64,000 bases of DNA from Pectinatus haikarae (GTDB lineage: Bacteria > Bacillota > Negativicutes > Selenomonadales > Selenomonadaceae). How positions within the stretch are numbered: position 1 is the first letter of the stretch; each line of letters starts with the position of its first letter. Shown here in pieces: positions 1-64,000 of the stretch. The translations under genes were made by a program, and so were the position numbers. Under the pieces are notes generated by a model. The model did no database searches. It saw only the letters and a program-made list of their open reading frames with translations, and was not told the origin of the DNA. Location of the stretch: positions 1-64,000 of the forward strand of contig NZ_WIQM01000004.1 in NCBI RefSeq assembly GCF_015732185.1, written 5' to 3'.

Positions 1-197
1 AAAAGCTAAGACGAAACATATGAACTTAAGCTAAAAGGTGACATTTTAAGAGTAATCTTAGAATGTAACGGCAAAGCTGCAAGAAACATCATAATGCAAG
101 GAAGGGCAAAGCTGAATGAAGAAAGCGTATTAATATACGCTGATGAGTGAAGCAAAGCACTGACGAAGCAGGATGGTATTAATGGCAGGTTTGACGA
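1..197 (+). other. 16S-23S internal transcribed spacer, 3' part
   Basis: Transcribed spacer before 23S rRNA; the 16S gene lies left of the window. I see no tRNA gene in it. A short hairpin gcgtat/atacgc lies near 125-140. The last bases, aagttaagc (197-205), are complementary to gcttaactt at 3112-3120, giving the usual processing stalk that brings the 23S ends together. Confidence 0.75.
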
Positions 198-3120
<2,923 letters not shown>

Positions 3121-3341
3121 AATTTCATCTATAAATGTTTGGTCCTGATTTCTTCTGTGAAGTTTTGAGTGTGCAAGATCACTCATGAAAGTATATAGGT
3201 AAAGGGGAAGCAGATTAGTTCCTGGTTTACTTTATATATGAGCACTAAGGTGCAGAAAAGAACGTCTAAGGAAACGCGGCGTTCGTAGGCTCACTCTGCG
3301 TACTTCATCTCTAGACTGCTAAAGCAGTAAGATCTGAAGCA
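3121..3341 (+). other. 23S-5S spacer
   Basis: Spacer of about 220 bases with no tRNA or coding region that I can recognise. A short inverted repeat, actgct-aa-agcagt, is at about 3314-3327, just before 5S. Confidence 0.6.
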
Positions 3342-3458
3342 TCTGGTGGCGATACCTGGATGGATCCACCTGTTCCCATTCCGAACACAGTAGTTAAGCA
3401 TCCACAGGCCGAAGGTACTTGGGGGGCAGCCCCCTGGGAGATTAGGTTGCTGCCGGTT
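3342..3458 (+). rRNA. 5S ribosomal RNA
   Basis: About 117 nt. The canonical 5S core ccattccgaacacagtagtt is present, and the ends tctggtggcgatacc and ttgctgccggtt show the terminal helix. It completes a 16S-23S-5S operon and is followed at once by a terminator. Confidence 0.96.
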
Positions 3459-3464
3459 TGAAGG

Positions 3465-3506
3465 CGTCTATGATTTTAGTTAAACTATTGTCATAGACGT
3501 TTTTTT
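3465..3506 (+). terminator. rRNA operon terminator 1
   Basis: Perfect 9-bp stem cgtctatga/tcatagacg with a 17-nt loop, followed by seven T. Confidence 0.85.
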
Positions 3507-3531
3507 ATGTCTTTTTTGTCCTTGATTTTTT

Positions 3532-3558
3532 GCCGGCAGATTTTTCTGCCGGCTTTTT
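3532..3558 (+). terminator. rRNA operon terminator 2
   Basis: Stem gccggcaga-tttt-tctgccggc followed by ttttt. It is a second, stronger terminator about 25 bases after the first, a tandem arrangement common behind rRNA operons. Confidence 0.85.
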
Positions 3559-3738
3559 ATTTTTTATATCAATTGTAATTATCAAAGGAAGATAGGCTTT
3601 CATATAGAATATTATATAATAATATATATTTTATAAATATAATACAGTTTTTACAGATCTTATTCAGCAATTGTAGATTTTGCGTGAAAGGTAATTTCTT
3701 TCATAGAAAGGAAAATTGATTGGATACTTACAAAGAAA

Positions 3739-5331
3739 ATGATTATTAAATATATTATTGGCAGCTATGCGAAATTGAGGAGCAGAGTCGGTACTGGCAA
3801 ACAAATAAAAAAGCTCGGAGAGAATATAACATTTATACATAGACTATGCTTTTTATTCAGTGCTTTTTTTATTATGGGATGTATTATGCAGTTTTTGATA
3901 TTTGATAAAACTTTTTTATCTCATATCAATTCTATGATGCTGGATATAAATAAACAAACTGCTGAAAACATGCGCAGTCAGATAGATAGAAATTTTAGCA
4001 GGATATATTCTACACTTAACCGTATTGCTGAGAATGATGATATTAGAGACAGCAAGTATGAATTGGATAAGATTAACAACTTTATTCAGGATGTTGATAT
4101 TTTGATGGTAGTGAACGAAAATGGTGATATTCTCAATATATCCGGCAATAAGGATGTGCTTTCAGTTTTTAATCTGAAAGACAGAACTTTTTTTAAGCAG
4201 GCAATGCAGAAAAAATCACATATTAGTAATGTCCATACCAGTTCAACAGGCCGCAAATTTATACGCATATCCGTGCCAATAATAAGAAATAATCAGGCTG
4301 TAGGGGCTGTGGCAGGAATTATCAGGCTGACGGATGATAATCTTGCATCGCCGTTTGAAAATGGTATCTTTGGGAATTATGGTACTGCTATCGTCATGGA
4401 TTCTCATGGAGCTATTATTTATGGTCCGGATAAAAACCGTATCGGTCAGCAGGCAGAAACTTTTGGTGATATGACTGGTGAAAGTGGTTCATTATTGACC
4501 AATAATATGTTTGGTGAGAATTATTTTATTGGTTACAGTAAAATTGCTGATATAGGTGGGCATGTTGTGGTCAAGACACCTGTTTCAGATATAATTAAAA
4601 GCAAGAATACTGTCATGTATGAGATGCTGGGCTTTTTTGTTATAGAGACTACTGTATTTATTGCTTTGGCGCTTTATATTATAAGAAGGTATGCTAAATC
4701 CACCGAACAATTGCTTAGTGCTTTTGGCAATTTAAAAAAGGGGAGCTATAAAAGATTAAATACATCTGACTATAAAAAGGAGTTTCGTAAAATAGTCGAA
4801 GTATATAATGACGCTTTGAAAACAGCCCGGGCTGAATATGATAATTTGACTGAAGCAGCTAATCTCGATCAACTGACTCAGGCGTATAACAGAAGGGCTT
4901 TTGACAGAGTTTTAAAGATAGTCGATGATGAAATGCAGTCCGGGATAATAAAAAATGTTGGTTTTTTACTTTTGGATTTGGATCATTTTAAGGGCTTGAA
5001 TGATAGAGCAGGGCATTTGTCAGGTGATAAAATTTTACAAAAAGCAGTTGCAATAATGAAGGAGTTTGCCGGCGAAAGGAGTGTTTTTCGTTTTGGCGGA
5101 GATGAGTTTGCAATATTAAAAAGAGACATAGATAAAAATGATCTGCTGAATATGGCAGAAAATATACGTATAAATGCACAGTCAATGCTCGATGGATGTA
5201 CGCTGAGCATTGGTGTTGCAAATTATCCCGATGACGCTTCGACTATTTTTACGTTGCTGGATAAGGCAGACAAGGCTCTTTATATAAGTAAAATTGATCG
5301 TAATAAAGTTACGGCATTTTGGCATAAATGA
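3739..5331 (+). CDS. membrane-anchored diguanylate cyclase with Cache-type sensor domain
   Basis: 530 aa, probably makes cyclic di-GMP from two GTP at the inner membrane. A transmembrane helix (about 32-55), an extracytoplasmic region (about 56-290) with Cache-like features, a second helix (about 294-315), a HAMP-like linker and a C-terminal GGDEF domain (about 375-530) can be read. The signature GGDEF is intact at 453-457, and the domain opens with LDQLTQAYNRRAF. The inhibitory RxxD site expected just upstream is not conserved (AGER in its place), so product inhibition may be weak. The start is uncertain: gaaagga lies about 27 bases upstream and no better in-frame start is visible. It stands alone behind the rRNA operon; its signal is unknown. 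Confidence 0.9.
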   Translation: MIIKYIIGSYAKLRSRVGTGKQIKKLGENITFIHRLCFLFSAFFIMGCIMQFLIFDKTFLSHINSMMLDINKQTAENMRSQIDRNFSRIYSTLNRIAENDDIRDSKYELDKINNFIQDVDILMVVNENGDILNISGNKDVLSVFNLKDRTFFKQAMQKKSHISNVHTSSTGRKFIRISVPIIRNNQAVGAVAGIIRLTDDNLASPFENGIFGNYGTAIVMDSHGAIIYGPDKNRIGQQAETFGDMTGESGSLLTNNMFGENYFIGYSKIADIGGHVVVKTPVSDIIKSKNTVMYEMLGFFVIETTVFIALALYIIRRYAKSTEQLLSAFGNLKKGSYKRLNTSDYKKEFRKIVEVYNDALKTARAEYDNLTEAANLDQLTQAYNRRAFDRVLKIVDDEMQSGIIKNVGFLLLDLDHFKGLNDRAGHLSGDKILQKAVAIMKEFAGERSVFRFGGDEFAILKRDIDKNDLLNMAENIRINAQSMLDGCTLSIGVANYPDDASTIFTLLDKADKALYISKIDRNKVTAFWHK

Positions 5332-5405
5332 GAATGTATCTGGCGGCACGGATTGTCTACCTGTTCTTAAAATACTATTGCGGGAAGAATGAAAACTGAT
5401 AAAAT

Positions 5406-5438
5406 AAAAAAACGAGCCTTAGGAAAGGGCCCGTTTTC
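5406..5438. terminator. bidirectional terminator between cyclase and flavodoxin genes
   Basis: Stem aaaacgagcc/ggcccgtttt (one G-U pair) with loop ttaggaaag, flanked by A- and T-rich runs. It serves two convergent genes. Confidence 0.75.
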
Positions 5439-5447
5439 TATTTAACA

Positions 5448-6008
5448 TTACTTACTTTTTTTGCGCAGTATATATTCTTCCCGCAAGGCTAGCTTTCTTT
5501 TCATTGCTTCTATAAAAGACATCGCATCATCAAAGTCTTTTTGGTTTGGGTGATAGGAGGCAGTTTCCCATCTTTTTAAATTGTGCTCAGTGGGAGCATG
5601 CGGATTATCTGCCGCTATAGAACTTCTTCTGTTCAATAAAGTCGGGTTTATTTTTCCCTGGGCAGAAAAAGTACCCAATATATCACAGCCTTCACCCAAA
5701 CAGCTTGCGGCTCGTGCAAGTGCTGTGATGCTGTGTTCACTGCCGCACTCTGTGCCATGTGTCTGGAAAAGGATAACCTGACGGTTTTCTATTTTTGCCA
5801 GAAATTCTTTGGCAAGCGGATCAGGCCCGCCGCGGGTAAGCCAATAACCAACTGCGATTATATCATATGAAGTTAGAAGATGATCATCAAAGGGGTCTTT
5901 CAGGGAATAAATTTGGCGTTCATCTTCATTCAGTGCCTGAAACATAGCTTCCGCTATTTTTTTCGTGTTTCCTGTATTACTTGAATAAGCAATGAGCCAT
6001 TTTTTCAA
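5448..6008 (-). CDS. flavodoxin family protein
   Basis: 186 aa with a TTG start at 6008, chosen because aaagaggagg lies 8 bases upstream; the frame stays open to an ATG at 6074 but that extension has no ribosome site. The N-terminus carries the FMN phosphate loop (SSNTGNTKKIAEAM), followed by alternating strands and helices as in flavodoxins. The C-terminal 50 residues are charged and helical. An FMN electron carrier acting in the cytosol is expected; partner unknown. It is divergent from the Crp/Fnr gene, which may control it. Confidence 0.8.
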   Translation of the reverse strand: MKKWLIAYSSNTGNTKKIAEAMFQALNEDERQIYSLKDPFDDHLLTSYDIIAVGYWLTRGGPDPLAKEFLAKIENRQVILFQTHGTECGSEHSITALARAASCLGEGCDILGTFSAQGKINPTLLNRRSSIAADNPHAPTEHNLKRWETASYHPNQKDFDDAMSFIEAMKRKLALREEYILRKKSK

Positions 6009-6152
6009 AATTGTATCCTCCTCTTTAGAGAAAATATTGTTTACTGCAGAAATTATTACAAAAATATACAGCATTTTTCAATAATGCGGCGAGAATGTAT
6101 ACTGCTATCGAGATTACTATAATATTTTATTATAATATAAAAAAAATAGCTG

Positions 6153-6167
6153 TTGTAAATATAACAA
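6153..6167 (+). promoter_or_regulatory. possible Crp/Fnr-type operator
   Basis: Imperfect palindrome TTGTAAATATAACAA immediately before the ribosome site of the Crp/Fnr gene, in the divergent spacer shared with the flavodoxin gene. It resembles TTGT..ACAA sites of this family; autoregulation is an inference. Confidence 0.35.
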
Positions 6168-6179
6168 AAGGTGATTTTT

Positions 6180-6905
6180 ATGAAAAAAGTTTTTTCGCTT
6201 AACAATAAGATTTTTGAGAAAATGGATGAAGAATATATCAGGGTATTAAAGCTTTCTGCGTTCTTTATAGGTGCATCGGATAAAGAAATATATGCTATGT
6301 TGTCTTGCCTGGGCAGTTATATAGGAAAATTTGAAAAAGGTGAAGCTGTTTTTCATGCCAATGAAAACATTACTAATGTGGGGCTTGTTTTATCCGGCAG
6401 CCTTTCCCTTGAGAGAGAAGATTATTGGGGAAATCGCAGTTTGCTGCTGCGTGTGGAAAAAGGAGGCCTTTTTGGTGAAATTTATGCATGTGAGCCTTTG
6501 CTTTCGACAAATATCAGTGCGATAGCAGCAGAGGAGGCCGCGGTGCTTTTTATGGATGTACAGAGGATAACTACCATGTGTACGGCAAATTGTGTTTATC
6601 ATTCTCAGCTCATTCATAATTTATTATCTACCCTGGCAAAAAAAGCCTATATGCTCACATGCAAAATCAATCATATAACAAAACGAACCACACGGGATAA
6701 GCTTTTATCCTATTTTTCGGAGCAGGCACTGCTTGCCGGCAGCAGTGAATTTGTAATTCCTTTTAATCGGCAGGAGTTGGCCGATTTTCTTTCTGTAAAT
6801 CGCAGTGCCATGTGTGCGGAGCTTTCTAGAATGCAGACAGAGGGAATACTTGCATTTTGTAAAAACCGTATCAAGCTTCAACATATTGCAAATCCTCCCC
6901 TTTAA
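6180..6905 (+). CDS. Crp/Fnr family transcriptional regulator
   Basis: 241 aa. The ATG at 6180 follows aaaaggtg by 6 bases; an in-frame GTG at 6171 overlaps that site and is rejected. Residues about 20-140 form the cyclic-nucleotide-binding-type barrel (KFEKGEAVFHANENITNVG, then SGSL). The C-terminal winged helix (about 165-235) has RQELADFLSVNRSAMCAELSRM, the usual recognition helix. Cysteines occur, but not in the N-terminal cluster arrangement of Fnr, so the ligand cannot be told. Divergent from a flavodoxin gene, suggesting redox or oxygen control. Confidence 0.88.
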   Translation: MKKVFSLNNKIFEKMDEEYIRVLKLSAFFIGASDKEIYAMLSCLGSYIGKFEKGEAVFHANENITNVGLVLSGSLSLEREDYWGNRSLLLRVEKGGLFGEIYACEPLLSTNISAIAAEEAAVLFMDVQRITTMCTANCVYHSQLIHNLLSTLAKKAYMLTCKINHITKRTTRDKLLSYFSEQALLAGSSEFVIPFNRQELADFLSVNRSAMCAELSRMQTEGILAFCKNRIKLQHIANPPL

Positions 6906-6943
6906 AAAAATACTGTCGGCAAATAAAAACCCGGCAGCACTTT

Positions 6944-7504
6944 TTAACATTTAAACGGATTAGCTTTCATGCCTATTTTATTAAGTAATAAGTAGATATC
7001 ATCGGCATTGATAGTACGTCCTGCGACAAGTGGAATTTTTGCACAGACTTTCGCATCGTCCAGTGCATCATGATGTGTAAATGATATTTTGAAAAAATCA
7101 CCGAGCGTATTTAGTTTATGGTTGACAAGCTCAGGCCACACCTTTCGTGAAATCTGGACAGTGCAGCAGGTATCAAATTTTATTTTCGGCAGATGGTACT
7201 GCCATATGCAGGAGCGCATAACACCCATATCAAAAGGCGCATTATGAGCGATGACCATTCGGTTTTCCATTATTGAGCGCATTTGTGGATAAATATCAGC
7301 AAAGGTGGGGGCGTCTGCCACCATGTCCGGGGTTATACCGTTTATTTCCATATTACCCGGTTCAAAATGCATGGAAGGCGGTTTCAGCAGAGTATTATAT
7401 GAGGAGACCATTCGACCGTCCTGTATATCTACCAAGGCAACGCTGCAGGCGCTGCTGCGTTCGCTGTTGGCGGTTTCAAAATCTATTGCGATAAAATTCA
7501 TCAT
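6944..7504 (-). CDS. DEDDh 3'-5' exonuclease (DNA polymerase III epsilon-like)
   Basis: 186 aa. Metal-binding residues are readable: IDFETA (DxE) at the N-terminus, AHNAPFDMGVM (middle Asp), and HHDALDDA (His and last Asp). Stand-alone exonucleases of this family trim DNA or RNA 3' ends or proofread. Four in-frame ATG/ATA codons follow aggagtga; the third codon (7504) gives about 9 bases of spacing, so it is preferred to 7510. Confidence 0.87.
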   Translation of the reverse strand: MMNFIAIDFETANSERSSACSVALVDIQDGRMVSSYNTLLKPPSMHFEPGNMEINGITPDMVADAPTFADIYPQMRSIMENRMVIAHNAPFDMGVMRSCIWQYHLPKIKFDTCCTVQISRKVWPELVNHKLNTLGDFFKISFTHHDALDDAKVCAKIPLVAGRTINADDIYLLLNKIGMKANPFKC

Positions 7505-7568
7505 TATCATTCACTCCTGTCATTATAAAATAAGTAAAAAATATATAATATAAAGCTTGGTTTATCAT

Positions 7569-7615
7569 AAATACAGACTGCCTGCAAAAGTAATTATTTG
7601 CGGGCAGTCTGTATT
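7569..7615. terminator. terminator after nfnB
   Basis: Roughly 20-bp stem, aaatacagactgcctgcaaa against its complement (one G-U), with a 7-8 nt loop, flanked by A/T-rich sequence. It lies 3' of nfnB and upstream of the exonuclease gene. Confidence 0.75.
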
Positions 7616-7633
7616 TTACAGCCGGTTATAAAT

Positions 7634-9034
7634 TCAGCCTTTGTCCTTTAAATATTTATCAATAGCCTGCGCTGCTTTCTTTCCTGCACCCATAGCTAAA
7701 ATGACAGTGGCTGCACCCGTGACAATATCTCCGCCGGCAAATACGCCTTCCTTTGTTGTAGCGCCTGTTTCTTCGTCAGCGATAATGTTGCCGCGTTTGT
7801 TTGTCAGCATATCAGGGGTTGTAGACTGAACAAGAGGATTGGGACCCTGTCCGATAGCAACGATAACAGTTTCGACCGGCAGGTCAAATTCAGAACCGGC
7901 AACGGGGACAGGCCGACGTCTGCCCGATGAATCCGGTTCACCGAGTTCCATTTTGATACAGTGAAGTGATTTTACATTGCCGTCATCACTGCCTATTATT
8001 TCAACGGGATTGTTCAGTAATCTAAAGTCTATACCTTCATCTTTTGCATGATGCACTTCTTCCAGACGTGCGGGAAGTTCCTTTTCGCTTCGTCTGTAAA
8101 CGATATATACATGATCGGCACCAAGGCGCAGTGAAGTGCGTGCTGCATCCATAGCCACGTTACCGCCGCCTATAACGGCAACTGTACCGCCTACCTTCAA
8201 AGGTGTATGGTATTGAGGAAATTTGTATGCTTTCATCAGATTGCAGCGTGTCAAAAATTCGTTGGCGGAATATACACCGTTGAGATTTTCGCCTGGTATG
8301 TGCATAAAACTAGGCAAGCCCGCTCCGGTAGCCACAAATACAGCACCGAAGTCTTCTTCCTGCATCAGCTCATCAACAGTATATAATTTACCTATCACGG
8401 TGTTTAAACGTATTTCCACACCCAGCTTCTTTAAATCATCTATTTCTACCTGTACTATTTTTTCCTTTGGCAGACGAAATTCCGGAATACCGTAGGACAA
8501 AACACCGCCGGCTTTGTGCAGCGCCTCGAAAATGGTGACTTTGTAGCCTTTTTTTGCTAATTCACCGGCAGCGGACAAACCGGCAGGACCCGATCCGACG
8601 ATCGCCACTTTCTTAGCGTCTGAGGCACATTGAACAGGAGCCCCTTTTTGTTGTTCATTCAAGTCATAGTCAGCAGCAAACCTTTCCAAACGACCTATAC
8701 CGACAGGCTCGCCCTTTATTCCCATGACACAATATTTTTCACATTGATTTTCCTGCGGACAAACACGGCCGCAAACGGCAGGCAGCGAATTAGAACCTTT
8801 TATTACTTCGATCGCATCTGAAAAATCGCCTGTTTTCATTTTGGCAATAAACCCCGGAATATCTATTTGAACGGGACAGCCCTGGACACAACGCGGTTTT
8901 TGGCAGTTAAGGCAGCGGCTGGCCTCCGCTATGGCCGTTTCTTCATCGTAGCCGAGAGCAACTTCCTCAAAATTATGCGCACGAATTGCCGGATCCTGTT
9001 CGGGCATTGTATATTTCTTCATTACTAGTGCCAT
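7634..9034 (-). CDS. nfnB: NADH-dependent ferredoxin:NADP+ oxidoreductase, large subunit
   Basis: 466 aa. NfnB carries FAD and two [4Fe-4S] clusters and, with NfnA, bifurcates electrons from NADPH to NAD+ and ferredoxin. Seen here: an N-terminal cysteine cluster (ASRCLNCQKPRCVQGCP and VCGRVCPQENQCEKYC, about 37-107), FAD-binding GSGPAGLSAAGEL near 147, and NADP-binding GGGNVAMDAAR near 290. Such proteins are often labelled glutamate synthase small subunit (GltD/GltA), but no glutamate synthase large subunit is here and nfnA sits one base upstream, so Nfn is preferred. The start follows aaggagg by 9 bases. Confidence 0.9.
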   Translation of the reverse strand: MALVMKKYTMPEQDPAIRAHNFEEVALGYDEETAIAEASRCLNCQKPRCVQGCPVQIDIPGFIAKMKTGDFSDAIEVIKGSNSLPAVCGRVCPQENQCEKYCVMGIKGEPVGIGRLERFAADYDLNEQQKGAPVQCASDAKKVAIVGSGPAGLSAAGELAKKGYKVTIFEALHKAGGVLSYGIPEFRLPKEKIVQVEIDDLKKLGVEIRLNTVIGKLYTVDELMQEEDFGAVFVATGAGLPSFMHIPGENLNGVYSANEFLTRCNLMKAYKFPQYHTPLKVGGTVAVIGGGNVAMDAARTSLRLGADHVYIVYRRSEKELPARLEEVHHAKDEGIDFRLLNNPVEIIGSDDGNVKSLHCIKMELGEPDSSGRRRPVPVAGSEFDLPVETVIVAIGQGPNPLVQSTTPDMLTNKRGNIIADEETGATTKEGVFAGGDIVTGAATVILAMGAGKKAAQAIDKYLKDKG

Positions 9035-9035
9035 A

Positions 9036-9884
9036 TCAGAGAGCCTCCTTGACTTTTGTCAGATTGCATACATGATCAGATTCTGTCTTTTCCTTATCTT
9101 TGTACATACGCTGTCGAGACATAAGTCCTTTAAAATCTACCATATGACCATCAAATTCCGGCCCGTCTACACAGGCAAATTTGATTTCTTCGCCGATTTG
9201 CACGCGGCAGCCGCCGCACATGCCGGTTCCGTCTACCATTATAGGGTTGAGGCTTACCACCGTTTTTATTTTGTAGGGACGGGTTGCTTCGACGACGCTG
9301 CGCATCATTACCACAGGGCCTATAGCTATCACTTCATCGATCTTCTCACCGCGGTCTATGATCTGCTGCAGCGCGTTGGTAACAAATCCCTTTATACCGT
9401 AGGAACCGTCATCGGTTGTCACCATTACTTCGTCACTGACAGCGCGCATTTCTTTTTCTAAAATCAATATGTCTTTATTTTTCGCACCCATGATGGATAT
9501 TACTTTATTGCCTGCCTGATGCATTCCTCTGGCAATCGGATATACAGGTGCTACACCGATACCGCCGCCGATGCATACCACAGTGCCCATATCTTTTTCA
9601 ATATGAGTTTTTTTGCCGAGCGGAGCAACCACATCGAGGATAGAATCTCCTTCATTCAGCTGTCCCAATACCTGTGTGCCGGCACCGACCTCCTGAAATA
9701 CGATTGATATGTATCCTTTATCTCTATCAAAATCGGCGATAGTCAATGGTATGCGTTCGCCTTCTTCATCTGTGCGGATGATCAGAAATTGACCGGGCTG
9801 GGTTTTTTTCGCAATGCGCGGTGCTTCAATGTCGTAAAGCCAGACATTTGGTGAAAGCAGTTCTTTTTTTAAAATCTTATACAT
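9036..9884 (-). CDS. nfnA: NADH-dependent ferredoxin:NADP+ oxidoreductase, small subunit
   Basis: 282 aa. It has a ferredoxin-reductase-type FAD/NAD-binding fold (IPLTIADFD, CIGGGIGVAPVYPIARG) and a C-terminal [2Fe-2S] segment VDGTGMCGGCR...FACVDG. Only three cysteines are in that segment; in characterised NfnA an aspartate is the fourth ligand, and VDG is present here. It lies directly upstream of nfnB, with the stop and the nfnB start one base apart, so the two are coupled. Annotation as dihydroorotate dehydrogenase electron-transfer subunit would be the main alternative. Confidence 0.9.
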   Translation of the reverse strand: MYKILKKELLSPNVWLYDIEAPRIAKKTQPGQFLIIRTDEEGERIPLTIADFDRDKGYISIVFQEVGAGTQVLGQLNEGDSILDVVAPLGKKTHIEKDMGTVVCIGGGIGVAPVYPIARGMHQAGNKVISIMGAKNKDILILEKEMRAVSDEVMVTTDDGSYGIKGFVTNALQQIIDRGEKIDEVIAIGPVVMMRSVVEATRPYKIKTVVSLNPIMVDGTGMCGGCRVQIGEEIKFACVDGPEFDGHMVDFKGLMSRQRMYKDKEKTESDHVCNLTKVKEAL

Positions 9885-9933
9885 TCTATTCCCTCTCCGT
9901 TAAAAAAATATCTATAGTTTATCCGAGTGTATA

Positions 9934-9969
9934 GGATCGGCACGGGCAGCATATGATACATGCCGATCC
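9934..9969 (-). promoter_or_regulatory. inverted repeat in nfnA leader
   Basis: ggatcggca/tgccgatcc, a 9-bp stem with an 18-nt loop, about 50 bases upstream of nfnA and downstream of metF. No T run follows on the minus strand, so it is not a clear terminator. It may be an mRNA processing or leader structure. Confidence 0.35.
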
Positions 9970-10066
9970 ATGTCCTTCCTATCCGAAAATTTATTCTTTT
10001 TTTGAGCCGGTGCTGTATTTTGCGCGTACAATGACGGGCTATGATCTGAAAATGCCAGGAGGCACG

Positions 10067-10807
10067 TCAGATAAATACACTGCCCATATATTTTGCCAGA
10101 TCGGCTTTTATTGGCATAATATACATATTACCGCCTGTTCTTTCAACAAATTCGCCGACTTTGCGGGCAAAGTTGATATTCCAGTCTAATGTGGGTTCAA
10201 AATCTTTTGGGAAGATAATATTATTTTTTATTTTCCAATAGCTTACCGAGTTTTCGGACAGAACAGGCGATATGCCCCAGTACACATCCAAACCCTCAAG
10301 CATTTCTGCGTACATTTCTATATATCGCATATCAAAAAAAGGCTGGGTGAAAAATCCTGTTGCTCCTGCCTGCAGTTTGCGGCGCACCTGATACATTTCC
10401 TGCCGCATGCTTGATCTGTATTGGTCTATTCCTGCATATACTTTAACTTCCGGCATTTCCTGCCGAAATTTGCTTATGATGTCTGTACTTATTGTCGGAT
10501 ACACTTTGGTCGCCATACTTTGAGGCGGATCGCCGGTGATCACCAGAACTTTTTTTATCTTTCTTTCCCGGAGATATTTTTTCATAGGCAGTTCATTGAG
10601 CAGATCTATATCAAGAGCTCTGATATGCGGCATAGTTTCAAATTCATATTCCTGCGCAATAGCAGCTCCCTCCCAGCCATGAATGTCAAAGCGCAGCAGT
10701 TCGGGAACATTAATCAAGCTGATCGGGAAATCATTATTCTTGATTAGCTGCAATTCTTCCCGCAAATCTTTTTCGGTGCGCGGCACAAGTTCAACAGAAA
10801 TATTCAT
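10067..10807 (-). CDS. methylenetetrahydrofolate reductase-like protein (MetF family)
   Basis: 246 aa, shorter than the roughly 290 aa of typical MetF. The TIM-barrel flavoprotein features are present: ISVELVPR (the family's N-terminal glutamate), VLVITGDPPQ, and GATGFFTQPFFDM. The start follows caggaggtatgca. It should reduce methylene-THF to methyl-THF, or act as the flavin subunit of a larger complex. It is co-oriented with nfnAB 180 bases downstream, so reductant supply by Nfn is plausible. No MetV or zinc-binding partner gene is adjacent. Confidence 0.78.
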   Translation of the reverse strand: MNISVELVPRTEKDLREELQLIKNNDFPISLINVPELLRFDIHGWEGAAIAQEYEFETMPHIRALDIDLLNELPMKKYLRERKIKKVLVITGDPPQSMATKVYPTISTDIISKFRQEMPEVKVYAGIDQYRSSMRQEMYQVRRKLQAGATGFFTQPFFDMRYIEMYAEMLEGLDVYWGISPVLSENSVSYWKIKNNIIFPKDFEPTLDWNINFARKVGEFVERTGGNMYIMPIKADLAKYMGSVFI

Positions 10808-10929
10808 TGCATACCTCCTGCATATTTTATAATATATTGTAACGAAAAATCTTTATGAAGTCCAATTTATTTTTTCCATATATACTGAAAAGAAATATTA
10901 TTTTATCTGGGGATGACGTATACCGTAAA

Positions 10930-10958
10930 TTGCCCCGGCAAACCAATTTTGCTATAAT
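10930..10958 (+). promoter_or_regulatory. promoter of the cbiFGHJ-tsaD operon
   Basis: TTGCCC (10930-10935), 17 bases, TATAAT (10953-10958). The -35 box is part of the palindrome TTGCCCCGGCAA (10930-10941), which could be an operator. No cobalamin riboswitch box is recognisable in the 215-base spacer. Confidence 0.65.
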
Positions 10959-11022
10959 AAAATAGATGATTGTTCAATTGAAAACATTTCAAAATTTTCA
11001 CCATTTTGAGGAGAGATTATAT

Positions 11023-11796
11023 ATGCATACAGTTCATATTGTAGGCGCTGGTCCGGGAGATCCTGAACTGATCACAGTCAAGGGGCAGCGGCTTCTTCAG
11101 CAAGCCGATGTTATCATATACGCGGGTTCTTTGGTAAATCCGGCACTTCTTGATTATGCGAAGCCCGGCTGTCAGATACACAATAGTGCTTCAATGACGC
11201 TCGATGAGGTAATTCATACGATTGAAAAAGCTGTAAAAAAAGGATTCAGCGTTGTGCGGCTGCATACCGGTGATCCAGCTATATATGGAGCTATTCAGGA
11301 GCAAATGGATGCGCTGAAGAAACTGGCAATAGATTTTGACGTAGTACCGGGTGTAAGTTCATTTCTGGCTTCCGCGGCAGCTTTGCGGCAGGAATATACT
11401 TTGCCGGAAATATCGCAGACCGTGATTATAACCAGAAATGCCGGGCGTACGCCTGTACCGGAAAAGGAAAGCCTCAAATCACTTGCTGTCCATAAGGCGA
11501 CCATGTGCATATTTTTAAGCGTGCATATGCTTGACAAAGTAGCGGAAGAACTTATCGCGGGCGGTTATTCGTCGGATACGCCGGCAGCCGTTGTGCAGAA
11601 AGCTTCCTGGCCGGAACAAAAGGTTGTCCGCGGACAGCTAAAAACAATAGCAGAAAAAGTTAAAGAGCAGTCAATAGACAAGACGGCAATGATTATAGTA
11701 GGGGACTGCCTTGAAAGTGACTATGCGCTGTCGCGGCTTTATGCTCCGGAGTTCACGCATATGTATCGCAAAGGTACAGGGGCGGAGGAAAAATAG
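11023..11796 (+). CDS. cbiF: cobalt-precorrin-4 C11-methyltransferase
   Basis: 257 aa. It transfers methyl from S-adenosylmethionine to C11 of cobalt-precorrin-4 in the anaerobic cobalamin pathway. The tetrapyrrole methylase fold shows as VHIVGAGPGDPELITVKG at the N-terminus, then HTGDPAIYGA and VVPGVSSFLASAAAL. The ATG at 11023 follows gaggag by 9 bases; the frame extends 19 codons upstream without a ribosome site. First gene of a tightly packed operon with cbiG, cbiH and cbiJ. Confidence 0.93.
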   Translation: MHTVHIVGAGPGDPELITVKGQRLLQQADVIIYAGSLVNPALLDYAKPGCQIHNSASMTLDEVIHTIEKAVKKGFSVVRLHTGDPAIYGAIQEQMDALKKLAIDFDVVPGVSSFLASAAALRQEYTLPEISQTVIITRNAGRTPVPEKESLKSLAVHKATMCIFLSVHMLDKVAEELIAGGYSSDTPAAVVQKASWPEQKVVRGQLKTIAEKVKEQSIDKTAMIIVGDCLESDYALSRLYAPEFTHMYRKGTGAEEK

Positions 11797-11802
11797 GCAA
11801 CG

Positions 11803-12858
11803 ATGAGATATGCAATCATTGCTGTCACGGCTAATGGAGCTCTTCTCGCCGAAAAACTGCGCGGCTCTCTTGGCGCAGTTTGTGATGTTTACGGAAAAAC
11901 AGGTAAATATAAAGAAGGCCTGCCGGTCATTTCTTTTACAAAAATGCGTGATATTATGCCGGCGATATTTGCCCGGTATGATGGCGTCATATTTTTTTGT
12001 GCCGTCGGTATTGCCGTACGCATGACGGCGCCATATATAGTAAAGAAAGATGTCGATCCGGCTGTGGTAGTCATCGATGAACAAGGCAGATATGCTGTCA
12101 GTCTCTTGTCGGGGCATCTGGGCGGAGCCAATGAGCTTGCCGAAAAAGCAGCCGCGGTGATTGGCGCTGTTCCGGTAATAACGACGGCAACAGATATCGG
12201 CGGTATGGAGGCCCCGGATATTGTGGCGCGCCGTTTGGGTTTTTTGGTTTCACCGCTTGCCAATGTGAAAATTATTAACACCGCTTTACTGGCGGGGAAA
12301 ACAATAAATTATTATATAGATAAAGAGCTGCCGCACGGTGAGCGCTTTCTGGCTATGCTTAAAAAACAAGGGATAAGTGCAAAAATTTTCAGCATACAGG
12401 AATTAGACGGTGAAGGAAAGCCCTTAGTGCTGCTCACGGATAAGGTCATTGAAGCGGAAGGGATACTTTGCTTTCTGCGTCATAAACTTATTGCCGGTGT
12501 TGGATGCAGACGTAAAACGCAGCAGCAGCATATTGAAGAATGCCTGAAAAAAGCGTGCAGACTTATAGATTATGACATAGATGAGATCACTCTTATAGCA
12601 AGCACACAGGTCAAGGCCGATGAAGAGGGAATTTTGCTTACTGCCGGTAAATATGGTATACCCCTGAAATTTTGGGATAATGAATCTCTGAAAAAAAGTA
12701 TAGAATATTATGGACTGAAGGAATCGGCTTTTGTCAGAAAACAAATAGGTGTGGGGAATGTCTGTGAAGCTGCTGCACTTGCCGGTGGAAAAAGTAAACT
12801 TGTATTAAATAAAACGAAATTTGAGAAAGTGACGGTAGCATTAGCATGGGAAAAATAA
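11803..12858 (+). CDS. cbiG: cobalt-precorrin-5A hydrolase
   Basis: 351 aa, usual length. CbiG opens the delta-lactone of cobalt-precorrin-5A and releases acetaldehyde; it marks the anaerobic route. The N-terminal domain has VIFFCAVGIAVRM and LLSGHLGGANELA, and the C-terminal domain starts near LIAGVGCRRKTQ with EITLIASTQVKADE and VGNVCEAAALAGG, as in the family. Six bases separate it from cbiF; it overlaps cbiH by 13 bases. Confidence 0.93.
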   Translation: MRYAIIAVTANGALLAEKLRGSLGAVCDVYGKTGKYKEGLPVISFTKMRDIMPAIFARYDGVIFFCAVGIAVRMTAPYIVKKDVDPAVVVIDEQGRYAVSLLSGHLGGANELAEKAAAVIGAVPVITTATDIGGMEAPDIVARRLGFLVSPLANVKIINTALLAGKTINYYIDKELPHGERFLAMLKKQGISAKIFSIQELDGEGKPLVLLTDKVIEAEGILCFLRHKLIAGVGCRRKTQQQHIEECLKKACRLIDYDIDEITLIASTQVKADEEGILLTAGKYGIPLKFWDNESLKKSIEYYGLKESAFVRKQIGVGNVCEAAALAGGKSKLVLNKTKFEKVTVALAWEK

Positions 12859-13583
12859 CAGTCATCGGCATAGGTCCGGGCAGTCTTGAAGATATGACGC
12901 CGCGTGCCCGTAAAGCCATAGAAAAAGCCGATACGATAGTCGGCTATAACACATATATAAAATTGATCGAATCTTTGCTTGGTGAGAAAGCAGTGATCGG
13001 GACAGGGATGATGCAGGAAATTGACCGCTGCACAATGGCATTGCGGGAAGCCTGTGACGGACATGACGTTGCGGTGGTATCAAGTGGCGATGCCGGAGTC
13101 TATGGCATGGCAGGACTGGTGCTGGAGCTTCTGATGCAGGAGCAGCCGGCGATTCGTCCACAGATAGAAATAATACCCGGTGTAAGTGCCGTAAATGCTG
13201 CTGCCGCTGTTCTGGGAGCACCTCTTATGCATGATTTTGCCGTTATCAGCTTGAGCGATCTGCTTACTCCCTGGGAGCTTATAAAAAAAAGAGCGGCATT
13301 TGCCGCGCAGGGAGATTTTGTCATTTCGCTTTATAATCCCAAAAGCCGTAAACGTGTGGAACATATCGAGGAAATACGTGAGATTTTATTGAAATATAAA
13401 CCTGGCAATACACCGGTAGGAATAGTGCGGGGTGCAACCCGTGATGATGAATCGGTGACTATTTCCGATTTGGAAAACTTTACCAAAGAAAAAATAGATA
13501 TGTTTTCTTTGGTTATCATAGGCAACAGCAATACCTACGTTAAAGGCAATTTCATGATAACGCCGCGGGGCTATAAGTTATGA
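12846..13583 (+). CDS. cbiH: cobalt-factor III / precorrin-3B C17-methyltransferase
   Basis: 245 aa tetrapyrrole methylase that methylates C17 with ring contraction. Motifs: ITVIGIGPGSLEDMTPRARKAI, SSGDAGVYGMAGL, and IIPGVSAVNAAAAVLGAPL with SLSDLLTPWE. The short length matches single-domain CbiH/CobJ. The start lies inside the end of cbiG, which implies coupled translation. Confidence 0.93.
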   Translation: MGKITVIGIGPGSLEDMTPRARKAIEKADTIVGYNTYIKLIESLLGEKAVIGTGMMQEIDRCTMALREACDGHDVAVVSSGDAGVYGMAGLVLELLMQEQPAIRPQIEIIPGVSAVNAAAAVLGAPLMHDFAVISLSDLLTPWELIKKRAAFAAQGDFVISLYNPKSRKRVEHIEEIREILLKYKPGNTPVGIVRGATRDDESVTISDLENFTKEKIDMFSLVIIGNSNTYVKGNFMITPRGYKL

Positions 13584-14350
13584 TATTTCTGGCAGCCGGT
13601 ACTCAGGACGGCAGACAGATAGCGCAGCTGCTTCTGCAAAACGGTTATGAGGTAACCGCCTCTGTTGTCAGTGGCTACGGGAAAATTTTATTGAGCGGCC
13701 ATCAAAAATTGACAGTTATCGAACAAATGCTTGATGAAAAGGCAATGCAAAAAATACTGCAGGATATCAATGCAAAAATATTCGTTGATGCCAGTCATCC
13801 CTATGCGGTAAATATTTCACAGACTGCCATGCGGGTATGCCGTCAGCTGGGAATATATTACCTTCGCTATGAAAGACCCGCCATTTCCCTGCCGGATTAT
13901 GAAAAACTTTATAAAACAAATTCCTTTGAAGCTGCGGCAAAAAAAGCTTTTGAATTGGGACGCAATGTTTTTCTCACTACGGGAAGCCGTCATCTTACTG
14001 AATTCACAGCACAGATTAAATCGCCGGAGCAAACGCTCACTGTCAGAGTGCTGCCGGCCGTGGAATCGATACAGGCATGTATAAACGAGGGCATTCTGCT
14101 CAAACATGTAATCGCCATGCAGGGACCTTTTTCCAAGGAATTGAATAAATCAATGTATGCGCATACGAAAGCTGAAGTAGTCGTGATGAAAAACAGCGGC
14201 AGTCTCGGCGGTTCCGATACGAAGCTTTCCGCAGCGATAGAAGCCGGTATTTTTGTGGTCGTCATCGGCAGACCGCCGCTGGAATACGATAATATTGTCA
14301 CTGACAGCAGACTGCTTATAGATAAAATAAAAAAAGTAGGAGAAAAATGA
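13580..14350 (+). CDS. cbiJ: cobalt-precorrin-6A reductase
   Basis: 256 aa CobK/CbiJ family. It reduces precorrin-6A with NAD(P)H. It begins IFLAAGTQDGRQIAQLL, with KIFVDASHPYAVNISQTAM and LTTGSRHLTEF typical of the family, and ends with KNSGSLGGSDTKLSAAIEAG and VIGRPP. ATGA overlaps join it to cbiH upstream and tsaD downstream. Confidence 0.92.
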   Translation: MIFLAAGTQDGRQIAQLLLQNGYEVTASVVSGYGKILLSGHQKLTVIEQMLDEKAMQKILQDINAKIFVDASHPYAVNISQTAMRVCRQLGIYYLRYERPAISLPDYEKLYKTNSFEAAAKKAFELGRNVFLTTGSRHLTEFTAQIKSPEQTLTVRVLPAVESIQACINEGILLKHVIAMQGPFSKELNKSMYAHTKAEVVVMKNSGSLGGSDTKLSAAIEAGIFVVVIGRPPLEYDNIVTDSRLLIDKIKKVGEK

Positions 14351-15372
14351 TTACATTAGGAATAGAATCCAGCTGTGACGAAACTTCTGTGGCAATAATC
14401 GAAGACGGCAGGAAAATACTCGCCAATGTTATTGCCACACAGATTCCCATCCATCAAAAATTTGGCGGTGTCGTTCCTGAGATAGCGTCACGCAAACATA
14501 TAATCAATATAATGCCCGTGCTTGACGAGGCACTCGATAAAGCGCAGCTGAAGCTTAAGGACATCGGACAGATAGCCGTGGCATACGGACCCGGTCTTGT
14601 CGGAGCACTTCTTGTGGGTGTATCGGCAGCCAAGGCATTGGCCTTTTCTCTCGGGGTGCCATTGCTGGCGGTGAATCATCTTGAGGGGCATATATTTGCT
14701 AATTTTTTATCCCATCGCCAATTGGAACCGCCGTTTGTTTCACTTGTCGTTTCCGGCGGACATACGGCACTTGTTGATATGAAGGGCTACAATTCCTTTT
14801 CCATGATTGGACAGACTCGTGATGATGCTGCGGGAGAGGCGTTTGACAAAGTTGCCCGTCTGCTGGGACTTCCCTATCCCGGCGGTCCGCAGATCGATAA
14901 ACTGGCCAGGCAGGGAAACCCAGAGGCTATAGATTTTCCGCGCGCTCTCATGAAAGATAATAATTATGAGTTCAGTTTCAGTGGGTTAAAATCGGCGGTT
15001 ATCAACTATATTCATAATGCCGGTCAGAAAAATATATCAATAAATAAAGCAGATGTTGCGGCTTCTTTTCAGAAAACAGTCATAGATATCCTCGTCTGCA
15101 AGACGATAATGGCAGCTCGTTCAACAGGCATGAAAACGATCGTTCTGGCAGGAGGCGTTGCTGCAAACAGCCAGCTTGAGGAAAGATTAACGGAAAAATG
15201 CCGGCAAAACGATATAGATTTTTATTTTCCAAGCAAAATACTTTGCACTGATAATGCGGCAATGATTGCCTGCCGCGGTTATTATCAAGCACTGACCGGT
15301 AAATTTGCCGATATGAATTTAAACGCGGTTCCTTATCTTGAACTTAATGATTCATATGCAGATGATCAATAG
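14347..15372 (+). CDS. tsaD: tRNA N6-adenosine threonylcarbamoyltransferase
   Basis: 341 aa. TsaD finishes the t6A37 modification of ANN-decoding tRNAs, with TsaB and TsaE. Motifs: LGIESSCDETSVAI, VVPEIASRKHI, metal-binding HLEGHIFANF, and AGGVAANSQL. Usual length. It is the last gene of the cobalamin operon and overlaps cbiJ by 4 bases; usual partners tsaB/tsaE are not nearby. The link to cobalamin is probably just co-transcription. Confidence 0.97.
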   Translation: MITLGIESSCDETSVAIIEDGRKILANVIATQIPIHQKFGGVVPEIASRKHIINIMPVLDEALDKAQLKLKDIGQIAVAYGPGLVGALLVGVSAAKALAFSLGVPLLAVNHLEGHIFANFLSHRQLEPPFVSLVVSGGHTALVDMKGYNSFSMIGQTRDDAAGEAFDKVARLLGLPYPGGPQIDKLARQGNPEAIDFPRALMKDNNYEFSFSGLKSAVINYIHNAGQKNISINKADVAASFQKTVIDILVCKTIMAARSTGMKTIVLAGGVAANSQLEERLTEKCRQNDIDFYFPSKILCTDNAAMIACRGYYQALTGKFADMNLNAVPYLELNDSYADDQ

Positions 15373-15479
15373 CGTGGGGGCAGACGGCTTTTGATATGAA
15401 ATTTATGCAGTTTATAAAGAAGTGGTAATATTGCTGCCGTGTAAATATAATCCATAGATGAAATTTATCAGCCTGTTTG

Positions 15480-15516
15480 ATTCTCTTATGTGCAAATATA
15501 AGAGAATTATTTTTTT
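15480..15516 (+). terminator. terminator of cbi-tsaD operon
   Basis: 10-bp stem attctcttat/ataagagaat, 8-nt loop, then tattttttt. It is about 110 bases after tsaD; the rest of the 15373-15616 gap holds nothing I recognise, and an open frame at 15458-15694 has no ribosome site. Confidence 0.7.
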
Positions 15517-15616
15517 CTGCTTACTCCCCCAAATGTATGCGTGCTGTCAAAGGCTATTTTTATATATTTTTTTGCACGTGTTTTTCTGCAAAAAAAAATT
15601 AAGTTTTGTTTTAGGA

Positions 15617-15682
15617 TTGACCTTTATTGTTCTTGCTGTTATCATTAAATATGAATTATATTCACATTTAATGATAACAGCA
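15617..15682 (+). promoter_or_regulatory. promoter overlapped by a 17-bp palindrome, upstream of nirJ1
   Basis: TTGACC (15617-15622), 17 bases, TATCAT (15640-15645). The -10 box lies inside a perfect inverted repeat, tgctgttatcattaaat (15634-15650) and its complement at 15666-15682, separated by 15 bases. The repeat ends just before the taggag ribosome site of nirJ1. It could be an operator for a dimeric repressor or, in the RNA, a leader hairpin. The regulator is not identifiable. Confidence 0.6.
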
Positions 15683-15701
15683 TATAGGAGATAAACAGCT
15701 T

Positions 15702-16883
15702 ATGATTAGCGTTACAAAACTATTATTTGCTACTGATTATTATGGAGACAGTCTGCGTTACACAAAGAATGCGCGTCACGCTAAAAATGGTGTGCATGAA
15801 GGAGCAGGTCCCGTGGTTGTCTGGAATTGCACACGCACCTGTAATTTGAAGTGCCGTCATTGCTATATGGATTCAGACGCCAAAAAATATAACGATGAAC
15901 TTAATACGGATGAAGCTGTCCGCTTTATAGATGATTTAGCTGACTTTAAAGTTCCCGTATTATTATTTTCCGGAGGAGAGCCCCTGATCCGCCCGGATTT
16001 TTTTGAGCTTGCCGATTATGCGGCAAAAAAAGGCATCAGACCCACTCTTTCTACAAATGGAACACTTATTACCAGGGAATATGCCCAAAGGATCAAAGAT
16101 ATCGGTGTGGGTTACGTTGGTATATCTTTGGACGGATTAAAAGATGTCAACGATAAATTTCGTGGCAGAGAGGGTGCCTTTACCGCAGCCATGCAGGGGA
16201 TAGAAAACTGTGTCGCCGTCGGTCAGCGTGTTGGTCTGCGTTTCACGATAAATCAGCATAATTTACAGGAATTGGAAAGCATTTTTGATTTTATCGAAGA
16301 GGAAAACATCAATCGTGTGTGTTTTTATCACCTGGTTTACTCAGGACGAGGAACACAAATGATGGATGAAGATGTTTTGCCCGAACAATCGCGCCAGGCC
16401 ATGGATATTATAATAAAAAGGACGCGTGATTTTGAAAGCCGCGGACTGAAAAAAGAAATACTTACTGTCGACAACCATTGTGACAGTGTATATATGTATT
16501 TGAAAGCAGTAAATGAAGGAAATACCGCACTTGCCGAGCAGATTAAGAAATATGCTTTCTTTAATGGGGGGAACCGTTCCGGTATTGCTTTCGGGGAAGT
16601 TGATCCCATGGGATATGTACATCCTGATCAATTTACTCAGTATTATACTTTCGGCAATGTGCGCGAAAGAAAATTCGGCGACATTTGGCGGGACGTATCA
16701 CATCCGATAATGGCAGGTTTGAAGGATCGCAAGCCCCTTCTTAAAGGGCGCTGCGGTAAATGTCAGTATCTCGATGTGTGCAACGGCAATTTCCGTACAC
16801 GCGCAGAGGCAAGAAACGGCAGTTTTTGGGAAGAAGATCCGTCCTGCTATCTGACTGACAGTGAAATTGGTATAAGCCGATAA
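15702..16883 (+). CDS. radical SAM protein NirJ1/AhbC-like (siroheme-route haem synthesis)
   Basis: 393 aa. It carries the radical SAM cluster C47xxxC51xxC54 (CNLKCRHC) after VVWNCTRT, the SAM-binding FSGGEPL, and a C-terminal auxiliary cluster region (RCGKCQYLDVC...CYL). The opening MISVTKLLFATDYYGDSLRYT matches the NirJ1/AhbC group. AhbC removes acetate side chains of didecarboxysiroheme on the way to haem; NirJ1 is the name used where the role is unproved. It is followed 16 bases later by nirJ2. Confidence 0.85.
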   Translation: MISVTKLLFATDYYGDSLRYTKNARHAKNGVHEGAGPVVVWNCTRTCNLKCRHCYMDSDAKKYNDELNTDEAVRFIDDLADFKVPVLLFSGGEPLIRPDFFELADYAAKKGIRPTLSTNGTLITREYAQRIKDIGVGYVGISLDGLKDVNDKFRGREGAFTAAMQGIENCVAVGQRVGLRFTINQHNLQELESIFDFIEEENINRVCFYHLVYSGRGTQMMDEDVLPEQSRQAMDIIIKRTRDFESRGLKKEILTVDNHCDSVYMYLKAVNEGNTALAEQIKKYAFFNGGNRSGIAFGEVDPMGYVHPDQFTQYYTFGNVRERKFGDIWRDVSHPIMAGLKDRKPLLKGRCGKCQYLDVCNGNFRTRAEARNGSFWEEDPSCYLTDSEIGISR

Positions 16884-16899
16884 TATAGGAGTATATATA

Positions 16900-17898
16900 A
16901 TGATAATCTCATGGAATACGACCAATGCCTGCAATATGTATTGTGAACACTGCTATCGTGATGCCGGCTGCAAGGCTGATGAAGAACTGGATACAGAAGA
17001 AGCAAAAACACTTCTGGAACAGATAGCCAAAGCCGGTTTTAAAATAATGATCTTTTCGGGCGGAGAACCTCTAATGAGATCGGATATTCTGGAATTGGTC
17101 GAGCATGCCACCAAGCTTGGGCTCCGCTCTGTGTTTGGCACCAACGGCACTCTCATAACAGAAGATATGGCGTTTAGGCTGAAGGAAGCCGGGGCCATGG
17201 GAATGGGAATATCGCTTGATTCCATGGACCAGGAAAAACATGATAAATTCCGCAAATTTGACAAGGCGTGGGAGGGAGCTGTGCGCGGTATGAGAAACTG
17301 CCGCAAGGCAGGACTGCCCTTTCAAATACATACTACAGTTATGGACTGGAATCAGCATGAACTGGAAGCTATAACCGATTTTGCCGTAAAAGAAGGGGCT
17401 GTCGCACATCATTTTTTCTTTCTCGTACCAACGGGACGGGCAAAAACCATTGAAACGGAATCCTTGCGGGCACGTGCTTATGAGGATGTTCTTGCGCGCA
17501 TTATGAGAAAGCAGCAGGAGGTCTCCATTGAACTTAAGCCTACTTGTGCTCCGCAGTTCATTCGCATTGCTTCCCAGATGGGAATAAAAACGAGATTCAG
17601 GCGGGGGTGTCTTGCCGGGAATTCTTACTGCATTATCAGTCCGCGCGGCAAGGTGCAGCCCTGTGCCTATTTGAATATGCAGCTTGGCGATGTTCGGGAA
17701 ACACCTTTTGATGAAATATGGAAAAATAGTGATGTCCTTAATAAATTGCGCACATTTGATTTTAAGGGCGGCTGTGGTAAATGCGAATATAAAAAGGCCT
17801 GCGGCGGCTGCAGGGCAAGAGCTGCTTATTATCATGACGGCGATTATATGGCGGAAGAACCGTGGTGCCTGTATCACGGAAGAGAAGGTCAATATTGA
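16900..17898 (+). CDS. radical SAM protein NirJ2/AhbD-like
   Basis: 332 aa. The cluster motif CNMYCEHC is at residues 11-18, FSGGEPLM follows, and the C-terminus has a SPASM-like cysteine set (GGCGKCEYKKACGGC...WCLYH). AhbD converts Fe-coproporphyrin III propionates to vinyl groups, giving haem b. The start has aggag 6 bases upstream. As a pair with nirJ1 the genes suggest siroheme-dependent haem or haem-like cofactor synthesis; the preceding steps (nirD/ahbA-B) are not in the window. Confidence 0.85.
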   Translation: MIISWNTTNACNMYCEHCYRDAGCKADEELDTEEAKTLLEQIAKAGFKIMIFSGGEPLMRSDILELVEHATKLGLRSVFGTNGTLITEDMAFRLKEAGAMGMGISLDSMDQEKHDKFRKFDKAWEGAVRGMRNCRKAGLPFQIHTTVMDWNQHELEAITDFAVKEGAVAHHFFFLVPTGRAKTIETESLRARAYEDVLARIMRKQQEVSIELKPTCAPQFIRIASQMGIKTRFRRGCLAGNSYCIISPRGKVQPCAYLNMQLGDVRETPFDEIWKNSDVLNKLRTFDFKGGCGKCEYKKACGGCRARAAYYHDGDYMAEEPWCLYHGREGQY

Positions 17899-17984
17899 TC
17901 TGATTTTTGCATGAAAAATAGATACTGTCCTATCAGTTCTGCGGGTGCATGAGAATATTTTACCATAACTTCTTTTCTTGTATC

Positions 17985-18014
17985 TTGTATAGTCTTATCA
18001 ATAATTGTTATAAT
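17985..18014 (+). promoter_or_regulatory. promoter of DUF362 gene
   Basis: TTGTAT (17985-17990), 18 bases, TATAAT (18009-18014), about 50 bases before the gene. The match to the -35 consensus is moderate. Confidence 0.5.
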
Positions 18015-18065
18015 AGCAATTGCAACAGATAAAGATATGCTGGATTGTTAAAAGGAGTGTTATGA

Positions 18066-19193
18066 ATGGAAAAAGCAAAAGTTTATTTTACCGATATGCG
18101 TGTGTATCCCGGTAAAGATAATTTATTGCAAAAGCTCGATAAGCTCATAGAAAAAGCCGGTATAGGCGGTATCGGTTTCAATGGAAAATTTGCTGCCATA
18201 AAAATTCATTTTGGCGAGTTGGGAAATCTTTCTTTTCTCCGTCCAAATTATGCCAGAGTGGTGGCGGACTCTGTGAAAAAATATGGCGGAAAACCTTTCC
18301 TCACAGATTGCAATACGCTTTATGTAGGCACCCGCAAAGATGCTCTGGAACATTTGGATACGGCTAATATAAATGGCTTTAACCCGATGTCTACGGGATG
18401 TCAGAATATTATAGCTGATGGTCTTAAAGGAACAGATGAAGCTTATGTTCCGGTTCCTGGCGGTGAATATATCAAAGAAGCAAAAATAGGGCATGCTCTT
18501 ATGGATGCTGATATAATAATTTCTCTTACGCATTTTAAAGGCCATGAAATGACAGGTTTTGGCGGTGCCATAAAAAACATCGGCATGGGCGGTGGTTCGC
18601 GTGCAGGGAAAATGGAAATGCATTGTGATGGCAAACCAACAGTCAAAGAAGAAAAATGTATTGGCTGTGGCATGTGCAGGAAAACCTGCGCTCATGACGC
18701 ACCTGTAATCGAAAACAGAAAGTGCCATATTAATGAAGATGCCTGTGTAGGCTGCGGCCGCTGCATCGGAGCTTGTCCTACAAATGCTATAATCCCTACC
18801 AATTGGAATGCGGGGAAAATGGTCAATCTTAAAATGGCGGAATATGCCTGTGCTATTTTGCATGATCGCCCGCAATTTCATATCAGTCTTATCGTTGATG
18901 TTTCGCCAAACTGTGATTGTCATGCAGAAAATGATGCTGCAATAGTGCCAAACATAGGAATGCTGGCATCGTTTGATCCGGTGGCCATAGATCAGGCTGC
19001 TGCTGATCTTGTTAATCAGGCGCCTGTTATAAGTAATTCGGCATTAGGAGAAAATGTTGAACGGGCTCCTCAGGAGGCTCAGCTGCATGATCATTTCCAT
19101 AATAATCATCCTGATACGGAATGGCAGTCATGCCTTGACCATTGCGAAAAGCTGGGAATGGGATCACGCAGATATGATCTTATAAAATTATAA
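18066..19193 (+). CDS. DUF362 domain protein with two [4Fe-4S] ferredoxin motifs
   Basis: 375 aa, cytoplasmic, no signal peptide. The DUF362 fold occupies most of the chain (HFGELGNLSFLRP, GHEMTGFGGAIKNIGMG), with an inserted ferredoxin pair at about 195-245 (KCIGCGMCRKTCAHD; ACVGCGRCIGACPTN). Members are annotated as uncharacterised Fe-S centre proteins; the reaction is not known to me. aggag lies 9 bases from the ATG. It is a single gene with its own promoter and terminator. Confidence 0.85.
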   Translation: MEKAKVYFTDMRVYPGKDNLLQKLDKLIEKAGIGGIGFNGKFAAIKIHFGELGNLSFLRPNYARVVADSVKKYGGKPFLTDCNTLYVGTRKDALEHLDTANINGFNPMSTGCQNIIADGLKGTDEAYVPVPGGEYIKEAKIGHALMDADIIISLTHFKGHEMTGFGGAIKNIGMGGGSRAGKMEMHCDGKPTVKEEKCIGCGMCRKTCAHDAPVIENRKCHINEDACVGCGRCIGACPTNAIIPTNWNAGKMVNLKMAEYACAILHDRPQFHISLIVDVSPNCDCHAENDAAIVPNIGMLASFDPVAIDQAAADLVNQAPVISNSALGENVERAPQEAQLHDHFHNNHPDTEWQSCLDHCEKLGMGSRRYDLIKL

Positions 19194-19204
19194 TTTGCCA
19201 CAGT

Positions 19205-19246
19205 AAAAGGCCGCTGTTTGTTTGAAAACAAACAGCGGCCTTTTTT
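19205..19246. terminator. bidirectional terminator
   Basis: A stem of about 19 bp, aaaaggccgctgtttgttt, with a gaaa tetraloop and six T. It is shared by the DUF362 gene and the convergent universal stress gene, whose stop codon touches it. Confidence 0.92.
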
Positions 19247-19692
19247 CAGTGCACGATCATTACGGGACATACAGCACATTCTATCAGATAACGGCTTACA
19301 CTGCCAATCATTATAGCTTGTTCTGGATTAAGACCTCTTGTGCCCATAACGATAAGATCTGTTTTGAATATTTGGGCCATCTCTAAAATAATCTCTTTTG
19401 GATCACCGGCTTCGGTGTGAAGTACAGTTCTGTTCTGTATTTCCGACGGAAGTTTTTGGTATACTCTTTCAAGGATATCATCACCTGTTTTCTTCAATGC
19501 CTCAATAACATCGGCGGGCATATCTTCACGGCGAATAATATGCTGCGGCATAGGACCGTTGCGCAGCTCTGCTATATAGATGAGGTCAATATGAGCTCCT
19601 GTCATGCCGGCAAATTCTGCTGCCTTGGCTGCCGCCCTGTCTGCTGCTGCCGATCCGTCGACAGGAACCAGAAATTTTTGAAATGCACACAT
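19246..19692 (-). CDS. universal stress protein, UspA family, ATP-binding type
   Basis: 148 aa, single Usp domain. The N-terminus FLVPVDGSAAADRA and the C-terminal VMGTRGLNPEQAIMIGSVSRY contain the G-2x-G-9x-GS ATP-binding motif. The start follows ggagggg. Monocistronic. Members help survival under stress by means that vary; no specific role can be inferred here. Confidence 0.92.
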   Translation of the reverse strand: MCAFQKFLVPVDGSAAADRAAAKAAEFAGMTGAHIDLIYIAELRNGPMPQHIIRREDMPADVIEALKKTGDDILERVYQKLPSEIQNRTVLHTEAGDPKEIILEMAQIFKTDLIVMGTRGLNPEQAIMIGSVSRYLIECAVCPVMIVH

Positions 19693-19747
19693 TATTATAC
19701 TTCCCCTCCAATTATGTTTTTTATATTGATAATGAAATTACCATGAA

Positions 19748-20599
19748 TCAGTCAATCGGCACTATTTCACGTTTCCTGTCCGTGAATTTGATCCGTGTGT
19801 TATAACCAAATGATTTTGCGTATGCGATGGCATCATCTATATATGCCCCGCAGTCTTCCGGTTTATGCGCATCGGAAGATGTTATTACGGGAAGACCGCA
19901 GTGTGCCGCTGCCTTCATAAAAGCAGGATAAGGAGAAATCTCTTTGATCGGGTAGCGATAATATGTTCCGGTGTTGATATCGACAGCCATATCAGCTTTC
20001 CTCATTGCTTCGGCGACACGGATAAGATAAGGTTCTACATCAAAATCAGGCAGAAATTTAAAAATACGGATATTGAACGGATGCCCGAGAATATCATATA
20101 AACCGGAAGCACATAATTTTTCCGCTTCTTCCGTATACCATTCATAAATGTCTCTGAGGTCGTGCTGTTTCCATTCATCTTTTATCTGGGACGAATCATA
20201 TGCCCAGCCATGAAGAAAATGTACAGAGCCGATTATATAATCAAACTTGTGTCCGGAAAGAATTTCCCCGACCTTTTCCTGATTTTGGAAATTACATACT
20301 TCAATACCTGTTTTTACCGGAAAGCCATTTTTTTTGAGCAAATTAATAAAATTTATATAGTCACGCAAAGGACATTTAAACTTGTTTGTCTGCAGCCATT
20401 TTTTCTGAAATTTGCCGATGAAAGAATCATCACAGACAACATCCTCATAGTATAGCTCTTTAAAATCAGTAAAACCATGCGTGTGTTCAGAGATGCCGAT
20501 TTCCTCAATGCCGCGTTTTTGCGCACTGTCGAAAAATCCCTTGACCCAGTTCAAATCATACGAACCGTATTCAAAATGCATATGATAATCTATTTTCAT
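19748..20599 (-). CDS. PHP-domain histidinol-phosphatase family protein
   Basis: 283 aa. Metal-binding PHP motifs appear in order: DYHMHFE, ISEHTHGF, GSVHFLHGW, DILGHPFN and TSSDAHKPED. HisK-type histidinol phosphatases have this length and motif set, but related proteins act on other phosphoesters and no his genes are nearby. It lies 16 bases downstream of the HAD phosphatase gene, probably one transcript. Confidence 0.8.
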   Translation of the reverse strand: MKIDYHMHFEYGSYDLNWVKGFFDSAQKRGIEEIGISEHTHGFTDFKELYYEDVVCDDSFIGKFQKKWLQTNKFKCPLRDYINFINLLKKNGFPVKTGIEVCNFQNQEKVGEILSGHKFDYIIGSVHFLHGWAYDSSQIKDEWKQHDLRDIYEWYTEEAEKLCASGLYDILGHPFNIRIFKFLPDFDVEPYLIRVAEAMRKADMAVDINTGTYYRYPIKEISPYPAFMKAAAHCGLPVITSSDAHKPEDCGAYIDDAIAYAKSFGYNTRIKFTDRKREIVPID

Positions 20600-20615
20600 G
20601 ATTCATGCCTCAGTT

Positions 20616-21410
20616 TCAATTTTTGGCGAGCATTTCTCGTATTACTGTCATCACACCGGCCCGGCTGTTAGCCGGCGCGATATGTTTTGCGATTTTTTTG
20701 AGTTCAGGAACGGCATTCTCCATAGCGTAACTTTCACCTACGACCTTTAGCATTTCCCTGTCATTGTAAAAGTCACCGAAAGCCATACATTCTTCCGGTT
20801 TTATGCCCAGCTGCTGCTGAAGTTTTTGAATGGCTATACCCTTATTTATTTCCTTCGGCATAATATCCACCCACATATTAGTGGCCATAACGACCTGAAC
20901 ATCCTTTTCATATGGCAGTAAATATTTGTAAGCATTTTCTTTAACATTTTCATTATTGCAATCACAAATGGAAATTTTTATAATTGGTTCTTTTATAGAA
21001 TCAAAACTTTCTATAAATGTATGTCTTGTATAATATTTTCCCATTTCGGCCAGAAGAGCCTCATTATTTGTCGTGACATAACTGCCATTACAGGTGCAGA
21101 CAACGGTATATACGTCTTTTAAAGAAGCTGCAGCACGAATAAGTGTTCCTGTCAGACTTTCAGGCAGACTCACATAAAATAACAGATCACGTCCTTTTGA
21201 CACCATCGTGCCATTCTCCGCGATAAAAAGCCAATCGTCCTTATATTTTGAAAACTGTTTTACCAATGCATAATATTGGCGGCCGCTGGCAGGTGAAAAA
21301 ATTATATCCCGCTGTTTTAATTCTCGCATAACTTCATCGAAGTCCCGCGGAAGATTGCCGTTATCATCAAGCAAAGTACCGTCCATATCAGAAATTATCC
21401 ATTTTATCAT
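20616..21410 (-). CDS. Cof-type HAD superfamily phosphatase
   Basis: 264 aa, starting MIKWIISDMDGTLLDD; the ATG at 21410 follows agaggag, and 15 further in-frame codons upstream lack a ribosome site. HAD motifs: DMDGTLL, a Ser in FSPASGR, Lys in EINKGIAI, and FGDFYNDREML. The C2 cap of the Cof subfamily fits sugar-phosphate or flavin-nucleotide phosphatases. Substrate unknown. Confidence 0.87.
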   Translation of the reverse strand: MIKWIISDMDGTLLDDNGNLPRDFDEVMRELKQRDIIFSPASGRQYYALVKQFSKYKDDWLFIAENGTMVSKGRDLLFYVSLPESLTGTLIRAAASLKDVYTVVCTCNGSYVTTNNEALLAEMGKYYTRHTFIESFDSIKEPIIKISICDCNNENVKENAYKYLLPYEKDVQVVMATNMWVDIMPKEINKGIAIQKLQQQLGIKPEECMAFGDFYNDREMLKVVGESYAMENAVPELKKIAKHIAPANSRAGVMTVIREMLAKN

Positions 21411-21530
21411 CCGCAAATCTCCTCTGTTAAAATTAATTTTATTATAACATAACAAAATTAAATTATCAGTAAAATAATCATGCCGGATATTTTCCTTATA
21501 TGAGCGGTGCTTTTGTCTGTCTATAAAATA

Positions 21531-23438
21531 CTATTTTTCATCAACGTATCTGGCAATGATATCTGCGGCATGATGCAGTTCCTGTTCAGTATGTGTTGCC
21601 ATAATAGCCGCTCGCAATAGTGCCTTTCCTTTTTTTACAGTCGGGTAGCGGATTGCCAGTATAAAAATATTATGTTCAAAAAGTTTTTGCGCTATTTGCA
21701 TACTATGCTTTTCATCACCGATATTGATAGGAACAATAGCTGAATCAGAATGAGAATAAATACCGTTCTTTTTGAGGCAGTCACAAAAGTATTGAACGTT
21801 ATTCTGCAATTGTTTCACATGCTGCGGTTCAGCCGCCAGGATTCTTAAGGCTTCATCAGCAGCGGCAATTACTGCCGGTGATAAACTGGTAGAAAAAATA
21901 AAACTGCGGGACTTGTTGCACAGTTCATCGATCAAAAGACGGCTGCCGCATACATAACCGCCTTCGCTGCCGAGTGCTTTTGACATTGTTCCCATTATAA
22001 TATCAGGCTGTGCCGTAAGTCCAAAATATTCACAAATACCATGTCCTGTTTTTCCTATAACACCGGTGGAATGAGCTTCATCTACCATGCACAGCAAATG
22101 ATTTTTTTTTGCTGTTTCTAAGATATCCGGCAGAAAAGCAATATCGCCGTCCATGCTGAATACTGCATCTGTGACGATCAGCCCCCTGGAGCAAGGTGTT
22201 TTTCTTATTTTATCGGCTAGATCAGTCATATCATTATGCCGGTATATAACCGTTCGGGCACGGCTGAGACGGCAGCCGTCAATGATACTGGCATGATTAT
22301 ATTCATCACTGAAAATAACACTGTTTTTATCACAAAGTGCAGTAATGATTCCCACATTTGCCATATACCCGGTATTGTACAGCAGGGCAGCTTCCGTGTT
22401 TTTGTAATTGGCAATATTTTTTTCCAGAACTGTATGAAGCGGCAAAGTGCCTGTAAGCAGACGTGAACCTCCTGAACCCGTGCCAAATTGTTCCGTGGCC
22501 TTTTGGGCAGCTCTTTTGGTACGAGGATCATTTGAGAGATTTAAATAGTTGTTTGAAGCTAACATAAGAAGGTCGCGGCCATTACTGTATACATGTGAGC
22601 ATTGAGCGGAATGCATTTCTTTCATTTCACGATAAATGAAACTTTCTTTGCGTTCTTGTAAATCATCGCGCACAAATTGCCAGGGATCTGCTTCCTTGAT
22701 CTTTTTTGCCGGGGCTGATGGTACGCTGCGGACTAAGACGTGCTGTTTTTCAAGGTAATCTATACATTCATATTTATCTCCGCTGCGTCCGCGGTAAAGA
22801 AATATACGTCCGCCGTACGGGCAGGCATCTTTTTTTAGCTTTGTTATGCGTACATAGCCAAATTTTTTTGAAGCAATATATCCCGTCACATAATCAGGAT
22901 CATCTGATATGCATATTTCCGCAATAATATTAGGGGCATTTGCTACCTTACTGGCGAGTATAACAGCTTCCTGAAAATGATTTTTGCAGCAGCCGTTATC
23001 CGTCAGTGCTGTATGTTCCGCATCCATATAAGTAGCACGAATGCCGCGATCAAGATTTGGTTCAAGACGTTCCAGTGTGTCAGCATTAAGCAGCATGGCA
23101 CCCCGCATAGCATAAGTTTCCTTAAATTTTTTTATAATTGATGAACTGTTTCTGAGTCCCAGTTTTTTTAGATATTCCAGAAGAATATTTTGTCCTTGCG
23201 CCGGTGAGTCTACATCGATAGAGGATATGGGCAATGCGTCAATATATTCTATCTTTTGGGCATCTACCGTTTCTATTTTGATATTTATAAGATCGGGTTG
23301 CCCTTTTGTGTGGTGGAGTGCTCTTTGCACCAAGGCCATTATATTTGTATCAAGTTCTTTTTCATTTAATATTTTTTCTGCACCGGAAATATGTTCAGCT
23401 GATTTACTGGCTCTCATTTTTAAACTGTACAGAGGCAT
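21531..23438 (-). CDS. bifunctional 6-carboxyhexanoate-CoA ligase / 8-amino-7-oxononanoate synthase
   Basis: 635 aa fusion. Residues about 1-250 are BioW (LYSLKMRASKSAEHISGAEK start; RGIRATYMD; NHFQEAVILASKVANAP), which makes pimeloyl-CoA from pimelate. Residues about 260-635 are BioF, a PLP enzyme condensing pimeloyl-CoA with alanine: GTGSGGSRLLTGT, DEAHSTGVIG and the PLP lysine in GTMSKALGSEGG (about K486). Both halves look complete. aaggaaggtg lies 7 bases before the start. A BirA-like operator and promoter are upstream. bioA, bioD and bioB are not in the window. Confidence 0.93.
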   Translation of the reverse strand: MPLYSLKMRASKSAEHISGAEKILNEKELDTNIMALVQRALHHTKGQPDLINIKIETVDAQKIEYIDALPISSIDVDSPAQGQNILLEYLKKLGLRNSSSIIKKFKETYAMRGAMLLNADTLERLEPNLDRGIRATYMDAEHTALTDNGCCKNHFQEAVILASKVANAPNIIAEICISDDPDYVTGYIASKKFGYVRITKLKKDACPYGGRIFLYRGRSGDKYECIDYLEKQHVLVRSVPSAPAKKIKEADPWQFVRDDLQERKESFIYREMKEMHSAQCSHVYSNGRDLLMLASNNYLNLSNDPRTKRAAQKATEQFGTGSGGSRLLTGTLPLHTVLEKNIANYKNTEAALLYNTGYMANVGIITALCDKNSVIFSDEYNHASIIDGCRLSRARTVIYRHNDMTDLADKIRKTPCSRGLIVTDAVFSMDGDIAFLPDILETAKKNHLLCMVDEAHSTGVIGKTGHGICEYFGLTAQPDIIMGTMSKALGSEGGYVCGSRLLIDELCNKSRSFIFSTSLSPAVIAAADEALRILAAEPQHVKQLQNNVQYFCDCLKKNGIYSHSDSAIVPINIGDEKHSMQIAQKLFEHNIFILAIRYPTVKKGKALLRAAIMATHTEQELHHAADIIARYVDEK

Positions 23439-23546
23439 GCATATGCACCTTCCTTAAAATAGATGTCTTTTTAAATCTCCAAATAAAAAATAGATCAGGA
23501 GATATGATATTTAATGCTTATTTTAGAGTAAACACGTAAGCAAATA
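23439..23546. other. bioW-bioF leader
   Basis: 5' untranslated region of the minus-strand bioW-bioF gene, from the operator to the ribosome site. The further stretch 23578-23763 is AT-rich and leads to the chemoreceptor gene; I see no gene in either. Confidence 0.5.
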
Positions 23547-23577
23547 ATGTCAACTTATTTTTATAATTAGTTAACGT
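23547..23577 (-). promoter_or_regulatory. BirA-like biotin operator with embedded -35 box
   Basis: On the minus strand: ACGTTAAC-N15-GTTGACAT, matching the known Firmicute BirA operator TTGTTAAC-N15-GTTAACAA at 6 of 8 positions in each half. The right half contains TTGACA, a perfect -35 box; TACTCT follows 17 bases later as a weak -10. The same layout recurs before bioY. Confidence 0.65.
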
Positions 23578-23763
23578 TAATAAAAGAATGGTTTTAATAA
23601 ATGCAATGCCGAAAAAATTCCTATGAGATAAATGCTGTTTAAAAGAGCTGAATTAATAAAAGTCGAAAATATGAAAATTTTTTGACTTTTATTATCATAT
23701 TTAAAGGGTTTAAATAATTTTACACGAAGTAATTATTTAATAAATATGACTAGGAGTGGTAAT

Positions 23764-25485
23764 ATGCAATGGTTCCATCAACTGAAAATCAAACAAAAAT
23801 TGGGCATACTTGTAGGAATACTGTGCATGGCCATTTTGACTGTAGGGGCATTCGGGTACTGGAATTTGAAGCAAAGCAATTTATATCTGGATAATATGTA
23901 CCAGAATACTATGATGCAGGCGAAATTGGCATATAATAATCAGATACTTATCGGACGGATTCGGAACGACATATTTGAGCTTATGCTGACTTCGGATGCA
24001 GCAGAGAATAAAGTATTGCAGAAAGATATAGAAACCAGCCGAAGTCAATATGCAGATATTTTTTCAAAGTTAGGAAAAATGGATCTTTCAGATCAGCAGA
24101 AACAAAACTTTCAAAAACTAAATGATATAATTCCTAAATATAAAGAAGCAAATAATGAGGCATTGGCCTTAGCGATAGAGAATAAAAATACAGAAGCTTA
24201 TAATGTTTATAAAACAAAAGTGGAGCCGTCGGCAAATGCCGCATTGCAAATTTTGAGCGATATGTCGATGCTTGCCGAAAATGAGAGCAAGAGTATGAAG
24301 GAACAATCGGATGACAACTTATATCGTATGCAGCAAATATTTTTTGTATTTACTATTGCAATGATTGCAATAGGAGTATTTCTGGGTGTTATAATTATCA
24401 GAGAAATAGTGTCGCGCCTGCGTGAATCGGTAGATTTTTTGGGCAATGTTGCTATGGGTGACTTTTCGCAGGAAATCCAGGGACATGCCTTGAAAGACCG
24501 CACGGAATTTGGAAAACTTACGCAAGCTATGCACCAAATGAATAACAATGTACGTACCTTGATCAAACAGATGGTAAATACTTCGGAACAGGTTGCGGCG
24601 GCATCGGAAGAACTTGCAGCCAGCGCTGACCAGTCATCACATGCGGCCAACCAAGTAGCAAATTCCATTGATAAAGTAGCAAATGGAACCAAGCGGCAGG
24701 TGGAAATAGCAATTGCCACAAATAATGTTGTTGAGGAAATGGCAAAAGGCATCCATCAGGTAACGCAGAACACGATGAATGTTTCTGAATCTGCGGAAAA
24801 AACTTCTGATGCGGCTGTCACCGGGAATGAGGCAATCGAAGAGACTTTAAAGCAAATGAAGATGATTGAACAATCGACGGCAAATACAGCTAATGCGGTG
24901 GATGATCTGGAAGATAAATCAAAGCGTATCAGTGATATGGTAAGATTGATATCAGAAATTGCCGAACAAACGAATTTATTATCTTTGAACGCTGCTATAG
25001 AGGCGGCTCGTGCCGGTGAACAGGGCCGGGGGTTCTCGGTCGTTGCGGAAGAAGTGAGAAAGTTAGCTGAGAAATCAGCAGAGGCGACTAAAGAAATCAC
25101 GATGGATATTACTGATATACAAAGTAAAACGCAGACGGCAGTGACCTTTATGAAGGAAAGCAAGCGGGAAGTGGAAGCGGGCTCTGAACTTGTCAATATA
25201 GCACAAAGAAATTTCACGGATATATTGCAAATGGTACGGAGTATTTCGGGCGAGATCACAGATATTTCCGCCGCAGCGGAGGAACTTACTGCGGGAACAG
25301 AAGATGTGATACGATCCGCAGGTGTTGTCAAGGATGAAAGCCGGCAGGCAGCTGATGAGACAGAAACGATTGCTGCGGCTACAGAAGAGCAGTCTGCGTC
25401 GGTTGAGGAGATTGCTTCTGCCAGCATGCATTTAGCAAAACTGGCGGAGGAATTGCAGTCAGCTGTTCAGAAATTCAAGATTTGA
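23764..25485 (+). CDS. methyl-accepting chemotaxis protein
   Basis: 573 aa. A transmembrane helix (about 11-33), a four-helix-bundle-type ligand domain, a second helix (about 185-207), HAMP, and a long cytoplasmic signalling domain with the hairpin tip [27 protein letters not shown] and [13 protein letters not shown]. It should signal through CheA/CheW to flagella or another output. No C-terminal CheR pentapeptide is visible. The ATG at 23764 is chosen for the taggag site; an earlier in-frame ATG at 23746 is less well placed. Confidence 0.95.
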
Positions 25486-25522
25486 TCTGCAGTGCACCGT
25501 ATAATTTTATTTCTGAATGATT

Positions 25523-25555
25523 GGTCACATATAGGTCACATTCACAGTATATAAT
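25523..25555 (+). promoter_or_regulatory. direct repeats and -10 box upstream of PAS-like gene
   Basis: GGTCACAT occurs at 25523-25530 and 25534-25541, an 11-base period, followed by TATAAT at 25550-25555. No good -35 box exists at the right distance, as expected for a promoter needing an activator. Direct repeats one helical turn apart suit OmpR-type regulators, and one is encoded just downstream. Confidence 0.5.
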
Positions 25556-25614
25556 CATCTCATTAAAGAAAAAACAGTATCAAACATGATATTGGCAATG
25601 AGAGGAAAATAGAA

Positions 25615-26022
25615 ATGAGTGCAAATGGTTCAGCAAAAGCTATAAAGGCAGAGCAGAGAGTAAAGGAAAAATCAAAAATAGAAGTTGATCAAAGAGTAAT
25701 CGAAGCATTTCAGCTTATGTGGGGGAACTTTCCGGAACCTGCTACTTTGGTACATAAAAGCAGAGAGGTTATCGCCGTTAATGATGCTTGTGCAGCGATC
25801 GGAAGGATAAAGGGGATGAACTGTGCAACCCACGGCGCGCCTGAGGCACACAGAGGCTGTTTGGCTGATCAGGCGTTGAGTAAGCAGCAATCCGCATTCA
25901 AAAAAATAGAGTTTGGCGATAAAACGATCATATCCTATTGGCTGCCTGTAGAAGGATATCCTGAACTTTTTATTCACTTTGGAGTCGGGGTGACTATTGA
26001 TTATGACTCCGTGCAGAGATAA
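25615..26022 (+). CDS. small PAS-like protein of unknown function
   Basis: 135 aa, soluble. After a basic N-terminus, residues about 30-130 look PAS-like (FPEPATLVHKSREVIAVNDACAAIG; then KTIISYWLPVEGYPELFIHFGVGV). Three cysteines (about C61, C69, C82) and histidines cluster in CATHGAPEAHRGC, which could bind a metal or haem; that is conjecture. gagagg precedes the ATG. It sits between a chemoreceptor and a two-component system, behind its own likely regulated promoter. Confidence 0.6.
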   Translation: MSANGSAKAIKAEQRVKEKSKIEVDQRVIEAFQLMWGNFPEPATLVHKSREVIAVNDACAAIGRIKGMNCATHGAPEAHRGCLADQALSKQQSAFKKIEFGDKTIISYWLPVEGYPELFIHFGVGVTIDYDSVQR

Positions 26023-26065
26023 TCTATCCAGGTGTTTTTAAACTTGCAGGAAAATAAATAAGATA

Positions 26066-26107
26066 ATAAAGCTCCCTTTAGAGAATGCCACTCTGAGGGA
26101 GCTTTAT
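26066..26107 (+). terminator. possible terminator or attenuator before the two-component operon
   Basis: Stem taaagctccct/gggagcttta around a 20-base loop that itself contains agag/ctct. The T run is interrupted (tatatt), so termination may be partial. Confidence 0.45.
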
Positions 26108-26123
26108 ATTATAGGCAGAAATA

Positions 26124-26834
26124 TTGCGGGAAGAAGGTGGGCTCATATTTTCCATATTAGTTGTTGAAGATGATGAGACTTTAAATAAAATGATCTGTGC
26201 AAAATTAAAGTATGAAAAATTCAAGACTTTTTCGGCATTCAATGGTAAAGAAGCATTGGAAATACTTGATAAAGAATATATAGACTTGCTGGTTACAGAT
26301 ATTATGATGCCGATAATGAATGGATATAAGCTTACGCGGGAACTCAGAGAAGCGGCGTATAAGCTGCCGATTCTCATGATCACCGCGAAGGGACAGATGG
26401 AGGATTTAGAAAAAGGATTTCAAGCGGGAACAGATGATTACATGATTAAGCCGATTAATCTTAAAGAAATGGTTCTCAGAGTGAATGCACTGCTCAGACG
26501 AGCGAAAATTGCCAATGAACAGAAATTGGTCATAGGAAGGATGATTCTCGATTATAGTACACTTATGATCAAGGTTGATTCGAAGGAATACAGTATTCCG
26601 CCTAAAGAATTTTATTTGCTGTTCCTTCTGCTCAGCAATCCCAATAAAATTTTTACGCGGCTTGAAATTATGGATGAGATATGGGGTATGGAATCAGAGG
26701 CTGATGGACGGAGCGTTGATGCCCATATTAAAAAAATTCGCCGCAGATTTGAGTCCGGTGCAGATTTTGAGATCGTTACGATCAGAGGACTGGGCTATAA
26801 AGCGAAAGTTAATGTACCAGATGGTGGCAAATGA
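26124..26834 (+). CDS. OmpR-family response regulator
   Basis: 236 aa with a TTG start at 26124 (agg 8 bases upstream); no ATG is in frame before the receiver domain, which begins SILVVEDDE. The phosphoacceptor Asp lies in LLVTDIMMPIMNG, with ITAKG and DDYMIKPI completing the receiver. Residues about 135-232 form the winged-helix DNA-binding domain ending in IVTIRGLGYKAK. Overlaps the kinase gene by 4 bases (ATGA). Targets unknown; the upstream 11-base direct repeats are candidates. Confidence 0.92.
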   Translation: MREEGGLIFSILVVEDDETLNKMICAKLKYEKFKTFSAFNGKEALEILDKEYIDLLVTDIMMPIMNGYKLTRELREAAYKLPILMITAKGQMEDLEKGFQAGTDDYMIKPINLKEMVLRVNALLRRAKIANEQKLVIGRMILDYSTLMIKVDSKEYSIPPKEFYLLFLLLSNPNKIFTRLEIMDEIWGMESEADGRSVDAHIKKIRRRFESGADFEIVTIRGLGYKAKVNVPDGGK

Positions 26835-27892
26835 AAAATAGGAAGATGAGTCTTCGTCCTTACATTACATTTATATCTATTATTACATTATGCTGTGCTT
26901 GTCTGATTTCCTGCAGTATTGTCGTAGTAGGAGCATGGCTGTTTTATCATGGCCCCATTACCTTAGTTTCGGGGATTATCATGTGTTTTTTGGCATGTAT
27001 TCTAAGTATGATCAGCGGAGGGATTACACTATACATAATTTTCGGGCGGTTATTAAAGCCTATCGAAGAATTAAATCCGGTCGTAAATGAGATTGCAGAA
27101 GGAAACTTCAATGTCAGGATCGAACGTGATGAACGGAAAAAAGGAAGTTATCTTTACGCTAACGAACTTGATGAACTGGCCGCCAATGTAAATAAAATGG
27201 CAGAAGAACTTTCAAGTATGGATTACATGCGCAAAGATTTTATGAGCAATGTTTCCCATGAAATAAAAACACCTGTTGCCGCAATTACGAGTGTCGCGGA
27301 ACTGCTCTTGGATGAGCTGCTTGAAGAACAAAAGCAAAAAGAATATTTGACACTTATATATCAGGAAGCAAGGAGATTATCAATACTCGGTGAGGATATG
27401 CTGCAAATGTCACATTTGGATCATAAAAAAATTGTTGTAAGAAATGATAAGGTTCGGGTGGATGAACAACTTCGCCGTGCAGTTATTTTGCTGTCACAAA
27501 AATGGAGTGAGAGTGGACATAAGTTTGATCTGAATTTTTGTGAAGCAGTCGTAGAATCTGATAAATCGCTTATGATGCAGGTCTGGATAAATCTTATTGA
27601 TAACGCAATGAAATATTCCCCAATAAACAGCACGATCCATATTAATGAGTACATAAAAGAAAATAAACTGATTGTCAGTTTTCAGGATGAGGGAATCGGC
27701 ATTGAAAACGAAAAAATGTCTAAGATCTTTGATAAATTCTATCAATGCGAAGAATCCCACAAAAAGCAGGGGAGCGGCCTCGGACTGTCCATAGTAAAGA
27801 GGATTTTAGAACTCTTAGGCGGAGAAATTCACTATGAAAGTGAAAAAAATATTGGAACGACCGCCATCGTGGAAATATGGATCTATAAATAA
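26831..27892 (+). CDS. sensor histidine kinase without extracytoplasmic domain
   Basis: 353 aa. Two transmembrane helices (about 11-37 and 43-70) are joined by a loop of only a few residues (YHGPIT), then HAMP, HisKA with SHEIKTP (His about 143), and an ATPase domain (IDNAMKYSP, DEGIGI, GSGLGLSIV). The tiny loop is the layout of intramembrane-sensing kinases, which often sense envelope stress through a partner membrane protein. No ABC transporter is adjacent, so the partner is unknown. Pairs with the response regulator upstream. Confidence 0.9.
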   Translation: MKNRKMSLRPYITFISIITLCCACLISCSIVVVGAWLFYHGPITLVSGIIMCFLACILSMISGGITLYIIFGRLLKPIEELNPVVNEIAEGNFNVRIERDERKKGSYLYANELDELAANVNKMAEELSSMDYMRKDFMSNVSHEIKTPVAAITSVAELLLDELLEEQKQKEYLTLIYQEARRLSILGEDMLQMSHLDHKKIVVRNDKVRVDEQLRRAVILLSQKWSESGHKFDLNFCEAVVESDKSLMMQVWINLIDNAMKYSPINSTIHINEYIKENKLIVSFQDEGIGIENEKMSKIFDKFYQCEESHKKQGSGLGLSIVKRILELLGGEIHYESEKNIGTTAIVEIWIYK

Positions 27893-28053
27893 TATTGTGT
27901 TTTTTAAAATTTTGATGGGAGTATAATAGCCGCATAAGAATTTATTTAACATGGCGTAATTTTTGGTCTTTATTTGAGAGGATGAAATAAGCTTTTTTAC
28001 CGACTGTTCTTTATGCTATAATATTGCCATCTCATACAAAGAAGGTGATAATA

Positions 28054-28488
28054 ATGCCATTGAAAAATATTGTAAATATAAGAGTTCATGATTGTTATTG
28101 GAAATATGATTATTGTTGTGCGGCAACCTCTTTAAAAATATTAAGTGAGATATTTGAAATGGAAGTAAGCCAGCAAATATTTTCTGCTGTATCAGGGCTA
28201 AGCGCAGGAAGAAACAGATTGCAGTGCGGTTTAGTTCAGGGAATGCTGATGTTTCTTGGCATATATTTTAAGGAGAAAGATTTAGAACAAGATAAGATAG
28301 CAGATATATGCCATGAATATGTAAATGCATTTCAAAATGAATTTAGTAGTATAGAATGTAAAGAATTGCGTCCGCGTGGGTTTTCACCGAATGATCCTCC
28401 GCATTTGTGCGAACAGATTACCAAAGATGCCATCTATTTTGCGGTTAAATTTGTTTATAAAGTAGCTGATGAGCACAATTTAAAATAA
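28054..28488 (+). CDS. C_GCAxxG_C_C-type cysteine-rich protein
   Basis: 144 aa from the ATG at 28054, which follows gaaggtg; an upstream in-frame start at 28024 is not preferred. It resembles the C_GCAxxG_C_C family of putative redox proteins: YCCAATSL, GLSAGRNRLQCGLVQGMLMFLG, then two further cysteines (IEC, HLC). The central motif reads CGLVQG instead of GCAxxG, so it is a variant. Cytoplasmic, function unknown. Monocistronic, followed by a strong terminator. Confidence 0.7.
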   Translation: MPLKNIVNIRVHDCYWKYDYCCAATSLKILSEIFEMEVSQQIFSAVSGLSAGRNRLQCGLVQGMLMFLGIYFKEKDLEQDKIADICHEYVNAFQNEFSSIECKELRPRGFSPNDPPHLCEQITKDAIYFAVKFVYKVADEHNLK

Positions 28489-28543
28489 TCATCAGCTTGG
28501 CTGAGGAGGGCATCCTTTCTTATATAAAAAACGCTGCTGTCTT

Positions 28544-28600
28544 GAACTGCCCCCCATGAGTTGGATTTTTTAGATCCAGCTCATGGGGGGCAGTTTTTAT
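28544..28600. terminator. bidirectional terminator
   Basis: 22-bp stem (28545-28566 against 28574-28595, one G-U), core tgccccccatgag, followed by T run. It separates the cysteine-rich gene from the convergent histidine-rich gene. Confidence 0.88.
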
Positions 28601-28624
28601 GGCAAAATATAAATTGATGAAAGT

Positions 28625-28852
28625 TCAACGACGATCATTATCCCAGTGTCCATCGATCCAATGACCATGGGACCAATGACCGTCGACCCAATGTCTATGA
28701 TGGTGATAATGATGAGGCGGCGGAGCATCGTAACGATCCGGCGGGAAATTGCCGTGCGGATTGGCTGACGCGATGGTCGCACCGAATATATTAGCTGCGG
28801 CAAGTACTGATAATACAAAAGCCGTTATTTTTCCTTTTGGTGACTTAAGCAT
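28625..28852 (-). CDS. small secreted histidine-rich protein with GHW repeats
   Basis: 75 aa. A signal peptide (KGKITAFVLSVLAAANIFGATIASA, cleavage near 30) is followed by about 45 residues rich in His, Pro, Trp and Asp: PPPHHYHHHRHW and then repeated WVDGHW, SHGHW, IDGHW. Such a segment could bind Zn, Ni, Cu or haem outside the cytoplasmic membrane. No clear Shine-Dalgarno (aagaagtaata). Its neighbour upstream on the same strand has a similar signal peptide. I know no named family. Confidence 0.6.
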   Translation of the reverse strand: MLKSPKGKITAFVLSVLAAANIFGATIASANPHGNFPPDRYDAPPPHHYHHHRHWVDGHWSHGHWIDGHWDNDRR

Positions 28853-28884
28853 ACATTATTACTTCTTTCTTTTATTTAATAAAA

Positions 28885-29115
28885 TCAAGTGTTTTTAGCT
28901 ATTACGGCACCGACCACGGCACCGGCAATGGCAGCTGTGGTCACTTCGCCAGTGGAATGTCCATCTTCATTGTGTTTTGGGTGGCGTGGTTCTTCCTGCC
29001 GTGGCGGAGGATTATCATTCGGATGCGCCTCGGCAAGCGTTGTTCCTAAAACTGTTATGGACATAAAGGAGGAAAGTATTAGCGCAGTCAGTTTTTTTGC
29101 CTTTAACTTGAACAT
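28885..29115 (-). CDS. small secreted proline/histidine-rich protein
   Basis: 76 aa from the ATG at 29115 (aaagag upstream; an in-frame GTG lies at 29124). Signal peptide LKAKKLTALILSSFMSITVLGTTLAEA, then a Pro/His/Glu-rich linker (HPNDNPPPRQEEPRHPKHNEDGH) and a small hydrophobic C-terminus, TTAAIAGAVVGAVIA, of glycine-zipper type. The N-terminus and start of the mature part parallel the 75-aa neighbour, suggesting duplication. Function unknown. Confidence 0.55.
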   Translation of the reverse strand: MFKLKAKKLTALILSSFMSITVLGTTLAEAHPNDNPPPRQEEPRHPKHNEDGHSTGEVTTAAIAGAVVGAVIAKNT

Positions 29116-29281
29116 ATTAGTCACTCTTTCTTATTGTAAATATTTATTTACTTTTTACATGTATAAGATAGCATATTGCTCTTCAGAATATGTGACAATA
29201 ATATGACATTTTTTAAAATAAATTTTCAATCTGCTAAAAAATAACATAAGCTATTCAATCTATATTTGTTATTATGCTGAT

Positions 29282-29689
29282 ATGACAGCTTTTATAAATG
29301 AAAAGTTTGAAAAATTTATATTGGCTGATCCAATGGCGACAGTGCAGGATAAAATTGAAAAATTTTTGATGCTGGAATTTTCCTTTACGGAATATATAGG
29401 CTATGAATTGACTTGTCTGGCGTATGCCATGAATTTTTCTGCTTGTGTGCCAGGGCCGTGCGAACATCTTGATAAACGTACTTTTAGTATAAAGCTGAAA
29501 GAATTGCTGCAGCAGGGAGAAAAAGCAGGTATTTTTATGGACGGATATACTGCTGAAAAAACATTTTTATATTTAGAAACCAGTGTCAGAGGAATGATGG
29601 CAAGCTGGTGTTTCGCAAATGGAGAATTTTCTATTGTCGAAACGGGAGGAAGCTATCTTCAGACTGTTTTAACAGGAATTTATAGATAA
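29282..29689 (+). pseudogene. TetR-family ligand-domain remnant lacking its DNA-binding domain
   Basis: 135 aa frame resembling the C-terminal half of TetR regulators (AFINEKFEKFILADPMATVQDKIEKFL...; ending FSIVETGGSYLQTVLTGIY). No helix-turn-helix is present. The open frame continues upstream to 29222 and reads YSIYICYYADMTAFI, which looks like the decayed end of a TetR recognition region (Y.YF..K..L). No ribosome site precedes the ATG. Best read as a truncated or decaying regulator; a functional HTH-less protein is possible. Confidence 0.55.
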
Positions 29690-29814
29690 GCTGCAAGAGA
29701 AATTTTAATGGAAGATAATTTGTATGGGCGAATAAATTGGGTAATATCAGCAATTTGCGACACTTTTATTTGTAATAGAAAAAGCAGGCTGTCAGAAGTC
29801 ACTGGACAACAAAA

Positions 29815-29838
29815 AAGGCCTGCCCCTCGGCAGACCTT
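29815..29838 (-). terminator. terminator of tRNA-Ser
   Basis: On the minus strand: aaggtctgcc-gagg-ggcaggcctt followed by tttttt. Confidence 0.7.
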
Positions 29839-29854
29839 AAAGCTTACTGTTATA

Positions 29855-29943
<89 letters not shown>

Positions 29944-30079
29944 AGCGCAATGCTTCATTATTATAGCAACTAAATAATCTGTTGTCAAATTTTATGTGTT
30001 ATTAATGCTAAAATCATTGACTTATCATATGGTTTAGGGTAATATTTTAGTGGATATTTCTATCAATTATTAGAAGAAG

Positions 30080-30182
30080 AGGCGAGGATTATGGATGCAG
30101 ACCATCCGCGACGGTGCTTTTATACAATAGAATAATCTGGAAGTATGCACCATACATCCTTGTGGTTTATGCTATGTGCTTC
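30080..30182 (+). promoter_or_regulatory. structured leader candidate upstream of corA
   Basis: The 30080-30182 segment is purine-rich at first (aggcgagg) and folds into nested stems: GGATG/CATCC, GGTGC/GCACC and GGAAG/CTTCC. It faintly recalls the M-box Mg2+ riboswitch start (aggugagg), but I could not align its conserved core, so I call it only a leader candidate. The rest of the 29944-30212 gap is AT-rich without genes. Confidence 0.35.
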
Positions 30183-30212
30183 CAATTTTGAAGGGAGATT
30201 TCATCATAAATC

Positions 30213-31166
30213 ATGCTTAAAATATATAAATCATTGGAATCAGGGCCTCTGCAGGAATTAAGTTTAAAAACACTGGAAAAGGGAGCCTGGATCAATATAG
30301 TTTCTCCCACGCCGTACGAGCTGAAAGTAGTCAGCAATTTGACAGAGGTTGAACCGGATTTTCTTCGGTCGGCGCTTGATAATGAAGAACGGTCACATAT
30401 AGATGTAGAAGATAATTCCATTATGGTACTTACTAATTTGCCGGTAATGAGAGGACCGGAAATGTATGATACTCTTCCGCTGGCTATTATTTTGACCAGC
30501 GAGCATATTATTACTGTATGTTTGGAAGATACACCAGTAATATCTGAATTTAATCAGCAGATAAGCAATAATTTCAGAACCTTTAAAAAAACTCGGTTTT
30601 TATTGCAGATACTTTACAAATCAGCAACTTATTATCTTCGTTATCTTAGGCAGATCGATAAATTATCTGATGAAATAGAAATAAGGCTGCGTGATTCTTT
30701 GCAGAATCGAGAAATTCTGCGGCTGCTTGAACTGCAAAAAGGCCTCACATATTTTAATGCTTCTTTGCGATCAAATGCTGCCGTGCTGGATAAACTTATG
30801 CGTATACGTTTAAATCACACTGTGCAGGGAATTATAAAGGTTTATGAGGAAGATGAGGATTTGCTCGAAGATGTAATCATAGAAAATAAACAGGCTCGTG
30901 AAATGGGAGACATGTACAGCACTATATTATCACGTATGGCTGATACTTTTTCTTCGATCATGTCCAACAATCTGAATCTTGTAATGCGTTTTTTAACGGC
31001 AGTGACGATTATACTGGCTATTCCGACTGCTATATCCGGTTTTTTCGGAATGAATGTGGCGATTCCTTTCAGTGATGATCCCATGGGATTTATATATGTA
31101 TCCGTGCTTGCTATATTTTTGGCGGGCTGCTGTGCTATATTCTTATGGCGAAGAAATATGTTTTGA
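30213..31166 (+). CDS. corA: CorA-family divalent cation transporter
   Basis: 317 aa. A large cytoplasmic N-terminal domain, a long helix, then two C-terminal transmembrane helices with the GMN selectivity motif (SGFFGMNVAIPF) between them. Pentameric channels of this family pass Mg2+, or Co2+/Ni2+. An in-frame TAA just upstream fixes the start; gggag is 15 bases away, so translation may be weak or regulated. Followed 17 bases later by a small-gene cluster ending in a metal-sensing regulator. Confidence 0.92.
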   Translation: MLKIYKSLESGPLQELSLKTLEKGAWINIVSPTPYELKVVSNLTEVEPDFLRSALDNEERSHIDVEDNSIMVLTNLPVMRGPEMYDTLPLAIILTSEHIITVCLEDTPVISEFNQQISNNFRTFKKTRFLLQILYKSATYYLRYLRQIDKLSDEIEIRLRDSLQNREILRLLELQKGLTYFNASLRSNAAVLDKLMRIRLNHTVQGIIKVYEEDEDLLEDVIIENKQAREMGDMYSTILSRMADTFSSIMSNNLNLVMRFLTAVTIILAIPTAISGFFGMNVAIPFSDDPMGFIYVSVLAIFLAGCCAIFLWRRNMF

Positions 31167-31183
31167 ATTAAGGGGGTTTTTTT

Positions 31184-31414
31184 ATGCCGACAATGACAGA
31201 AGCTGCTTTAAAAAGCGGAACAATCTATGGTGATGGTATCAATAAAGAATATGTTTATATGCCGGCATCTGAAATAGGCATGCTGAATCCTCTGTGCATT
31301 TTTGAACGATTCGGAGAGCGTTTTGATGTAAGTTTTGCGGAAGCGATGAATATTGTTCACAGATTGAGTCTGAAGCCGGTATCACATCCCAAATTTGGCA
31401 AGAGTTCGTGTTGA
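31184..31414 (+). CDS. small conserved-looking protein, unknown
   Basis: 76 aa, aaggggg 7 bases before the ATG. Soluble, no signal peptide; MPASEIGMLNPLCIFERFGERFDVSFAEAMNIVHRL suggests a compact helical fold. I do not recognise a family. It lies between corA and the YefM-like gene, overlapping neither ribosome site, and is probably co-transcribed. Confidence 0.55.
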   Translation: MPTMTEAALKSGTIYGDGINKEYVYMPASEIGMLNPLCIFERFGERFDVSFAEAMNIVHRLSLKPVSHPKFGKSSC

Positions 31415-31427
31415 ACAGGAGAATTTT

Positions 31428-31637
31428 ATGAAGGTAATACCGTCCTCAGCTTTTCTCAAAGAATTTACCGTATATGCAGAGCAGGCTGTCGATGAAAATG
31501 AAGTACTTATTATTCAGCGGGCAAACGGTAAAAATTTAGTGTTGATGTCGATGGACAAATATAATGAATATAATAGAGAACTTTTTTTATTGAAAAAAAA
31601 GGATGAAGCTGATGGCTCTGAAAAAAGTGAAAAATGA
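31428..31637 (+). CDS. Phd/YefM-like antitoxin protein
   Basis: 69 aa from the ATG at 31428, which follows caggag. The sequence MKVIPSSAFLKEF..AEQAV...EVLIIQRANGKNLVLMSMDKYNEY has the Phd/YefM N-terminal fold (beta strand, helix, then VLMS..Y). A toxin (YoeB, Doc, RelE) should follow but does not; a CsoR-like gene overlaps its end by 26 bases. Possibly an orphan antitoxin used as a regulator. Confidence 0.65.
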   Translation: MKVIPSSAFLKEFTVYAEQAVDENEVLIIQRANGKNLVLMSMDKYNEYNRELFLLKKKDEADGSEKSEK

Positions 31638-31992
31638 AGAAAATGGCATTGAAATCGATCTGCGTGAAGATGATTATGCTGAACTGCACGCAGATGAAAA
31701 TGCCGTACATCACGCTCATGCGCATACTCATAAGCACACGCAGACACATGCTGTATTAAATCGTATGGCACGTATTATCGGTCATATGACGGCTGTCCGC
31801 CGTATGGTCGAAAGTGAACGTGACTGCAGCGATGTTTTGATTCAGCTGGCAGCGATTAATGCTGCCGTAACAAATGTTTCCAAGCTGATTCTGAAGGATC
31901 ATATGGAGCACTGCATAGTTGATGCGGCTAAAACAAATGATAATGAGACGATTGAAAAACTAAAGACCGCCATAGACAAATTTATAAAGTGA
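31612..31992 (+). CDS. CsoR/RcnR family metal-sensing repressor
   Basis: 126 aa, ATG at 31612 with aagg 9 bases upstream. The core HAVLNRMARIIGHMTAVRRMVESERDCSDVLIQLAAI...LKDHMEHC is the all-helical CsoR fold. The metal residues are Cys in RDCSD, then HxxxC in DHMEHC, the Cys-His-Cys set of Cu(I)-sensing CsoR. An N-terminal His-rich stretch (HHAHAHTHKHTQTHA) is an addition that could bind Ni, Co or Zn. Likely controls the corA-containing transcript or a distant efflux gene. Confidence 0.85.
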   Translation: MALKKVKNEENGIEIDLREDDYAELHADENAVHHAHAHTHKHTQTHAVLNRMARIIGHMTAVRRMVESERDCSDVLIQLAAINAAVTNVSKLILKDHMEHCIVDAAKTNDNETIEKLKTAIDKFIK

Positions 31993-32040
31993 GCGTTTTT
32001 TTATAATGACTCGGCCGCAATATTTTTAGTAATATTTATT

Positions 32041-32062
32041 ACCCCTTTATGGGGTTTTTTTA
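32041..32062 (+). terminator. terminator after CsoR-like gene
   Basis: acccc-tttat-ggggt followed by eight T-rich bases (ttttttta). Confidence 0.8.
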
Positions 32063-32064
32063 TT

Positions 32065-32118
32065 TGGTAAACTGATTGATACTGAAAAGTTGACTATTTT
32101 TGCATAATAATTTATACT
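32065..32118 (+). promoter_or_regulatory. bioY promoter with BirA-like operator
   Basis: TGGTAAAC (32065-32072), 16 bases, GTTGACTA (32089-32096): each half matches the BirA operator TTGTTAAC/GTTAACAA at 6 of 8. The -35 box TTGACT (32090-32095) lies in the right half, and TATACT (32113-32118) follows at 17 bases. A palindrome TTGACAGTCAA is at 32120-32130. The known operator spacer is 15, so 16 is a small mismatch. Confidence 0.62.
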
Positions 32119-32250
32119 TTTGACAGTCAATAACCAAATAAATTAAAAAAACTGTTTTGTCCTGCTAAGATTATAAAAAGCAGCATATACGGCAGTGATA
32201 AAGCGGCAGATAATTTAACCGTTATATAAAATAATACAGGAGGGGATATT

Positions 32251-32802
32251 TTGACAAAAGGTACAGCATCATTACAAGGTTTTGTTTATTCCGCACTTTT
32301 TGCAGCACTTATTATTGTTCTTGGTTTCATTTCGATTCCCATAGGACCGGTCCCTATATCAGGAATCAGTCTGGGGGTAATGCTTGCGGCAAGTGTACTG
32401 CCTCCGAAAAGAGCGGCATATAGTGTGCTGATAGTGATCCTGCTCGGTGCAGCAGGACTACCGGTATTTTCCGGTTTTGCCGGAGGGATGGGGGTTTTAT
32501 TGGGACCGCGCGGCGGATATTATGCCGGTTTTCTGGTCGGAGCATATATAATTTCTTTTTGTATCGGCAGCAGCAATAATTGGGCACGTTTATTGACGGC
32601 AAACATCATCGGCGGTATGCTTGTAGTATACGCAATAGCGATTCCCTGGCTGATATTTGTTACACATCTGGAAGTCGGGCAGGCTTTTTTTGCGGGAGCA
32701 CTTCCTTTTCTTCCTGGAGATTTACTGAAGGCCTTGGTGACGACGGTATTGGCAAGAACTTTGCGCAGGAATATTCCGGGGGCAGTGAGAAGGGATGGCT
32801 GA
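32251..32802 (+). CDS. bioY: biotin transporter BioY (S component)
   Basis: 183 aa, TTG start preceded by aggagggg. Six hydrophobic segments; family motifs IPIGPVPISGISLGVMLAA, GLPVFSGFAGGMGVLLGPRGGYYAGF and PFLPGDLLKALV. It imports biotin with or without an ECF energising module; no ecfA/ecfT genes are adjacent. The stop overlaps the thiolase-like gene by 8 bases. The operator upstream and bioW-bioF elsewhere in the window support biotin regulation. Confidence 0.93.
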   Translation: MTKGTASLQGFVYSALFAALIIVLGFISIPIGPVPISGISLGVMLAASVLPPKRAAYSVLIVILLGAAGLPVFSGFAGGMGVLLGPRGGYYAGFLVGAYIISFCIGSSNNWARLLTANIIGGMLVVYAIAIPWLIFVTHLEVGQAFFAGALPFLPGDLLKALVTTVLARTLRRNIPGAVRRDG

Positions 32803-33970
32803 GACTTATCTGATAGGAGGCTTACGCACACCAATTGGTAAAAAAAATGGCTGTTTGAAAAGCTTTCTTCCGGAAAAATTAGCTGCGGCTGTCCTCAATG
32901 GCATTTTGGCAAAATATTCGCTTACACCGGAAAGTATAGATGCTGTTGTTGCAGGTAATGTGGTCGGTCCCGGGGGAAATATTGCCAGAGTTTGTGTTTT
33001 GGAAGCAGGATGGCCGTATTCAGTACCGGCATTTACTGTTGACGCGCAGTGCGGTTCCGGGCTTACGTCGATTGATATGGGAGCGGCTATGATAGAGTCA
33101 GGCCGCGCACAGCTTGTTATTGCGGGTGGCGCAGAAAGTAATTCTTTGGCTCCCAGCAGGCGGCTCCATGCTAATGATCCTCGCTATAAGGGGCCTGATT
33201 TTTATTATGAACAAGCGCCTTTTTCACCGGAGTGGGTGGGAAACCCTGACATTGGCAGTGCGGCAGAAACGATGGCGGCGGATTTTGCGGTCTCGCGTTC
33301 GGAAATGGATGAATTTGCCCTGAATAGTCATAAAAAGGCTTCAGCCGCACAAAAAGACGGCTTTTTATCAGACATTATCCTGCCTTTGAATTCAGAAGGA
33401 AAGTGCATTGATAAAGATGAAGGACCAAAGCAAAACATGAACTTGAAATTGCTTGCCCGCTTGAAAAGTGCTTTTGTTAAAAACGGCAGTATTACTGCCG
33501 GTAATTCCTGTCTCAAGCATGATGGAGCTGCCTTTGTATTATTGGCTTCGGCTGAAGCTGCGGCCGAATATGGACTTACGGTGCAAGCCGTTGTTTCTCC
33601 GGCAGTCACGCTGGGCTGTGATCCCAATATTTTTCCGCTGGGGCCTGTTTATGCGATGAGAAAAATGCTGCAGATGCAGAAATTGTCACTGCAAGACGAC
33701 ATAGATATAGTGGAAATAAATGAAGCTTTCGCTGTTCAAATGATAGCGTGCTGCCGTCAGCTTGATTTGTCTTTTGAAAAACTTAACAGCTTGGGAGGAG
33801 CTATTGCTTTTGGCCATCCATATGGGGCTTCCGGTGCAATAATTCTGCTGCATCTGCTGCAAGCTTTAAAAAAAAGGCGTGGAAAAATGGGAATTGCATC
33901 CATCGGTGCTGTGGGCGGGCTTTCAACAGCAATACTTCTGCAAAGGATAAATGTAAATGCTTATAACTGA
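32795..33970 (+). CDS. thiolase-like protein (YhfS type) with altered catalytic site
   Basis: 391 aa, full thiolase length. The acyl-accepting Cys is present in DAQCGSGL (about C89) and the His in GHPYGASGA. The usual second cysteine, in CxGGGxG near the C-terminus, is replaced: SIGAVGGLS has Ser there. Biosynthetic thiolases need that Cys, so the chemistry may be altered. B. subtilis has a BirA-controlled bioY-like, ligase and thiolase cluster (yhfU-yhfT-yhfS), and this looks like its counterpart. Overlaps the next gene by 14 bases. Confidence 0.82.
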   Translation: MAETYLIGGLRTPIGKKNGCLKSFLPEKLAAAVLNGILAKYSLTPESIDAVVAGNVVGPGGNIARVCVLEAGWPYSVPAFTVDAQCGSGLTSIDMGAAMIESGRAQLVIAGGAESNSLAPSRRLHANDPRYKGPDFYYEQAPFSPEWVGNPDIGSAAETMAADFAVSRSEMDEFALNSHKKASAAQKDGFLSDIILPLNSEGKCIDKDEGPKQNMNLKLLARLKSAFVKNGSITAGNSCLKHDGAAFVLLASAEAAAEYGLTVQAVVSPAVTLGCDPNIFPLGPVYAMRKMLQMQKLSLQDDIDIVEINEAFAVQMIACCRQLDLSFEKLNSLGGAIAFGHPYGASGAIILLHLLQALKKRRGKMGIASIGAVGGLSTAILLQRINVNAYN

Positions 33971-35282
33971 TCTGCTCAAATGTCAGCCGAAGGATAAAAT
34001 TTGTCTCAGTTTTAATGGTACGGAAATCACATATGGATTTTTGGAAAACCAAAGTTCGATGATGGCAGATTCTGCAGATTTTATAAAAAAAGGTGAAAAG
34101 ATTTTTCTTCAGGAAAGTGATCCCATACGGCAGCTCCTGTGTTTTTTTGCAATCATCAAGGCAGGCGGCATATGTGTAATGGCCAATAGCAGGATACCGG
34201 CAAAACTGGCAGAACGATTGATGAAAGAACACGGGATAACCAAGAAAGCCGCATTGGAGGACTTCAAAAATAAGGCTGTTCATCAATGTCCTGGTTTAAG
34301 GCCGGAAGACATATTTCTTGGAGCGATGAGCTCTGGATCATCTACTGGCATTCCCCAAATAGTTTTGCGTGATCACAAAAGCTGGATGGCAGCATTTCCA
34401 TGGCAAAGTAAATTGTTTAATATCGGAGCACGGGATGTTCTTTATCTTGTCGGCGAGATGGCCTATACTGCTAATTTGAATGCATGTATACACGCTTTTT
34501 TTGCCGGTGCTTCAGTCATAGTTGCAAGAAACAGGCTGCCTCAAACATGGCTAAGGGAAATGCAGATGTATTCTGTAAGTGCAGTCTTTATGGTCCCTGC
34601 ACATTATAGTATCCTTTTAAAGGCTGTAAAACTTCCTGATATCGGTGTAACATCGTTGGTAACAGGAGGCGCAAAAATAGACAGAAAAACAGTTGTTCAG
34701 CTGCATGCGTATTTTCCTGCGGCTTCTATCACGGAGTACTATGGTGCGAGCGAGCTCGGCCATGTGAGTTATGCGGATATGCACGATCTGCTTGAAAGGC
34801 CGTACAGCACAGGGAAGCTGTTTCCCGGAGTCAGCGCTCAGATAGTGGATGGTGAGGTCTGGGTTGAAAGTCCTTACCTGATTCCGTCGAGAAGGCCTAA
34901 GGCAACTGCAGGAGATCTCGGTTCTATCAGCGGCGATGGATATCTTACTCTTTACGGCAGGAAAAGTGGTACTGTAAATATAGGCGGTGTGAAGGTACAG
35001 CCTGAACAAATAGAGTTTTATCTTAAAGAACATCCTCAGGTGGAAGATGCAGCTGTATTTGCTTTTCCCGATAAGCTGCGGGGAGAGAAATTAGCTGCGG
35101 CAATCGTATCGAAAACAGATGATATAAAAATAAAAGAAATTTTTCATTTTTGCCGGCAGAATGCTGGGTATTCTCCACAAAAAATAATTTTTTTGCAAAA
35201 AATTCCTTTAAATGCAAATGGCAAAGTCGATAAAATTGTATTGCAAAAAATAGTTATGGAGTCTTTTGATGAAAACAATTAA
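33957..35282 (+). CDS. AMP-forming acyl-CoA synthetase-like protein (YhfT type)
   Basis: 441 aa, shorter than most acyl-CoA synthetases (about 500-560). The ANL motifs are present: SSGSSTGIPQ (usual final Lys is Gln), YGASELGH, GDLGSISGDGYLTLYGRKSGTVNIGG, and the C-terminal catalytic Lys in NGKVDK. It should adenylate a carboxylate and pass it to CoA or a carrier. Substrate unknown; a pimelate-related or fatty acid is suggested by the operon. Overlaps the next gene by 14 bases (start at 35269). Confidence 0.82.
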   Translation: MLITDLLKCQPKDKICLSFNGTEITYGFLENQSSMMADSADFIKKGEKIFLQESDPIRQLLCFFAIIKAGGICVMANSRIPAKLAERLMKEHGITKKAALEDFKNKAVHQCPGLRPEDIFLGAMSSGSSTGIPQIVLRDHKSWMAAFPWQSKLFNIGARDVLYLVGEMAYTANLNACIHAFFAGASVIVARNRLPQTWLREMQMYSVSAVFMVPAHYSILLKAVKLPDIGVTSLVTGGAKIDRKTVVQLHAYFPAASITEYYGASELGHVSYADMHDLLERPYSTGKLFPGVSAQIVDGEVWVESPYLIPSRRPKATAGDLGSISGDGYLTLYGRKSGTVNIGGVKVQPEQIEFYLKEHPQVEDAAVFAFPDKLRGEKLAAAIVSKTDDIKIKEIFHFCRQNAGYSPQKIIFLQKIPLNANGKVDKIVLQKIVMESFDENN

Positions 35283-35679
35283 AGATTTTTTACCGCAGCG
35301 GGAACCATTTTTATTCGTCGATGAAATATTATCTGTTGATAATGGAGTTATCATCGGAAGTAAAAAATATGACAATGATATCATTTTTTATCAAAACTTT
35401 GGGGGAAACCTTTATGTACCGTCGATGATACTTTTGGAATCATTGATGCAATGCGGTGGTGCCGGTTCACGGATGATTGCTCCGGCGGAATCGGAGATAT
35501 TCGTTGTTACTGCTGTCCGCAAGGTCAAAATAAAAGCGCCGGTATGTATTAATGATACAATCATAATGAAGATACAGACGCTGCGTATGAGGGGAAGGTG
35601 TTTTCGGCAGAAGGGTTCAGCTTTTCTGAACGGAAAATTTGTACTAGGAGCTTCATGGCAATGCATGTCCATAAAATGA
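35269..35679 (+). CDS. FabZ-like hotdog protein lacking the catalytic histidine
   Basis: 136 aa; the ATG at 35269 has ggag 7 bases upstream (a TTG lies one codon earlier). Start FLPQREPFLFVDEI is FabZ/FabA-like. In dehydratases the active His sits in HFPG.P..PG; here the segment reads NFGGNLYVPSMILLESLMQ, with Asn for His, while the Glu is kept. It may bind rather than dehydrate acyl-ACP or acyl-CoA, or act as a thioesterase. Last gene of the bioY operon. Confidence 0.75.
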   Translation: MKTIKDFLPQREPFLFVDEILSVDNGVIIGSKKYDNDIIFYQNFGGNLYVPSMILLESLMQCGGAGSRMIAPAESEIFVVTAVRKVKIKAPVCINDTIIMKIQTLRMRGRCFRQKGSAFLNGKFVLGASWQCMSIK

Positions 35680-35734
35680 AAATACAGTCAGGCATAACCC
35701 CGTAAGAGGCTATACCGGACTGTATTTTCATTTT
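35673..35734. terminator. bidirectional terminator between bioY operon and cbiT
   Basis: Perfect 17-bp stem, aaaatgaaaatacagtc at 35673-35689 against 35718-35734, with a 28-base loop; it overlaps the ends of both convergent genes. Confidence 0.8.
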
Positions 35735-36306
35735 ACGCGGCACGTTATTATATAAACGGGATTCATTCCTATCATCATGTCGTAAGCTCCCGCCTTTCTG
35801 AGACGACTGGCCTGAATGAGAATGGATTCATATTCATACATATCGTTTTGCTTCATATAATCAAGGATAGCAGCAGTGTTTTGTACGGTGATTGCGTTGG
35901 CAACGATCCTTCCTCCCGGATTGATATGTGCGGTGATCACGTCAAGTATCTCCGAAATATTACCGCCGCTGCCGCCGATGAGAACTACATCATAATTATC
36001 TATTTTATTCATGGCATCGGGCGCAGTTCCTTCTATCACAGAAAGTCTGGCTTCGACATTAAATTTTGCAGCATTTTTCCTGATCAAGGCTGCCGCCTCT
36101 GGTTTTCTTTCTATGGCATATACATGTCCTTTTTCAGCCATCAGAGCCGCCTCGACAGAAAGCGATCCTGTACCGGCGCCTATATCAAGAACGATGCTGT
36201 CGCTGCGAATAGATGCTTTGCATAAGGTCAGGATGCGTATTTCTTCTTTTGTCATCGGCACGTTGCCGCGGATAAATAAATCATCACTGATTCCCGGTAT
36301 ATGCAT
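35728..36306 (-). CDS. cbiT: cobalt-precorrin-6B C15-methyltransferase (decarboxylating) subunit
   Basis: 192 aa, SAM-dependent class I methyltransferase: PMTKEEIRILTLCKASI, then VLDIGAGTGSLSVEAAL (SAM loop) and VVLIGGSGGNI. It methylates C15 and decarboxylates the acetate of cobalt-precorrin-6B, with CbiE methylating C5. The start overlaps the cbiE stop as TAATG; the longer frame to 36330 would run into cbiE. Confidence 0.93.
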   Translation of the reverse strand: MHIPGISDDLFIRGNVPMTKEEIRILTLCKASIRSDSIVLDIGAGTGSLSVEAALMAEKGHVYAIERKPEAAALIRKNAAKFNVEARLSVIEGTAPDAMNKIDNYDVVLIGGSGGNISEILDVITAHINPGGRIVANAITVQNTAAILDYMKQNDMYEYESILIQASRLRKAGAYDMMIGMNPVYIITCRVK

Positions 36307-36932
36307 TATCCCATCACCACCATTATGCAATGCCTTACGGCATCTCTGGCCGTGGCTTCCAAAAGGCTGACGGCGAAAATTTTTTCATCAGGGTATGAGA
36401 GATGTTCACATATGTAGGCAGGTGTGTTCTGTGGCCATCCGGCATCAAGCAGGAGCATTGCTATGCGCTGTGAATTATGTTCGTCATCCGTCAGCATTCC
36501 AACAATGCGCCCTTTTTCATAGGCAAGCGATGCATAATCGGGGAGTCTTCCGTGAAGGCTCATGAGGTCTGCGTTCTGCCAGGGAATGCCTATGCGTGAA
36601 AAGGCCATTTGCATGGAACTTATACCGGGAATGACTTCCAGCCTGGATGACGTAAATTCGTTGCGCAGCGCCGGTAATAAGGAGTAATATCCGGGATCTC
36701 CCGATACCATTACCACTACATCTTTTTCTAATGATTGTGTGCGTATAAAAGCGATTACAGCCTGTATATCTGCCGTGATCGGTGCTGTTTTCTGGCCTTC
36801 TGATGCATAGTCTGCCAATGCACGTTTTCCGCCGACTAAAACCTCAGCTTCATTGATTTTCTTTAAAGCAATCGGCAAAATATAATCTTTTGATCCGGGG
36901 CCGATACCTACTACTGTTATTTTATATTCCAA
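36306..36932 (-). CDS. cbiE: cobalt-precorrin-7 C5-methyltransferase
   Basis: 208 aa tetrapyrrole methylase; TTG start with aaggataggcg upstream. Motifs: ITVVGIGPGSKDYILPIA, VSGDPGYYSLLPAL, VIPGISSMQMAFSRIGIPWQ. CbiE and CbiT are separate here, as in most anaerobic-pathway Firmicutes. It overlaps cbiD by 16 bases. Confidence 0.92.
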   Translation of the reverse strand: MEYKITVVGIGPGSKDYILPIALKKINEAEVLVGGKRALADYASEGQKTAPITADIQAVIAFIRTQSLEKDVVVMVSGDPGYYSLLPALRNEFTSSRLEVIPGISSMQMAFSRIGIPWQNADLMSLHGRLPDYASLAYEKGRIVGMLTDDEHNSQRIAMLLLDAGWPQNTPAYICEHLSYPDEKIFAVSLLEATARDAVRHCIMVVMG

Positions 36933-38020
36933 TGTAATTTTTCGCCTATCCTTTTTGCGTTTTCATCCATTCCCAGAAGCTCGCCCTTCAGTGTAGCCAT
37001 TACTGTTCCGATTTTCAGCTTTTGAAACACATGCTGCATAGAACGGATGCTGGCACGTTCACATAAAAGCGGGTAAAGTTCTTGTTCAAGATGATATTCT
37101 TTAATTATTGTCATGGCAGCTTCAGTTGTGATACAGTTAAAAATTCTTTTTATACCCGCCTGCTCCATTCCCAAAAAGGCTGAATAAGCTGCGATTGTTT
37201 CCAGTCTGGCATCAGAAATCTTACTGTGTGTGTAAAAATTACCGGCTGATACCTTGACCAGCTTTCCTAAATGGCCGAGAAGTAAAACACCGTTCAAATT
37301 TTTGTCGGCGGCATATTCAAGCATGTGACCTATAAAGTTGCTTGTTTGTACTATGGCCTGCCGCGGCAGGCCTAAAGCTACGGCTATATTTTCACCGATT
37401 TTTCCCGGGACGAAAATCTGATCAGAAAAACCTGCGGCCAGGGCCACATCTATCTGAGGGGTGAGAGAGTTTTTAAAACCTTCTTCCGACATAGGGCGCA
37501 CCACGCCGCTTGTGCCTATCACAGAAATGCCGCCTTCTATACCAAGTATCGGATTTAATGTGCGCTTGGCCAGCTCTCTCCCGGCAGGGATGGAAATAGT
37601 AATATCGCAGCCTTGTCCTTCAGGCAGCAGCTCATGTACTACTGTTGTCATCATTCGGCGCGGTCCAGGATTTATTGAAGGCTGTCCTACCGGTACGGAA
37701 AGGCCCTCTTTTGTGACTATGCCGATACCGTCACCGGCAAAAAATTTGACGGCACTATTATTATTCAACGTCACTTTGGTGAAAACGGATACGCCGTGTG
37801 TTATGTCTGGGTCGTCGCCCGCATCTTTGATCACTTCGGCCCATATGCCGTCTTTTGAAATATTGATATATTTGATGGGGATGATTAGTTTTTCTCCGCT
37901 TAGAGCAGTCAATTCAACTTCTGTGGATATAGTTTTATTCAGCATAAACAGGAGCACCGCTTTTACGCCGGCTGCGGCGCAGGAACCGGTAGTATATCCG
38001 TTTTTCATTTCTTTTGCCAT
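36917..38020 (-). CDS. cbiD: cobalt-precorrin-5B C1-methyltransferase
   Basis: 367 aa. It begins KNGYTTGSCAAAGVKAVL, with GDDPDITHGV and GDGIGIVTKEGLSVPVGQPSINPGPR, all family hallmarks; it methylates C1 in the anaerobic route. aaggtg precedes the ATG. First gene of cbiD-cbiE-cbiT, which complements cbiF-G-H-J at 11-14 kb. cbiL, cbiC, cbiA, cbiP and the cobalt chelatase are not in the window. Confidence 0.94.
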   Translation of the reverse strand: MAKEMKNGYTTGSCAAAGVKAVLLFMLNKTISTEVELTALSGEKLIIPIKYINISKDGIWAEVIKDAGDDPDITHGVSVFTKVTLNNNSAVKFFAGDGIGIVTKEGLSVPVGQPSINPGPRRMMTTVVHELLPEGQGCDITISIPAGRELAKRTLNPILGIEGGISVIGTSGVVRPMSEEGFKNSLTPQIDVALAAGFSDQIFVPGKIGENIAVALGLPRQAIVQTSNFIGHMLEYAADKNLNGVLLLGHLGKLVKVSAGNFYTHSKISDARLETIAAYSAFLGMEQAGIKRIFNCITTEAAMTIIKEYHLEQELYPLLCERASIRSMQHVFQKLKIGTVMATLKGELLGMDENAKRIGEKLHWNIK

Positions 38021-38069
38021 AAATTTTGCACCTTATACTGTTATTACTGTACAGATAAATTATATCTTA

Positions 38070-38104
38070 TGACAGAATAAGGCGCAACTGACAGAATAAG
38101 GCGC
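38070..38104 (-). repeat. tandem 16-base repeat upstream of cbiD
   Basis: tgacagaataaggcgc occurs at 38070-38085 and 38089-38104, a period of 19, about 50-85 bases upstream of cbiD and downstream of the XRE gene. Could be a regulatory site for the cbiDET operon or a recent duplication. Confidence 0.5.
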
Positions 38105-38117
38105 GATTTTTTCAGTT

Positions 38118-38486
38118 TTATTTCTTCTTGTATTTATTGGGTTTTATTTCATCATCACCGTATAAGACTTCAATAATCTTCGAAAGACGTTCTTTTTCCT
38201 TTTGGGTAACCGGCATGCCGTTTAAAGTATAGTTTTCTTCTCTGATAAAGTTGATAAGCTCCAACGGTTCCTCTTCATGCAATGGATATATCTGATCAAA
38301 ACCGCTCAGATATTCAGGCGTTGTATGCAGGATACGGCACATCTTTTCCAATACTTCATAAGCCGGACGAACATTTTTCAATTCATATTTTCCTATGGTG
38401 GTTCGGTTGACACCGACCATATCAGCCAGTTTTTGCTGACTCATTTTTCTTCGTATCCTAAGTTCCTTTAATCTGCTTCCGAGCAT
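38118..38486 (-). CDS. XRE-family transcriptional regulator
   Basis: 122 aa from the ATG at 38486 (tgaggtg upstream). N-terminal helix-turn-helix LGSRLKELRIRRKMSQQKLADMVGVNRTTIGKYE; the C-terminal half is charged and helical without a recognisable ligand domain. Divergent from a second, smaller XRE gene, with repeated tgagaa-type motifs between them. Confidence 0.85.
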   Translation of the reverse strand: MLGSRLKELRIRRKMSQQKLADMVGVNRTTIGKYELKNVRPAYEVLEKMCRILHTTPEYLSGFDQIYPLHEEEPLELINFIREENYTLNGMPVTQKEKERLSKIIEVLYGDDEIKPNKYKKK

Positions 38487-38557
38487 ATAGTTCACCTCAT
38501 ACATAATTATAAGAGCTAAATTTTCTCTTGTATATGAGAATAAATTCTCTAATTATA

Positions 38558-38585
38558 TTGACAATGAGAATGTTAGCTATATAAT
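38558..38585 (+). promoter_or_regulatory. promoter between the divergent XRE genes
   Basis: TTGACA, 16 bases, TATAAT. Around it ttctc/gagaa motifs recur (ttctcttgtatatgagaa near 38523; agaataaattct near 38538; atgagaat near 38564; atgagaaa near 38591), likely operators for one of the XRE proteins. Confidence 0.65.
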
Positions 38586-38631
38586 AAGATTATGAGAAAA
38601 TATTATCTATTATAAATCAAGGAGTGAGAAG

Positions 38632-38841
38632 ATGAACATCATCGAGGAGAAAAGGATAAAATTAGGATTTACGCAAAAGCAGCTGGCAGATAAAATTGGG
38701 GTAGACCGTGCTACCGTTGGTAAATGGGAGCTTGGAATCTCTATACCGCGCGTGGAAAAATTGCTGATGCTGGCTAAAATATTGAACTGCTCTATTGAGG
38801 ACATCTATTCATGCCAACGGCAAAAACAAAATACTGTATGA
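38632..38841 (+). CDS. small XRE-family regulator
   Basis: 69 aa, essentially one helix-turn-helix domain (EKRIKLGFTQKQLADKIGVDRATVGKWELGIS). aaggagtgagaag precedes the ATG. Such single-domain proteins act as phage-type or toxin-antitoxin-type repressors. Partnered with the divergent 122-aa XRE regulator. Confidence 0.8.
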   Translation: MNIIEEKRIKLGFTQKQLADKIGVDRATVGKWELGISIPRVEKLLMLAKILNCSIEDIYSCQRQKQNTV

Positions 38842-39056
38842 CTTGGGTATAAAATAATCACGGAAAAATTATTTTATCATAATCTTCTAAAAAAAATAAG
38901 AAAATAACTTTATTATGGATATTTATCTTATCATATATCTTTTAGTGCTCATATAGTGTAAAAAATTATGCAGATAACATGAAATGTTTTTGGATCGTTG
39001 TCTTTGAATGAGAAATTTTAGGCCTTTTTTGATAGAAATTATTATAAATAAAAAAT
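38842..39056. other. AT-rich spacer
   Basis: I see no gene, repeat or promoter that I can support between the small XRE gene and the metQ terminator. Confidence 0.5.
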
Positions 39057-39099
39057 CGTGCTTACATTAATTTGGAAGATTAATGTAAGCACGGTTTTT
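39057..39099. terminator. terminator after metQ
   Basis: 15-bp stem cgtgcttacattaat/attaatgtaagcacg, 7-nt loop, T or A run on each side. Confidence 0.85.
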
Positions 39100-39122
39100 T
39101 ATTTACGATCTGTTATATGTTA

Positions 39123-39950
39123 TTATTCTGCGGGTTCAATCGTTCCCTTGTATTTTTCCTCAATAAATTGTTTTACTGCCGGGGAATGAAATATCTCCGC
39201 TATTTTTTTATAGGTCGGATTATCTTTGTCCGCTGCTCTTGCAGCTAGTATCATAACTGCTAAAGGTTCTGTTTTGTCTTCCAGGAATATTCCTTGTTTT
39301 TTTACATCAAGGCCGCCGCTCATCACATAATTCATGGTGATAGCTGCCGCGTCAACATCATCCAGACTGCGCGGAAGCTGCGCAGCCTCCAGTTCCTGAA
39401 TTTTCAAGTGTTTTGGATTTTCGGCAATATCGGCTGTCGTGGCTTTGAAACCCACTCCTTCTTTGAGCTTAATAAGGCCGGCTTTTTCCAAGAGCATGAG
39501 GCCGCGTCCGCCATTTGTAGGATCGTTTGGAACGGCTATCGTGGCATTGTCGGGAATGTCTTTTATATCATGGTATTTGTTGCTGTAAATTCCCATGCGC
39601 ATAAGGATGGTAGTACCGATGGGAATCAAATCGGCATTATTCTGCTGTGTGAAATTTTGCAGAAAGGGAGCATGCTGATAGCTGTTTAAATCCAATTGTC
39701 CTTCGGCTAATGCGGTATCGGGCATAAGATAATCTGAAAACTCGACGACCTTTACTTTTATACCTTGTTTTTCAGCTTCTTTAGCAACTTCTTCCGCAAC
39801 TTCAGCATGCGGACCGGCAGTCGCTCCTATTTTTATTTCCTTGTCAGCAGAATCCGCTGCGTCTTTTTTTTCTGTTGCGCCGCAGCCGCTGAGGATAGCT
39901 CCCGCAACCCCAACGGCAAGAATAATTGACGCAAATTTTTTCCAGTTCAT
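39123..39950 (-). CDS. metQ: D-methionine-binding lipoprotein of ABC transporter
   Basis: 275 aa. A lipoprotein signal ending in ILSGC is followed by the NlpA/MetQ fold (KIGATAGPHAEVAEEVAKEAEKQGI, YLMPDTALAEGQLDLNSYQHAPFL, VPNDPTNGGRGLMLLEKAGLI). It delivers methionine to MetNI. aaggag is 10 bases upstream. metN and metI are not adjacent, so it is an orphan binding protein; I see no SAM riboswitch in the short leader. Confidence 0.92.
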   Translation of the reverse strand: MNWKKFASIILAVGVAGAILSGCGATEKKDAADSADKEIKIGATAGPHAEVAEEVAKEAEKQGIKVKVVEFSDYLMPDTALAEGQLDLNSYQHAPFLQNFTQQNNADLIPIGTTILMRMGIYSNKYHDIKDIPDNATIAVPNDPTNGGRGLMLLEKAGLIKLKEGVGFKATTADIAENPKHLKIQELEAAQLPRSLDDVDAAAITMNYVMSGGLDVKKQGIFLEDKTEPLAVMILAARAADKDNPTYKKIAEIFHSPAVKQFIEEKYKGTIEPAE

Positions 39951-40020
39951 ATAGATCTCTCCTTGCGACGGCGGATATAAATATCCTGTCCATTAAATAT
40001 AAAACTGACGGTATAAAATT

Positions 40021-40590
40021 TTAATTTAGGATCAAATCATCTAATTTTCTCTTGGGAACATGATGAATCTGTTTTTCATCGCGCCAATATTTAATATCGT
40101 TATCTTGCTTCAATTCTTCAATGACCACTTTTTCTTTTGGATAACCGATTGCCAGCACCAGAGCAATCTCATATTTTTCTTCAAGCGCAAGCAGCTGCTT
40201 CAAATCTTTTCTGTTAATGTTGGCAATAATACATCCACCCATACCTTTTTCGACTGCACCAAGAAGAATACTCTGCGCAGCAATGCCCTCATCCTGCTCC
40301 ATGCCGCTGCCGGCAGATGTATCCTTCACGATGACTATATATGCGCTTGGTTTTTCGCCATCTTCAGGACCGTCCCAGTCAGTATAATAGCCGGCCCAAA
40401 ATATGCATTTATTGATAATGCTGTTTTTTTCGTTGTCGGCAGACAGAAAAAATCTCAGATTTTGTTTGTTGGCACCACATGGTGAATTTCTGGCCAAATC
40501 GACCAATTCTTCCAAAACAGCTGTGCTTATAGATTTTTCCTGATAAAATCTTCTATATGAGCGATTTTTGATGATTAAATCCTTTAACAT
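40021..40590 (-). CDS. nitroreductase family protein
   Basis: 189 aa from the ATG at 40590 (aaagaggtg upstream; the longer TTG frame to 40608 includes that site). FMN-binding nitroreductase features: NRSYRRFYQEKSI, DLARNSPCGANKQNLRFF, and GGCIIANINRKDLKQLL. Homologues reduce flavins, quinones or nitro compounds. Monocistronic; substrate unknown. Confidence 0.87.
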   Translation of the reverse strand: MLKDLIIKNRSYRRFYQEKSISTAVLEELVDLARNSPCGANKQNLRFFLSADNEKNSIINKCIFWAGYYTDWDGPEDGEKPSAYIVIVKDTSAGSGMEQDEGIAAQSILLGAVEKGMGGCIIANINRKDLKQLLALEEKYEIALVLAIGYPKEKVVIEELKQDNDIKYWRDEKQIHHVPKRKLDDLILN

Positions 40591-40749
40591 GGCAGGCACC
40601 TCTTTCAATAATTATTGATACGCTGTAATCCATTATGACACAATAGTTCCCTGTTAGCCAGCAGCTTTTGTTTTTCATCCGCTGCCTTTTGAACTTGTTT
40701 CACAAAAAGCGTAATTATGGCATTTTCATTATAAGTGTTGATATGAAAG

Positions 40750-41622
40750 TTATATTTTTTGTATTTTTTCCAAAGTTATTTTTGAAAATTCTTCGGGTTT
40801 TTCGTAAGCTATAATTTTTTCGAAACCTATGCCGAGTTTTCCCTGATAAGCTGCGAGTATGGCGTTATTATTCTGCTGATCGCATTTTGCGATGAAGATA
40901 TTTTCATTTGCTGTACCCAAGAGGCGGAACCGGCCGGCGGGAGATATTGTCCGCCAACCGCCGGAACCCCCGTTAAACATATAGACTGTTCCTGATTTTA
41001 AATTATCGTAAAGCAAGATATCTTTGTCGGGAAATACTGCTATTTTACCTATATTTTCTGCCTGTACATAAATGCGGCGCGTATCATAATTGGCATCTGT
41101 ACGGTATATTTGAAATTTGTTTTCGCCGACCTGCAATTTCATATAGATTACATTAGTGGCGGTAGAATATGCCACATCAACAATCTTGCTGTCTGCGGGA
41201 ATATTTTTCAGCTCAGTTTCTGCCTTGTTTTCCGGCATAAGAGGATTATACTGCCTGATAAGTACCTCATATTTTTTAGTCTGCGGATTTATTCCATAAA
41301 GAGTTAAAATAGCCAGATTGCGATCAGGCAGCCATTCAAAAAATGATACTTTTTCGCCGTCCAGCTCAATATTGTGTGTATTTTCGGTTTTGTCTCCCAA
41401 TGAATAAATACTCACCTGATCATCTGCTACTTTTGCTGCAAATTTTTTATCATAAGAATAAAGTGTATGTCCATCCGCATCGAGGTCAAGTGTCTGCTGT
41501 GCTTCATCATTGATATGAAATTTTTCTGTAGCAACCAGAATGACACTGTCTATATAATAATATGTGCCGCATTGAATTATAATCACTAAAATAAAGGATA
41601 AGAATATTTTCCAAAGACTCAT
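40750..41622 (-). CDS. membrane-anchored protein of unknown function, possibly beta-propeller
   Basis: 290 aa. One N-terminal transmembrane segment (WKIFLSFILVIIIQCGTYYYI) and an exported remainder made of short repeats of strands (DGHTLYSYDKKFAAKVADDQVSIYSL; ENIGKIAVFPDKDILLYDN), as in propeller domains. I do not recognise a named family. aggag precedes the ATG, and the gene follows the NAGPA-domain gene by 9 bases, so both probably work in the cell envelope. Confidence 0.6.
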   Translation of the reverse strand: MSLWKIFLSFILVIIIQCGTYYYIDSVILVATEKFHINDEAQQTLDLDADGHTLYSYDKKFAAKVADDQVSIYSLGDKTENTHNIELDGEKVSFFEWLPDRNLAILTLYGINPQTKKYEVLIRQYNPLMPENKAETELKNIPADSKIVDVAYSTATNVIYMKLQVGENKFQIYRTDANYDTRRIYVQAENIGKIAVFPDKDILLYDNLKSGTVYMFNGGSGGWRTISPAGRFRLLGTANENIFIAKCDQQNNNAILAAYQGKLGIGFEKIIAYEKPEEFSKITLEKIQKI

Positions 41623-41631
41623 AAAGCTCTC

Positions 41632-42579
41632 CTATTTTACGATAAATGCTGTTGGTATCATTCTTTCACCAAGAAGGTCTGCGGGTTTGTTGATGACCGA
41701 TCCGTTGAAATATAAAGTGGAGCTGGAGCCGCCGTCCAAATTTGCGGCTGTATAGGCACCTTCTTCATATAAAACATCCTGAACATCACTTAATGTGGCA
41801 CCAAGAGAATACGGCGGCTGACGGCCGTCAATTACTAAAAATAAAATAGTCCCGTCTCTGCGCTGGCCGATAGCTGTGCGCGGACCTATTCCCCAGCCGC
41901 CGTCACCGTTTGTGATCATTTTTTTCCCGTTTAATATGAGCGGAGGACCAAAAGAAATTCCCTCCTGTGCGCCTATTTGCTGCAGATCTCTTTTACTGTA
42001 TTTGCCGACGAGCAGATTGCCCTCCTGGTTAAAACCGACAAATTCATTGGTTTCTTCCGGCAGATAATCCTGTCCCAAGAGAAATTCTTTATTGTGTATG
42101 ATGAAACCATAAGGTTTACGGCCTGTTCCTGTTCCGTTGTCGTCATAAAAACCACCGGCGTTTATTGCCGCGACGGCTTTGTTATCAATAGCAATATTAC
42201 TGGTCGTTTCTCCCTTTTCGCCAAGTTGGTCAGACGTGGCTATCTGTATGCGCTTGGGGTCTGGAATTTCCAGTACGAAGCCTTTATAGCGGGCTGATTC
42301 GATAGTATGCAATTTTAAGGATTCGCTGGTGTTTGCCGTAAATTTCAGCAGTTCCTGTTCTTGGGGGGAATCGTTGTTTCCTACTATTTTATTGAGTTCA
42401 TCCTGCGAAAAGAGCCATGTTATGTATTGCGGGTGCTTGCTTTTTAATATTGCACCCACAACAGTGCGTTTTAAATTTGCAAAAGGGCCGAACAAAATTA
42501 TCACAGGGGCAGTCAGCAGAAAAAAAATAAGCATTACTGCAAAGAATTTTGTGATTTCCTTAAAGAATTTTTTTTTCAT
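41632..42579 (-). CDS. phosphodiester glycosidase (NAGPA) domain envelope protein
   Basis: 315 aa. N-terminal transmembrane anchor (FFAVMLIFFLLTAPVIILFG), then an exported NAGPA domain: NAGGFYDDNGTG, GPRTAIGQRRDGT, NLDGGSSSTLYFNG. These enzymes cleave sugar-phosphodiester bonds in cell-surface polymers or are involved in exopolysaccharide turnover. Lies 9 bases after cobT and before the propeller-like gene on the same strand. Confidence 0.85.
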   Translation of the reverse strand: MKKKFFKEITKFFAVMLIFFLLTAPVIILFGPFANLKRTVVGAILKSKHPQYITWLFSQDELNKIVGNNDSPQEQELLKFTANTSESLKLHTIESARYKGFVLEIPDPKRIQIATSDQLGEKGETTSNIAIDNKAVAAINAGGFYDDNGTGTGRKPYGFIIHNKEFLLGQDYLPEETNEFVGFNQEGNLLVGKYSKRDLQQIGAQEGISFGPPLILNGKKMITNGDGGWGIGPRTAIGQRRDGTILFLVIDGRQPPYSLGATLSDVQDVLYEEGAYTAANLDGGSSSTLYFNGSVINKPADLLGERMIPTAFIVK

Positions 42580-42588
42580 TATGCAACC

Positions 42589-44022
42589 TTAAATTTCCTT
42601 TTGTCTGCCGGCGCCTGGGCCGTCATTGGCAACAGAAACGGCAGCTTCTGCAAATGTTTTCATATCGTTAAGCATGTGAAGCGCTCCGTCGATAAGTATG
42701 AGACCAATTTTTTCAGCGGCATACGCGTTGGTGACAGATATTTTTAGGCAGCGGCTCATATCAAAAATGTATGGCAGCAATGAGACTTTGTTTTGTATTA
42801 TATCATTCATAACGGGATTAACTTTTTTTAAAAATCCTGCCAAAAAAATAGCTATATCTTCAAATTTTCCCAGGCATTTTATTGGTTTTGTCAAATTATC
42901 TATGCGCTCCTGGCACAGATTCACTATATTCTCGTCTGTCTCATAAGGCTGATGCGGCAGCTGATCAAATGAGATCACATCGGCGGGCAGATTGTCTGCC
43001 TTCAGCATATTATATAATTGTACAGTTAAGTCAATAAAGCGGGCAATTACAGAAGAACCTGCCGTTTCACTGAGCTGCAGGCGCAAATCTATATATGGAG
43101 ACAAGCCGAGTTTCTGCAGGGCTGCCTGATGTGCGGGCTCACCGGCGAGATGCGAAGGCATTATATGTTTGGCAGACAGGGGACATATGGCTTGGGCAAT
43201 AAGAGCTGCGGCTGACGTATTGAAGCCGTCCAGGATTATCAGACAGTCATTGGCGGCAGCGCCGAGAATGGCACCGGCGAGACAGCCGAACTCAAAACCT
43301 CCTATCTTGGACAGCAGATCCAGCCCATCATGGGGATCCGGTTTATTTGTGATAAGTGCTTTTTTTACAACATCAATTTTTATTTTCAGTCTGCTGTCGG
43401 ATATATTAGTTCCTCTGCCGGTGGCCTGCTCTGGGTTCAAGCCGCATACAGATGCCGCGATAGCTGCACTGGACGTGGTATTGGCTATACCCATTTCGCC
43501 GAGTAAAAAACAGTTATAGCCTTCAGCTGCGAGCTTGTCAGCAAGCTTTATGCCAGATTCTATAGATTTTATGGCGGAATCGCGTGTCATTGCCGGCCCA
43601 TATACAAAATTTTCTGTTCCCCATGCTATTTTTTTATTGATAAGTCCCGGTAAAGTGCTCATATCTGCAGCAATTCCCATGTCGACTACGAGCATTTTTG
43701 CGTCAGAAAAGTTTGTCATGGCGTTGGCTACGGCACCTTTGCTGATGAGATAATTTCGTGTCATATCAACAGTGGTTTTTTGCGGATATGCGCTTACATT
43801 CATATCACAGACACCATGATCACTGCAGGCTATAACAGCAGCTTTTTTGAGCGGCTGCGGATCAGACTGATTTGTAATTGAGGCATAGCTGAAGAATATG
43901 TCGGATAGGCCGCCGAGAGCGTTGTTTTTATTCAAAGTTGCTGCCAATATTTTTCCGGCCGAGGTCAATCTTATGTCATTGACATTCTTTATATTATTTA
44001 CAGTTTTTTCTAGTAGTTTCAT
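42589..44022 (-). CDS. cobT: CobT-family nicotinate-nucleotide phosphoribosyltransferase with C-terminal extension
   Basis: 477 aa, about 120 longer than usual CobT. The core has DHGVCDMNVSAYPQKTT, LLGEMGIANTTSSAA and VVLA-type helices; the catalytic glutamate loop, normally LGEGTGA, reads LSETAGS (IDLRLQLSETAGS). It activates the lower ligand as alpha-ribazole phosphate. Residues about 355-477 form a helical extension of unknown role ending GPGAGRQKE. In Sporomusa, CobT homologues ArsA/ArsB use phenols, so the lower-ligand choice is open. Coupled to tex by a TGATG overlap. Confidence 0.87.
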   Translation of the reverse strand: MKLLEKTVNNIKNVNDIRLTSAGKILAATLNKNNALGGLSDIFFSYASITNQSDPQPLKKAAVIACSDHGVCDMNVSAYPQKTTVDMTRNYLISKGAVANAMTNFSDAKMLVVDMGIAADMSTLPGLINKKIAWGTENFVYGPAMTRDSAIKSIESGIKLADKLAAEGYNCFLLGEMGIANTTSSAAIAASVCGLNPEQATGRGTNISDSRLKIKIDVVKKALITNKPDPHDGLDLLSKIGGFEFGCLAGAILGAAANDCLIILDGFNTSAAALIAQAICPLSAKHIMPSHLAGEPAHQAALQKLGLSPYIDLRLQLSETAGSSVIARFIDLTVQLYNMLKADNLPADVISFDQLPHQPYETDENIVNLCQERIDNLTKPIKCLGKFEDIAIFLAGFLKKVNPVMNDIIQNKVSLLPYIFDMSRCLKISVTNAYAAEKIGLILIDGALHMLNDMKTFAEAAVSVANDGPGAGRQKEI

Positions 44023-46205
44023 CAGACATTTTTTCCTTTTGGCACTTGCTTAAGGCTGAGCCCTATTCTATTTCTGCCGGCATCGACATTTATTACCATG
44101 ACGTCAAGAATGTCACCGACAGAGACAACATCCAAAGGATGCTTGACCCTTTTGTAGCTTAGTTCAGAAATATGGATAAGACCTGCTGTTTTTATACCTA
44201 TATCGACAAACACACCAAAATCTGTGATATTTCTGACAGTACCGCGCATAACCGTGCCAATTTTTATATCATCAAGCTTGACGATAGATTTACGCGTCAG
44301 CGGTGCAGGCAGATCATCACGCGGATCGCGGCCGGGTTTGGCAAGAGCATCCATTATATCACGTACGGTAGGTACACCCGCTTCAAGTTTTGCCGCTATG
44401 TCTTCCGGTTTTATCAATTTTAGTTTTGCCTTTAGAAAATCCATTTTTTTCTTATCTGCCATATCTGACAGCGAAAAACCAAGCCTATCCAAAATCTGTT
44501 CGGCAAGCTCGTAAGACTCAGGATGTACCGGTGTATTATCGAAAGGCATATTGCCATTGGCAATGCGTAAAAATCCTGCACACTGAGTGTAGGCGGCCTG
44601 TCCAAGACGGGATACTTTTAGAATTTCTTTACGGGTTTTGAAACCGCCGTTTTCATCACGGTATTTAACGATATTTTTCGCGACCGTAGCATTTATACCG
44701 GCAATGTGCTTTAACAAAGCTGCTGAAGCTGTATTCAAAGCGACTCCTACGTGATTTACTGCTGATTCTATAACGATATCCAATGTGCTGCCGAGTTCCT
44801 TCTGGTTGACATCGTGCTGATATTGTCCGACACCGATGGCTTTGGGATCGATTTTTACAAGTTCGGCAAGAGGATCTTGTATGCGGCGGGCTATGGAGAC
44901 AGCACCCCTGATCGTTACATCATAATCAGGCAATTCTTCAACGGCAAGCTTTGAGGCCGAATAAACGGAAGCGCCCGCTTCACTGGTGATAAGATAATGT
45001 ACATTAAGATTATTTTCTTCAATAAGTTTGGCGGTAAACTCCTCTGTTTCAAAAGAAGCCGTACCGTTGCCTATAGAAATCAATGTGACATTGTGCTTTT
45101 TTATCAAATGGAGAACCTTGTCCGCTGATTTTTCTCTTGCGTCATCACTCATGGTAATATAAAGAACACCATGGTCAAGTATCTGTCCCGTAGCGTCTAC
45201 GATTGCCATTTTACAGCCGGTACGGTAACCGGGGTCCAATCCCATGACTACATGACCTGCCAGCGGAGCTTGTAAAAGCAGCTGTTTAAGGTTGGCACCA
45301 AAAATATTAATAGCCTGTTTTTCGGCATTTTCGGTGAGCAGCGATCTTATTTCACGTTCAAGAGAAGGAAATAGAAGGCGTTTGTAACCATCTGAGAGAG
45401 CTTCCGTTATGACGGCGCTGAAAATAGATGCGCGCACAATTACTTTTTCACAAAAGCGTTGAATAGTTCTGTTATGATCAACAGTAAGTTTTACTTTCAG
45501 TGAACCTCTTTTTTCTCCCCGATTTATCGCCAGGATGCGATGCGAAGGCAGCGTGCGTATCGGTTCACTGTATTGTGCGTACATAAGAAAAGCCTGCTCG
45601 GGATCTTTTTCCTCATCACGTATCGTCTCAATAATGCCTTCCTGCCATAGTAACTTGCGCAGCCATGCACGAACAGCGGCTTTTTCTGTCTCTGCTTCAG
45701 CAATTATATCCATGGCACCGGCAAGTGCTTCGTCAACAGAGGAAACTTCTTTTTCTTCATTTATATATGCTTTGGCAAAAGAAGCAACATCACCGGTATT
45801 TATATTCTGCGCAATAATGAGCTGAGACAACGGCTCCAGTCCCTTTTCTCGGGCGATCATAGCGCGAGTGCGTTTTTTCTGCTTATAGGGAAGATATATG
45901 TCCTCCAATTCTTGCAGCCTGACCGCTTTATCTATAGAGATCCTTAATTCATCTGTAAGTTTTCCCTGCTCCATGATACTATTTAAAATTTCTGCCTGCC
46001 TTTTCACAAGACCGCGCAGATAAGTCAGCCGTTCTGACAGGTCTCGCAGCTGTTCTTCCTTTAATTCGCCTGTAGCCTCTTTGCGGTAACGGGCTATAAA
46101 GGGAATTGTATTGCCTTCATCTATAAGTTTAACGGCGGAATCCACCTGTTTGGACGTTATGCTCAACTCTCTGGCAATAGCAGGATTAATATTTTGTTCT
46201 AACAA
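44022..46205 (-). CDS. tex: Tex family RNA-binding transcription accessory protein
   Basis: 727 aa, full length. Tex N-terminal domain (ITSKQVDSAVKLIDEGNTIPFIARYRKEATGEL), YqgF/RNase H-like domain (VMGLDPGYRTGCKMAIVD), helix-hairpin-helix motifs (AGINATVAKNIVKYRDENGGF) and a C-terminal S1 domain (GTVMRGTVRNITDFGVFVDIG). It interacts with RNA and RNA polymerase or ribosomes. Heads an operon that continues with cobT. Confidence 0.96.
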   Translation of the reverse strand: MLEQNINPAIARELSITSKQVDSAVKLIDEGNTIPFIARYRKEATGELKEEQLRDLSERLTYLRGLVKRQAEILNSIMEQGKLTDELRISIDKAVRLQELEDIYLPYKQKKRTRAMIAREKGLEPLSQLIIAQNINTGDVASFAKAYINEEKEVSSVDEALAGAMDIIAEAETEKAAVRAWLRKLLWQEGIIETIRDEEKDPEQAFLMYAQYSEPIRTLPSHRILAINRGEKRGSLKVKLTVDHNRTIQRFCEKVIVRASIFSAVITEALSDGYKRLLFPSLEREIRSLLTENAEKQAINIFGANLKQLLLQAPLAGHVVMGLDPGYRTGCKMAIVDATGQILDHGVLYITMSDDAREKSADKVLHLIKKHNVTLISIGNGTASFETEEFTAKLIEENNLNVHYLITSEAGASVYSASKLAVEELPDYDVTIRGAVSIARRIQDPLAELVKIDPKAIGVGQYQHDVNQKELGSTLDIVIESAVNHVGVALNTASAALLKHIAGINATVAKNIVKYRDENGGFKTRKEILKVSRLGQAAYTQCAGFLRIANGNMPFDNTPVHPESYELAEQILDRLGFSLSDMADKKKMDFLKAKLKLIKPEDIAAKLEAGVPTVRDIMDALAKPGRDPRDDLPAPLTRKSIVKLDDIKIGTVMRGTVRNITDFGVFVDIGIKTAGLIHISELSYKRVKHPLDVVSVGDILDVMVINVDAGRNRIGLSLKQVPKGKNV

Positions 46206-46360
46206 AAAAATTCCTCATTTCGTTTAAATTCAAATTCAGCTGGAAGAAAGTATAGCAGAAACACGAACCTATTTATTATAACATGAATAAATAACCAATG
46301 CTTCTGATCGGTAATAAATCGGGCATGTGCAAGTGACAGCCTTGGAATGCAGAATCGCGG

Positions 46361-46696
46361 TTATGATGAGAAAATGTACTGAAGCAACAGCATATGCGTT
46401 ATTGTTCCAGCAGCTATACTTAGCAGCATATTGCGCTTCCAGACATGCAGCAGGATAGTGACGGTTGTGGAAATGACTTCGGGAAAGCCGTGATTGCCGG
46501 ATAATATGACCGTATCCTTCAATGAATATACGACGAGCAGTGCTATAATGGCGGTCGGCAAGACATTGCCCAGATATTTTATCGACAGAGGAGTTGTACG
46601 ATTACGATAAAAAATAACAAAGGGAAGAAAACGTGTAAGCATGGTTCCGCCTATAACGGCAGCGATCGTGATTATTGCTTCATCAGTTGACAGCAT
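46361..46696 (-). CDS. azlD: branched-chain amino acid exporter subunit AzlD
   Basis: 111 aa, ATG at 46696 (gaggtg upstream; an earlier in-frame start at 46711 would run through that site). Four hydrophobic segments, TRFLPFVIFYRN and LGNVLPTAIIALLVVYSL typical of AzlD. It forms an amino acid exporter with AzlC, overlapping it by 14 bases. The 155-base gap before tex shows nothing else. Confidence 0.9.
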   Translation of the reverse strand: MLSTDEAIITIAAVIGGTMLTRFLPFVIFYRNRTTPLSIKYLGNVLPTAIIALLVVYSLKDTVILSGNHGFPEVISTTVTILLHVWKRNMLLSIAAGTITHMLLLQYIFSS

Positions 46697-47384
46697 TTGT
46701 GCGCACCTCATTGTATTTTTTCAGCATAAGCAGAGCAAACACCATCAGAATCATTGCCGGAATGATAAAATTATCGCCGAATATAAGAAGACATATTATA
46801 GAAATTATAAGACCGCTCATGGCAGGTACATGGTCAGATTGATTCAACCACTGCTCAAGCATGATAACTATGAATAGCGCGGCAAGAATAAAATCCAGTC
46901 CCTGCGTATTTATTTGAAAGTATTTTCCGCGAATAGCGCCCAATGCAGCACCGACAGCCCAGTACAGATGATTAAGAGCTGTCACGAAGACCATAAACCA
47001 GCTTTTGTCGGTGTCAGAAGGAATTTTAACTGTGTAATTTATCACAAAACTTTCGTCGCACATACCAAAAATTAGATAAAGCTTTTTTTTACCGGTATTT
47101 TTATATTTGTCCAATAGAGAAATACCATAGAATAGGTGACGGGCATTTACTGTGATCGCAAGTAAAAAAGCGGCGGCAGGATTGAATGAAGACATAAGAA
47201 GACCGACTGTAATAAATTCCATGGATCCGGCGTAGATCAAAATACTCATGAATATAGGATAAACGGGAGAAAAACCTTTGCTGGTCATGAAAAAACCATA
47301 AGATATCCCTAAAAATAAAAAACCTGCCAGAATAGGCAGTGTATGTGGCAGAGCGGTGTAAAAAGCCTTTTTCTGTATGTTCAT
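46683..47384 (-). CDS. azlC: branched-chain amino acid exporter subunit AzlC
   Basis: 233 aa membrane protein. Family motifs: LPILAGFLFLGISYGFFMTSKGFSP, ILIYAGSMEFITVGLL, AITVNARHLFYGISLL and FGMCDESFVIN. Large permease subunit of the AzlCD pair. Upstream, 47385-47634 holds no gene I can support. Confidence 0.93.
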   Translation of the reverse strand: MNIQKKAFYTALPHTLPILAGFLFLGISYGFFMTSKGFSPVYPIFMSILIYAGSMEFITVGLLMSSFNPAAAFLLAITVNARHLFYGISLLDKYKNTGKKKLYLIFGMCDESFVINYTVKIPSDTDKSWFMVFVTALNHLYWAVGAALGAIRGKYFQINTQGLDFILAALFIVIMLEQWLNQSDHVPAMSGLIISIICLLIFGDNFIIPAMILMVFALLMLKKYNEVRTNAVN

Positions 47385-47634
47385 GGTGAAATGCCCCTTA
47401 ATATAAAAGTATAGTAGTTATTTTATAGTCTTTTATTTCTTTTCGCAATATGGGGAGATGTGCAATATTAAAATAAATGTAAAATATTGAAGAATAAGTT
47501 CTAACGGAATGAGAGGATCGCAATTAGCAGGAAGCTTATTATATCAAAAGTGTTTATATTATTAAATATAATAAAATTTTACATTCGTGTATTTTAAAAT
47601 ATAGAAAAAACTATCAGTATATGTTATAATATTA

Positions 47635-47640
47635 GCTGTT
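47635..47640 (+). promoter_or_regulatory. -10 box of tRNA-Arg
   Basis: TATAAT ending 6 bases before the tRNA, so transcription would begin at or next to the mature 5' end. No clear -35 box (tagaaa at about 17 bases). Confidence 0.5.
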
Positions 47641-47646
47641 GTTCAT

Positions 47647-47721
47647 GCGCCCGTAGCTCAGTGGATAGAGCATCGGCCTCCGAAGCCGTGTGCATGGGTC
47701 CGACTCCCATCGGGCGCACCA
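47647..47721 (+). tRNA. tRNA-Arg (anticodon CCG); prophage integration end
   Basis: 75 nt with encoded CCA. Acceptor gcgcccg/cgggcgc, D-arm agctcagtggatagagc, anticodon loop ctccgaa with CCG, T-arm atggg-tccgact-cccat. The prophage begins directly downstream, so the 3' end of this gene is the likely attachment site; the second copy of the core must lie right of the window. Confidence 0.93.
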
Positions 47722-47770
47722 GTATGATTAAAGGGAATAACGTATTTTTATAAAATAGTCCGCTGACCTA

Positions 47771-47791
47771 TGGCAACAAATTGGCAACAAA
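47771..47791 (+). repeat. two direct repeats beside the tRNA, possible integrase arm sites
   Basis: tggcaacaaa at 47771-47780 and 47782-47791 (period 11), about 50 bases from the tRNA end. Short direct repeats next to an attachment core are typical arm-type sites for tyrosine integrases. The rest of 47722-47927 is AT-rich with a small aaacggtaggaatttttctgccgtttttt hairpin near 47810-47837. Confidence 0.45.
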
Positions 47792-47927
47792 CTTGGAAAT
47801 TTAAAGTAAAACGGTAGGAATTTTTCTGCCGTTTTTTTTATAATTGTTATAGGAAAAATATTTAATACATAGAATATAATATATTTAAATGTATATAATT
47901 ATTTTGTAAAGAGAGGAGTGCTTAATA

Positions 47928-49121
47928 ATGAGCAGCGAAAAAGTTGCAATTAGTCATAATGTTATTAATTGGATGTTGAAGTTAACATATGACAAAAAAA
48001 TTTTGGATATATTAAGTAAATGTAAAACTGACAATAAAAAATTATCTTTTAATCAAATTTCAACTATTAGTAAAAAAATGTGCATTCCTTTCGGGTATTT
48101 TTTATTAAAAACTCCTCCAGAAGAAAAATGCTTATTATTAGATTATCGTACATTGCAAAGTAAAGAATTAGATAATCCAAGTAGGAATTTACTTGATACT
48201 ATCCATTCCATGGAAAACAGGCAAGAATGGATGAGAGAGTACTTACAAAATAATGATTTTTCTCCAGTAGATATTGTAGGGTCGTTAAATATAAAACATG
48301 TTAATTCTACTATCCAGTTTGCAGAAAAAATACGAGCTGCTTTAGACATAAAGATGAAATGGTATGAAAAATATACTGATCCTAATGAAGCGTTTAAGTT
48401 TCTCAAAGGAAGAATTTCTCAATTAGGTGTATTGATAATGCAAAATGGAGTAGTTGGTCAAAATACACATAGAAAATTAGATTTGCATGAATTTAGAGCA
48501 TTTACACTAATAGATAATTATGCACCTTTAATATTCATAAATTCAGTAGATTCCCCTAGCGGAAAATTATTTTCTTTACTACATGAATTGGCACATATTT
48601 TTATTGGTAAAAATGATCTTTTTAATATAAATAATGATATTGACAGTGAAGTGTCAGAATCAGAAGTAGTCTGTAATGCAATAGCAGCAGAAATATTAAT
48701 ACCAGATTCTATATTCTCTAAAATTTGGGATATTAAATTGGCTGAAAGCACTCATATAACAAATCTACAAGATAAAATTATGTCAATTGCGAAACAAGTA
48801 AAAACTGTTTTCGGACCGAGCAGTATAGTTGCTATAGCAAGAAAGGCATTAGATCATAAAAAAATAGATAAACGATTTTATGAAGAAATTAGCCAAAAAG
48901 CTATTAACCAATATGAAAAAAATATTAAAGCTAAAAATTCTGGTGGTAATTTTTATGCCACTAATATAAGTAGATTAGATAATAGATTTTTTAATGCATT
49001 AACAGTCAGTTTAGCAGAGGGAAAGACACGATACACTGATGCGTATCGTCTCACTGATATGAAAAGAACTACATTTGCAAAGGTAAATAACCAACTCCAG
49101 GAAAGAGGGTTAGTCTATTAA
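47928..49121 (+). CDS. ImmA/IrrE-type metallopeptidase, antitoxin-like partner
   Basis: 397 aa, agaggag upstream. The N-terminal third resembles the regulator half of this group (STISKKMCIPFGYFLLKTPPEE), and HELAHIFIG near residue 222 is the zinc-peptidase HExxH motif with a downstream acidic helix (SEVVCNAIAAEILIP). Proteins of this kind precede DUF4411 PIN genes and have been predicted to form toxin-antitoxin pairs. More AT-rich than the flanking core genes, consistent with transfer. Two bases separate it from the PIN gene. Confidence 0.8.
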   Translation: MSSEKVAISHNVINWMLKLTYDKKILDILSKCKTDNKKLSFNQISTISKKMCIPFGYFLLKTPPEEKCLLLDYRTLQSKELDNPSRNLLDTIHSMENRQEWMREYLQNNDFSPVDIVGSLNIKHVNSTIQFAEKIRAALDIKMKWYEKYTDPNEAFKFLKGRISQLGVLIMQNGVVGQNTHRKLDLHEFRAFTLIDNYAPLIFINSVDSPSGKLFSLLHELAHIFIGKNDLFNINNDIDSEVSESEVVCNAIAAEILIPDSIFSKIWDIKLAESTHITNLQDKIMSIAKQVKTVFGPSSIVAIARKALDHKKIDKRFYEEISQKAINQYEKNIKAKNSGGNFYATNISRLDNRFFNALTVSLAEGKTRYTDAYRLTDMKRTTFAKVNNQLQERGLVY

Positions 49122-49123
49122 TT

Positions 49124-49627
49124 ATGGATGAAATATACTTATTGGATTCAAATACATTTATAACTCCTAAAAATTCCTATTATCCGTTTATGATGGCACC
49201 TTCTTTTTGGAAACAATTAAAAAAAAATTTGGATAAATTTGTTCTGTTAGATTCGGTAGAGCAAGAATTATTAGTTGGTAAAGATGATTTATCTGAATGG
49301 ATTGATTCTTTGAAATCACAAATAACAGATTGCAAAAAAAGAACCTTGTTAAAAGAATACCGTCAAGTCTTAGCATATATAAGTGGATGTGAATACTACA
49401 ATGATAGAGCTCTCGACAAGTGGTCAGATCAGTCTGTCGCTGATCCATGGTTAATAGCAGCATCAATAAAAAATCACTATAAAATAGTTACTTTTGAAAA
49501 AAGAGCCGGCGGATTAAACGCTCATAATCCATCAGGTAATCCAAAAATACCAGATATATGTGATTATTTTAGCCTTGATTATGTTACCCTATTCCAAATG
49601 ATGGAAAATTTGCACTTCCATTTATAA
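49124..49627 (+). CDS. DUF4411 PIN-domain protein, probable toxin
   Basis: 167 aa. It starts IYLLDSNTFITPKNSYYPF and ends with SVADPWLIAASIKNHYKIVTFEK, giving the acidic residues of a PIN ribonuclease fold; the region LDSVEQELL fits the conserved middle glutamate. Likely an RNase restrained by the upstream ImmA/IrrE protein. Placed at the tRNA end of the prophage, on the strand opposite to the late genes: cargo rather than virion function. Confidence 0.8.
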   Translation: MDEIYLLDSNTFITPKNSYYPFMMAPSFWKQLKKNLDKFVLLDSVEQELLVGKDDLSEWIDSLKSQITDCKKRTLLKEYRQVLAYISGCEYYNDRALDKWSDQSVADPWLIAASIKNHYKIVTFEKRAGGLNAHNPSGNPKIPDICDYFSLDYVTLFQMMENLHFHL

Positions 49628-49646
49628 TTCTTTTAATTTCAAAGCA

Positions 49647-49680
49647 AAAGACCGGAGCCTTTTTATAGGCTCCGGTCTTT
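49647..49680. terminator. bidirectional terminator between TA pair and phage lysis genes
   Basis: 13-bp stem aaagaccggagcc/ggctccggtcttt with an 8-base T/A-rich loop and flanking T/A. Confidence 0.88.
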
Positions 49681-49682
49681 AT

Positions 49683-50300
49683 TTACCACGTATATTCTAA
49701 TTTCACAATCGTCGCCTTGTCATCAAAATTATAATCGACACCGACGCCGAGATACTTGCCGTCTTTTGTAATTTTCTTTGCAACAGAATAACCAATTTCT
49801 TTTGGACTCGGATTATCTATCGCTTTGGGGGCGTAGCTGACTGTATGAAGGATTTTTTTATAAGCTTGAACATTGTACTGGTTCAGGCTTATTTGCGTGT
49901 CAGCGGGCAATTCTGATGTGTCTACCGTTTCAGTGGGATTTGCCGGGTCCGTCAAAATAGAAAAATCAGCATTGGCTTTTTCCTGCGCCACCTTTTCGGC
50001 TGCCGGTGCCTGCGCTGCTGTCGTGTAAACAACATATTGCGGCTGTTGCCCGGACGTGACGATATATTTTATCTGCTGTGCCGCCTCCTGCGCTTGACCA
50101 GTCGATATAGGCACCTGTGCATTATCTGCAGCAGTTTCTACGCCAGCCGGTGTTTCCGCTTGCTCCTGTGATTCGATCGTGACCGGCTGGGCCAGATGCA
50201 GATATTGATAAATGAAATATGCGCTGATGCCTAAAATAATAGCGGCCAGCGCATATAAGATGATCTTTTTGTGACTCTTTATAAAATTTATAGCTGCCAT
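49683..50300 (-). CDS. prophage envelope protein with N-terminal membrane anchor, candidate spanin
   Basis: 205 aa. Transmembrane helix at about 11-32 (IILYALAAIILGISAYFIYQYL), then an Ala/Gln/Pro-rich exported linker (about 35-120) and a small C-terminal domain ending KYLGVGVDYNFDDKATIVKLEYTW. The alternating pattern and final aromatic residue look like an outer-membrane beta strand. It is the last late gene, after endolysin, where outer-membrane disruption proteins are usual. Function inferred only. Confidence 0.5.
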   Translation of the reverse strand: MAAINFIKSHKKIILYALAAIILGISAYFIYQYLHLAQPVTIESQEQAETPAGVETAADNAQVPISTGQAQEAAQQIKYIVTSGQQPQYVVYTTAAQAPAAEKVAQEKANADFSILTDPANPTETVDTSELPADTQISLNQYNVQAYKKILHTVSYAPKAIDNPSPKEIGYSVAKKITKDGKYLGVGVDYNFDDKATIVKLEYTW

Positions 50301-50310
50301 AATGGCCTCC

Positions 50311-50691
50311 TTACATAGTCAGTCGGACCGCAATGTAAATGAGAGCTGCGATCTTGGCCGCATTAAACACGTCGTCTTTATGATCTGCCCACCAGTTCGT
50401 TACTTCCGTTTCCGCTGCCGTGACCGTTTCTGTGGTCTTGGCTGCAAGTTCCGCTTCAGCGTTTTCAATCTTCTGCTCAAGATTTTTAATTTCTTCGGCG
50501 AATAGGTCTGCACTTTTGACTTCAAGGTCAGCCTTGGCGGCTTTCATAGCTTCAATGTCGGCTTTGATTGCTGTAGTATCATCATTAACGGTCTGAGCTG
50601 GAGTGGTTTCTGCTGTTTCCTGTGTTGCTGTATCCTGTGCTGCAGCCTGATCAACGGTTGCTGTCTGTTCCTGAGTTGTAGTGTCTGCCAT
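50311..50691 (-). CDS. prophage coiled-coil protein with C-terminal membrane helix
   Basis: 126 aa. Thr/Gln/Ala-rich N-terminus, a coiled coil at about 40-95 (IKADIEAMKAAKADLEVKSADLFAEEIKNLEQKIENAEAEL is split over several heptads), and a C-terminal hydrophobic segment VFNAAKIAALIYIAVRLTM. Ten bases separate it from the 205-aa gene. Could be a tail-anchored lysis regulator, a second holin, or a partner of the candidate spanin. Confidence 0.5.
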   Translation of the reverse strand: MADTTTQEQTATVDQAAAQDTATQETAETTPAQTVNDDTTAIKADIEAMKAAKADLEVKSADLFAEEIKNLEQKIENAEAELAAKTTETVTAAETEVTNWWADHKDDVFNAAKIAALIYIAVRLTM

Positions 50692-50713
50692 ATTTAAGAC
50701 TTCCTTTCAATTT

Positions 50714-51298
50714 TCACTCATAATATTCGCTTGCATCATACGGTAAGTCATCGCTGTAACGGTCCGTATGCTGCCATATTTTCGATATGCGCTCCGGGTG
50801 CTCTGCCTTGAAACTATCCTCATGATATTCGTATTGCGCGCTCCAGATCGGCACATAATCCGGAAGACAAGTAAGGTCAATGACGTTCGTCAGCCAGTTA
50901 TACGAGCTGTACAGCCCAACATAGCCATAGCCAGCGGCATTAAGGCTCGTAATAAATGCCGTGATCGGATATACGACATTTCGCGGACCGGTCAGCATAC
51001 TGTTATCTTCTGCATCGTACCAAATACCGAGTTCTGGGTTAACGCCGTTAAGATAGGTTTTAATCCACGCGTCAACTTGCGCCGCTTCGGTTTTTGCGCT
51101 GTCAACATCAGCAGCATGGCCATAATAATAAACGCCATATTTCAGGCCATGAGCAACCGCATTATTGACGTGGGCTATAAACATTTCGTCAAGTTTTGAG
51201 CGTTCACCAATTTTTAAAATGACGCCGCCGAAGCCGGCATCGGCAATCGCTTGCCAGTTTACATTTTCCTGCCATGCGGACAGATCAATAATTTTCAT
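50714..51298 (-). CDS. prophage endolysin, glycoside hydrolase family 25 lysozyme
   Basis: 194 aa, starting MKIIDLSAWQENVNW; ggaggtaa lies 9-12 bases upstream and an ATG at 51307 is a little too close to it. GH25 residues: first Asp in IIDLSAW, DxE in WYDAEDN, and a barrel ending PIWSAQYEY...KIWQHTDRY. No signal peptide or wall-binding domain, so it needs the holin. Cuts peptidoglycan at muramic acid. Confidence 0.92.
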   Translation of the reverse strand: MKIIDLSAWQENVNWQAIADAGFGGVILKIGERSKLDEMFIAHVNNAVAHGLKYGVYYYGHAADVDSAKTEAAQVDAWIKTYLNGVNPELGIWYDAEDNSMLTGPRNVVYPITAFITSLNAAGYGYVGLYSSYNWLTNVIDLTCLPDYVPIWSAQYEYHEDSFKAEHPERISKIWQHTDRYSDDLPYDASEYYE

Positions 51299-51491
51299 AG
51301 TCAACATTTACCTCCGTTTTAAAAATTTCCCCGTTACCGCCTAAGTCAACGGTATGCCCGTCAAAAGTTGCACCAGGGAACGTGTTGATAATACTTTCGT
51401 TAGGATTATGGCTTTCTTTAAAGATCTGCTGTATTTTGTCCAGTTCATCTGCTGCGATATCTGCTCCGGCCTTAGTTACTGTTATTATCAT
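51285..51491 (-). CDS. small prophage protein, unknown
   Basis: 68 aa from the ATG at 51491, preceded by aaaggaaag; the frame extends further upstream only through the holin gene. MIITVTKAGADIAADELDKIQQIFKESHNPNESI is soluble and helical at first, strand-rich later. It overlaps the holin end by 20 bases and the endolysin start by 14. Confidence 0.55.
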   Translation of the reverse strand: MIITVTKAGADIAADELDKIQQIFKESHNPNESIINTFPGATFDGHTVDLGGNGEIFKTEVNVDYENY

Positions 51492-51732
51492 TTTTATCTT
51501 TCCTTTCATACGGTTTATCGCCGTCACTACTGTTTTTCCAGCTGTCCATGATGTATTTAACCATAGCCAATACTCCCGCACCTCCCAAGGTCGTAAAGCC
51601 ATCCCAACATGACTTTATATCAAACTTCGTCCCGTACAGAGCATTGGCAAAATAACCAACGGACCAAAACAAAAACAGGAGCATAAACGCCCCCGTTATT
51701 GCTTCAATCATATATTTTTGTATATTTTTCAA
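51472..51732 (-). CDS. probable phage holin
   Basis: 86 aa. Two hydrophobic segments (ITGAFMLLFLFWSVGYFANAL and LGGAGVLAMVKYIM) and a charged hydrophilic C-terminus (SSDGDKPYERKDKNDNNSN), the pattern of class II holins. Directly upstream of the endolysin in the transcript. Confidence 0.68.
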   Translation of the reverse strand: MKNIQKYMIEAITGAFMLLFLFWSVGYFANALYGTKFDIKSCWDGFTTLGGAGVLAMVKYIMDSWKNSSDGDKPYERKDKNDNNSN

Positions 51733-51767
51733 GCTCTCACTCCTTTCCTAGATACCGATTTTTATGA

Positions 51768-52067
51768 TCACCTCCCGACTACCCATTCGAAAATGCCAAC
51801 GATAATACTCGCAATAGTTATAGATATGCCTATTGTCCAGCGTGTACTTTCTTTATAAGCGTCCAGTTCTTTTTTGAATTCTTTTTTATGTTCATCCAGC
51901 CGATGATGCGCAGATTTAGCAGACTGCAATGCTTCGTGGGACATATCATTTATGTTTTCCATTTTTGCTCTGCAGGGGGCACAACTATCAACGAGCATAT
52001 CCAGTTTTGTTTCTATTGCTGACAACCTGCTGACTGTCTCTTTCTCAAATTCCTTTTCATTTTCCAA
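51768..52067 (-). CDS. XhlA-type hemolysin-like phage protein
   Basis: 99 aa. N-terminal coiled coil (EFEKETVSRLSAIETKLDML; HHRLDEHKKEFKKELDAYKE) and a single C-terminal helix TIGISITIASIIVGIFEWVV. XhlA acts with a holin in PBSX-type lysis; the CAPC pair could be a disulphide. Adjacent to the holin gene. Confidence 0.75.
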   Translation of the reverse strand: MENEKEFEKETVSRLSAIETKLDMLVDSCAPCRAKMENINDMSHEALQSAKSAHHRLDEHKKEFKKELDAYKESTRWTIGISITIASIIVGIFEWVVGR

Positions 52068-52153
52068 GCAATCACCACCTCATTTATTGCATAAAAATAG
52101 CCGCTCTATGGCGGCGGGGAGAACGCTGTTTTATTTTCATAATCATTTTCCTG

Positions 52154-52453
52154 TCAGGTGCTTGTTGGATTTGTTGATGTATCTGTCGTATCAGTATTTC
52201 TCTTTTTTTGAGCATCAATTATAGATTGTACTGAATCAATACATGTGTCTAAATTAGGCTGTGCGGTATAGTCGTTTATTTTATCATCCGTCACATATAC
52301 TTTTAATGTTTGGTTGTAAATAACCAAATCATTTGAAAAAGAACCGAAGGAAGGATAATCTTTAAGAAAGTTTTCTTTTGTGTCTATATAAGTATTTTTT
52401 CCGTCAGTAACAAGCACTTCATTATTTTCTAACTGAAACACCGTTTGCAGCAT
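52154..52453 (-). CDS. prophage protein, probable tail-fibre accessory
   Basis: 99 aa. Strand-rich N-terminal half (TVFQLENNEVLVTDGKNTYIDTKENF) and a Thr/Ser-rich tail. Lies 10 bases after the collar fibre, where short assembly proteins are common. Family not recognised. Confidence 0.5.
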   Translation of the reverse strand: MLQTVFQLENNEVLVTDGKNTYIDTKENFLKDYPSFGSFSNDLVIYNQTLKVYVTDDKINDYTAQPNLDTCIDSVQSIIDAQKKRNTDTTDTSTNPTST

Positions 52454-52463
52454 TCAAATCACC

Positions 52464-53282
52464 TCAATACTTGATAATATAGTTAACAACCAGATAAGGC
52501 TGCATATTATTGTGTGCGCTTCCGCTGCCATTGCTCCCAACAGAAACACTGACAGAATGTCCATGCGAATAATTAAATCCTACACTCATATTCGCGCCGT
52601 TTTTGCCTTCTGGCCCTGGGTAATTATAGCTATTAAAGCTGAATACACCGGTGGCAGTGCATCCAGTATCAAACATTGCCAGATTTAATGCACCAGTGGC
52701 TGATTGCGTATCTGTTGCTGCACTAGCACTATGATTATGAGATGCCAATTCTGCGGTCGTCAGGGCGTGTGTTTTTTCACCACCCGTGGCACCTAATGTG
52801 CTAAGCGTACTGCTTTTGCCAACACCTACCCTGTCCTGTAAATTCGGAAGGTTAAATGTTGTTGAACCGTCACCGGTACCGTATGTCGTTCCAATAACAG
52901 CGTATAAATCCGCATAAGTTGAGCGGCTTACTGCTTGCCCTTGACATAATAGATACCCCACCGGAGCTGCAGCCCCAGCAAACTGATTTATTACACCGAT
53001 GGGAACTATGTTGGCCGGTTTTCTTAAATCTTTTATTGTCCAAGTTACTGTGCCATCTACCACCGTTTGTCCGGCAGCCGGCCATTCCGGTTCGCTGCTG
53101 CCCGTTGTACCCGATACAGTACATTCCGCATATAGCATGCAGTTTGCGGTCACGCTGTGACTTTTTACCGTATCGCCGACGGCTGGTATTGCCCCCGGTT
53201 CCCAAAAATTGAGTGTTGCCAGCAGAGCAGTTAAATTACTGATGCCCTGCTCCGGTCCCATACCAATATTAAAATCTATCAA
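52464..53282 (-). CDS. phage tail collar/fibre protein
   Basis: 272 aa. The middle holds a Phage_Collar domain (PIGVINQFAGAAAPVGYLLCQGQAVSRSTYADLYAVIGTTYG; FNLPNLQDRV), followed by a His/Ser-rich segment (ELASHNHSA; SHGHSVSVSVGSNGSGSAHNNMQPYLVVNYII) as in receptor-binding tips such as those with metal-threaded needles. Likely binds the cell surface. Follows the tip protein J-like gene directly. Confidence 0.83.
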   Translation of the reverse strand: MIDFNIGMGPEQGISNLTALLATLNFWEPGAIPAVGDTVKSHSVTANCMLYAECTVSGTTGSSEPEWPAAGQTVVDGTVTWTIKDLRKPANIVPIGVINQFAGAAAPVGYLLCQGQAVSRSTYADLYAVIGTTYGTGDGSTTFNLPNLQDRVGVGKSSTLSTLGATGGEKTHALTTAELASHNHSASAATDTQSATGALNLAMFDTGCTATGVFSFNSYNYPGPEGKNGANMSVGFNYSHGHSVSVSVGSNGSGSAHNNMQPYLVVNYIIKY

Positions 53283-53283
53283 G

Positions 53284-56200
53284 TTAATACCCCCTTATAT
53301 CCGCTCTTATGAGCATGCCTGCCATGTTATTGCCGCTATCATCCAGTATTTCAAGATCAAATCCATCTGCGTCTAAATTTGACATACGCCAGGTGGCCTG
53401 TTTGCTGTTCAAGTCTGATGTAAATAATGCTACACTGCTTGGCACGGTAAAGAATTTCTGTTTAAAAGATATATGTTTTATGGCCGCGGGCACTTCAATA
53501 TTTTCGATGATCTCTTCGGTGTCGGGAACATCAATATCTGCTTCAGCCCCAGATATTTTTAGCTGATTTATTCCCGAAAGGGACTGTCCGGTCAGGCGTA
53601 TTTGCACATACCTGCCATAAAACTGCCTGTGTGTGGATGATATCCAGTCAGACCATGTTTTGCCATCTACACTCGTTTGGTAATCCTGTGTAATGACGAT
53701 ATCATCGCCAGCATTGCTTTTCAGTTTTATTGACATGAATGTACTTGCCAAGTATTTTACATCTATCGGTGTCCATGGGCCATTACCGAACATATCACCG
53801 AATTTTGCTAAGGTTTCGATTGTCTCGTTGCTTTTTACGTGCAGCACGCCCCATTGATCAATCCAAAAACAGGCTGTATCTACTATATTCGGGCCTAAAT
53901 CAATAATAGGTACATATGCTGTGCAAATTTTTGAAAAGCTAAGCTGTTTGAATATATCCGAGAAAAATTCCAGAGAACCTATCGGGACACTGTCGCTGAA
54001 TGCATTCAAAGCACCGAATTGATCCATATACATATTTGTTATATTCCAGTCTGCCAGATTTTCAGTCCGCTGAAATATAATGTTTTTAGTCGGCAAATTA
54101 ATCACGTTGACAGTTGCCTTTGTGGCATTTAGGGAATAATTACCGCTATTGTCGACCGCTTTAATCCAAAAAGTTTGAGTGCCTTCGTTCAGAGCTTCAA
54201 ATTTATAAGAGTTTCCGGTAAAGGTTCCAACTATTGTCGATGTCGTCCAGGTTACTCCTGTGCGCAGTTCATAATAATTTATATCCGGATCATCATTTTC
54301 TATAATTGATGCTGTCAGATATTCTCCTGATTGGATTATATACAGCTTACTTATGTTCTGCGGTGGAGCATCCTTGCCAGTGATATATACTGAAACCGTC
54401 TGACCTTTTGAAACAATGCCATCTTTTACCGTATAAACATGCACATAATAAGTTATATAGGTCTTAACATTTTCTATTATGCATTTCATGTCATTTGTCG
54501 TTTTGGCGGTCTGGTAGGATACGCCATTTTCTGATAAACCTACAACAAATTCATCTACCGACTGACCTCTTTGCAGTGACCACGACACGTTTATGTTTGA
54601 TATTGTAGTACCGTCACGCTGCATATAGGTTTCTTCGGCGGCCGAAAGGCTGTCTACTTCCGGCTGTGAATTAGGCGGCGTATAGTCAATCACCGGATAC
54701 TTAGAGTAATCAAGGCTGTCGCTATATACTGCTTCATCATACTCGACTGCCTTTATATTACACAGTTGATCACCGTCACGGCTGATATTGATAACTCTGA
54801 ACGGTTTTACCGCTTTTTCCGTTTCACCTAGGCAATACACATCATATTGCTGCGGTTTTTCGTCAGAGCTGAAAGGAACCTGAATTTCAAGCAAATTCGT
54901 TGTCGCATCCTGACTAACAATGCTTTTTTTGACTATTGTATCATCATAGCGCTGTATTATTATTTCATATGATAAAGCAGATGACAGAGTTATTTCTTTA
55001 TCAAGCTGAATAGTAGTATTATCACTTACAGCAACTATTCTGCCTGATGCTATGCCGATCTGGCTGACCGCATGATTAAATCCGATAATGTCGCCAAACT
55101 CTGATACCATGGCATTTATATCTGCGCTGAATTCAATATCCTGCAGCTGCCGTTCATTTGTTGCCAATGATCTTATTGCCTCACGCCATGCTTGTGAACG
55201 CCTTGCCACACCAAACAGCGTCAGATCGGTTGTATTATCCTGGTCAGAATCATTCCATGTCTGTGACCTTGTCAGAAACTGGGTATTTTTAAAATCATTA
55301 TCGATATCGTTATAGGTGACATTAATTTCTTTCGCGCGTTCATCAAGAGATGTAAAGCTGCCTTTCACCGATGATACAGTCGTCCTGCCTTCGCCGAAAA
55401 TCTGGCATACGGTTCCCGGTTTGTCAACAACAATACCAATATCATTGCCATGTGATAATATAGTCGCATGGCCCACGGTTGCGGCTTTTTGTGCTTGTGT
55501 AATTCTTTTTTCGGATGTATCGAAAAATGCATCGAATTCAAAGCGTTTTTCCTGTTCACCATCGTTATTTAAAATCATTTCATCAGCATAGGCAGCAGCA
55601 TCCACCCATTGGTCCCAATATTTTATCAGCCGGCTTTTATCAATGCCCTCAACGACATATTCATAGCTGCCCGTATTGATATTTTTCAGGTAGTAGCATT
55701 GATGCAGAATGTCATAGGCCGCCCAGATAGGATTTTTAGCAGATCTTTGTTCGTAAACCCCGCTATCTGGGTTAAAGACCCATACATTATTGCGTACCTG
55801 CCGCCAATTAACTGACGGTACACCGCCCGACAATTGATTTGTTGCAAGTATTCTGAGCGCAACAAGCACTTTCCCCTGCCGGCAGTATTTGCCGTTTTCA
55901 TAGCTCGTTAAAAGCGCCCAGCGCGTTATAGTGCTCGCTCTGCTTGATGTATCGCGGCTGATCATTTCGGCCCTGATTTCATATTGCGCTTCCGGCAGTC
56001 CATCTATACGAATTGACTGAGTGACAAGTGAACTCTGCGCCGCAGTAATTGACCAGGAAGCATTCCAGCTGTTCCATGCAGTTGTACCTTTTTGCCTGTA
56101 CATAAGGGCAATTGTCACGGTCGTCGATGTATAGCCGCCATCGTCATTTATTTTAAATAAGCCGCCTGACCATTCCATTGTCACTTCAAGCGATACAGCT

Positions 56201-56991
56201 TTTTCACTGTTTGTTGTCTGAATAAGCGGGCTGCTGCCAAGTTCAAGACTTACCGACTGATCAATAGGATTATTGTTAAAAAATGATATAGGATCCTGAT
56301 CATTCGTGCCAAGCTTTGTCTCAATCTGGACATCAGTATAATTGCCAATATCATTATTCCCGATGCGGATATTTTTTATTTCATCAACAGGTCCTATTCC
56401 ACCGCAAAGCAACAAATTAAGATATTGCTGGCTGTTTACAGTTTCAACATGCTGCGTAAGGACCTGTGCCTGTGGAATGCATTCGCCGAAGGTTATGCCC
56501 ATAACATTTCCTTCTGCCGCCGTAGGCGTTGGGATATCCCAACCATATGTTTGAGTAGTGTCGCTGTTATTTATTGTTGCGGCTGCCGATTTCTGCGGGA
56601 AAACTGAATTTATTAATCTGCCACCCAGATACATAACGGCACCAGACGCTAAAATTGCGCCTAAATGTCCGGCAGCAAAAAAACCACCCAGACCTCCTGC
56701 CCAACCGCCCGCCGCTATTGCACCAACTTGTGTCATAAGAACAATAGTTGCCACGTAGCCTAATATTTTACCGAGTCCGCCGCCCCCGCCGACATGCTGA
56801 GTAACTATGATCTGGGTATTGTCTTTTGTTATTTTACGCTTTTCCGGCTGCTTTATAAGCTCTCCATTAACAACAAAAATATCTGCATCAGGATAATATT
56901 CTTTTACCGTTTTTCCTACAATAAATTCTTCCTGCCGTATTTCTTTGAAATGCGGTTCAAAAGGATTTTTGACAATTATTATTTCTATCAT
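53284..56991 (-). CDS. phage tail tip attachment protein, lambda I/J-like fusion
   Basis: 1235 aa; ATG at 56991 overlaps the NlpC gene stop (TGATG). Residues about 1-75 look ThiS/gpI-like (MIEIIIVKNPFEPHF..FIVGKTVKEYYPDADIFVVNG), then a Gly/Ala-rich hydrophobic stretch (about 75-130), and the J-like body (QTYGWDIPTPTAAEGNVMGITFGE; VDEIKNIRIGNNDI; ITRSQTW region) with fibronectin-like modules near 780-960 and a C-terminal binding part. It forms the tail tip and determines host range. Confidence 0.85.
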   Translation of the reverse strand: MIEIIIVKNPFEPHFKEIRQEEFIVGKTVKEYYPDADIFVVNGELIKQPEKRKITKDNTQIIVTQHVGGGGGLGKILGYVATIVLMTQVGAIAAGGWAGGLGGFFAAGHLGAILASGAVMYLGGRLINSVFPQKSAAATINNSDTTQTYGWDIPTPTAAEGNVMGITFGECIPQAQVLTQHVETVNSQQYLNLLLCGGIGPVDEIKNIRIGNNDIGNYTDVQIETKLGTNDQDPISFFNNNPIDQSVSLELGSSPLIQTTNSEKAVSLEVTMEWSGGLFKINDDGGYTSTTVTIALMYRQKGTTAWNSWNASWSITAAQSSLVTQSIRIDGLPEAQYEIRAEMISRDTSSRASTITRWALLTSYENGKYCRQGKVLVALRILATNQLSGGVPSVNWRQVRNNVWVFNPDSGVYEQRSAKNPIWAAYDILHQCYYLKNINTGSYEYVVEGIDKSRLIKYWDQWVDAAAYADEMILNNDGEQEKRFEFDAFFDTSEKRITQAQKAATVGHATILSHGNDIGIVVDKPGTVCQIFGEGRTTVSSVKGSFTSLDERAKEINVTYNDIDNDFKNTQFLTRSQTWNDSDQDNTTDLTLFGVARRSQAWREAIRSLATNERQLQDIEFSADINAMVSEFGDIIGFNHAVSQIGIASGRIVAVSDNTTIQLDKEITLSSALSYEIIIQRYDDTIVKKSIVSQDATTNLLEIQVPFSSDEKPQQYDVYCLGETEKAVKPFRVINISRDGDQLCNIKAVEYDEAVYSDSLDYSKYPVIDYTPPNSQPEVDSLSAAEETYMQRDGTTISNINVSWSLQRGQSVDEFVVGLSENGVSYQTAKTTNDMKCIIENVKTYITYYVHVYTVKDGIVSKGQTVSVYITGKDAPPQNISKLYIIQSGEYLTASIIENDDPDINYYELRTGVTWTTSTIVGTFTGNSYKFEALNEGTQTFWIKAVDNSGNYSLNATKATVNVINLPTKNIIFQRTENLADWNITNMYMDQFGALNAFSDSVPIGSLEFFSDIFKQLSFSKICTAYVPIIDLGPNIVDTACFWIDQWGVLHVKSNETIETLAKFGDMFGNGPWTPIDVKYLASTFMSIKLKSNAGDDIVITQDYQTSVDGKTWSDWISSTHRQFYGRYVQIRLTGQSLSGINQLKISGAEADIDVPDTEEIIENIEVPAAIKHISFKQKFFTVPSSVALFTSDLNSKQATWRMSNLDADGFDLEILDDSGNNMAGMLIRADIRGY

Positions 56992-57371
56992 CACAGCCAC
57001 CCCGGAATATAAAAACCGGCTATATGGGATTGCCATTTCGGCAATCGATCAATAACAACACCAGTTCGGCGGTATGCATGGATAAATTTATTATTATCGA
57101 TACATACTCCAACATGATCTGCCCAGCCGCCACAGACAAGCTTTATGACAACAAGTGCATATTCTTCCGGCTTATTTAATTTTCTCCACAGCGGTTTATT
57201 TTTCGTCAGGGCATCGGTTATTCGTTTTGTGGCCATTGCCGATATATTAAATTCCGGCAGGTCTATACCTTTGCGATAATATATTTCCTTTGCCAGTCCC
57301 CAGCAGTCAAGACCCGTTTTATCCCGCCCGCCGTCTTCAAATGGTATACCGATAAGATCATCATACTGCAT
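56991..57371 (-). CDS. NlpC/P60 tail tip peptidase, lambda K-like
   Basis: 126 aa. Catalytic Cys in GLDCWGLAKEIYYR, His in WADHVGVCIDNN, and a final polar position in FIHAYRRTGV. Tail-tip peptidases of this type cut cell-wall peptides during DNA entry. Shorter than lambda K, lacking its JAB-like domain. Between the L-like and J-like genes, as in lambda. Confidence 0.85.
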   Translation of the reverse strand: MQYDDLIGIPFEDGGRDKTGLDCWGLAKEIYYRKGIDLPEFNISAMATKRITDALTKNKPLWRKLNKPEEYALVVIKLVCGGWADHVGVCIDNNKFIHAYRRTGVVIDRLPKWQSHIAGFYIPGWL

Positions 57372-57383
57372 TATTTACCCCTC

Positions 57384-57974
57384 CTAGCTGCCGCTTTCAA
57401 CACCCGGCTCTCCGCCAAAACGTGACGCAATCCTGCATGTCGACAGAGTGCCATTGCAAGCGCTTGCCGACCCAGCATAACCACAACGCACGGATTTAAA
57501 CTTCCAGCGACAAAAATCACGATTATATTTGTTTGGCGGATACTGCCATGCAAAATCCTTGTCGCTGGTCAGAGCAAATGTTACCCAGTTTTCATCATAC
57601 TGCGTCATATTATTGCTCAAAGTGATTGAAAACTCCGGCGTAGTATTATCTAAATGAGCTGCATGAATAATATATAAAGTTACTGCTGCATCAACAAAAC
57701 CGCCGTATTTTTGAATGTATGTCTGTATGACACCGCTGATATTGCTTACTTTAAGGTTAAGAGAGGGAACTTCTTTGCCATCCTGCGTTATGCTGTCTAT
57801 CTCGATTGGGAACTTATACCATGCCTGGCCGTTCCAGCTGACGTCTTCAGTATTGCGTGCAAGCCTGATCGGCTCTGTCAGTGAACTATGCTCAACCTGT
57901 ACCAGCAGCAAAAAAGGCATATCGTTGGCGAGTTTGTTTTTTTCTATTATGCCGGCAAGTGACCATATCTGCAT
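57384..57974 (-). CDS. minor tail protein L-like, four-cysteine Fe-S type
   Basis: 196 aa. N-terminal part lacks cysteine; the C-terminal region has CRWKFKSVRCGYAGSASAC...C, four cysteines in the spacing of lambda gpL, which holds a [4Fe-4S] cluster. VPSLNLKVSNISGVIQTYIQKYGGFVDAAVTLY is typical of the family. It links tape measure and tip. Confidence 0.85.
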   Translation of the reverse strand: MQIWSLAGIIEKNKLANDMPFLLLVQVEHSSLTEPIRLARNTEDVSWNGQAWYKFPIEIDSITQDGKEVPSLNLKVSNISGVIQTYIQKYGGFVDAAVTLYIIHAAHLDNTTPEFSITLSNNMTQYDENWVTFALTSDKDFAWQYPPNKYNRDFCRWKFKSVRCGYAGSASACNGTLSTCRIASRFGGEPGVESGS

Positions 57975-57977
57975 TTT

Positions 57978-58337
57978 TTACACCTCTTCAAATTTAAGCG
58001 TCCCCTGCCAGCCGGCGGGGTGATTATGCTGAAAAGAAAAATCTCCCGAAAATCTTACAACGTAAGATTGCCCGTCAATCGGATTTGTCCACGAAAAAGA
58101 AGCAAACTTCCCGACCTGTTGCCAAAAAGCTTTTAATAACACATAATCATCATCGGATAAAGCTACCCATGAAAAAGACCACGTACTTATCATTTTTGTT
58201 GTACGTGGCCTTGTTATTTTATAATTTGCATCAGTAGTCGTGCTGATCGTGCTGTCTGCCATGCTTTCGGTAAAGCTTTCGCTGCAATTAGATGCAGATG
58301 ATATATTAGGCGCAGCTATTTCAGGAAAAGTATTCAT
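57978..58337 (-). CDS. minor tail protein M-like
   Basis: 119 aa. Strand-rich; FWQQVGKFASFSWTNPIDGQSYVVRFSGDF and WQGTLKFEEV are like gpM/distal tail proteins. Four bases separate it from both neighbours' reading frames, tape measure upstream and L-like downstream. Confidence 0.75.
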   Translation of the reverse strand: MNTFPEIAAPNISSASNCSESFTESMADSTISTTTDANYKITRPRTTKMISTWSFSWVALSDDDYVLLKAFWQQVGKFASFSWTNPIDGQSYVVRFSGDFSFQHNHPAGWQGTLKFEEV

Positions 58338-58341
58338 TTCA

Positions 58342-61300
58342 TCACCTCGATGAAAGCAGCGTTTTCAGACTGCTCGCTGAATTATTTACGTTTCGCTGCA
58401 CACCATCAACAACGAAATTCAAAACTGTTTTTTGCAGGCTGTCGTCATAAGAACTGCTTTGCATCTGCACGTTTGAATTTGTATTATTGACGATATTTAC
58501 CTGTACGCCGCCCCCGCCGCCAATTAATCCATTACTGGGAAGCGGCACAACAGCTTCACTTACACCCGGTTTTTCTCCAATTAAAGCCAGCGTTGGGGCG
58601 GAAACTATACCACCATTTGCAAATGCGGGCACGGATATTTTAAAATCACTAAGGCTTGTGCCGCCCATGCTCCATTTTTCAGTATTTGAATAATCAAGAC
58701 TACTACCAAATATACTAGATGCCGCGCTTAATAATGAATTTGTTACCTGTGCCGCAGCTCTTTGTGCCACTATGTTTGCGATAGCATTTAGCACCGATTT
58801 CTCAAAATCATGAACAACATCTATTGCTGAATGAGTACCAGTTATAAAATCTGACATAGACGATGACATCGAACTGTAAAAAGAACTTGCTGAACTCGCT
58901 AAATTATTGTAAATAGAACTGTGAGCATCATCCCAAAGTGTTACATATTCTTTAGCAAGAGCTTTTTGTCCATCAATATCAAGATCATTTTTTTCTGCCT
59001 GCGGATTATTTGTAAGTTCTTCAATTATTTTCCTGTAATCGCCTTCATCCTCAAGCGCCTGCATCCTTTTTTCATGTGACTGCTTGATTGCTTCATCGTA
59101 TTTTTTCTGAGCTGCTAAAAGTTGAGCATTTGCCCATTCTTCGACAGCGACTTTAGCAACCGCATCATTCTGATCTTCGGCTATTGCTTTTAATTTTTCT
59201 TTACGCTCATCTGCCAATTTACGTAGTGCCGTTTGATATTCGACATCGGCGGCAGCAGCATAATCATCGTTTACGGCAGCCAATGTGCTTTTAGTATCTT
59301 CTTTGACTTCGGACCATGATTTTTTCCAGGCATCAACGACCTTTGTTTTCATTACGGTTTCATACTCATTGAGTTCTGTCTTCAGACCGTCGACATTTAC
59401 ACCTGCGGCCTGCAGCTTTGCTATTTCACCACTTTTTTGCGCTACGTCTGCAACAACTTTACTCATGCCCTGCTGATAAGTCGTTGCGGTTTCGCCATAA
59501 ATTCCCTCCTGCATAGAATTCATTAGTGACGTTGCTTCCTGCTGTGCCTTTTTTAAATCTTCAAGCTTTTTTTGAATATTTTGCTGATTATTTTTTTCTG
59601 TCCCGTTGGCAAAGTACGTTGACGATGAATTATAAAGCCCCATTACTTTTGCAACATAATTTTGCGTTTCTTCGTAAGGAGGAACATCTCCGTATTTTTC
59701 GACAGCGCCACCGCCGGCATTATATCCTGCCGCGGCTAATCTGTAATCACCATATTTTTGATACAGACCTGCTGCATACTGCGCTGAACCCATTATATTT
59801 TCATCCGGATCATATGGATTAGAGACTCCAAGGCCTGCCGCAGTGTCCGGCATTAGCTGCCCGAGTCCTATTGCACCCGCTGATGATACAGCGTTTGGAT
59901 CTCCATTACTTTCCGTTAAAATTATTGATGCTAAAAAATTAGGATCGATGCCATATGTATTTGCAGCATATTCAATTTCATTTGCATATGGCTTTAATTG
60001 GTCAGTTTCAAGCAGCGAATAATGTAAAACCTCAGGTGCTTTTTGTTTTTTTCCTTTTGGAGTTTTTTCACCAATATTGTTGATATCTGCAAATTGCGAT
60101 GCCAGTGCTTGCTGTTGAGCATCTATGTCAGCCTGCTTTCTTTCTGCCTCTTGCTGTGCTGCCCACGCTTTGCCTTGATCAGTATCAAGCCATCTTTCCC
60201 CAGCCGCCTGGTCAAGCTGAGAAACTGTATCTTCATCCGTCACCTCTACAGTTTTTTGTGCGTTTGCAGTATAACCGCCTGTTTTAGGGTTATAAACTGT
60301 ATAGCCCGCATCGTTGTCATCTTCCTGTGTTGTCCATATGCCTTTGTTCGTATCATGAAAATATGTCTGTCCATTAAAATCATAAGTGTTATTTTTATTT
60401 TCTTCATCTTTTTCATGTTTCCACTGATACATTTTATAAATACCATATCCAGCCGCTGCAGCTACTCCTAGCCAGCCGCCGGCTAACGCCCATACTAATG
60501 ATGTCAGTCTGGTAACAGCTGTTGCAGCACTGCCTGCTGCCGCGACAGTTTTTCCTCCGGCAGCAACTGCGGCATCACCTGCAAGTGCCGTTTTTGCCCC
60601 TAAAGCTTCCTGTTCCACACCCGCGGCCTGAGTAGCTAGTGCACTTTTTGTCTGTGCCCCTACTGCCTTTTCTCCTGCAATTTGAGATTCCGTTCCTACT
60701 AAAGCTGTTGATTCACCCAGTTTATTCTCAGCTAAAGCCGCGGTATTGGCCGATTCAGTAATTGCCGCATTAGCTGCAACGGCAGCCTCAGAAGACACTT
60801 TTGCCGCATCTGCCTTCATTGCTTCTGATTCGGTAACACGTCCATTTGCACTAACAACAAGGTTTGCACTTTCAGCTGTCCCCACTTTTGTCGCGGTTTC
60901 GGTTGCGGCAAGCTGAACAGCAGCAAGGCCTGTTACCTGCTTTTCAGTGCTTTCAGCATTAGCAAGGTTTATAGCCTGATAGGCCGTGGTCAGATTGGCA
61001 GTAATCTTTTCGGCCATTGCCGCAGTTCGTTGTTCTATTTGAATGCAATTTTTGGCAACCAGAGCCGCTTTTTCGTCTTCTGATATCTGCATCGCCATGA
61101 CTGTTTTCAGCATGGCCTTTTTTTCTGCTTCAGCTGTCTTTTCAAGTGATTGTATGGACTTATTAATACTTTTTTGTTGTTTCGTGTCTACCAGAGCATC
61201 AGTTGTGGGTTTTGTCTGCGCCCAGACATCTGATACCTTGCTGCTTATTGAGCTGACAGCCTGAAATGTTTTATAGATGGCAACAAGTTCTAGCAGATCT

Positions 61301-62139
61301 TTGGATAGTGCAGCGATTTCAATTCTATTATCATATATATATTTTGCGGTCTCCGACAAACCCTGAATTATTGATGGAAATATCTCTGCAGCAATTGGTA
61401 CAAAAGCAACTCCTCCAGCAAGTTTTAACTGTCCCATCTGCATTTCAAGCAATTCCATTTGTTGATTAACCTTGTGCATTTCTTCGGAATTAATACCTAT
61501 GCTCTTCACTTTTGCAGCGTTTTCGGCAGCTTCGGTGTAATTTTGAAGTGTTTTTGTTAGTCCTATGCCACGAACACCAAGGGTGTTCATGATAAATTCC
61601 TGCCCGTATCCTGCATCGCTGGCAAGTTTATAGCCCTGTGCAAGATTTTTAAGCTGCTCATTGAGCGGCAGGAGCTTGCCGCTTGAATCCTGCATTGACG
61701 CACCAACGGCTTTTAAAGTAGCCTGCGCCTTTTTCCCTTCTGTACTGTTTGATGTCAAATTTTTATCAAAACGCAGGAAAGCGCTTGCTGCTGTTTGAAC
61801 GTCAGCACCAGTAAGTTTCAATATCCTTGACATTTCAACAGCTTCGGCATTTGTTATATGCAGTCTGTTGGACAACTGATAGACATTTTCTCCTGCATCG
61901 ACTGCACTTTGTACTATACTTGATAAGCCAAAACCACCTGCGGTAACTGCCGCAAGTCCGGCAAATTTTGTTATAAGTGCGCTGACGCTGCTCGTAGTTC
62001 CGGTTAACGCATTTTGCATTTCATTGACAGGATTAACATTAAAGGCTTGTTTTATTTCCGTCTGGGATTTATCAAGTTCTTTTGACAGTCCAGACGAATC
62101 AGCGCCTATTTTTACCATCAGTTCGGATATTACTGACAT
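58342..62139 (-). CDS. phage tape measure protein with lytic transglycosylase domain
   Basis: 1265 aa, setting tail length. N-terminal helical region (ELMVKIGADSSGLSKELDKSQTEIKQAF), an extended Ala-rich stretch about 410-540, a hydrophobic segment about 545-570 (SLVWALAGGWLGVAAAAGYGIYKMY), then at about 725-840 a soluble lytic transglycosylase domain: ILTESNGDPNAVSSAGAIGLGQLMP and AAAGYNAGGGAVEKYG. The catalytic Glu is about residue 741. The C-terminus is coiled coil. The domain would open peptidoglycan during DNA entry. Confidence 0.94.
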   Translation of the reverse strand: MSVISELMVKIGADSSGLSKELDKSQTEIKQAFNVNPVNEMQNALTGTTSSVSALITKFAGLAAVTAGGFGLSSIVQSAVDAGENVYQLSNRLHITNAEAVEMSRILKLTGADVQTAASAFLRFDKNLTSNSTEGKKAQATLKAVGASMQDSSGKLLPLNEQLKNLAQGYKLASDAGYGQEFIMNTLGVRGIGLTKTLQNYTEAAENAAKVKSIGINSEEMHKVNQQMELLEMQMGQLKLAGGVAFVPIAAEIFPSIIQGLSETAKYIYDNRIEIAALSKDLLELVAIYKTFQAVSSISSKVSDVWAQTKPTTDALVDTKQQKSINKSIQSLEKTAEAEKKAMLKTVMAMQISEDEKAALVAKNCIQIEQRTAAMAEKITANLTTAYQAINLANAESTEKQVTGLAAVQLAATETATKVGTAESANLVVSANGRVTESEAMKADAAKVSSEAAVAANAAITESANTAALAENKLGESTALVGTESQIAGEKAVGAQTKSALATQAAGVEQEALGAKTALAGDAAVAAGGKTVAAAGSAATAVTRLTSLVWALAGGWLGVAAAAGYGIYKMYQWKHEKDEENKNNTYDFNGQTYFHDTNKGIWTTQEDDNDAGYTVYNPKTGGYTANAQKTVEVTDEDTVSQLDQAAGERWLDTDQGKAWAAQQEAERKQADIDAQQQALASQFADINNIGEKTPKGKKQKAPEVLHYSLLETDQLKPYANEIEYAANTYGIDPNFLASIILTESNGDPNAVSSAGAIGLGQLMPDTAAGLGVSNPYDPDENIMGSAQYAAGLYQKYGDYRLAAAGYNAGGGAVEKYGDVPPYEETQNYVAKVMGLYNSSSTYFANGTEKNNQQNIQKKLEDLKKAQQEATSLMNSMQEGIYGETATTYQQGMSKVVADVAQKSGEIAKLQAAGVNVDGLKTELNEYETVMKTKVVDAWKKSWSEVKEDTKSTLAAVNDDYAAAADVEYQTALRKLADERKEKLKAIAEDQNDAVAKVAVEEWANAQLLAAQKKYDEAIKQSHEKRMQALEDEGDYRKIIEELTNNPQAEKNDLDIDGQKALAKEYVTLWDDAHSSIYNNLASSASSFYSSMSSSMSDFITGTHSAIDVVHDFEKSVLNAIANIVAQRAAAQVTNSLLSAASSIFGSSLDYSNTEKWSMGGTSLSDFKISVPAFANGGIVSAPTLALIGEKPGVSEAVVPLPSNGLIGGGGGVQVNIVNNTNSNVQMQSSSYDDSLQKTVLNFVVDGVQRNVNNSASSLKTLLSSR

Positions 62140-62252
62140 ATTTATTTCCTTTACACAATAATTTTATTTTTAATCTCAGAAAAAAGTATTTATAAAGGGA
62201 TTTTTATTTATTGTCACGAATAATTTTATACTATAAAAGGAGGTATGGTTTT

Positions 62253-62684
62253 ATGAAAAAAATATTATTAAACATTATAGCAACCCTATTTTTACTTACT
62301 TCTTTCTGCTATGCAGCCCAATTCCCTGATAAAAATAATATGGATAGCGTTGATTGGACATATGGCGGCACAACAGGAACGGCAATTACATTTTATTACG
62401 CACCAAGTCTAACAACACTATCGCCACAAGGAAAATTAGAAACTTGGATTAAAATGGTAATAAAAGATTCTAACGGCAATGTAACCGAAACAGATATAGG
62501 TCACAATTTTGTAAATTATACTTTCGAAAACTATAAAGAAATAGAAAGCTTGGAATATGATAGTGACGGAAAGTTAAGAGCAGATTATAGTTATACAGAT
62601 GCAAATTGGAAAAATATGCCAGACGGCACCCCATTTGAATCGACGCTACAATCCGCGTTGCAATATGTCAAGGATAATCAATAA
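62253..62684 (+). CDS. secreted cargo protein in the phage tail operon (moron)
   Basis: 143 aa from the ATG at 62253, preceded by aggagg; a longer frame to 62211 is not preferred. Signal peptide MKKILLNIIATLFLLTSFCYA, then a strand-rich mature domain (VDWTYGGTTGTAITFYYAPSL; GKLETWIKMVIKDSNGN). Encoded on the strand opposite to all late genes and placed between GT and tape measure, with its own ribosome site and terminator. Likely expressed in the lysogen. Function unknown. Confidence 0.72.
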   Translation: MKKILLNIIATLFLLTSFCYAAQFPDKNNMDSVDWTYGGTTGTAITFYYAPSLTTLSPQGKLETWIKMVIKDSNGNVTETDIGHNFVNYTFENYKEIESLEYDSDGKLRADYSYTDANWKNMPDGTPFESTLQSALQYVKDNQ

Positions 62685-62696
62685 TAACATTTAGAC

Positions 62697-62722
62697 GCCG
62701 ACAATTGTCAGCGGCCTTTTTT
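62697..62722 (+). terminator. terminator of the cargo gene
   Basis: gccgac-aatt-gtcagcggc (one bulged A) followed by cctttttt. Confidence 0.75.
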
Positions 62723-62728
62723 GCATAT

Positions 62729-63429
62729 TTATTTTCTTTCCGGCTCCCGCAGACCAAATTCTTTTAGAAGAATGTTTCTGTCTTCAGCAGCCTTTTTTAA
62801 TTGATCTTCCCTGCTCTCATGAAGCGGTTTCATTATTTGCTGCACCGTTATCGGTTCTTTCAGGTGCGGAGCAATAAGCCATGAGGTAAAATATGCACGT
62901 TTGAAATCATTTTCTTTTTCTCTTGCCTCATATCCATCAATAAGCTTATAAAATTCATGCGGCTGTAGTTTTTCAAATTGATCCGGCAATAAATTGAGCG
63001 GTCCGTATGCTATTCTTTCGGACCGCTCAATCCAATGTGCAAATGATCTTATTTTTTGCTCTCGTACACCACTTCCGGGGGCTTTTCCTTCACCCCCGGA
63101 ATAAAAAGACCGGTTTCATTTATTGCTGTGATTATTTTTGCATTCAGACGATCAAGTGTACCACCGTTGTCACAAAATTCCTGAATAATATCATAGGCTT
63201 GTTCTATGTCTATCCCTTTATCGTCCACAATGCCGTTTTGCAGTGCCGCAGTGGTGACATTGATATCAAGCTGCTGTACTAATCCCCTCGGACCTGCTGC
63301 AAACAAAGATGTGATTGATTTACCTATTGCCCTTTCCATTCTTGCAAGCGATTTTATATTAAAACATAGCTCATATTTTTTGATTGGCTTATCGGCTTTA
63401 CCGATTACAATATCTACACTGTTTTTCAT
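62729..63429 (-). CDS. tail assembly chaperone GT, product of programmed -1 frameshift
   Basis: The downstream frame (62729-62989 from a TTG) stays open upstream through to the end of G: shifting -1 on the A6 run at 63052-63057 (gcAAAAAAtaag) reads past the G stop into IRSFAHWIERSERIAYG and on to PDQFEKLQPHEFYKLIDGY. This gives one fused protein of about 233 aa. A 13-bp hairpin follows 20 bases later. It matches lambda G-GT; the T part binds the tape measure. Confidence 0.8.
62993..63031 (-). promoter_or_regulatory. hairpin 3' of the frameshift site
   Basis: Perfect 13-bp inverted repeat attgagcggtccg (62993-63005) and its complement (63019-63031) with a 13-base loop, inside the GT-only reading frame. 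It could stimulate frameshifting, though its 20-base distance from the slippery run exceeds the usual 5-9. Confidence 0.6.
63049..63429 (-). CDS. tail assembly chaperone G-like
   Basis: 126 aa. Mostly helical (YELCFNIKSLARMERAIGKSITSLF; IDIEQAYDIIQEFCDNGGTLDRL), typical of short chaperones preceding the tape measure gene. It ends ESKK at TAA right after A6, the likely slip site. Seventeen bases after the tail tube gene. Confidence 0.83.
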   Translation of the reverse strand: MKNSVDIVIGKADKPIKKYELCFNIKSLARMERAIGKSITSLFAAGPRGLVQQLDINVTTAALQNGIVDDKGIDIEQAYDIIQEFCDNGGTLDRLNAKIITAINETGLFIPGVKEKPPEVVYESKK

Positions 63430-63445
63430 TATTTATTCCCCTTTT

Positions 63446-64000
63446 TTATGCACTCACTGCGATAGTCAAGGTAAATGCCGTGGTGTCGGTAGCCACGGCA
63501 AGAACTACATCACCGTTGCTTTGTGCATCGAGATAAGACTGCTTAATTGTCAGAGTGCCGCTGCTATAGCTGTAATCAGTGCCGGCCGTAAGTGCAGTGC
63601 TGCCGTTTTTAACAGTGCTTACCGCTGTTGTCGACGGTGAAATAGTAAACACAGCATCAGTAGGAACAGCTTTGCTAAATGCAGCGGTTGTTTTATCAAT
63701 AGTTGCTGCCGTGATAAGTTCAGAGATCGGCCCGTTGCCTTCGAGTGTTATTTTCACTGTGCCTATCGCATCATGGGCATTGTCGTCATTGTACTCAGTG
63801 ATATAGGCCCAGCCTGTACGGTAAGAACCGTTTTTATAAGCAATTTTTACATGCGCTTGTTTATCATTTATAAAGCAGTAATCGATCATCTGTAAGGCTT
63901 CATCGCTCATGATCTGCAAGCCGCTGTAGTCTATCGACCAGCTTTTGAGTCCCGGCACGGTCGAACCCCAGCCGCCGGAGGTTTTATGCGATGCGTCAAG
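63446..64000 (-). CDS. phage major tail tube protein, partial
   Basis: The frame continues past the right edge (at least 184 aa visible), so the start is missing. The visible core GWGSTVPGLKSWSIDYSGLQI, EALQMIDYCFINDKQAHVKIAYKNGSYRTGWAYITEY resembles tail tube proteins. The last 85 residues are a separate Ig-like domain (PTDAVFTISPSTTAVSTVKNG...DYSYSSGTLTI), as lambda V also has at its C-terminus. Precedes G/GT in lambda order. Confidence 0.8.
   Translation of the reverse strand, partial: LDASHKTSGGWGSTVPGLKSWSIDYSGLQIMSDEALQMIDYCFINDKQAHVKIAYKNGSYRTGWAYITEYNDDNAHDAIGTVKITLEGNGPISELITAATIDKTTAAFSKAVPTDAVFTISPSTTAVSTVKNGSTALTAGTDYSYSSGTLTIKQSYLDAQSNGDVVLAVATDTTAFTLTIAVSA

Follow-up and report, generated by a model that had tools for sequence, protein, structure and literature searches.

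Gene organization and operator

The window, i.e., the whole 64-kb stretch of Pectinatus haikarae DNA that was analyzed, carries four overlapping genes on the forward strand (32251–35679). Domain and family matches of the products and an operator pattern ahead of the genes bear out the preliminary description of an operon behind a BirA-like operator. The predicted BirA-type operator, TGGTAAAC-N16-GTTGACTA (32065–32096, + strand), is a pattern match that ends 154 bases 5′ of bioY (32251–32802, +), which encodes the S component of a biotin ECF transporter (PF02632, 130.1 bits against a cut-off of 25). Downstream lie the genes for a YhfS-like thiolase-fold enzyme (32795–33970, +; PF00108 and PF02803), a YhfT-like AMP-forming acyl ligase (33957–35282, +; PF00501 and PF13193), and a FabZ-like hotdog protein (35269–35679, +), whose open reading frame is listed as starting one codon further upstream, with TTG at 35266. 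As in the bioY–yhfT–yhfS module, bioY, ligase, and thiolase genes share one operon with a BirA-type operator, the latter recognized as a sequence pattern.

The search pattern, GT[ATC]AAC-N15-17-GTTGAC, matches twice in the window, at 32065–32096 (+) and at 23575–23549 (−). The latter match, a second predicted operator, lies ahead of a bioW–bioF fusion outside the operon (21531–23438, −), a single open frame of 640 aa with a bioW part of 195.5 bits (cut-off 193.55) and a bioF part of 438.2 bits (cut-off 426.45). The pattern precedes 46 of 75 family operons, the window operon included, and occurs in 0 of 7500 dinucleotide shuffles; since it was drawn from operons of this same family, only the match at the fusion is independent. 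For S. aureus promoters, repression by BirA and biotin is reported from an E. coli reporter (PMC6391492). The host genome encodes a second BioY, adjoining bioD on another contig.

Thiolase-fold enzyme

Catalysis by classical thiolases involves a nucleophilic Cys, an Asn, a His, and a second Cys (Asn316, His348, and Cys378 for the last three). The window protein retains the nucleophile (Cys86), the Asn (Asn309), and the His (His341) and lacks the second Cys of the CxG loop. This absence had been noted in the preliminary description, which named a Ser as the replacement; the matching position is instead Gly371, two residues after that Ser. The Ser is ruled out by an alignment with canonical thiolases that is anchored by Bacilli intermediates (TMGIGGGM versus canonical TACIGGGQ). 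The second Cys is kept in none of 100 resolved ligase-linked thiolases, and in all seven comparison thiolases, which were chosen for the absence of a strong ligase match in their stretch (one, L172, has a weak match of 22 bits). Its place is taken by Ala in 48, Gly in 27, Ser in one, and Pro in one of 77 resolved proteins, and by Gly in all 23 Bacilli proteins that adjoin a ligase. The nucleophile Cys (78/78), the Asn of NEAF (77/77), and the His of GHP (77/77) are conserved wherever resolved. Judged from these alignments, the loss of the second Cys is a family trait. The protein falls outside the KAS III family of BioZ: its thiolase Pfam domains score 195.2 and 122.8 bits, while ACP_syn_III stays under its cut-off at 14.7 bits.

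Acyl ligase

The ligase has the AMP-binding domain, C-terminal domain, and C-terminal Lys of AMP-forming acyl ligases (ANL). The Gln reported earlier in place of Lys in the P-loop-like motif is real (Gln134), although it is not a trait of the family, in which 18 of 20 sequences have Lys and one has Arg. Because all 20 sequences share Lys423 close to the C terminus and only Gln134 is unusual, inactivity of the ligase was dismissed, and the enzyme looks competent from its residues. A contig scan with a single ligase sequence gave 31 pattern matches, with no relative among them. According to a review (PMC10988940), B. subtilis YhfT converts 3-hydroxy fatty acids to acyl-AMP without going on to the CoA ester, and it feeds surfactin.

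Hotdog partners

The window hotdog protein has no Pfam match, and NCBIfam fabZ models score 57.9–62 bits, under their cut-offs. Its AlphaFold2 model (pLDDT 89) has FabZ structures 6n3p and 3d6x as best Foldseek matches, with a TM of 0.88 to 6n3p. The protein resembles the FabZ 3-hydroxyacyl-ACP dehydratase in its hotdog fold and its helix Glu (Glu58), followed by a retained Gln62-Cys63-Gly-Gly-Ala-Gly, and differs from it in the catalytic His, which is present in 6/6 proper FabZ proteins from the same genomes and absent, as in the window protein, from 16 of 17 distinct family sequences (20 alignment rows counting duplicates); L036 has His in that column. The preliminary description was correct about the missing His, whereas its "Asn for His" depends on the alignment: Asn44 faces the His pairwise, and a multiple alignment with proper FabZ places a deletion there. 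An over-cut-off FabZ is encoded elsewhere in all eight genomes searched. Hotdog thioesterases with a single Glu exist, and a release thioesterase is as likely a role for the His-less homologue as a dehydratase.

A hotdog gene accompanies 51 of 80 loci, FabZ-like in 12 and MaoC-like in 39, and neither type lies within the stretch examined at the other 29. The only invariant motif of the MaoC-like partner is D-x-N-x-x-H (29/29 aligned), and its structure model is nearest to the (R)-enoyl-CoA hydratase and the double-hotdog MFE-2 hydratase 2. In contrast to that family, the partner is ~185 aa long, and PF01575 matches 13 of the 29 members at E ≤ 0.1; the one member searched against NCBIfam, L103, gave no match.

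Distribution and neighboring genes

Across Negativicutes, Clostridia, and Bacilli, the thiolase–ligase pair is found repeatedly, in most cases together with bioY. A thiolase accompanies the ligase at 78 of 80 loci, the two lying within 150 bases of each other in 68 of the 78, and bioY occurs within the stretch examined at 60 of 80. C. ljungdahlii, for example, carries bioY–thiolase–ligase, and some Bacilli add FabG-like reductase genes. In one Bacilli genome (L184), the genes behind a BirA box all lie on one strand, in the order bioY, ligase, thiolase, small open frame, MaoC (PF01575), FabG-like SDR, and the A, A′, and T genes of ECF type; the small frame resembles a FAS1_DH-matching frame of L150. 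In another (L173), the run extends from the ligase through two ABC ATPases, with bioY elsewhere; the transporter-like gene ahead of the ligase is, by eye, not BioY. When bio genes were blasted against the 80 loci and 20 further stretches from relatives, the sole match was in L128, where bioB lies directly ahead of thiolase and ligase. Among the neighbors listed, no acyl-CoA dehydrogenase was recognized by eye. The operator, BioY, and the bioY–ECF run in one Bacilli genome make the tie to biotin stronger than could be seen previously, and the reductase and dehydratase genes in relatives support the fatty-acid-like chain route proposed at that stage.

Biotin-synthesis genes in carrier genomes

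Biotin genes were called with NCBIfam cut-offs in 74 carriers, found via the ligase and thus not random (24 of 60 relatives, and 50 of 80 locus genomes chosen for isolate status and large contigs). All of bioW, bioF, bioD, and bioB are present in 27 carriers. BioF, counted at ≥417 bits plus a partial match in G094 and leaving out G086, G087, and G088 (348–390 bits), is present in 32, of which 30 also have BioW; bioW counts include four sub-cut-off matches (G009, G094, G096, and G099). There is no bioW match in 44 carriers, no full-strength BioF in 42, and neither bioW nor any bioF match (E ≤ 1e-50) in 39. Eight lack bioW, bioF, bioD, and bioB at the thresholds used, several of them MAGs of unstated completeness and two (G087 and G088) with sub-threshold bioF-like matches. 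Nor is bioW enriched in carriers (13/24 versus 15/36 non-carriers, p = 0.43), and bioC is over its cut-off in 9 of 60 genomes, five of them carriers. The module shows no dependence on bioW or bioF, and a pathway specifically to pimelate for BioW, as first put forward, is not supported by the survey; in its favor are the 30 of 32 BioF carriers with BioW. In three carriers that are 99% complete and have no bioB over the cut-off (G008, G024, and G030), the only BioY of the genome is that of the operon.

Absence calls of this kind can err, since bioB is reported in C. ljungdahlii (PMC6505512), for which the highest score obtained was 113.5 bits (cut-off 225). By hotdog type, bioW is found in 12 of 14 genomes with the FabZ-like and 8 of 26 with the MaoC-like form (p = 0.002), in related genomes and on a hand-compiled list from which at least six genomes of the MaoC type (G020, G025, G028, G030, G036, and G106), none with bioW, are missing. 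Loss of bioW and bioF in Pectinatus cerevisiiphilus coincides with a broken ligase and an apparently decayed bioY.

Comparison with known systems

The BirA-regulated yhfT–yhfS pair itself is already known. The window operon shares with bioY(yhfU)–yhfT–yhfS of B. subtilis and yhfS–yhfT of S. aureus the BirA-type control and a ligase and thiolase that lie with, or are co-regulated with, bioY; it differs in the order bioY–thiolase–ligase, the 441-aa ligase, and the extra FabZ-like gene. PRK06690 and PRK07638, taken here as the models for YhfS and YhfT, are the second-best NCBIfam model for the thiolase (333.6 bits, cut-off 498) and the best for the ligase (155.9 bits, cut-off 518), respectively. 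Both scores fall short of the cut-offs; the operon is regarded as a module of the same kind, not as a member of these equivalog models.

In the Bacilli loci L181–L183, ligase, thiolase, small ORF, and MaoC-like ORF follow the published order of staphylococcal vraA, vraB, vraC, and the gene after it, an identification made by gene order and not by name; the last ORF scores 39.6–47.4 bits with our own MaoC-like profile, and two have no Pfam MaoC match. VraC and VraP are reported to form a stable complex (PMC10620731), as would be expected of split hotdog halves. Unlike the present module, the vraA–vraB–vraC–vraP cluster is discussed, in the portions of its literature at hand, in terms of fatty acid or cell-wall metabolism and not biotin. 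BioZ, a KAS III-type pimeloyl-ACP synthase of alpha-proteobacteria (PMC7645780), offers a parallel to the proposed chemistry, as it performs a two-carbon decarboxylating acyl-CoA extension serving biotin; BioZ is, however, a 3-ketoacyl-ACP synthase of de novo synthesis, whereas the present enzyme has a thiolase fold and also occurs in genomes without bioF.

Proposed mechanism and alternative interpretations

The operon can tentatively be read, with nearly an even chance and no substrate named, as a variant of a chain-building module that is under BirA control and linked to biotin import. We infer that an imported biotin-related acid is elongated by two carbons in a decarboxylating reaction, perhaps to salvage chain-shortened biotin. 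At low biotin, BirA would leave the operator, allowing BioY and the enzymes to be made; BioY would import biotin and related acids, and the ligase would adenylate a carboxylic acid and pass it to CoA, to a carrier protein, or to the next enzyme. Ketoacyl synthases catalyze decarboxylating Claisen condensations, and the acyl group on Cys86 might likewise condense with a malonyl thioester, a step proposed because Asn309 and His341 are present without a second Cys to deprotonate acetyl-CoA. Reduction of the ketone would then fall to a FabG-type enzyme, which is a housekeeping one here and has its gene next to the pair in some Bacilli; the hotdog enzyme would dehydrate or release the product, and a housekeeping enoyl reductase would complete an acid longer by two carbons. 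As the pair also occurs in genomes without the tested biotin-synthesis genes, the likeliest substrate would be a chain-shortened vitamer such as bisnorbiotin, a product of biotin beta-oxidation. Vitamer salvage as the purpose, in which bisnorbiotin and its kin are activated, malonyl-condensed, and reduced to biotin under BirA, is a possibility held with low confidence, and equally tentative is the idea that staphylococci have a form of the same module under the vra names. Literature text searches linking bisnorbiotin to bacterial beta-oxidation, and biotin to a thiolase and acyl-CoA synthetase in a bioY operon, found nothing, and the available portion of a streptavidin/acidomycin paper (PMC13336041) contains no link to the module.

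The reported activity of YhfT on 3-hydroxy fatty acids (PMC10988940) fits fatty acids better than biotin vitamers and favors a biotin-sparing lipid response, in which acetyl-CoA carboxylase falters when biotin is short and the module activates, elongates, or remodels scavenged or recycled fatty acids, protecting the membrane. Such a response would be indifferent to bio genes, matching the carrier survey, and it agrees with reports that biotin limitation disturbs fatty acid synthesis and membrane fluidity in S. aureus (PMC12642757) and that vraA, vraB, and vraC are classed there under fatty acid metabolism (PMC11730646). Against this possible but less probable reading, a thiolase without the second Cys should not condense acetyl-CoA, a decarboxylating enzyme needs the malonyl-CoA that biotin shortage depletes, and the single run of enzymes with bioY and ECF genes in L184 is left unexplained. 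A pimelate supply is unlikely, and a pimelate-only role is disfavored, having been demoted by the survey, in which the 39 carriers without a bioF match all lack bioW, eight lack all four genes, and bioW is not enriched. Here, the module would make a pimeloyl thioester or free pimelate for BioW/BioF (e.g., from glutarate plus two carbons, or by hotdog release), or the ligase would replace BioW. Consistent with this are BioW in nearly all carriers having BioF, the association of the FabZ-like type with bioW, the joint decay in P. cerevisiiphilus, and the reported growth on pimelate of C. autoethanogenum supplied with bioYDA, where no BioW or BioF is known (PMC6505512); its close relative C. ljungdahlii has bioY–thiolase–ligase.

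Ligase, MaoC-type hydratase, SDR, and thiolase fold also make up a peroxisome-like beta-oxidation set, which could trim a longer imported acid (e.g., azelate to pimelate, or a longer biotin analogue). This is highly improbable and was demoted, given that no acyl-CoA dehydrogenase was recognized by eye among the neighbors listed and the Cys required for thiolysis is absent in 100/100 proteins. Scarcely more plausible is acyl transfer without C–C bond formation, by which ligase and Cys enzyme would move an acyl group from acyl-AMP to a carrier protein, lipid, or peptide, with the hotdog protein as thioesterase: YhfT is reported to stop at acyl-AMP (PMC10988940), and the hotdog protein keeps Glu58 while 16 of 17 distinct sequences lack the His, but the FabG-like and MaoC-like genes of relatives point to carbon-chain chemistry, and Asn309 and His341 are kept in every resolved case. 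Against the elongation reading itself stand, besides the YhfT activity, the missing His that dehydration requires (though L036 has one), the 29 loci without either hotdog, the 27 carriers with a full bioW, bioF, bioD, and bioB set, and the decay in P. cerevisiiphilus, as a pimelate role would predict.

Significance

The BirA-regulated thiolase–ligase pair is widespread, and no biotin-related function for it was found in the literature consulted. It looks like a cassette for chain elongation in which genes for dehydratases and reductases recur, and many carriers are without the known start of biotin synthesis. Such "thiolases" should not be annotated as acetyl-CoA acetyltransferases. Since the same gene set also occurs in bacteria seemingly unable to make biotin, the module may serve the repair or recycling of scavenged biotin-like compounds and not de novo biotin synthesis. 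If the substrate is shortened biotin, Firmicutes of gut, rumen, and soil would have a new route of vitamin salvage; if fatty acids are the substrate, the module would reveal a cellular means of sparing biotin. Either way, a chemical role is suggested for the staphylococcal VraC–VraP complex.

Operon Organization and BirA-Type Operator

Four genes, encoding BioY, a YhfS-like thiolase, a YhfT-like AMP-forming ligase, and a FabZ-like hotdog protein, overlap end to end on the forward strand (32251–35679). They are preceded at 32065–32096 by the BirA-type operator that the preliminary description had noted, TGGTAAAC-N16-GTTGACTA, which is recognized here as a sequence pattern. A relaxed pattern derived from operons of the same family, GT[ATC]AAC-N15-17-GTTGAC, has two matches within the whole 64 kb, one at this operon and the other on the reverse strand (23575–23549), ahead of a bioW-bioF fusion gene (21531–23438, reverse strand). 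Since the pattern was taken from the family operons, the match at the fusion gene serves as an independent check. The pattern is found upstream of 46 of 75 operons (the window and 74 of the 80 named loci, six being dropped for too short an upstream sequence), versus 0 of 7500 dinucleotide shuffles.

BirA control of the bioY and yhfS-yhfT promoters in S. aureus is established (PMC6391492, PMC7235819), and a review says the same of B. subtilis (PMC11089781). The yhfS-yhfT pair itself is already known; a biotin-related function for it was not found in the open-access literature searched, which is no proof of absence.

The genome of P. haikarae comprises 3.11 Mb on 17 contigs; bioB, and bioD alongside a second bioY, are located on contigs other than that of the operon. 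Just ahead of the operon (31603–31992, forward strand), a small protein with a His-rich stretch resembles by eye a metal-sensing CsoR/FrmR-type repressor, and a similar protein occupies the same place in three Pectinatus relatives (L031, L032, and L033). Genes resembling by eye those of cobalamin synthesis (cbi) flank the region on both sides (10966–14350, forward; 35728–38020, reverse), and an apparent run of phage structural genes, including ORFs of 1250 and 1265 amino acids, covers 49683–63958 on the reverse strand.

Conservation and Gene Order in Relatives

Searching a single genome per species with an alignment of 20 ligases yielded 235 confirmed relatives. In the best 80 of these 235 loci, the thiolase accompanies the ligase in 78 (no more than 150 bases apart in 68), bioY lies within the stretch examined in 60, and a FabZ-like gene is present in 12. 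A MaoC-like gene, encoding approximately 185 residues and mostly missed by Pfam, neighbors the pair in 39 and is inserted between thiolase and ligase in L103, L106, L109, L121, and L123. None of these best 80 loci holds both hotdog types, and 29 hold neither within the stretch examined. The hotdog gene that seemed an addition in the window thus represents one among several solutions by which this operon comes to have a hotdog enzyme.

The nearest named locus is that of P. cerevisiiphilus, whose ligase is 70% identical in its best segment. P. frisingensis (L096, genome G002) carries a distant form with a ligase about 30% identical to the window's and a MaoC-like instead of a FabZ-like gene; thus, whole operon types differ within the genus. 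A Spirochaetaceae MAG has the order thiolase-ligase-bioY (L120:6853–9876), and a MAG titled Jiulongibacter has the pair without bioY (L122:1894–4301); horizontal spread possibly lies behind both.

Bacilli loci were collected with NCBIfam PRK06690, which we take to be the YhfS model, from 200 genomes belonging to the same class as Trichococcus ilyis; the best 30 loci were read, 14 of them more widely. Their orders include bioY-ligase-thiolase (L177, L180, L186), the same extended by FAS1_DH-like and MaoC genes (L178, L179), bioY-thiolase-ligase with a downstream SDR gene (L175, L176), and ligase-thiolase-SDR (L174). In L174, an adenine-deaminase-like gene (11743–13461, reverse strand; TIGR01178, 190.7 bits, below cut-off) separates the ligase from ECF transporter genes. 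L184 presents a single-strand run of a BirA box (TTGTTAAC-N17-GTTTACAA), bioY, ligase, thiolase, an open frame resembling the FAS1_DH-matching one of L150, MaoC, a FabG-like SDR, and ECF-type A, A', and T genes. Of the ECF genes, A alone exceeds its NCBIfam cut-off; T has a PF02361 match of 133 bits, and these genes presumably serve BioY. L173 repeats the run from the ligase to two ABC ATPases, with BioY elsewhere in the genome. The order ligase-thiolase-small ORF-MaoC-like in L181–L183, with no bioY among the genes listed, resembles the staphylococcal vraA-vraB-vraC-next gene, where VraC and VraP are reported to form a stable complex (PMC10620731). The small and MaoC-like ORFs, as VraC/VraP, would then be split hotdog halves; the two candidate ORFs of this type that were tried gave no Pfam MaoC match.

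Active Sites of the Thiolase and Ligase

Alignment with seven canonical Bacilli thiolases (six from stretches that gave no ligase hit, and that of L172, whose stretch gave a weak hit at 22 bits), all seven of which possess the second catalytic Cys, places this position at Gly371 of the window thiolase; the Ser earlier assigned to it lies two residues before. Across the 77 proteins resolved at this site (those of the window and of 76 loci; of the 78 proteins in all, one is truncated here), the residue is Ala in 48, Gly in 27, and Ser and Pro in one each, and it is Gly in 23 of 23 Bacilli proteins beside a ligase. The nucleophilic Cys is kept in 78/78, and Asn and His in 77/77 each. In the ligase, Gln134 does stand in the P-loop-like motif where Lys was expected; however, it is unusual within the family, and Lys423 is kept.

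Hotdog Proteins

The window protein indeed lacks the dehydratase His, but its replacement by Asn holds only in a pairwise alignment, where Asn44 faces the FabZ His. In a multiple alignment that includes four proper FabZ proteins from the family's own genomes, the His column of 20 FabZ-like rows (17 distinct) contains Tyr in eight, a gap in seven including the window, Thr in two, and Gln, Leu, and His in one each, the sole His being that of L036, where the following FPG is altered. Proper FabZ proteins have His in 6/6 read, and FabZ above cut-off is encoded elsewhere in 8/8 genomes tested, the window's included. Glu58 and QCGGAG are invariant in both FabZ-like family alignments, and the best structural matches of the model (pLDDT 89) are FabZ proteins (6n3p and 3d6x).

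Among 29 aligned MaoC-like proteins, the sole invariant residues are D114, N116, and H119, the D-x-N-x-x-H of (R)-specific hydratases. Their profile matches (R)-enoyl-CoA hydratase 1iq6 (2.9e-7), and the model (pLDDT 91) matches hydratase 2 of MFE-2 (1s9c, 1.3e-6, TM 0.55), while PF01575 is matched at E ≤ 0.1 in 13/29.

Relation to Biotin Synthesis Genes

A pimelate route feeding BioW, as initially envisaged, is not favored by gene co-occurrence. Among the 60 relatives first examined, carriers of the thiolase-ligase pair show no association with bioW (13/24 versus 15/36 non-carriers, p = 0.43), bioB (21/24 versus 30/36), or bioD (17/24 versus 24/36), and bioC exceeds its cut-off in nine of the 60, five being carriers. 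Calls tabulated for 74 carrier genomes place bioB, bioD, bioW, and bioF together in 27, bioB alone in 19, bioD with bioB in 15, other mixtures in five, and none of the four in eight, two of which (G087 and G088) have weaker bioF matches. BioF is present in 32 of the 74, and 30 of these 32 match bioW as well. Of the 42 genomes scored as lacking BioF, three have weaker matches (348–390 bits), and the other 39 have no bioF match at E ≤ 1e-50 and no bioW. In three 99% complete genomes without bioB above cut-off (G008, G024, and G030), no BioY match exists besides that of the operon. According to PMC6593275, gene sets of bioB only or of bioA/D/B are recognized types of salvage in biotin auxotrophs. 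PMC6505512 gives no settled account of how C. autoethanogenum, a near relative of a carrier, converts pimelate to biotin without BioW or BioF.

Two observations speak against independence from de novo synthesis. P. cerevisiiphilus, in whose genome neither bioW nor bioF is matched, also has a broken ligase and a bioY that by eye resembles a remnant, although its thiolase and hotdog genes are open (L063:6300–9722) and two BioY matches lie away from the operon. Moreover, bioW is over-represented with the FabZ-like type (12/14 versus 8/26 for the MaoC type), in a tally compiled by hand that leaves out at least six MaoC-type genomes, none with bioW. In a Clostridiaceae MAG (L128:5059–9245), bioY is divergent and bioB stands directly ahead of the thiolase and ligase, the only biotin synthesis gene hit among the best 80 of 235 loci.

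Proposed Mechanism and Substrate

Classical thiolases use the second Cys as a base on acetyl-CoA, and decarboxylating ketoacyl synthases work with Cys-His-Asn. From the loss of the former and the presence of the latter, we infer that the thiolase-fold enzyme would perform a malonyl-dependent two-carbon extension. Ligase, condensing enzyme, ketoreductase, and dehydratase would constitute an elongation cycle short of only an enoyl reductase, which cells that make fatty acids possess. Least certain in this proposal is what the His-less FabZ homologue does: its exchange with MaoC-type proteins suggests dehydration, and the missing His points to hydrolysis or simply to the binding of acyl groups.

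The substrate must suit prototrophs, bioB-only genomes, and those in which all the tested genes are missing, and must belong with biotin import; biotin or dethiobiotin with a side chain two carbons shorter fits these demands. Fatty acids, handled under a biotin-sparing regime, are likewise compatible with the gene distribution, and the only biochemistry found in the literature leans that way, YhfT being reported to form acyl-AMP from 3-hydroxy fatty acids (PMC10988940).

The operon is real, conserved, and biotin-linked, and the preliminary description was right in part only. What is new is that the whole can be read as a likely chain-elongation module whose hotdog genes are interchangeable, its independence of de novo biotin synthesis, and its position in L184, where bioY and ECF genes belong to the same run.
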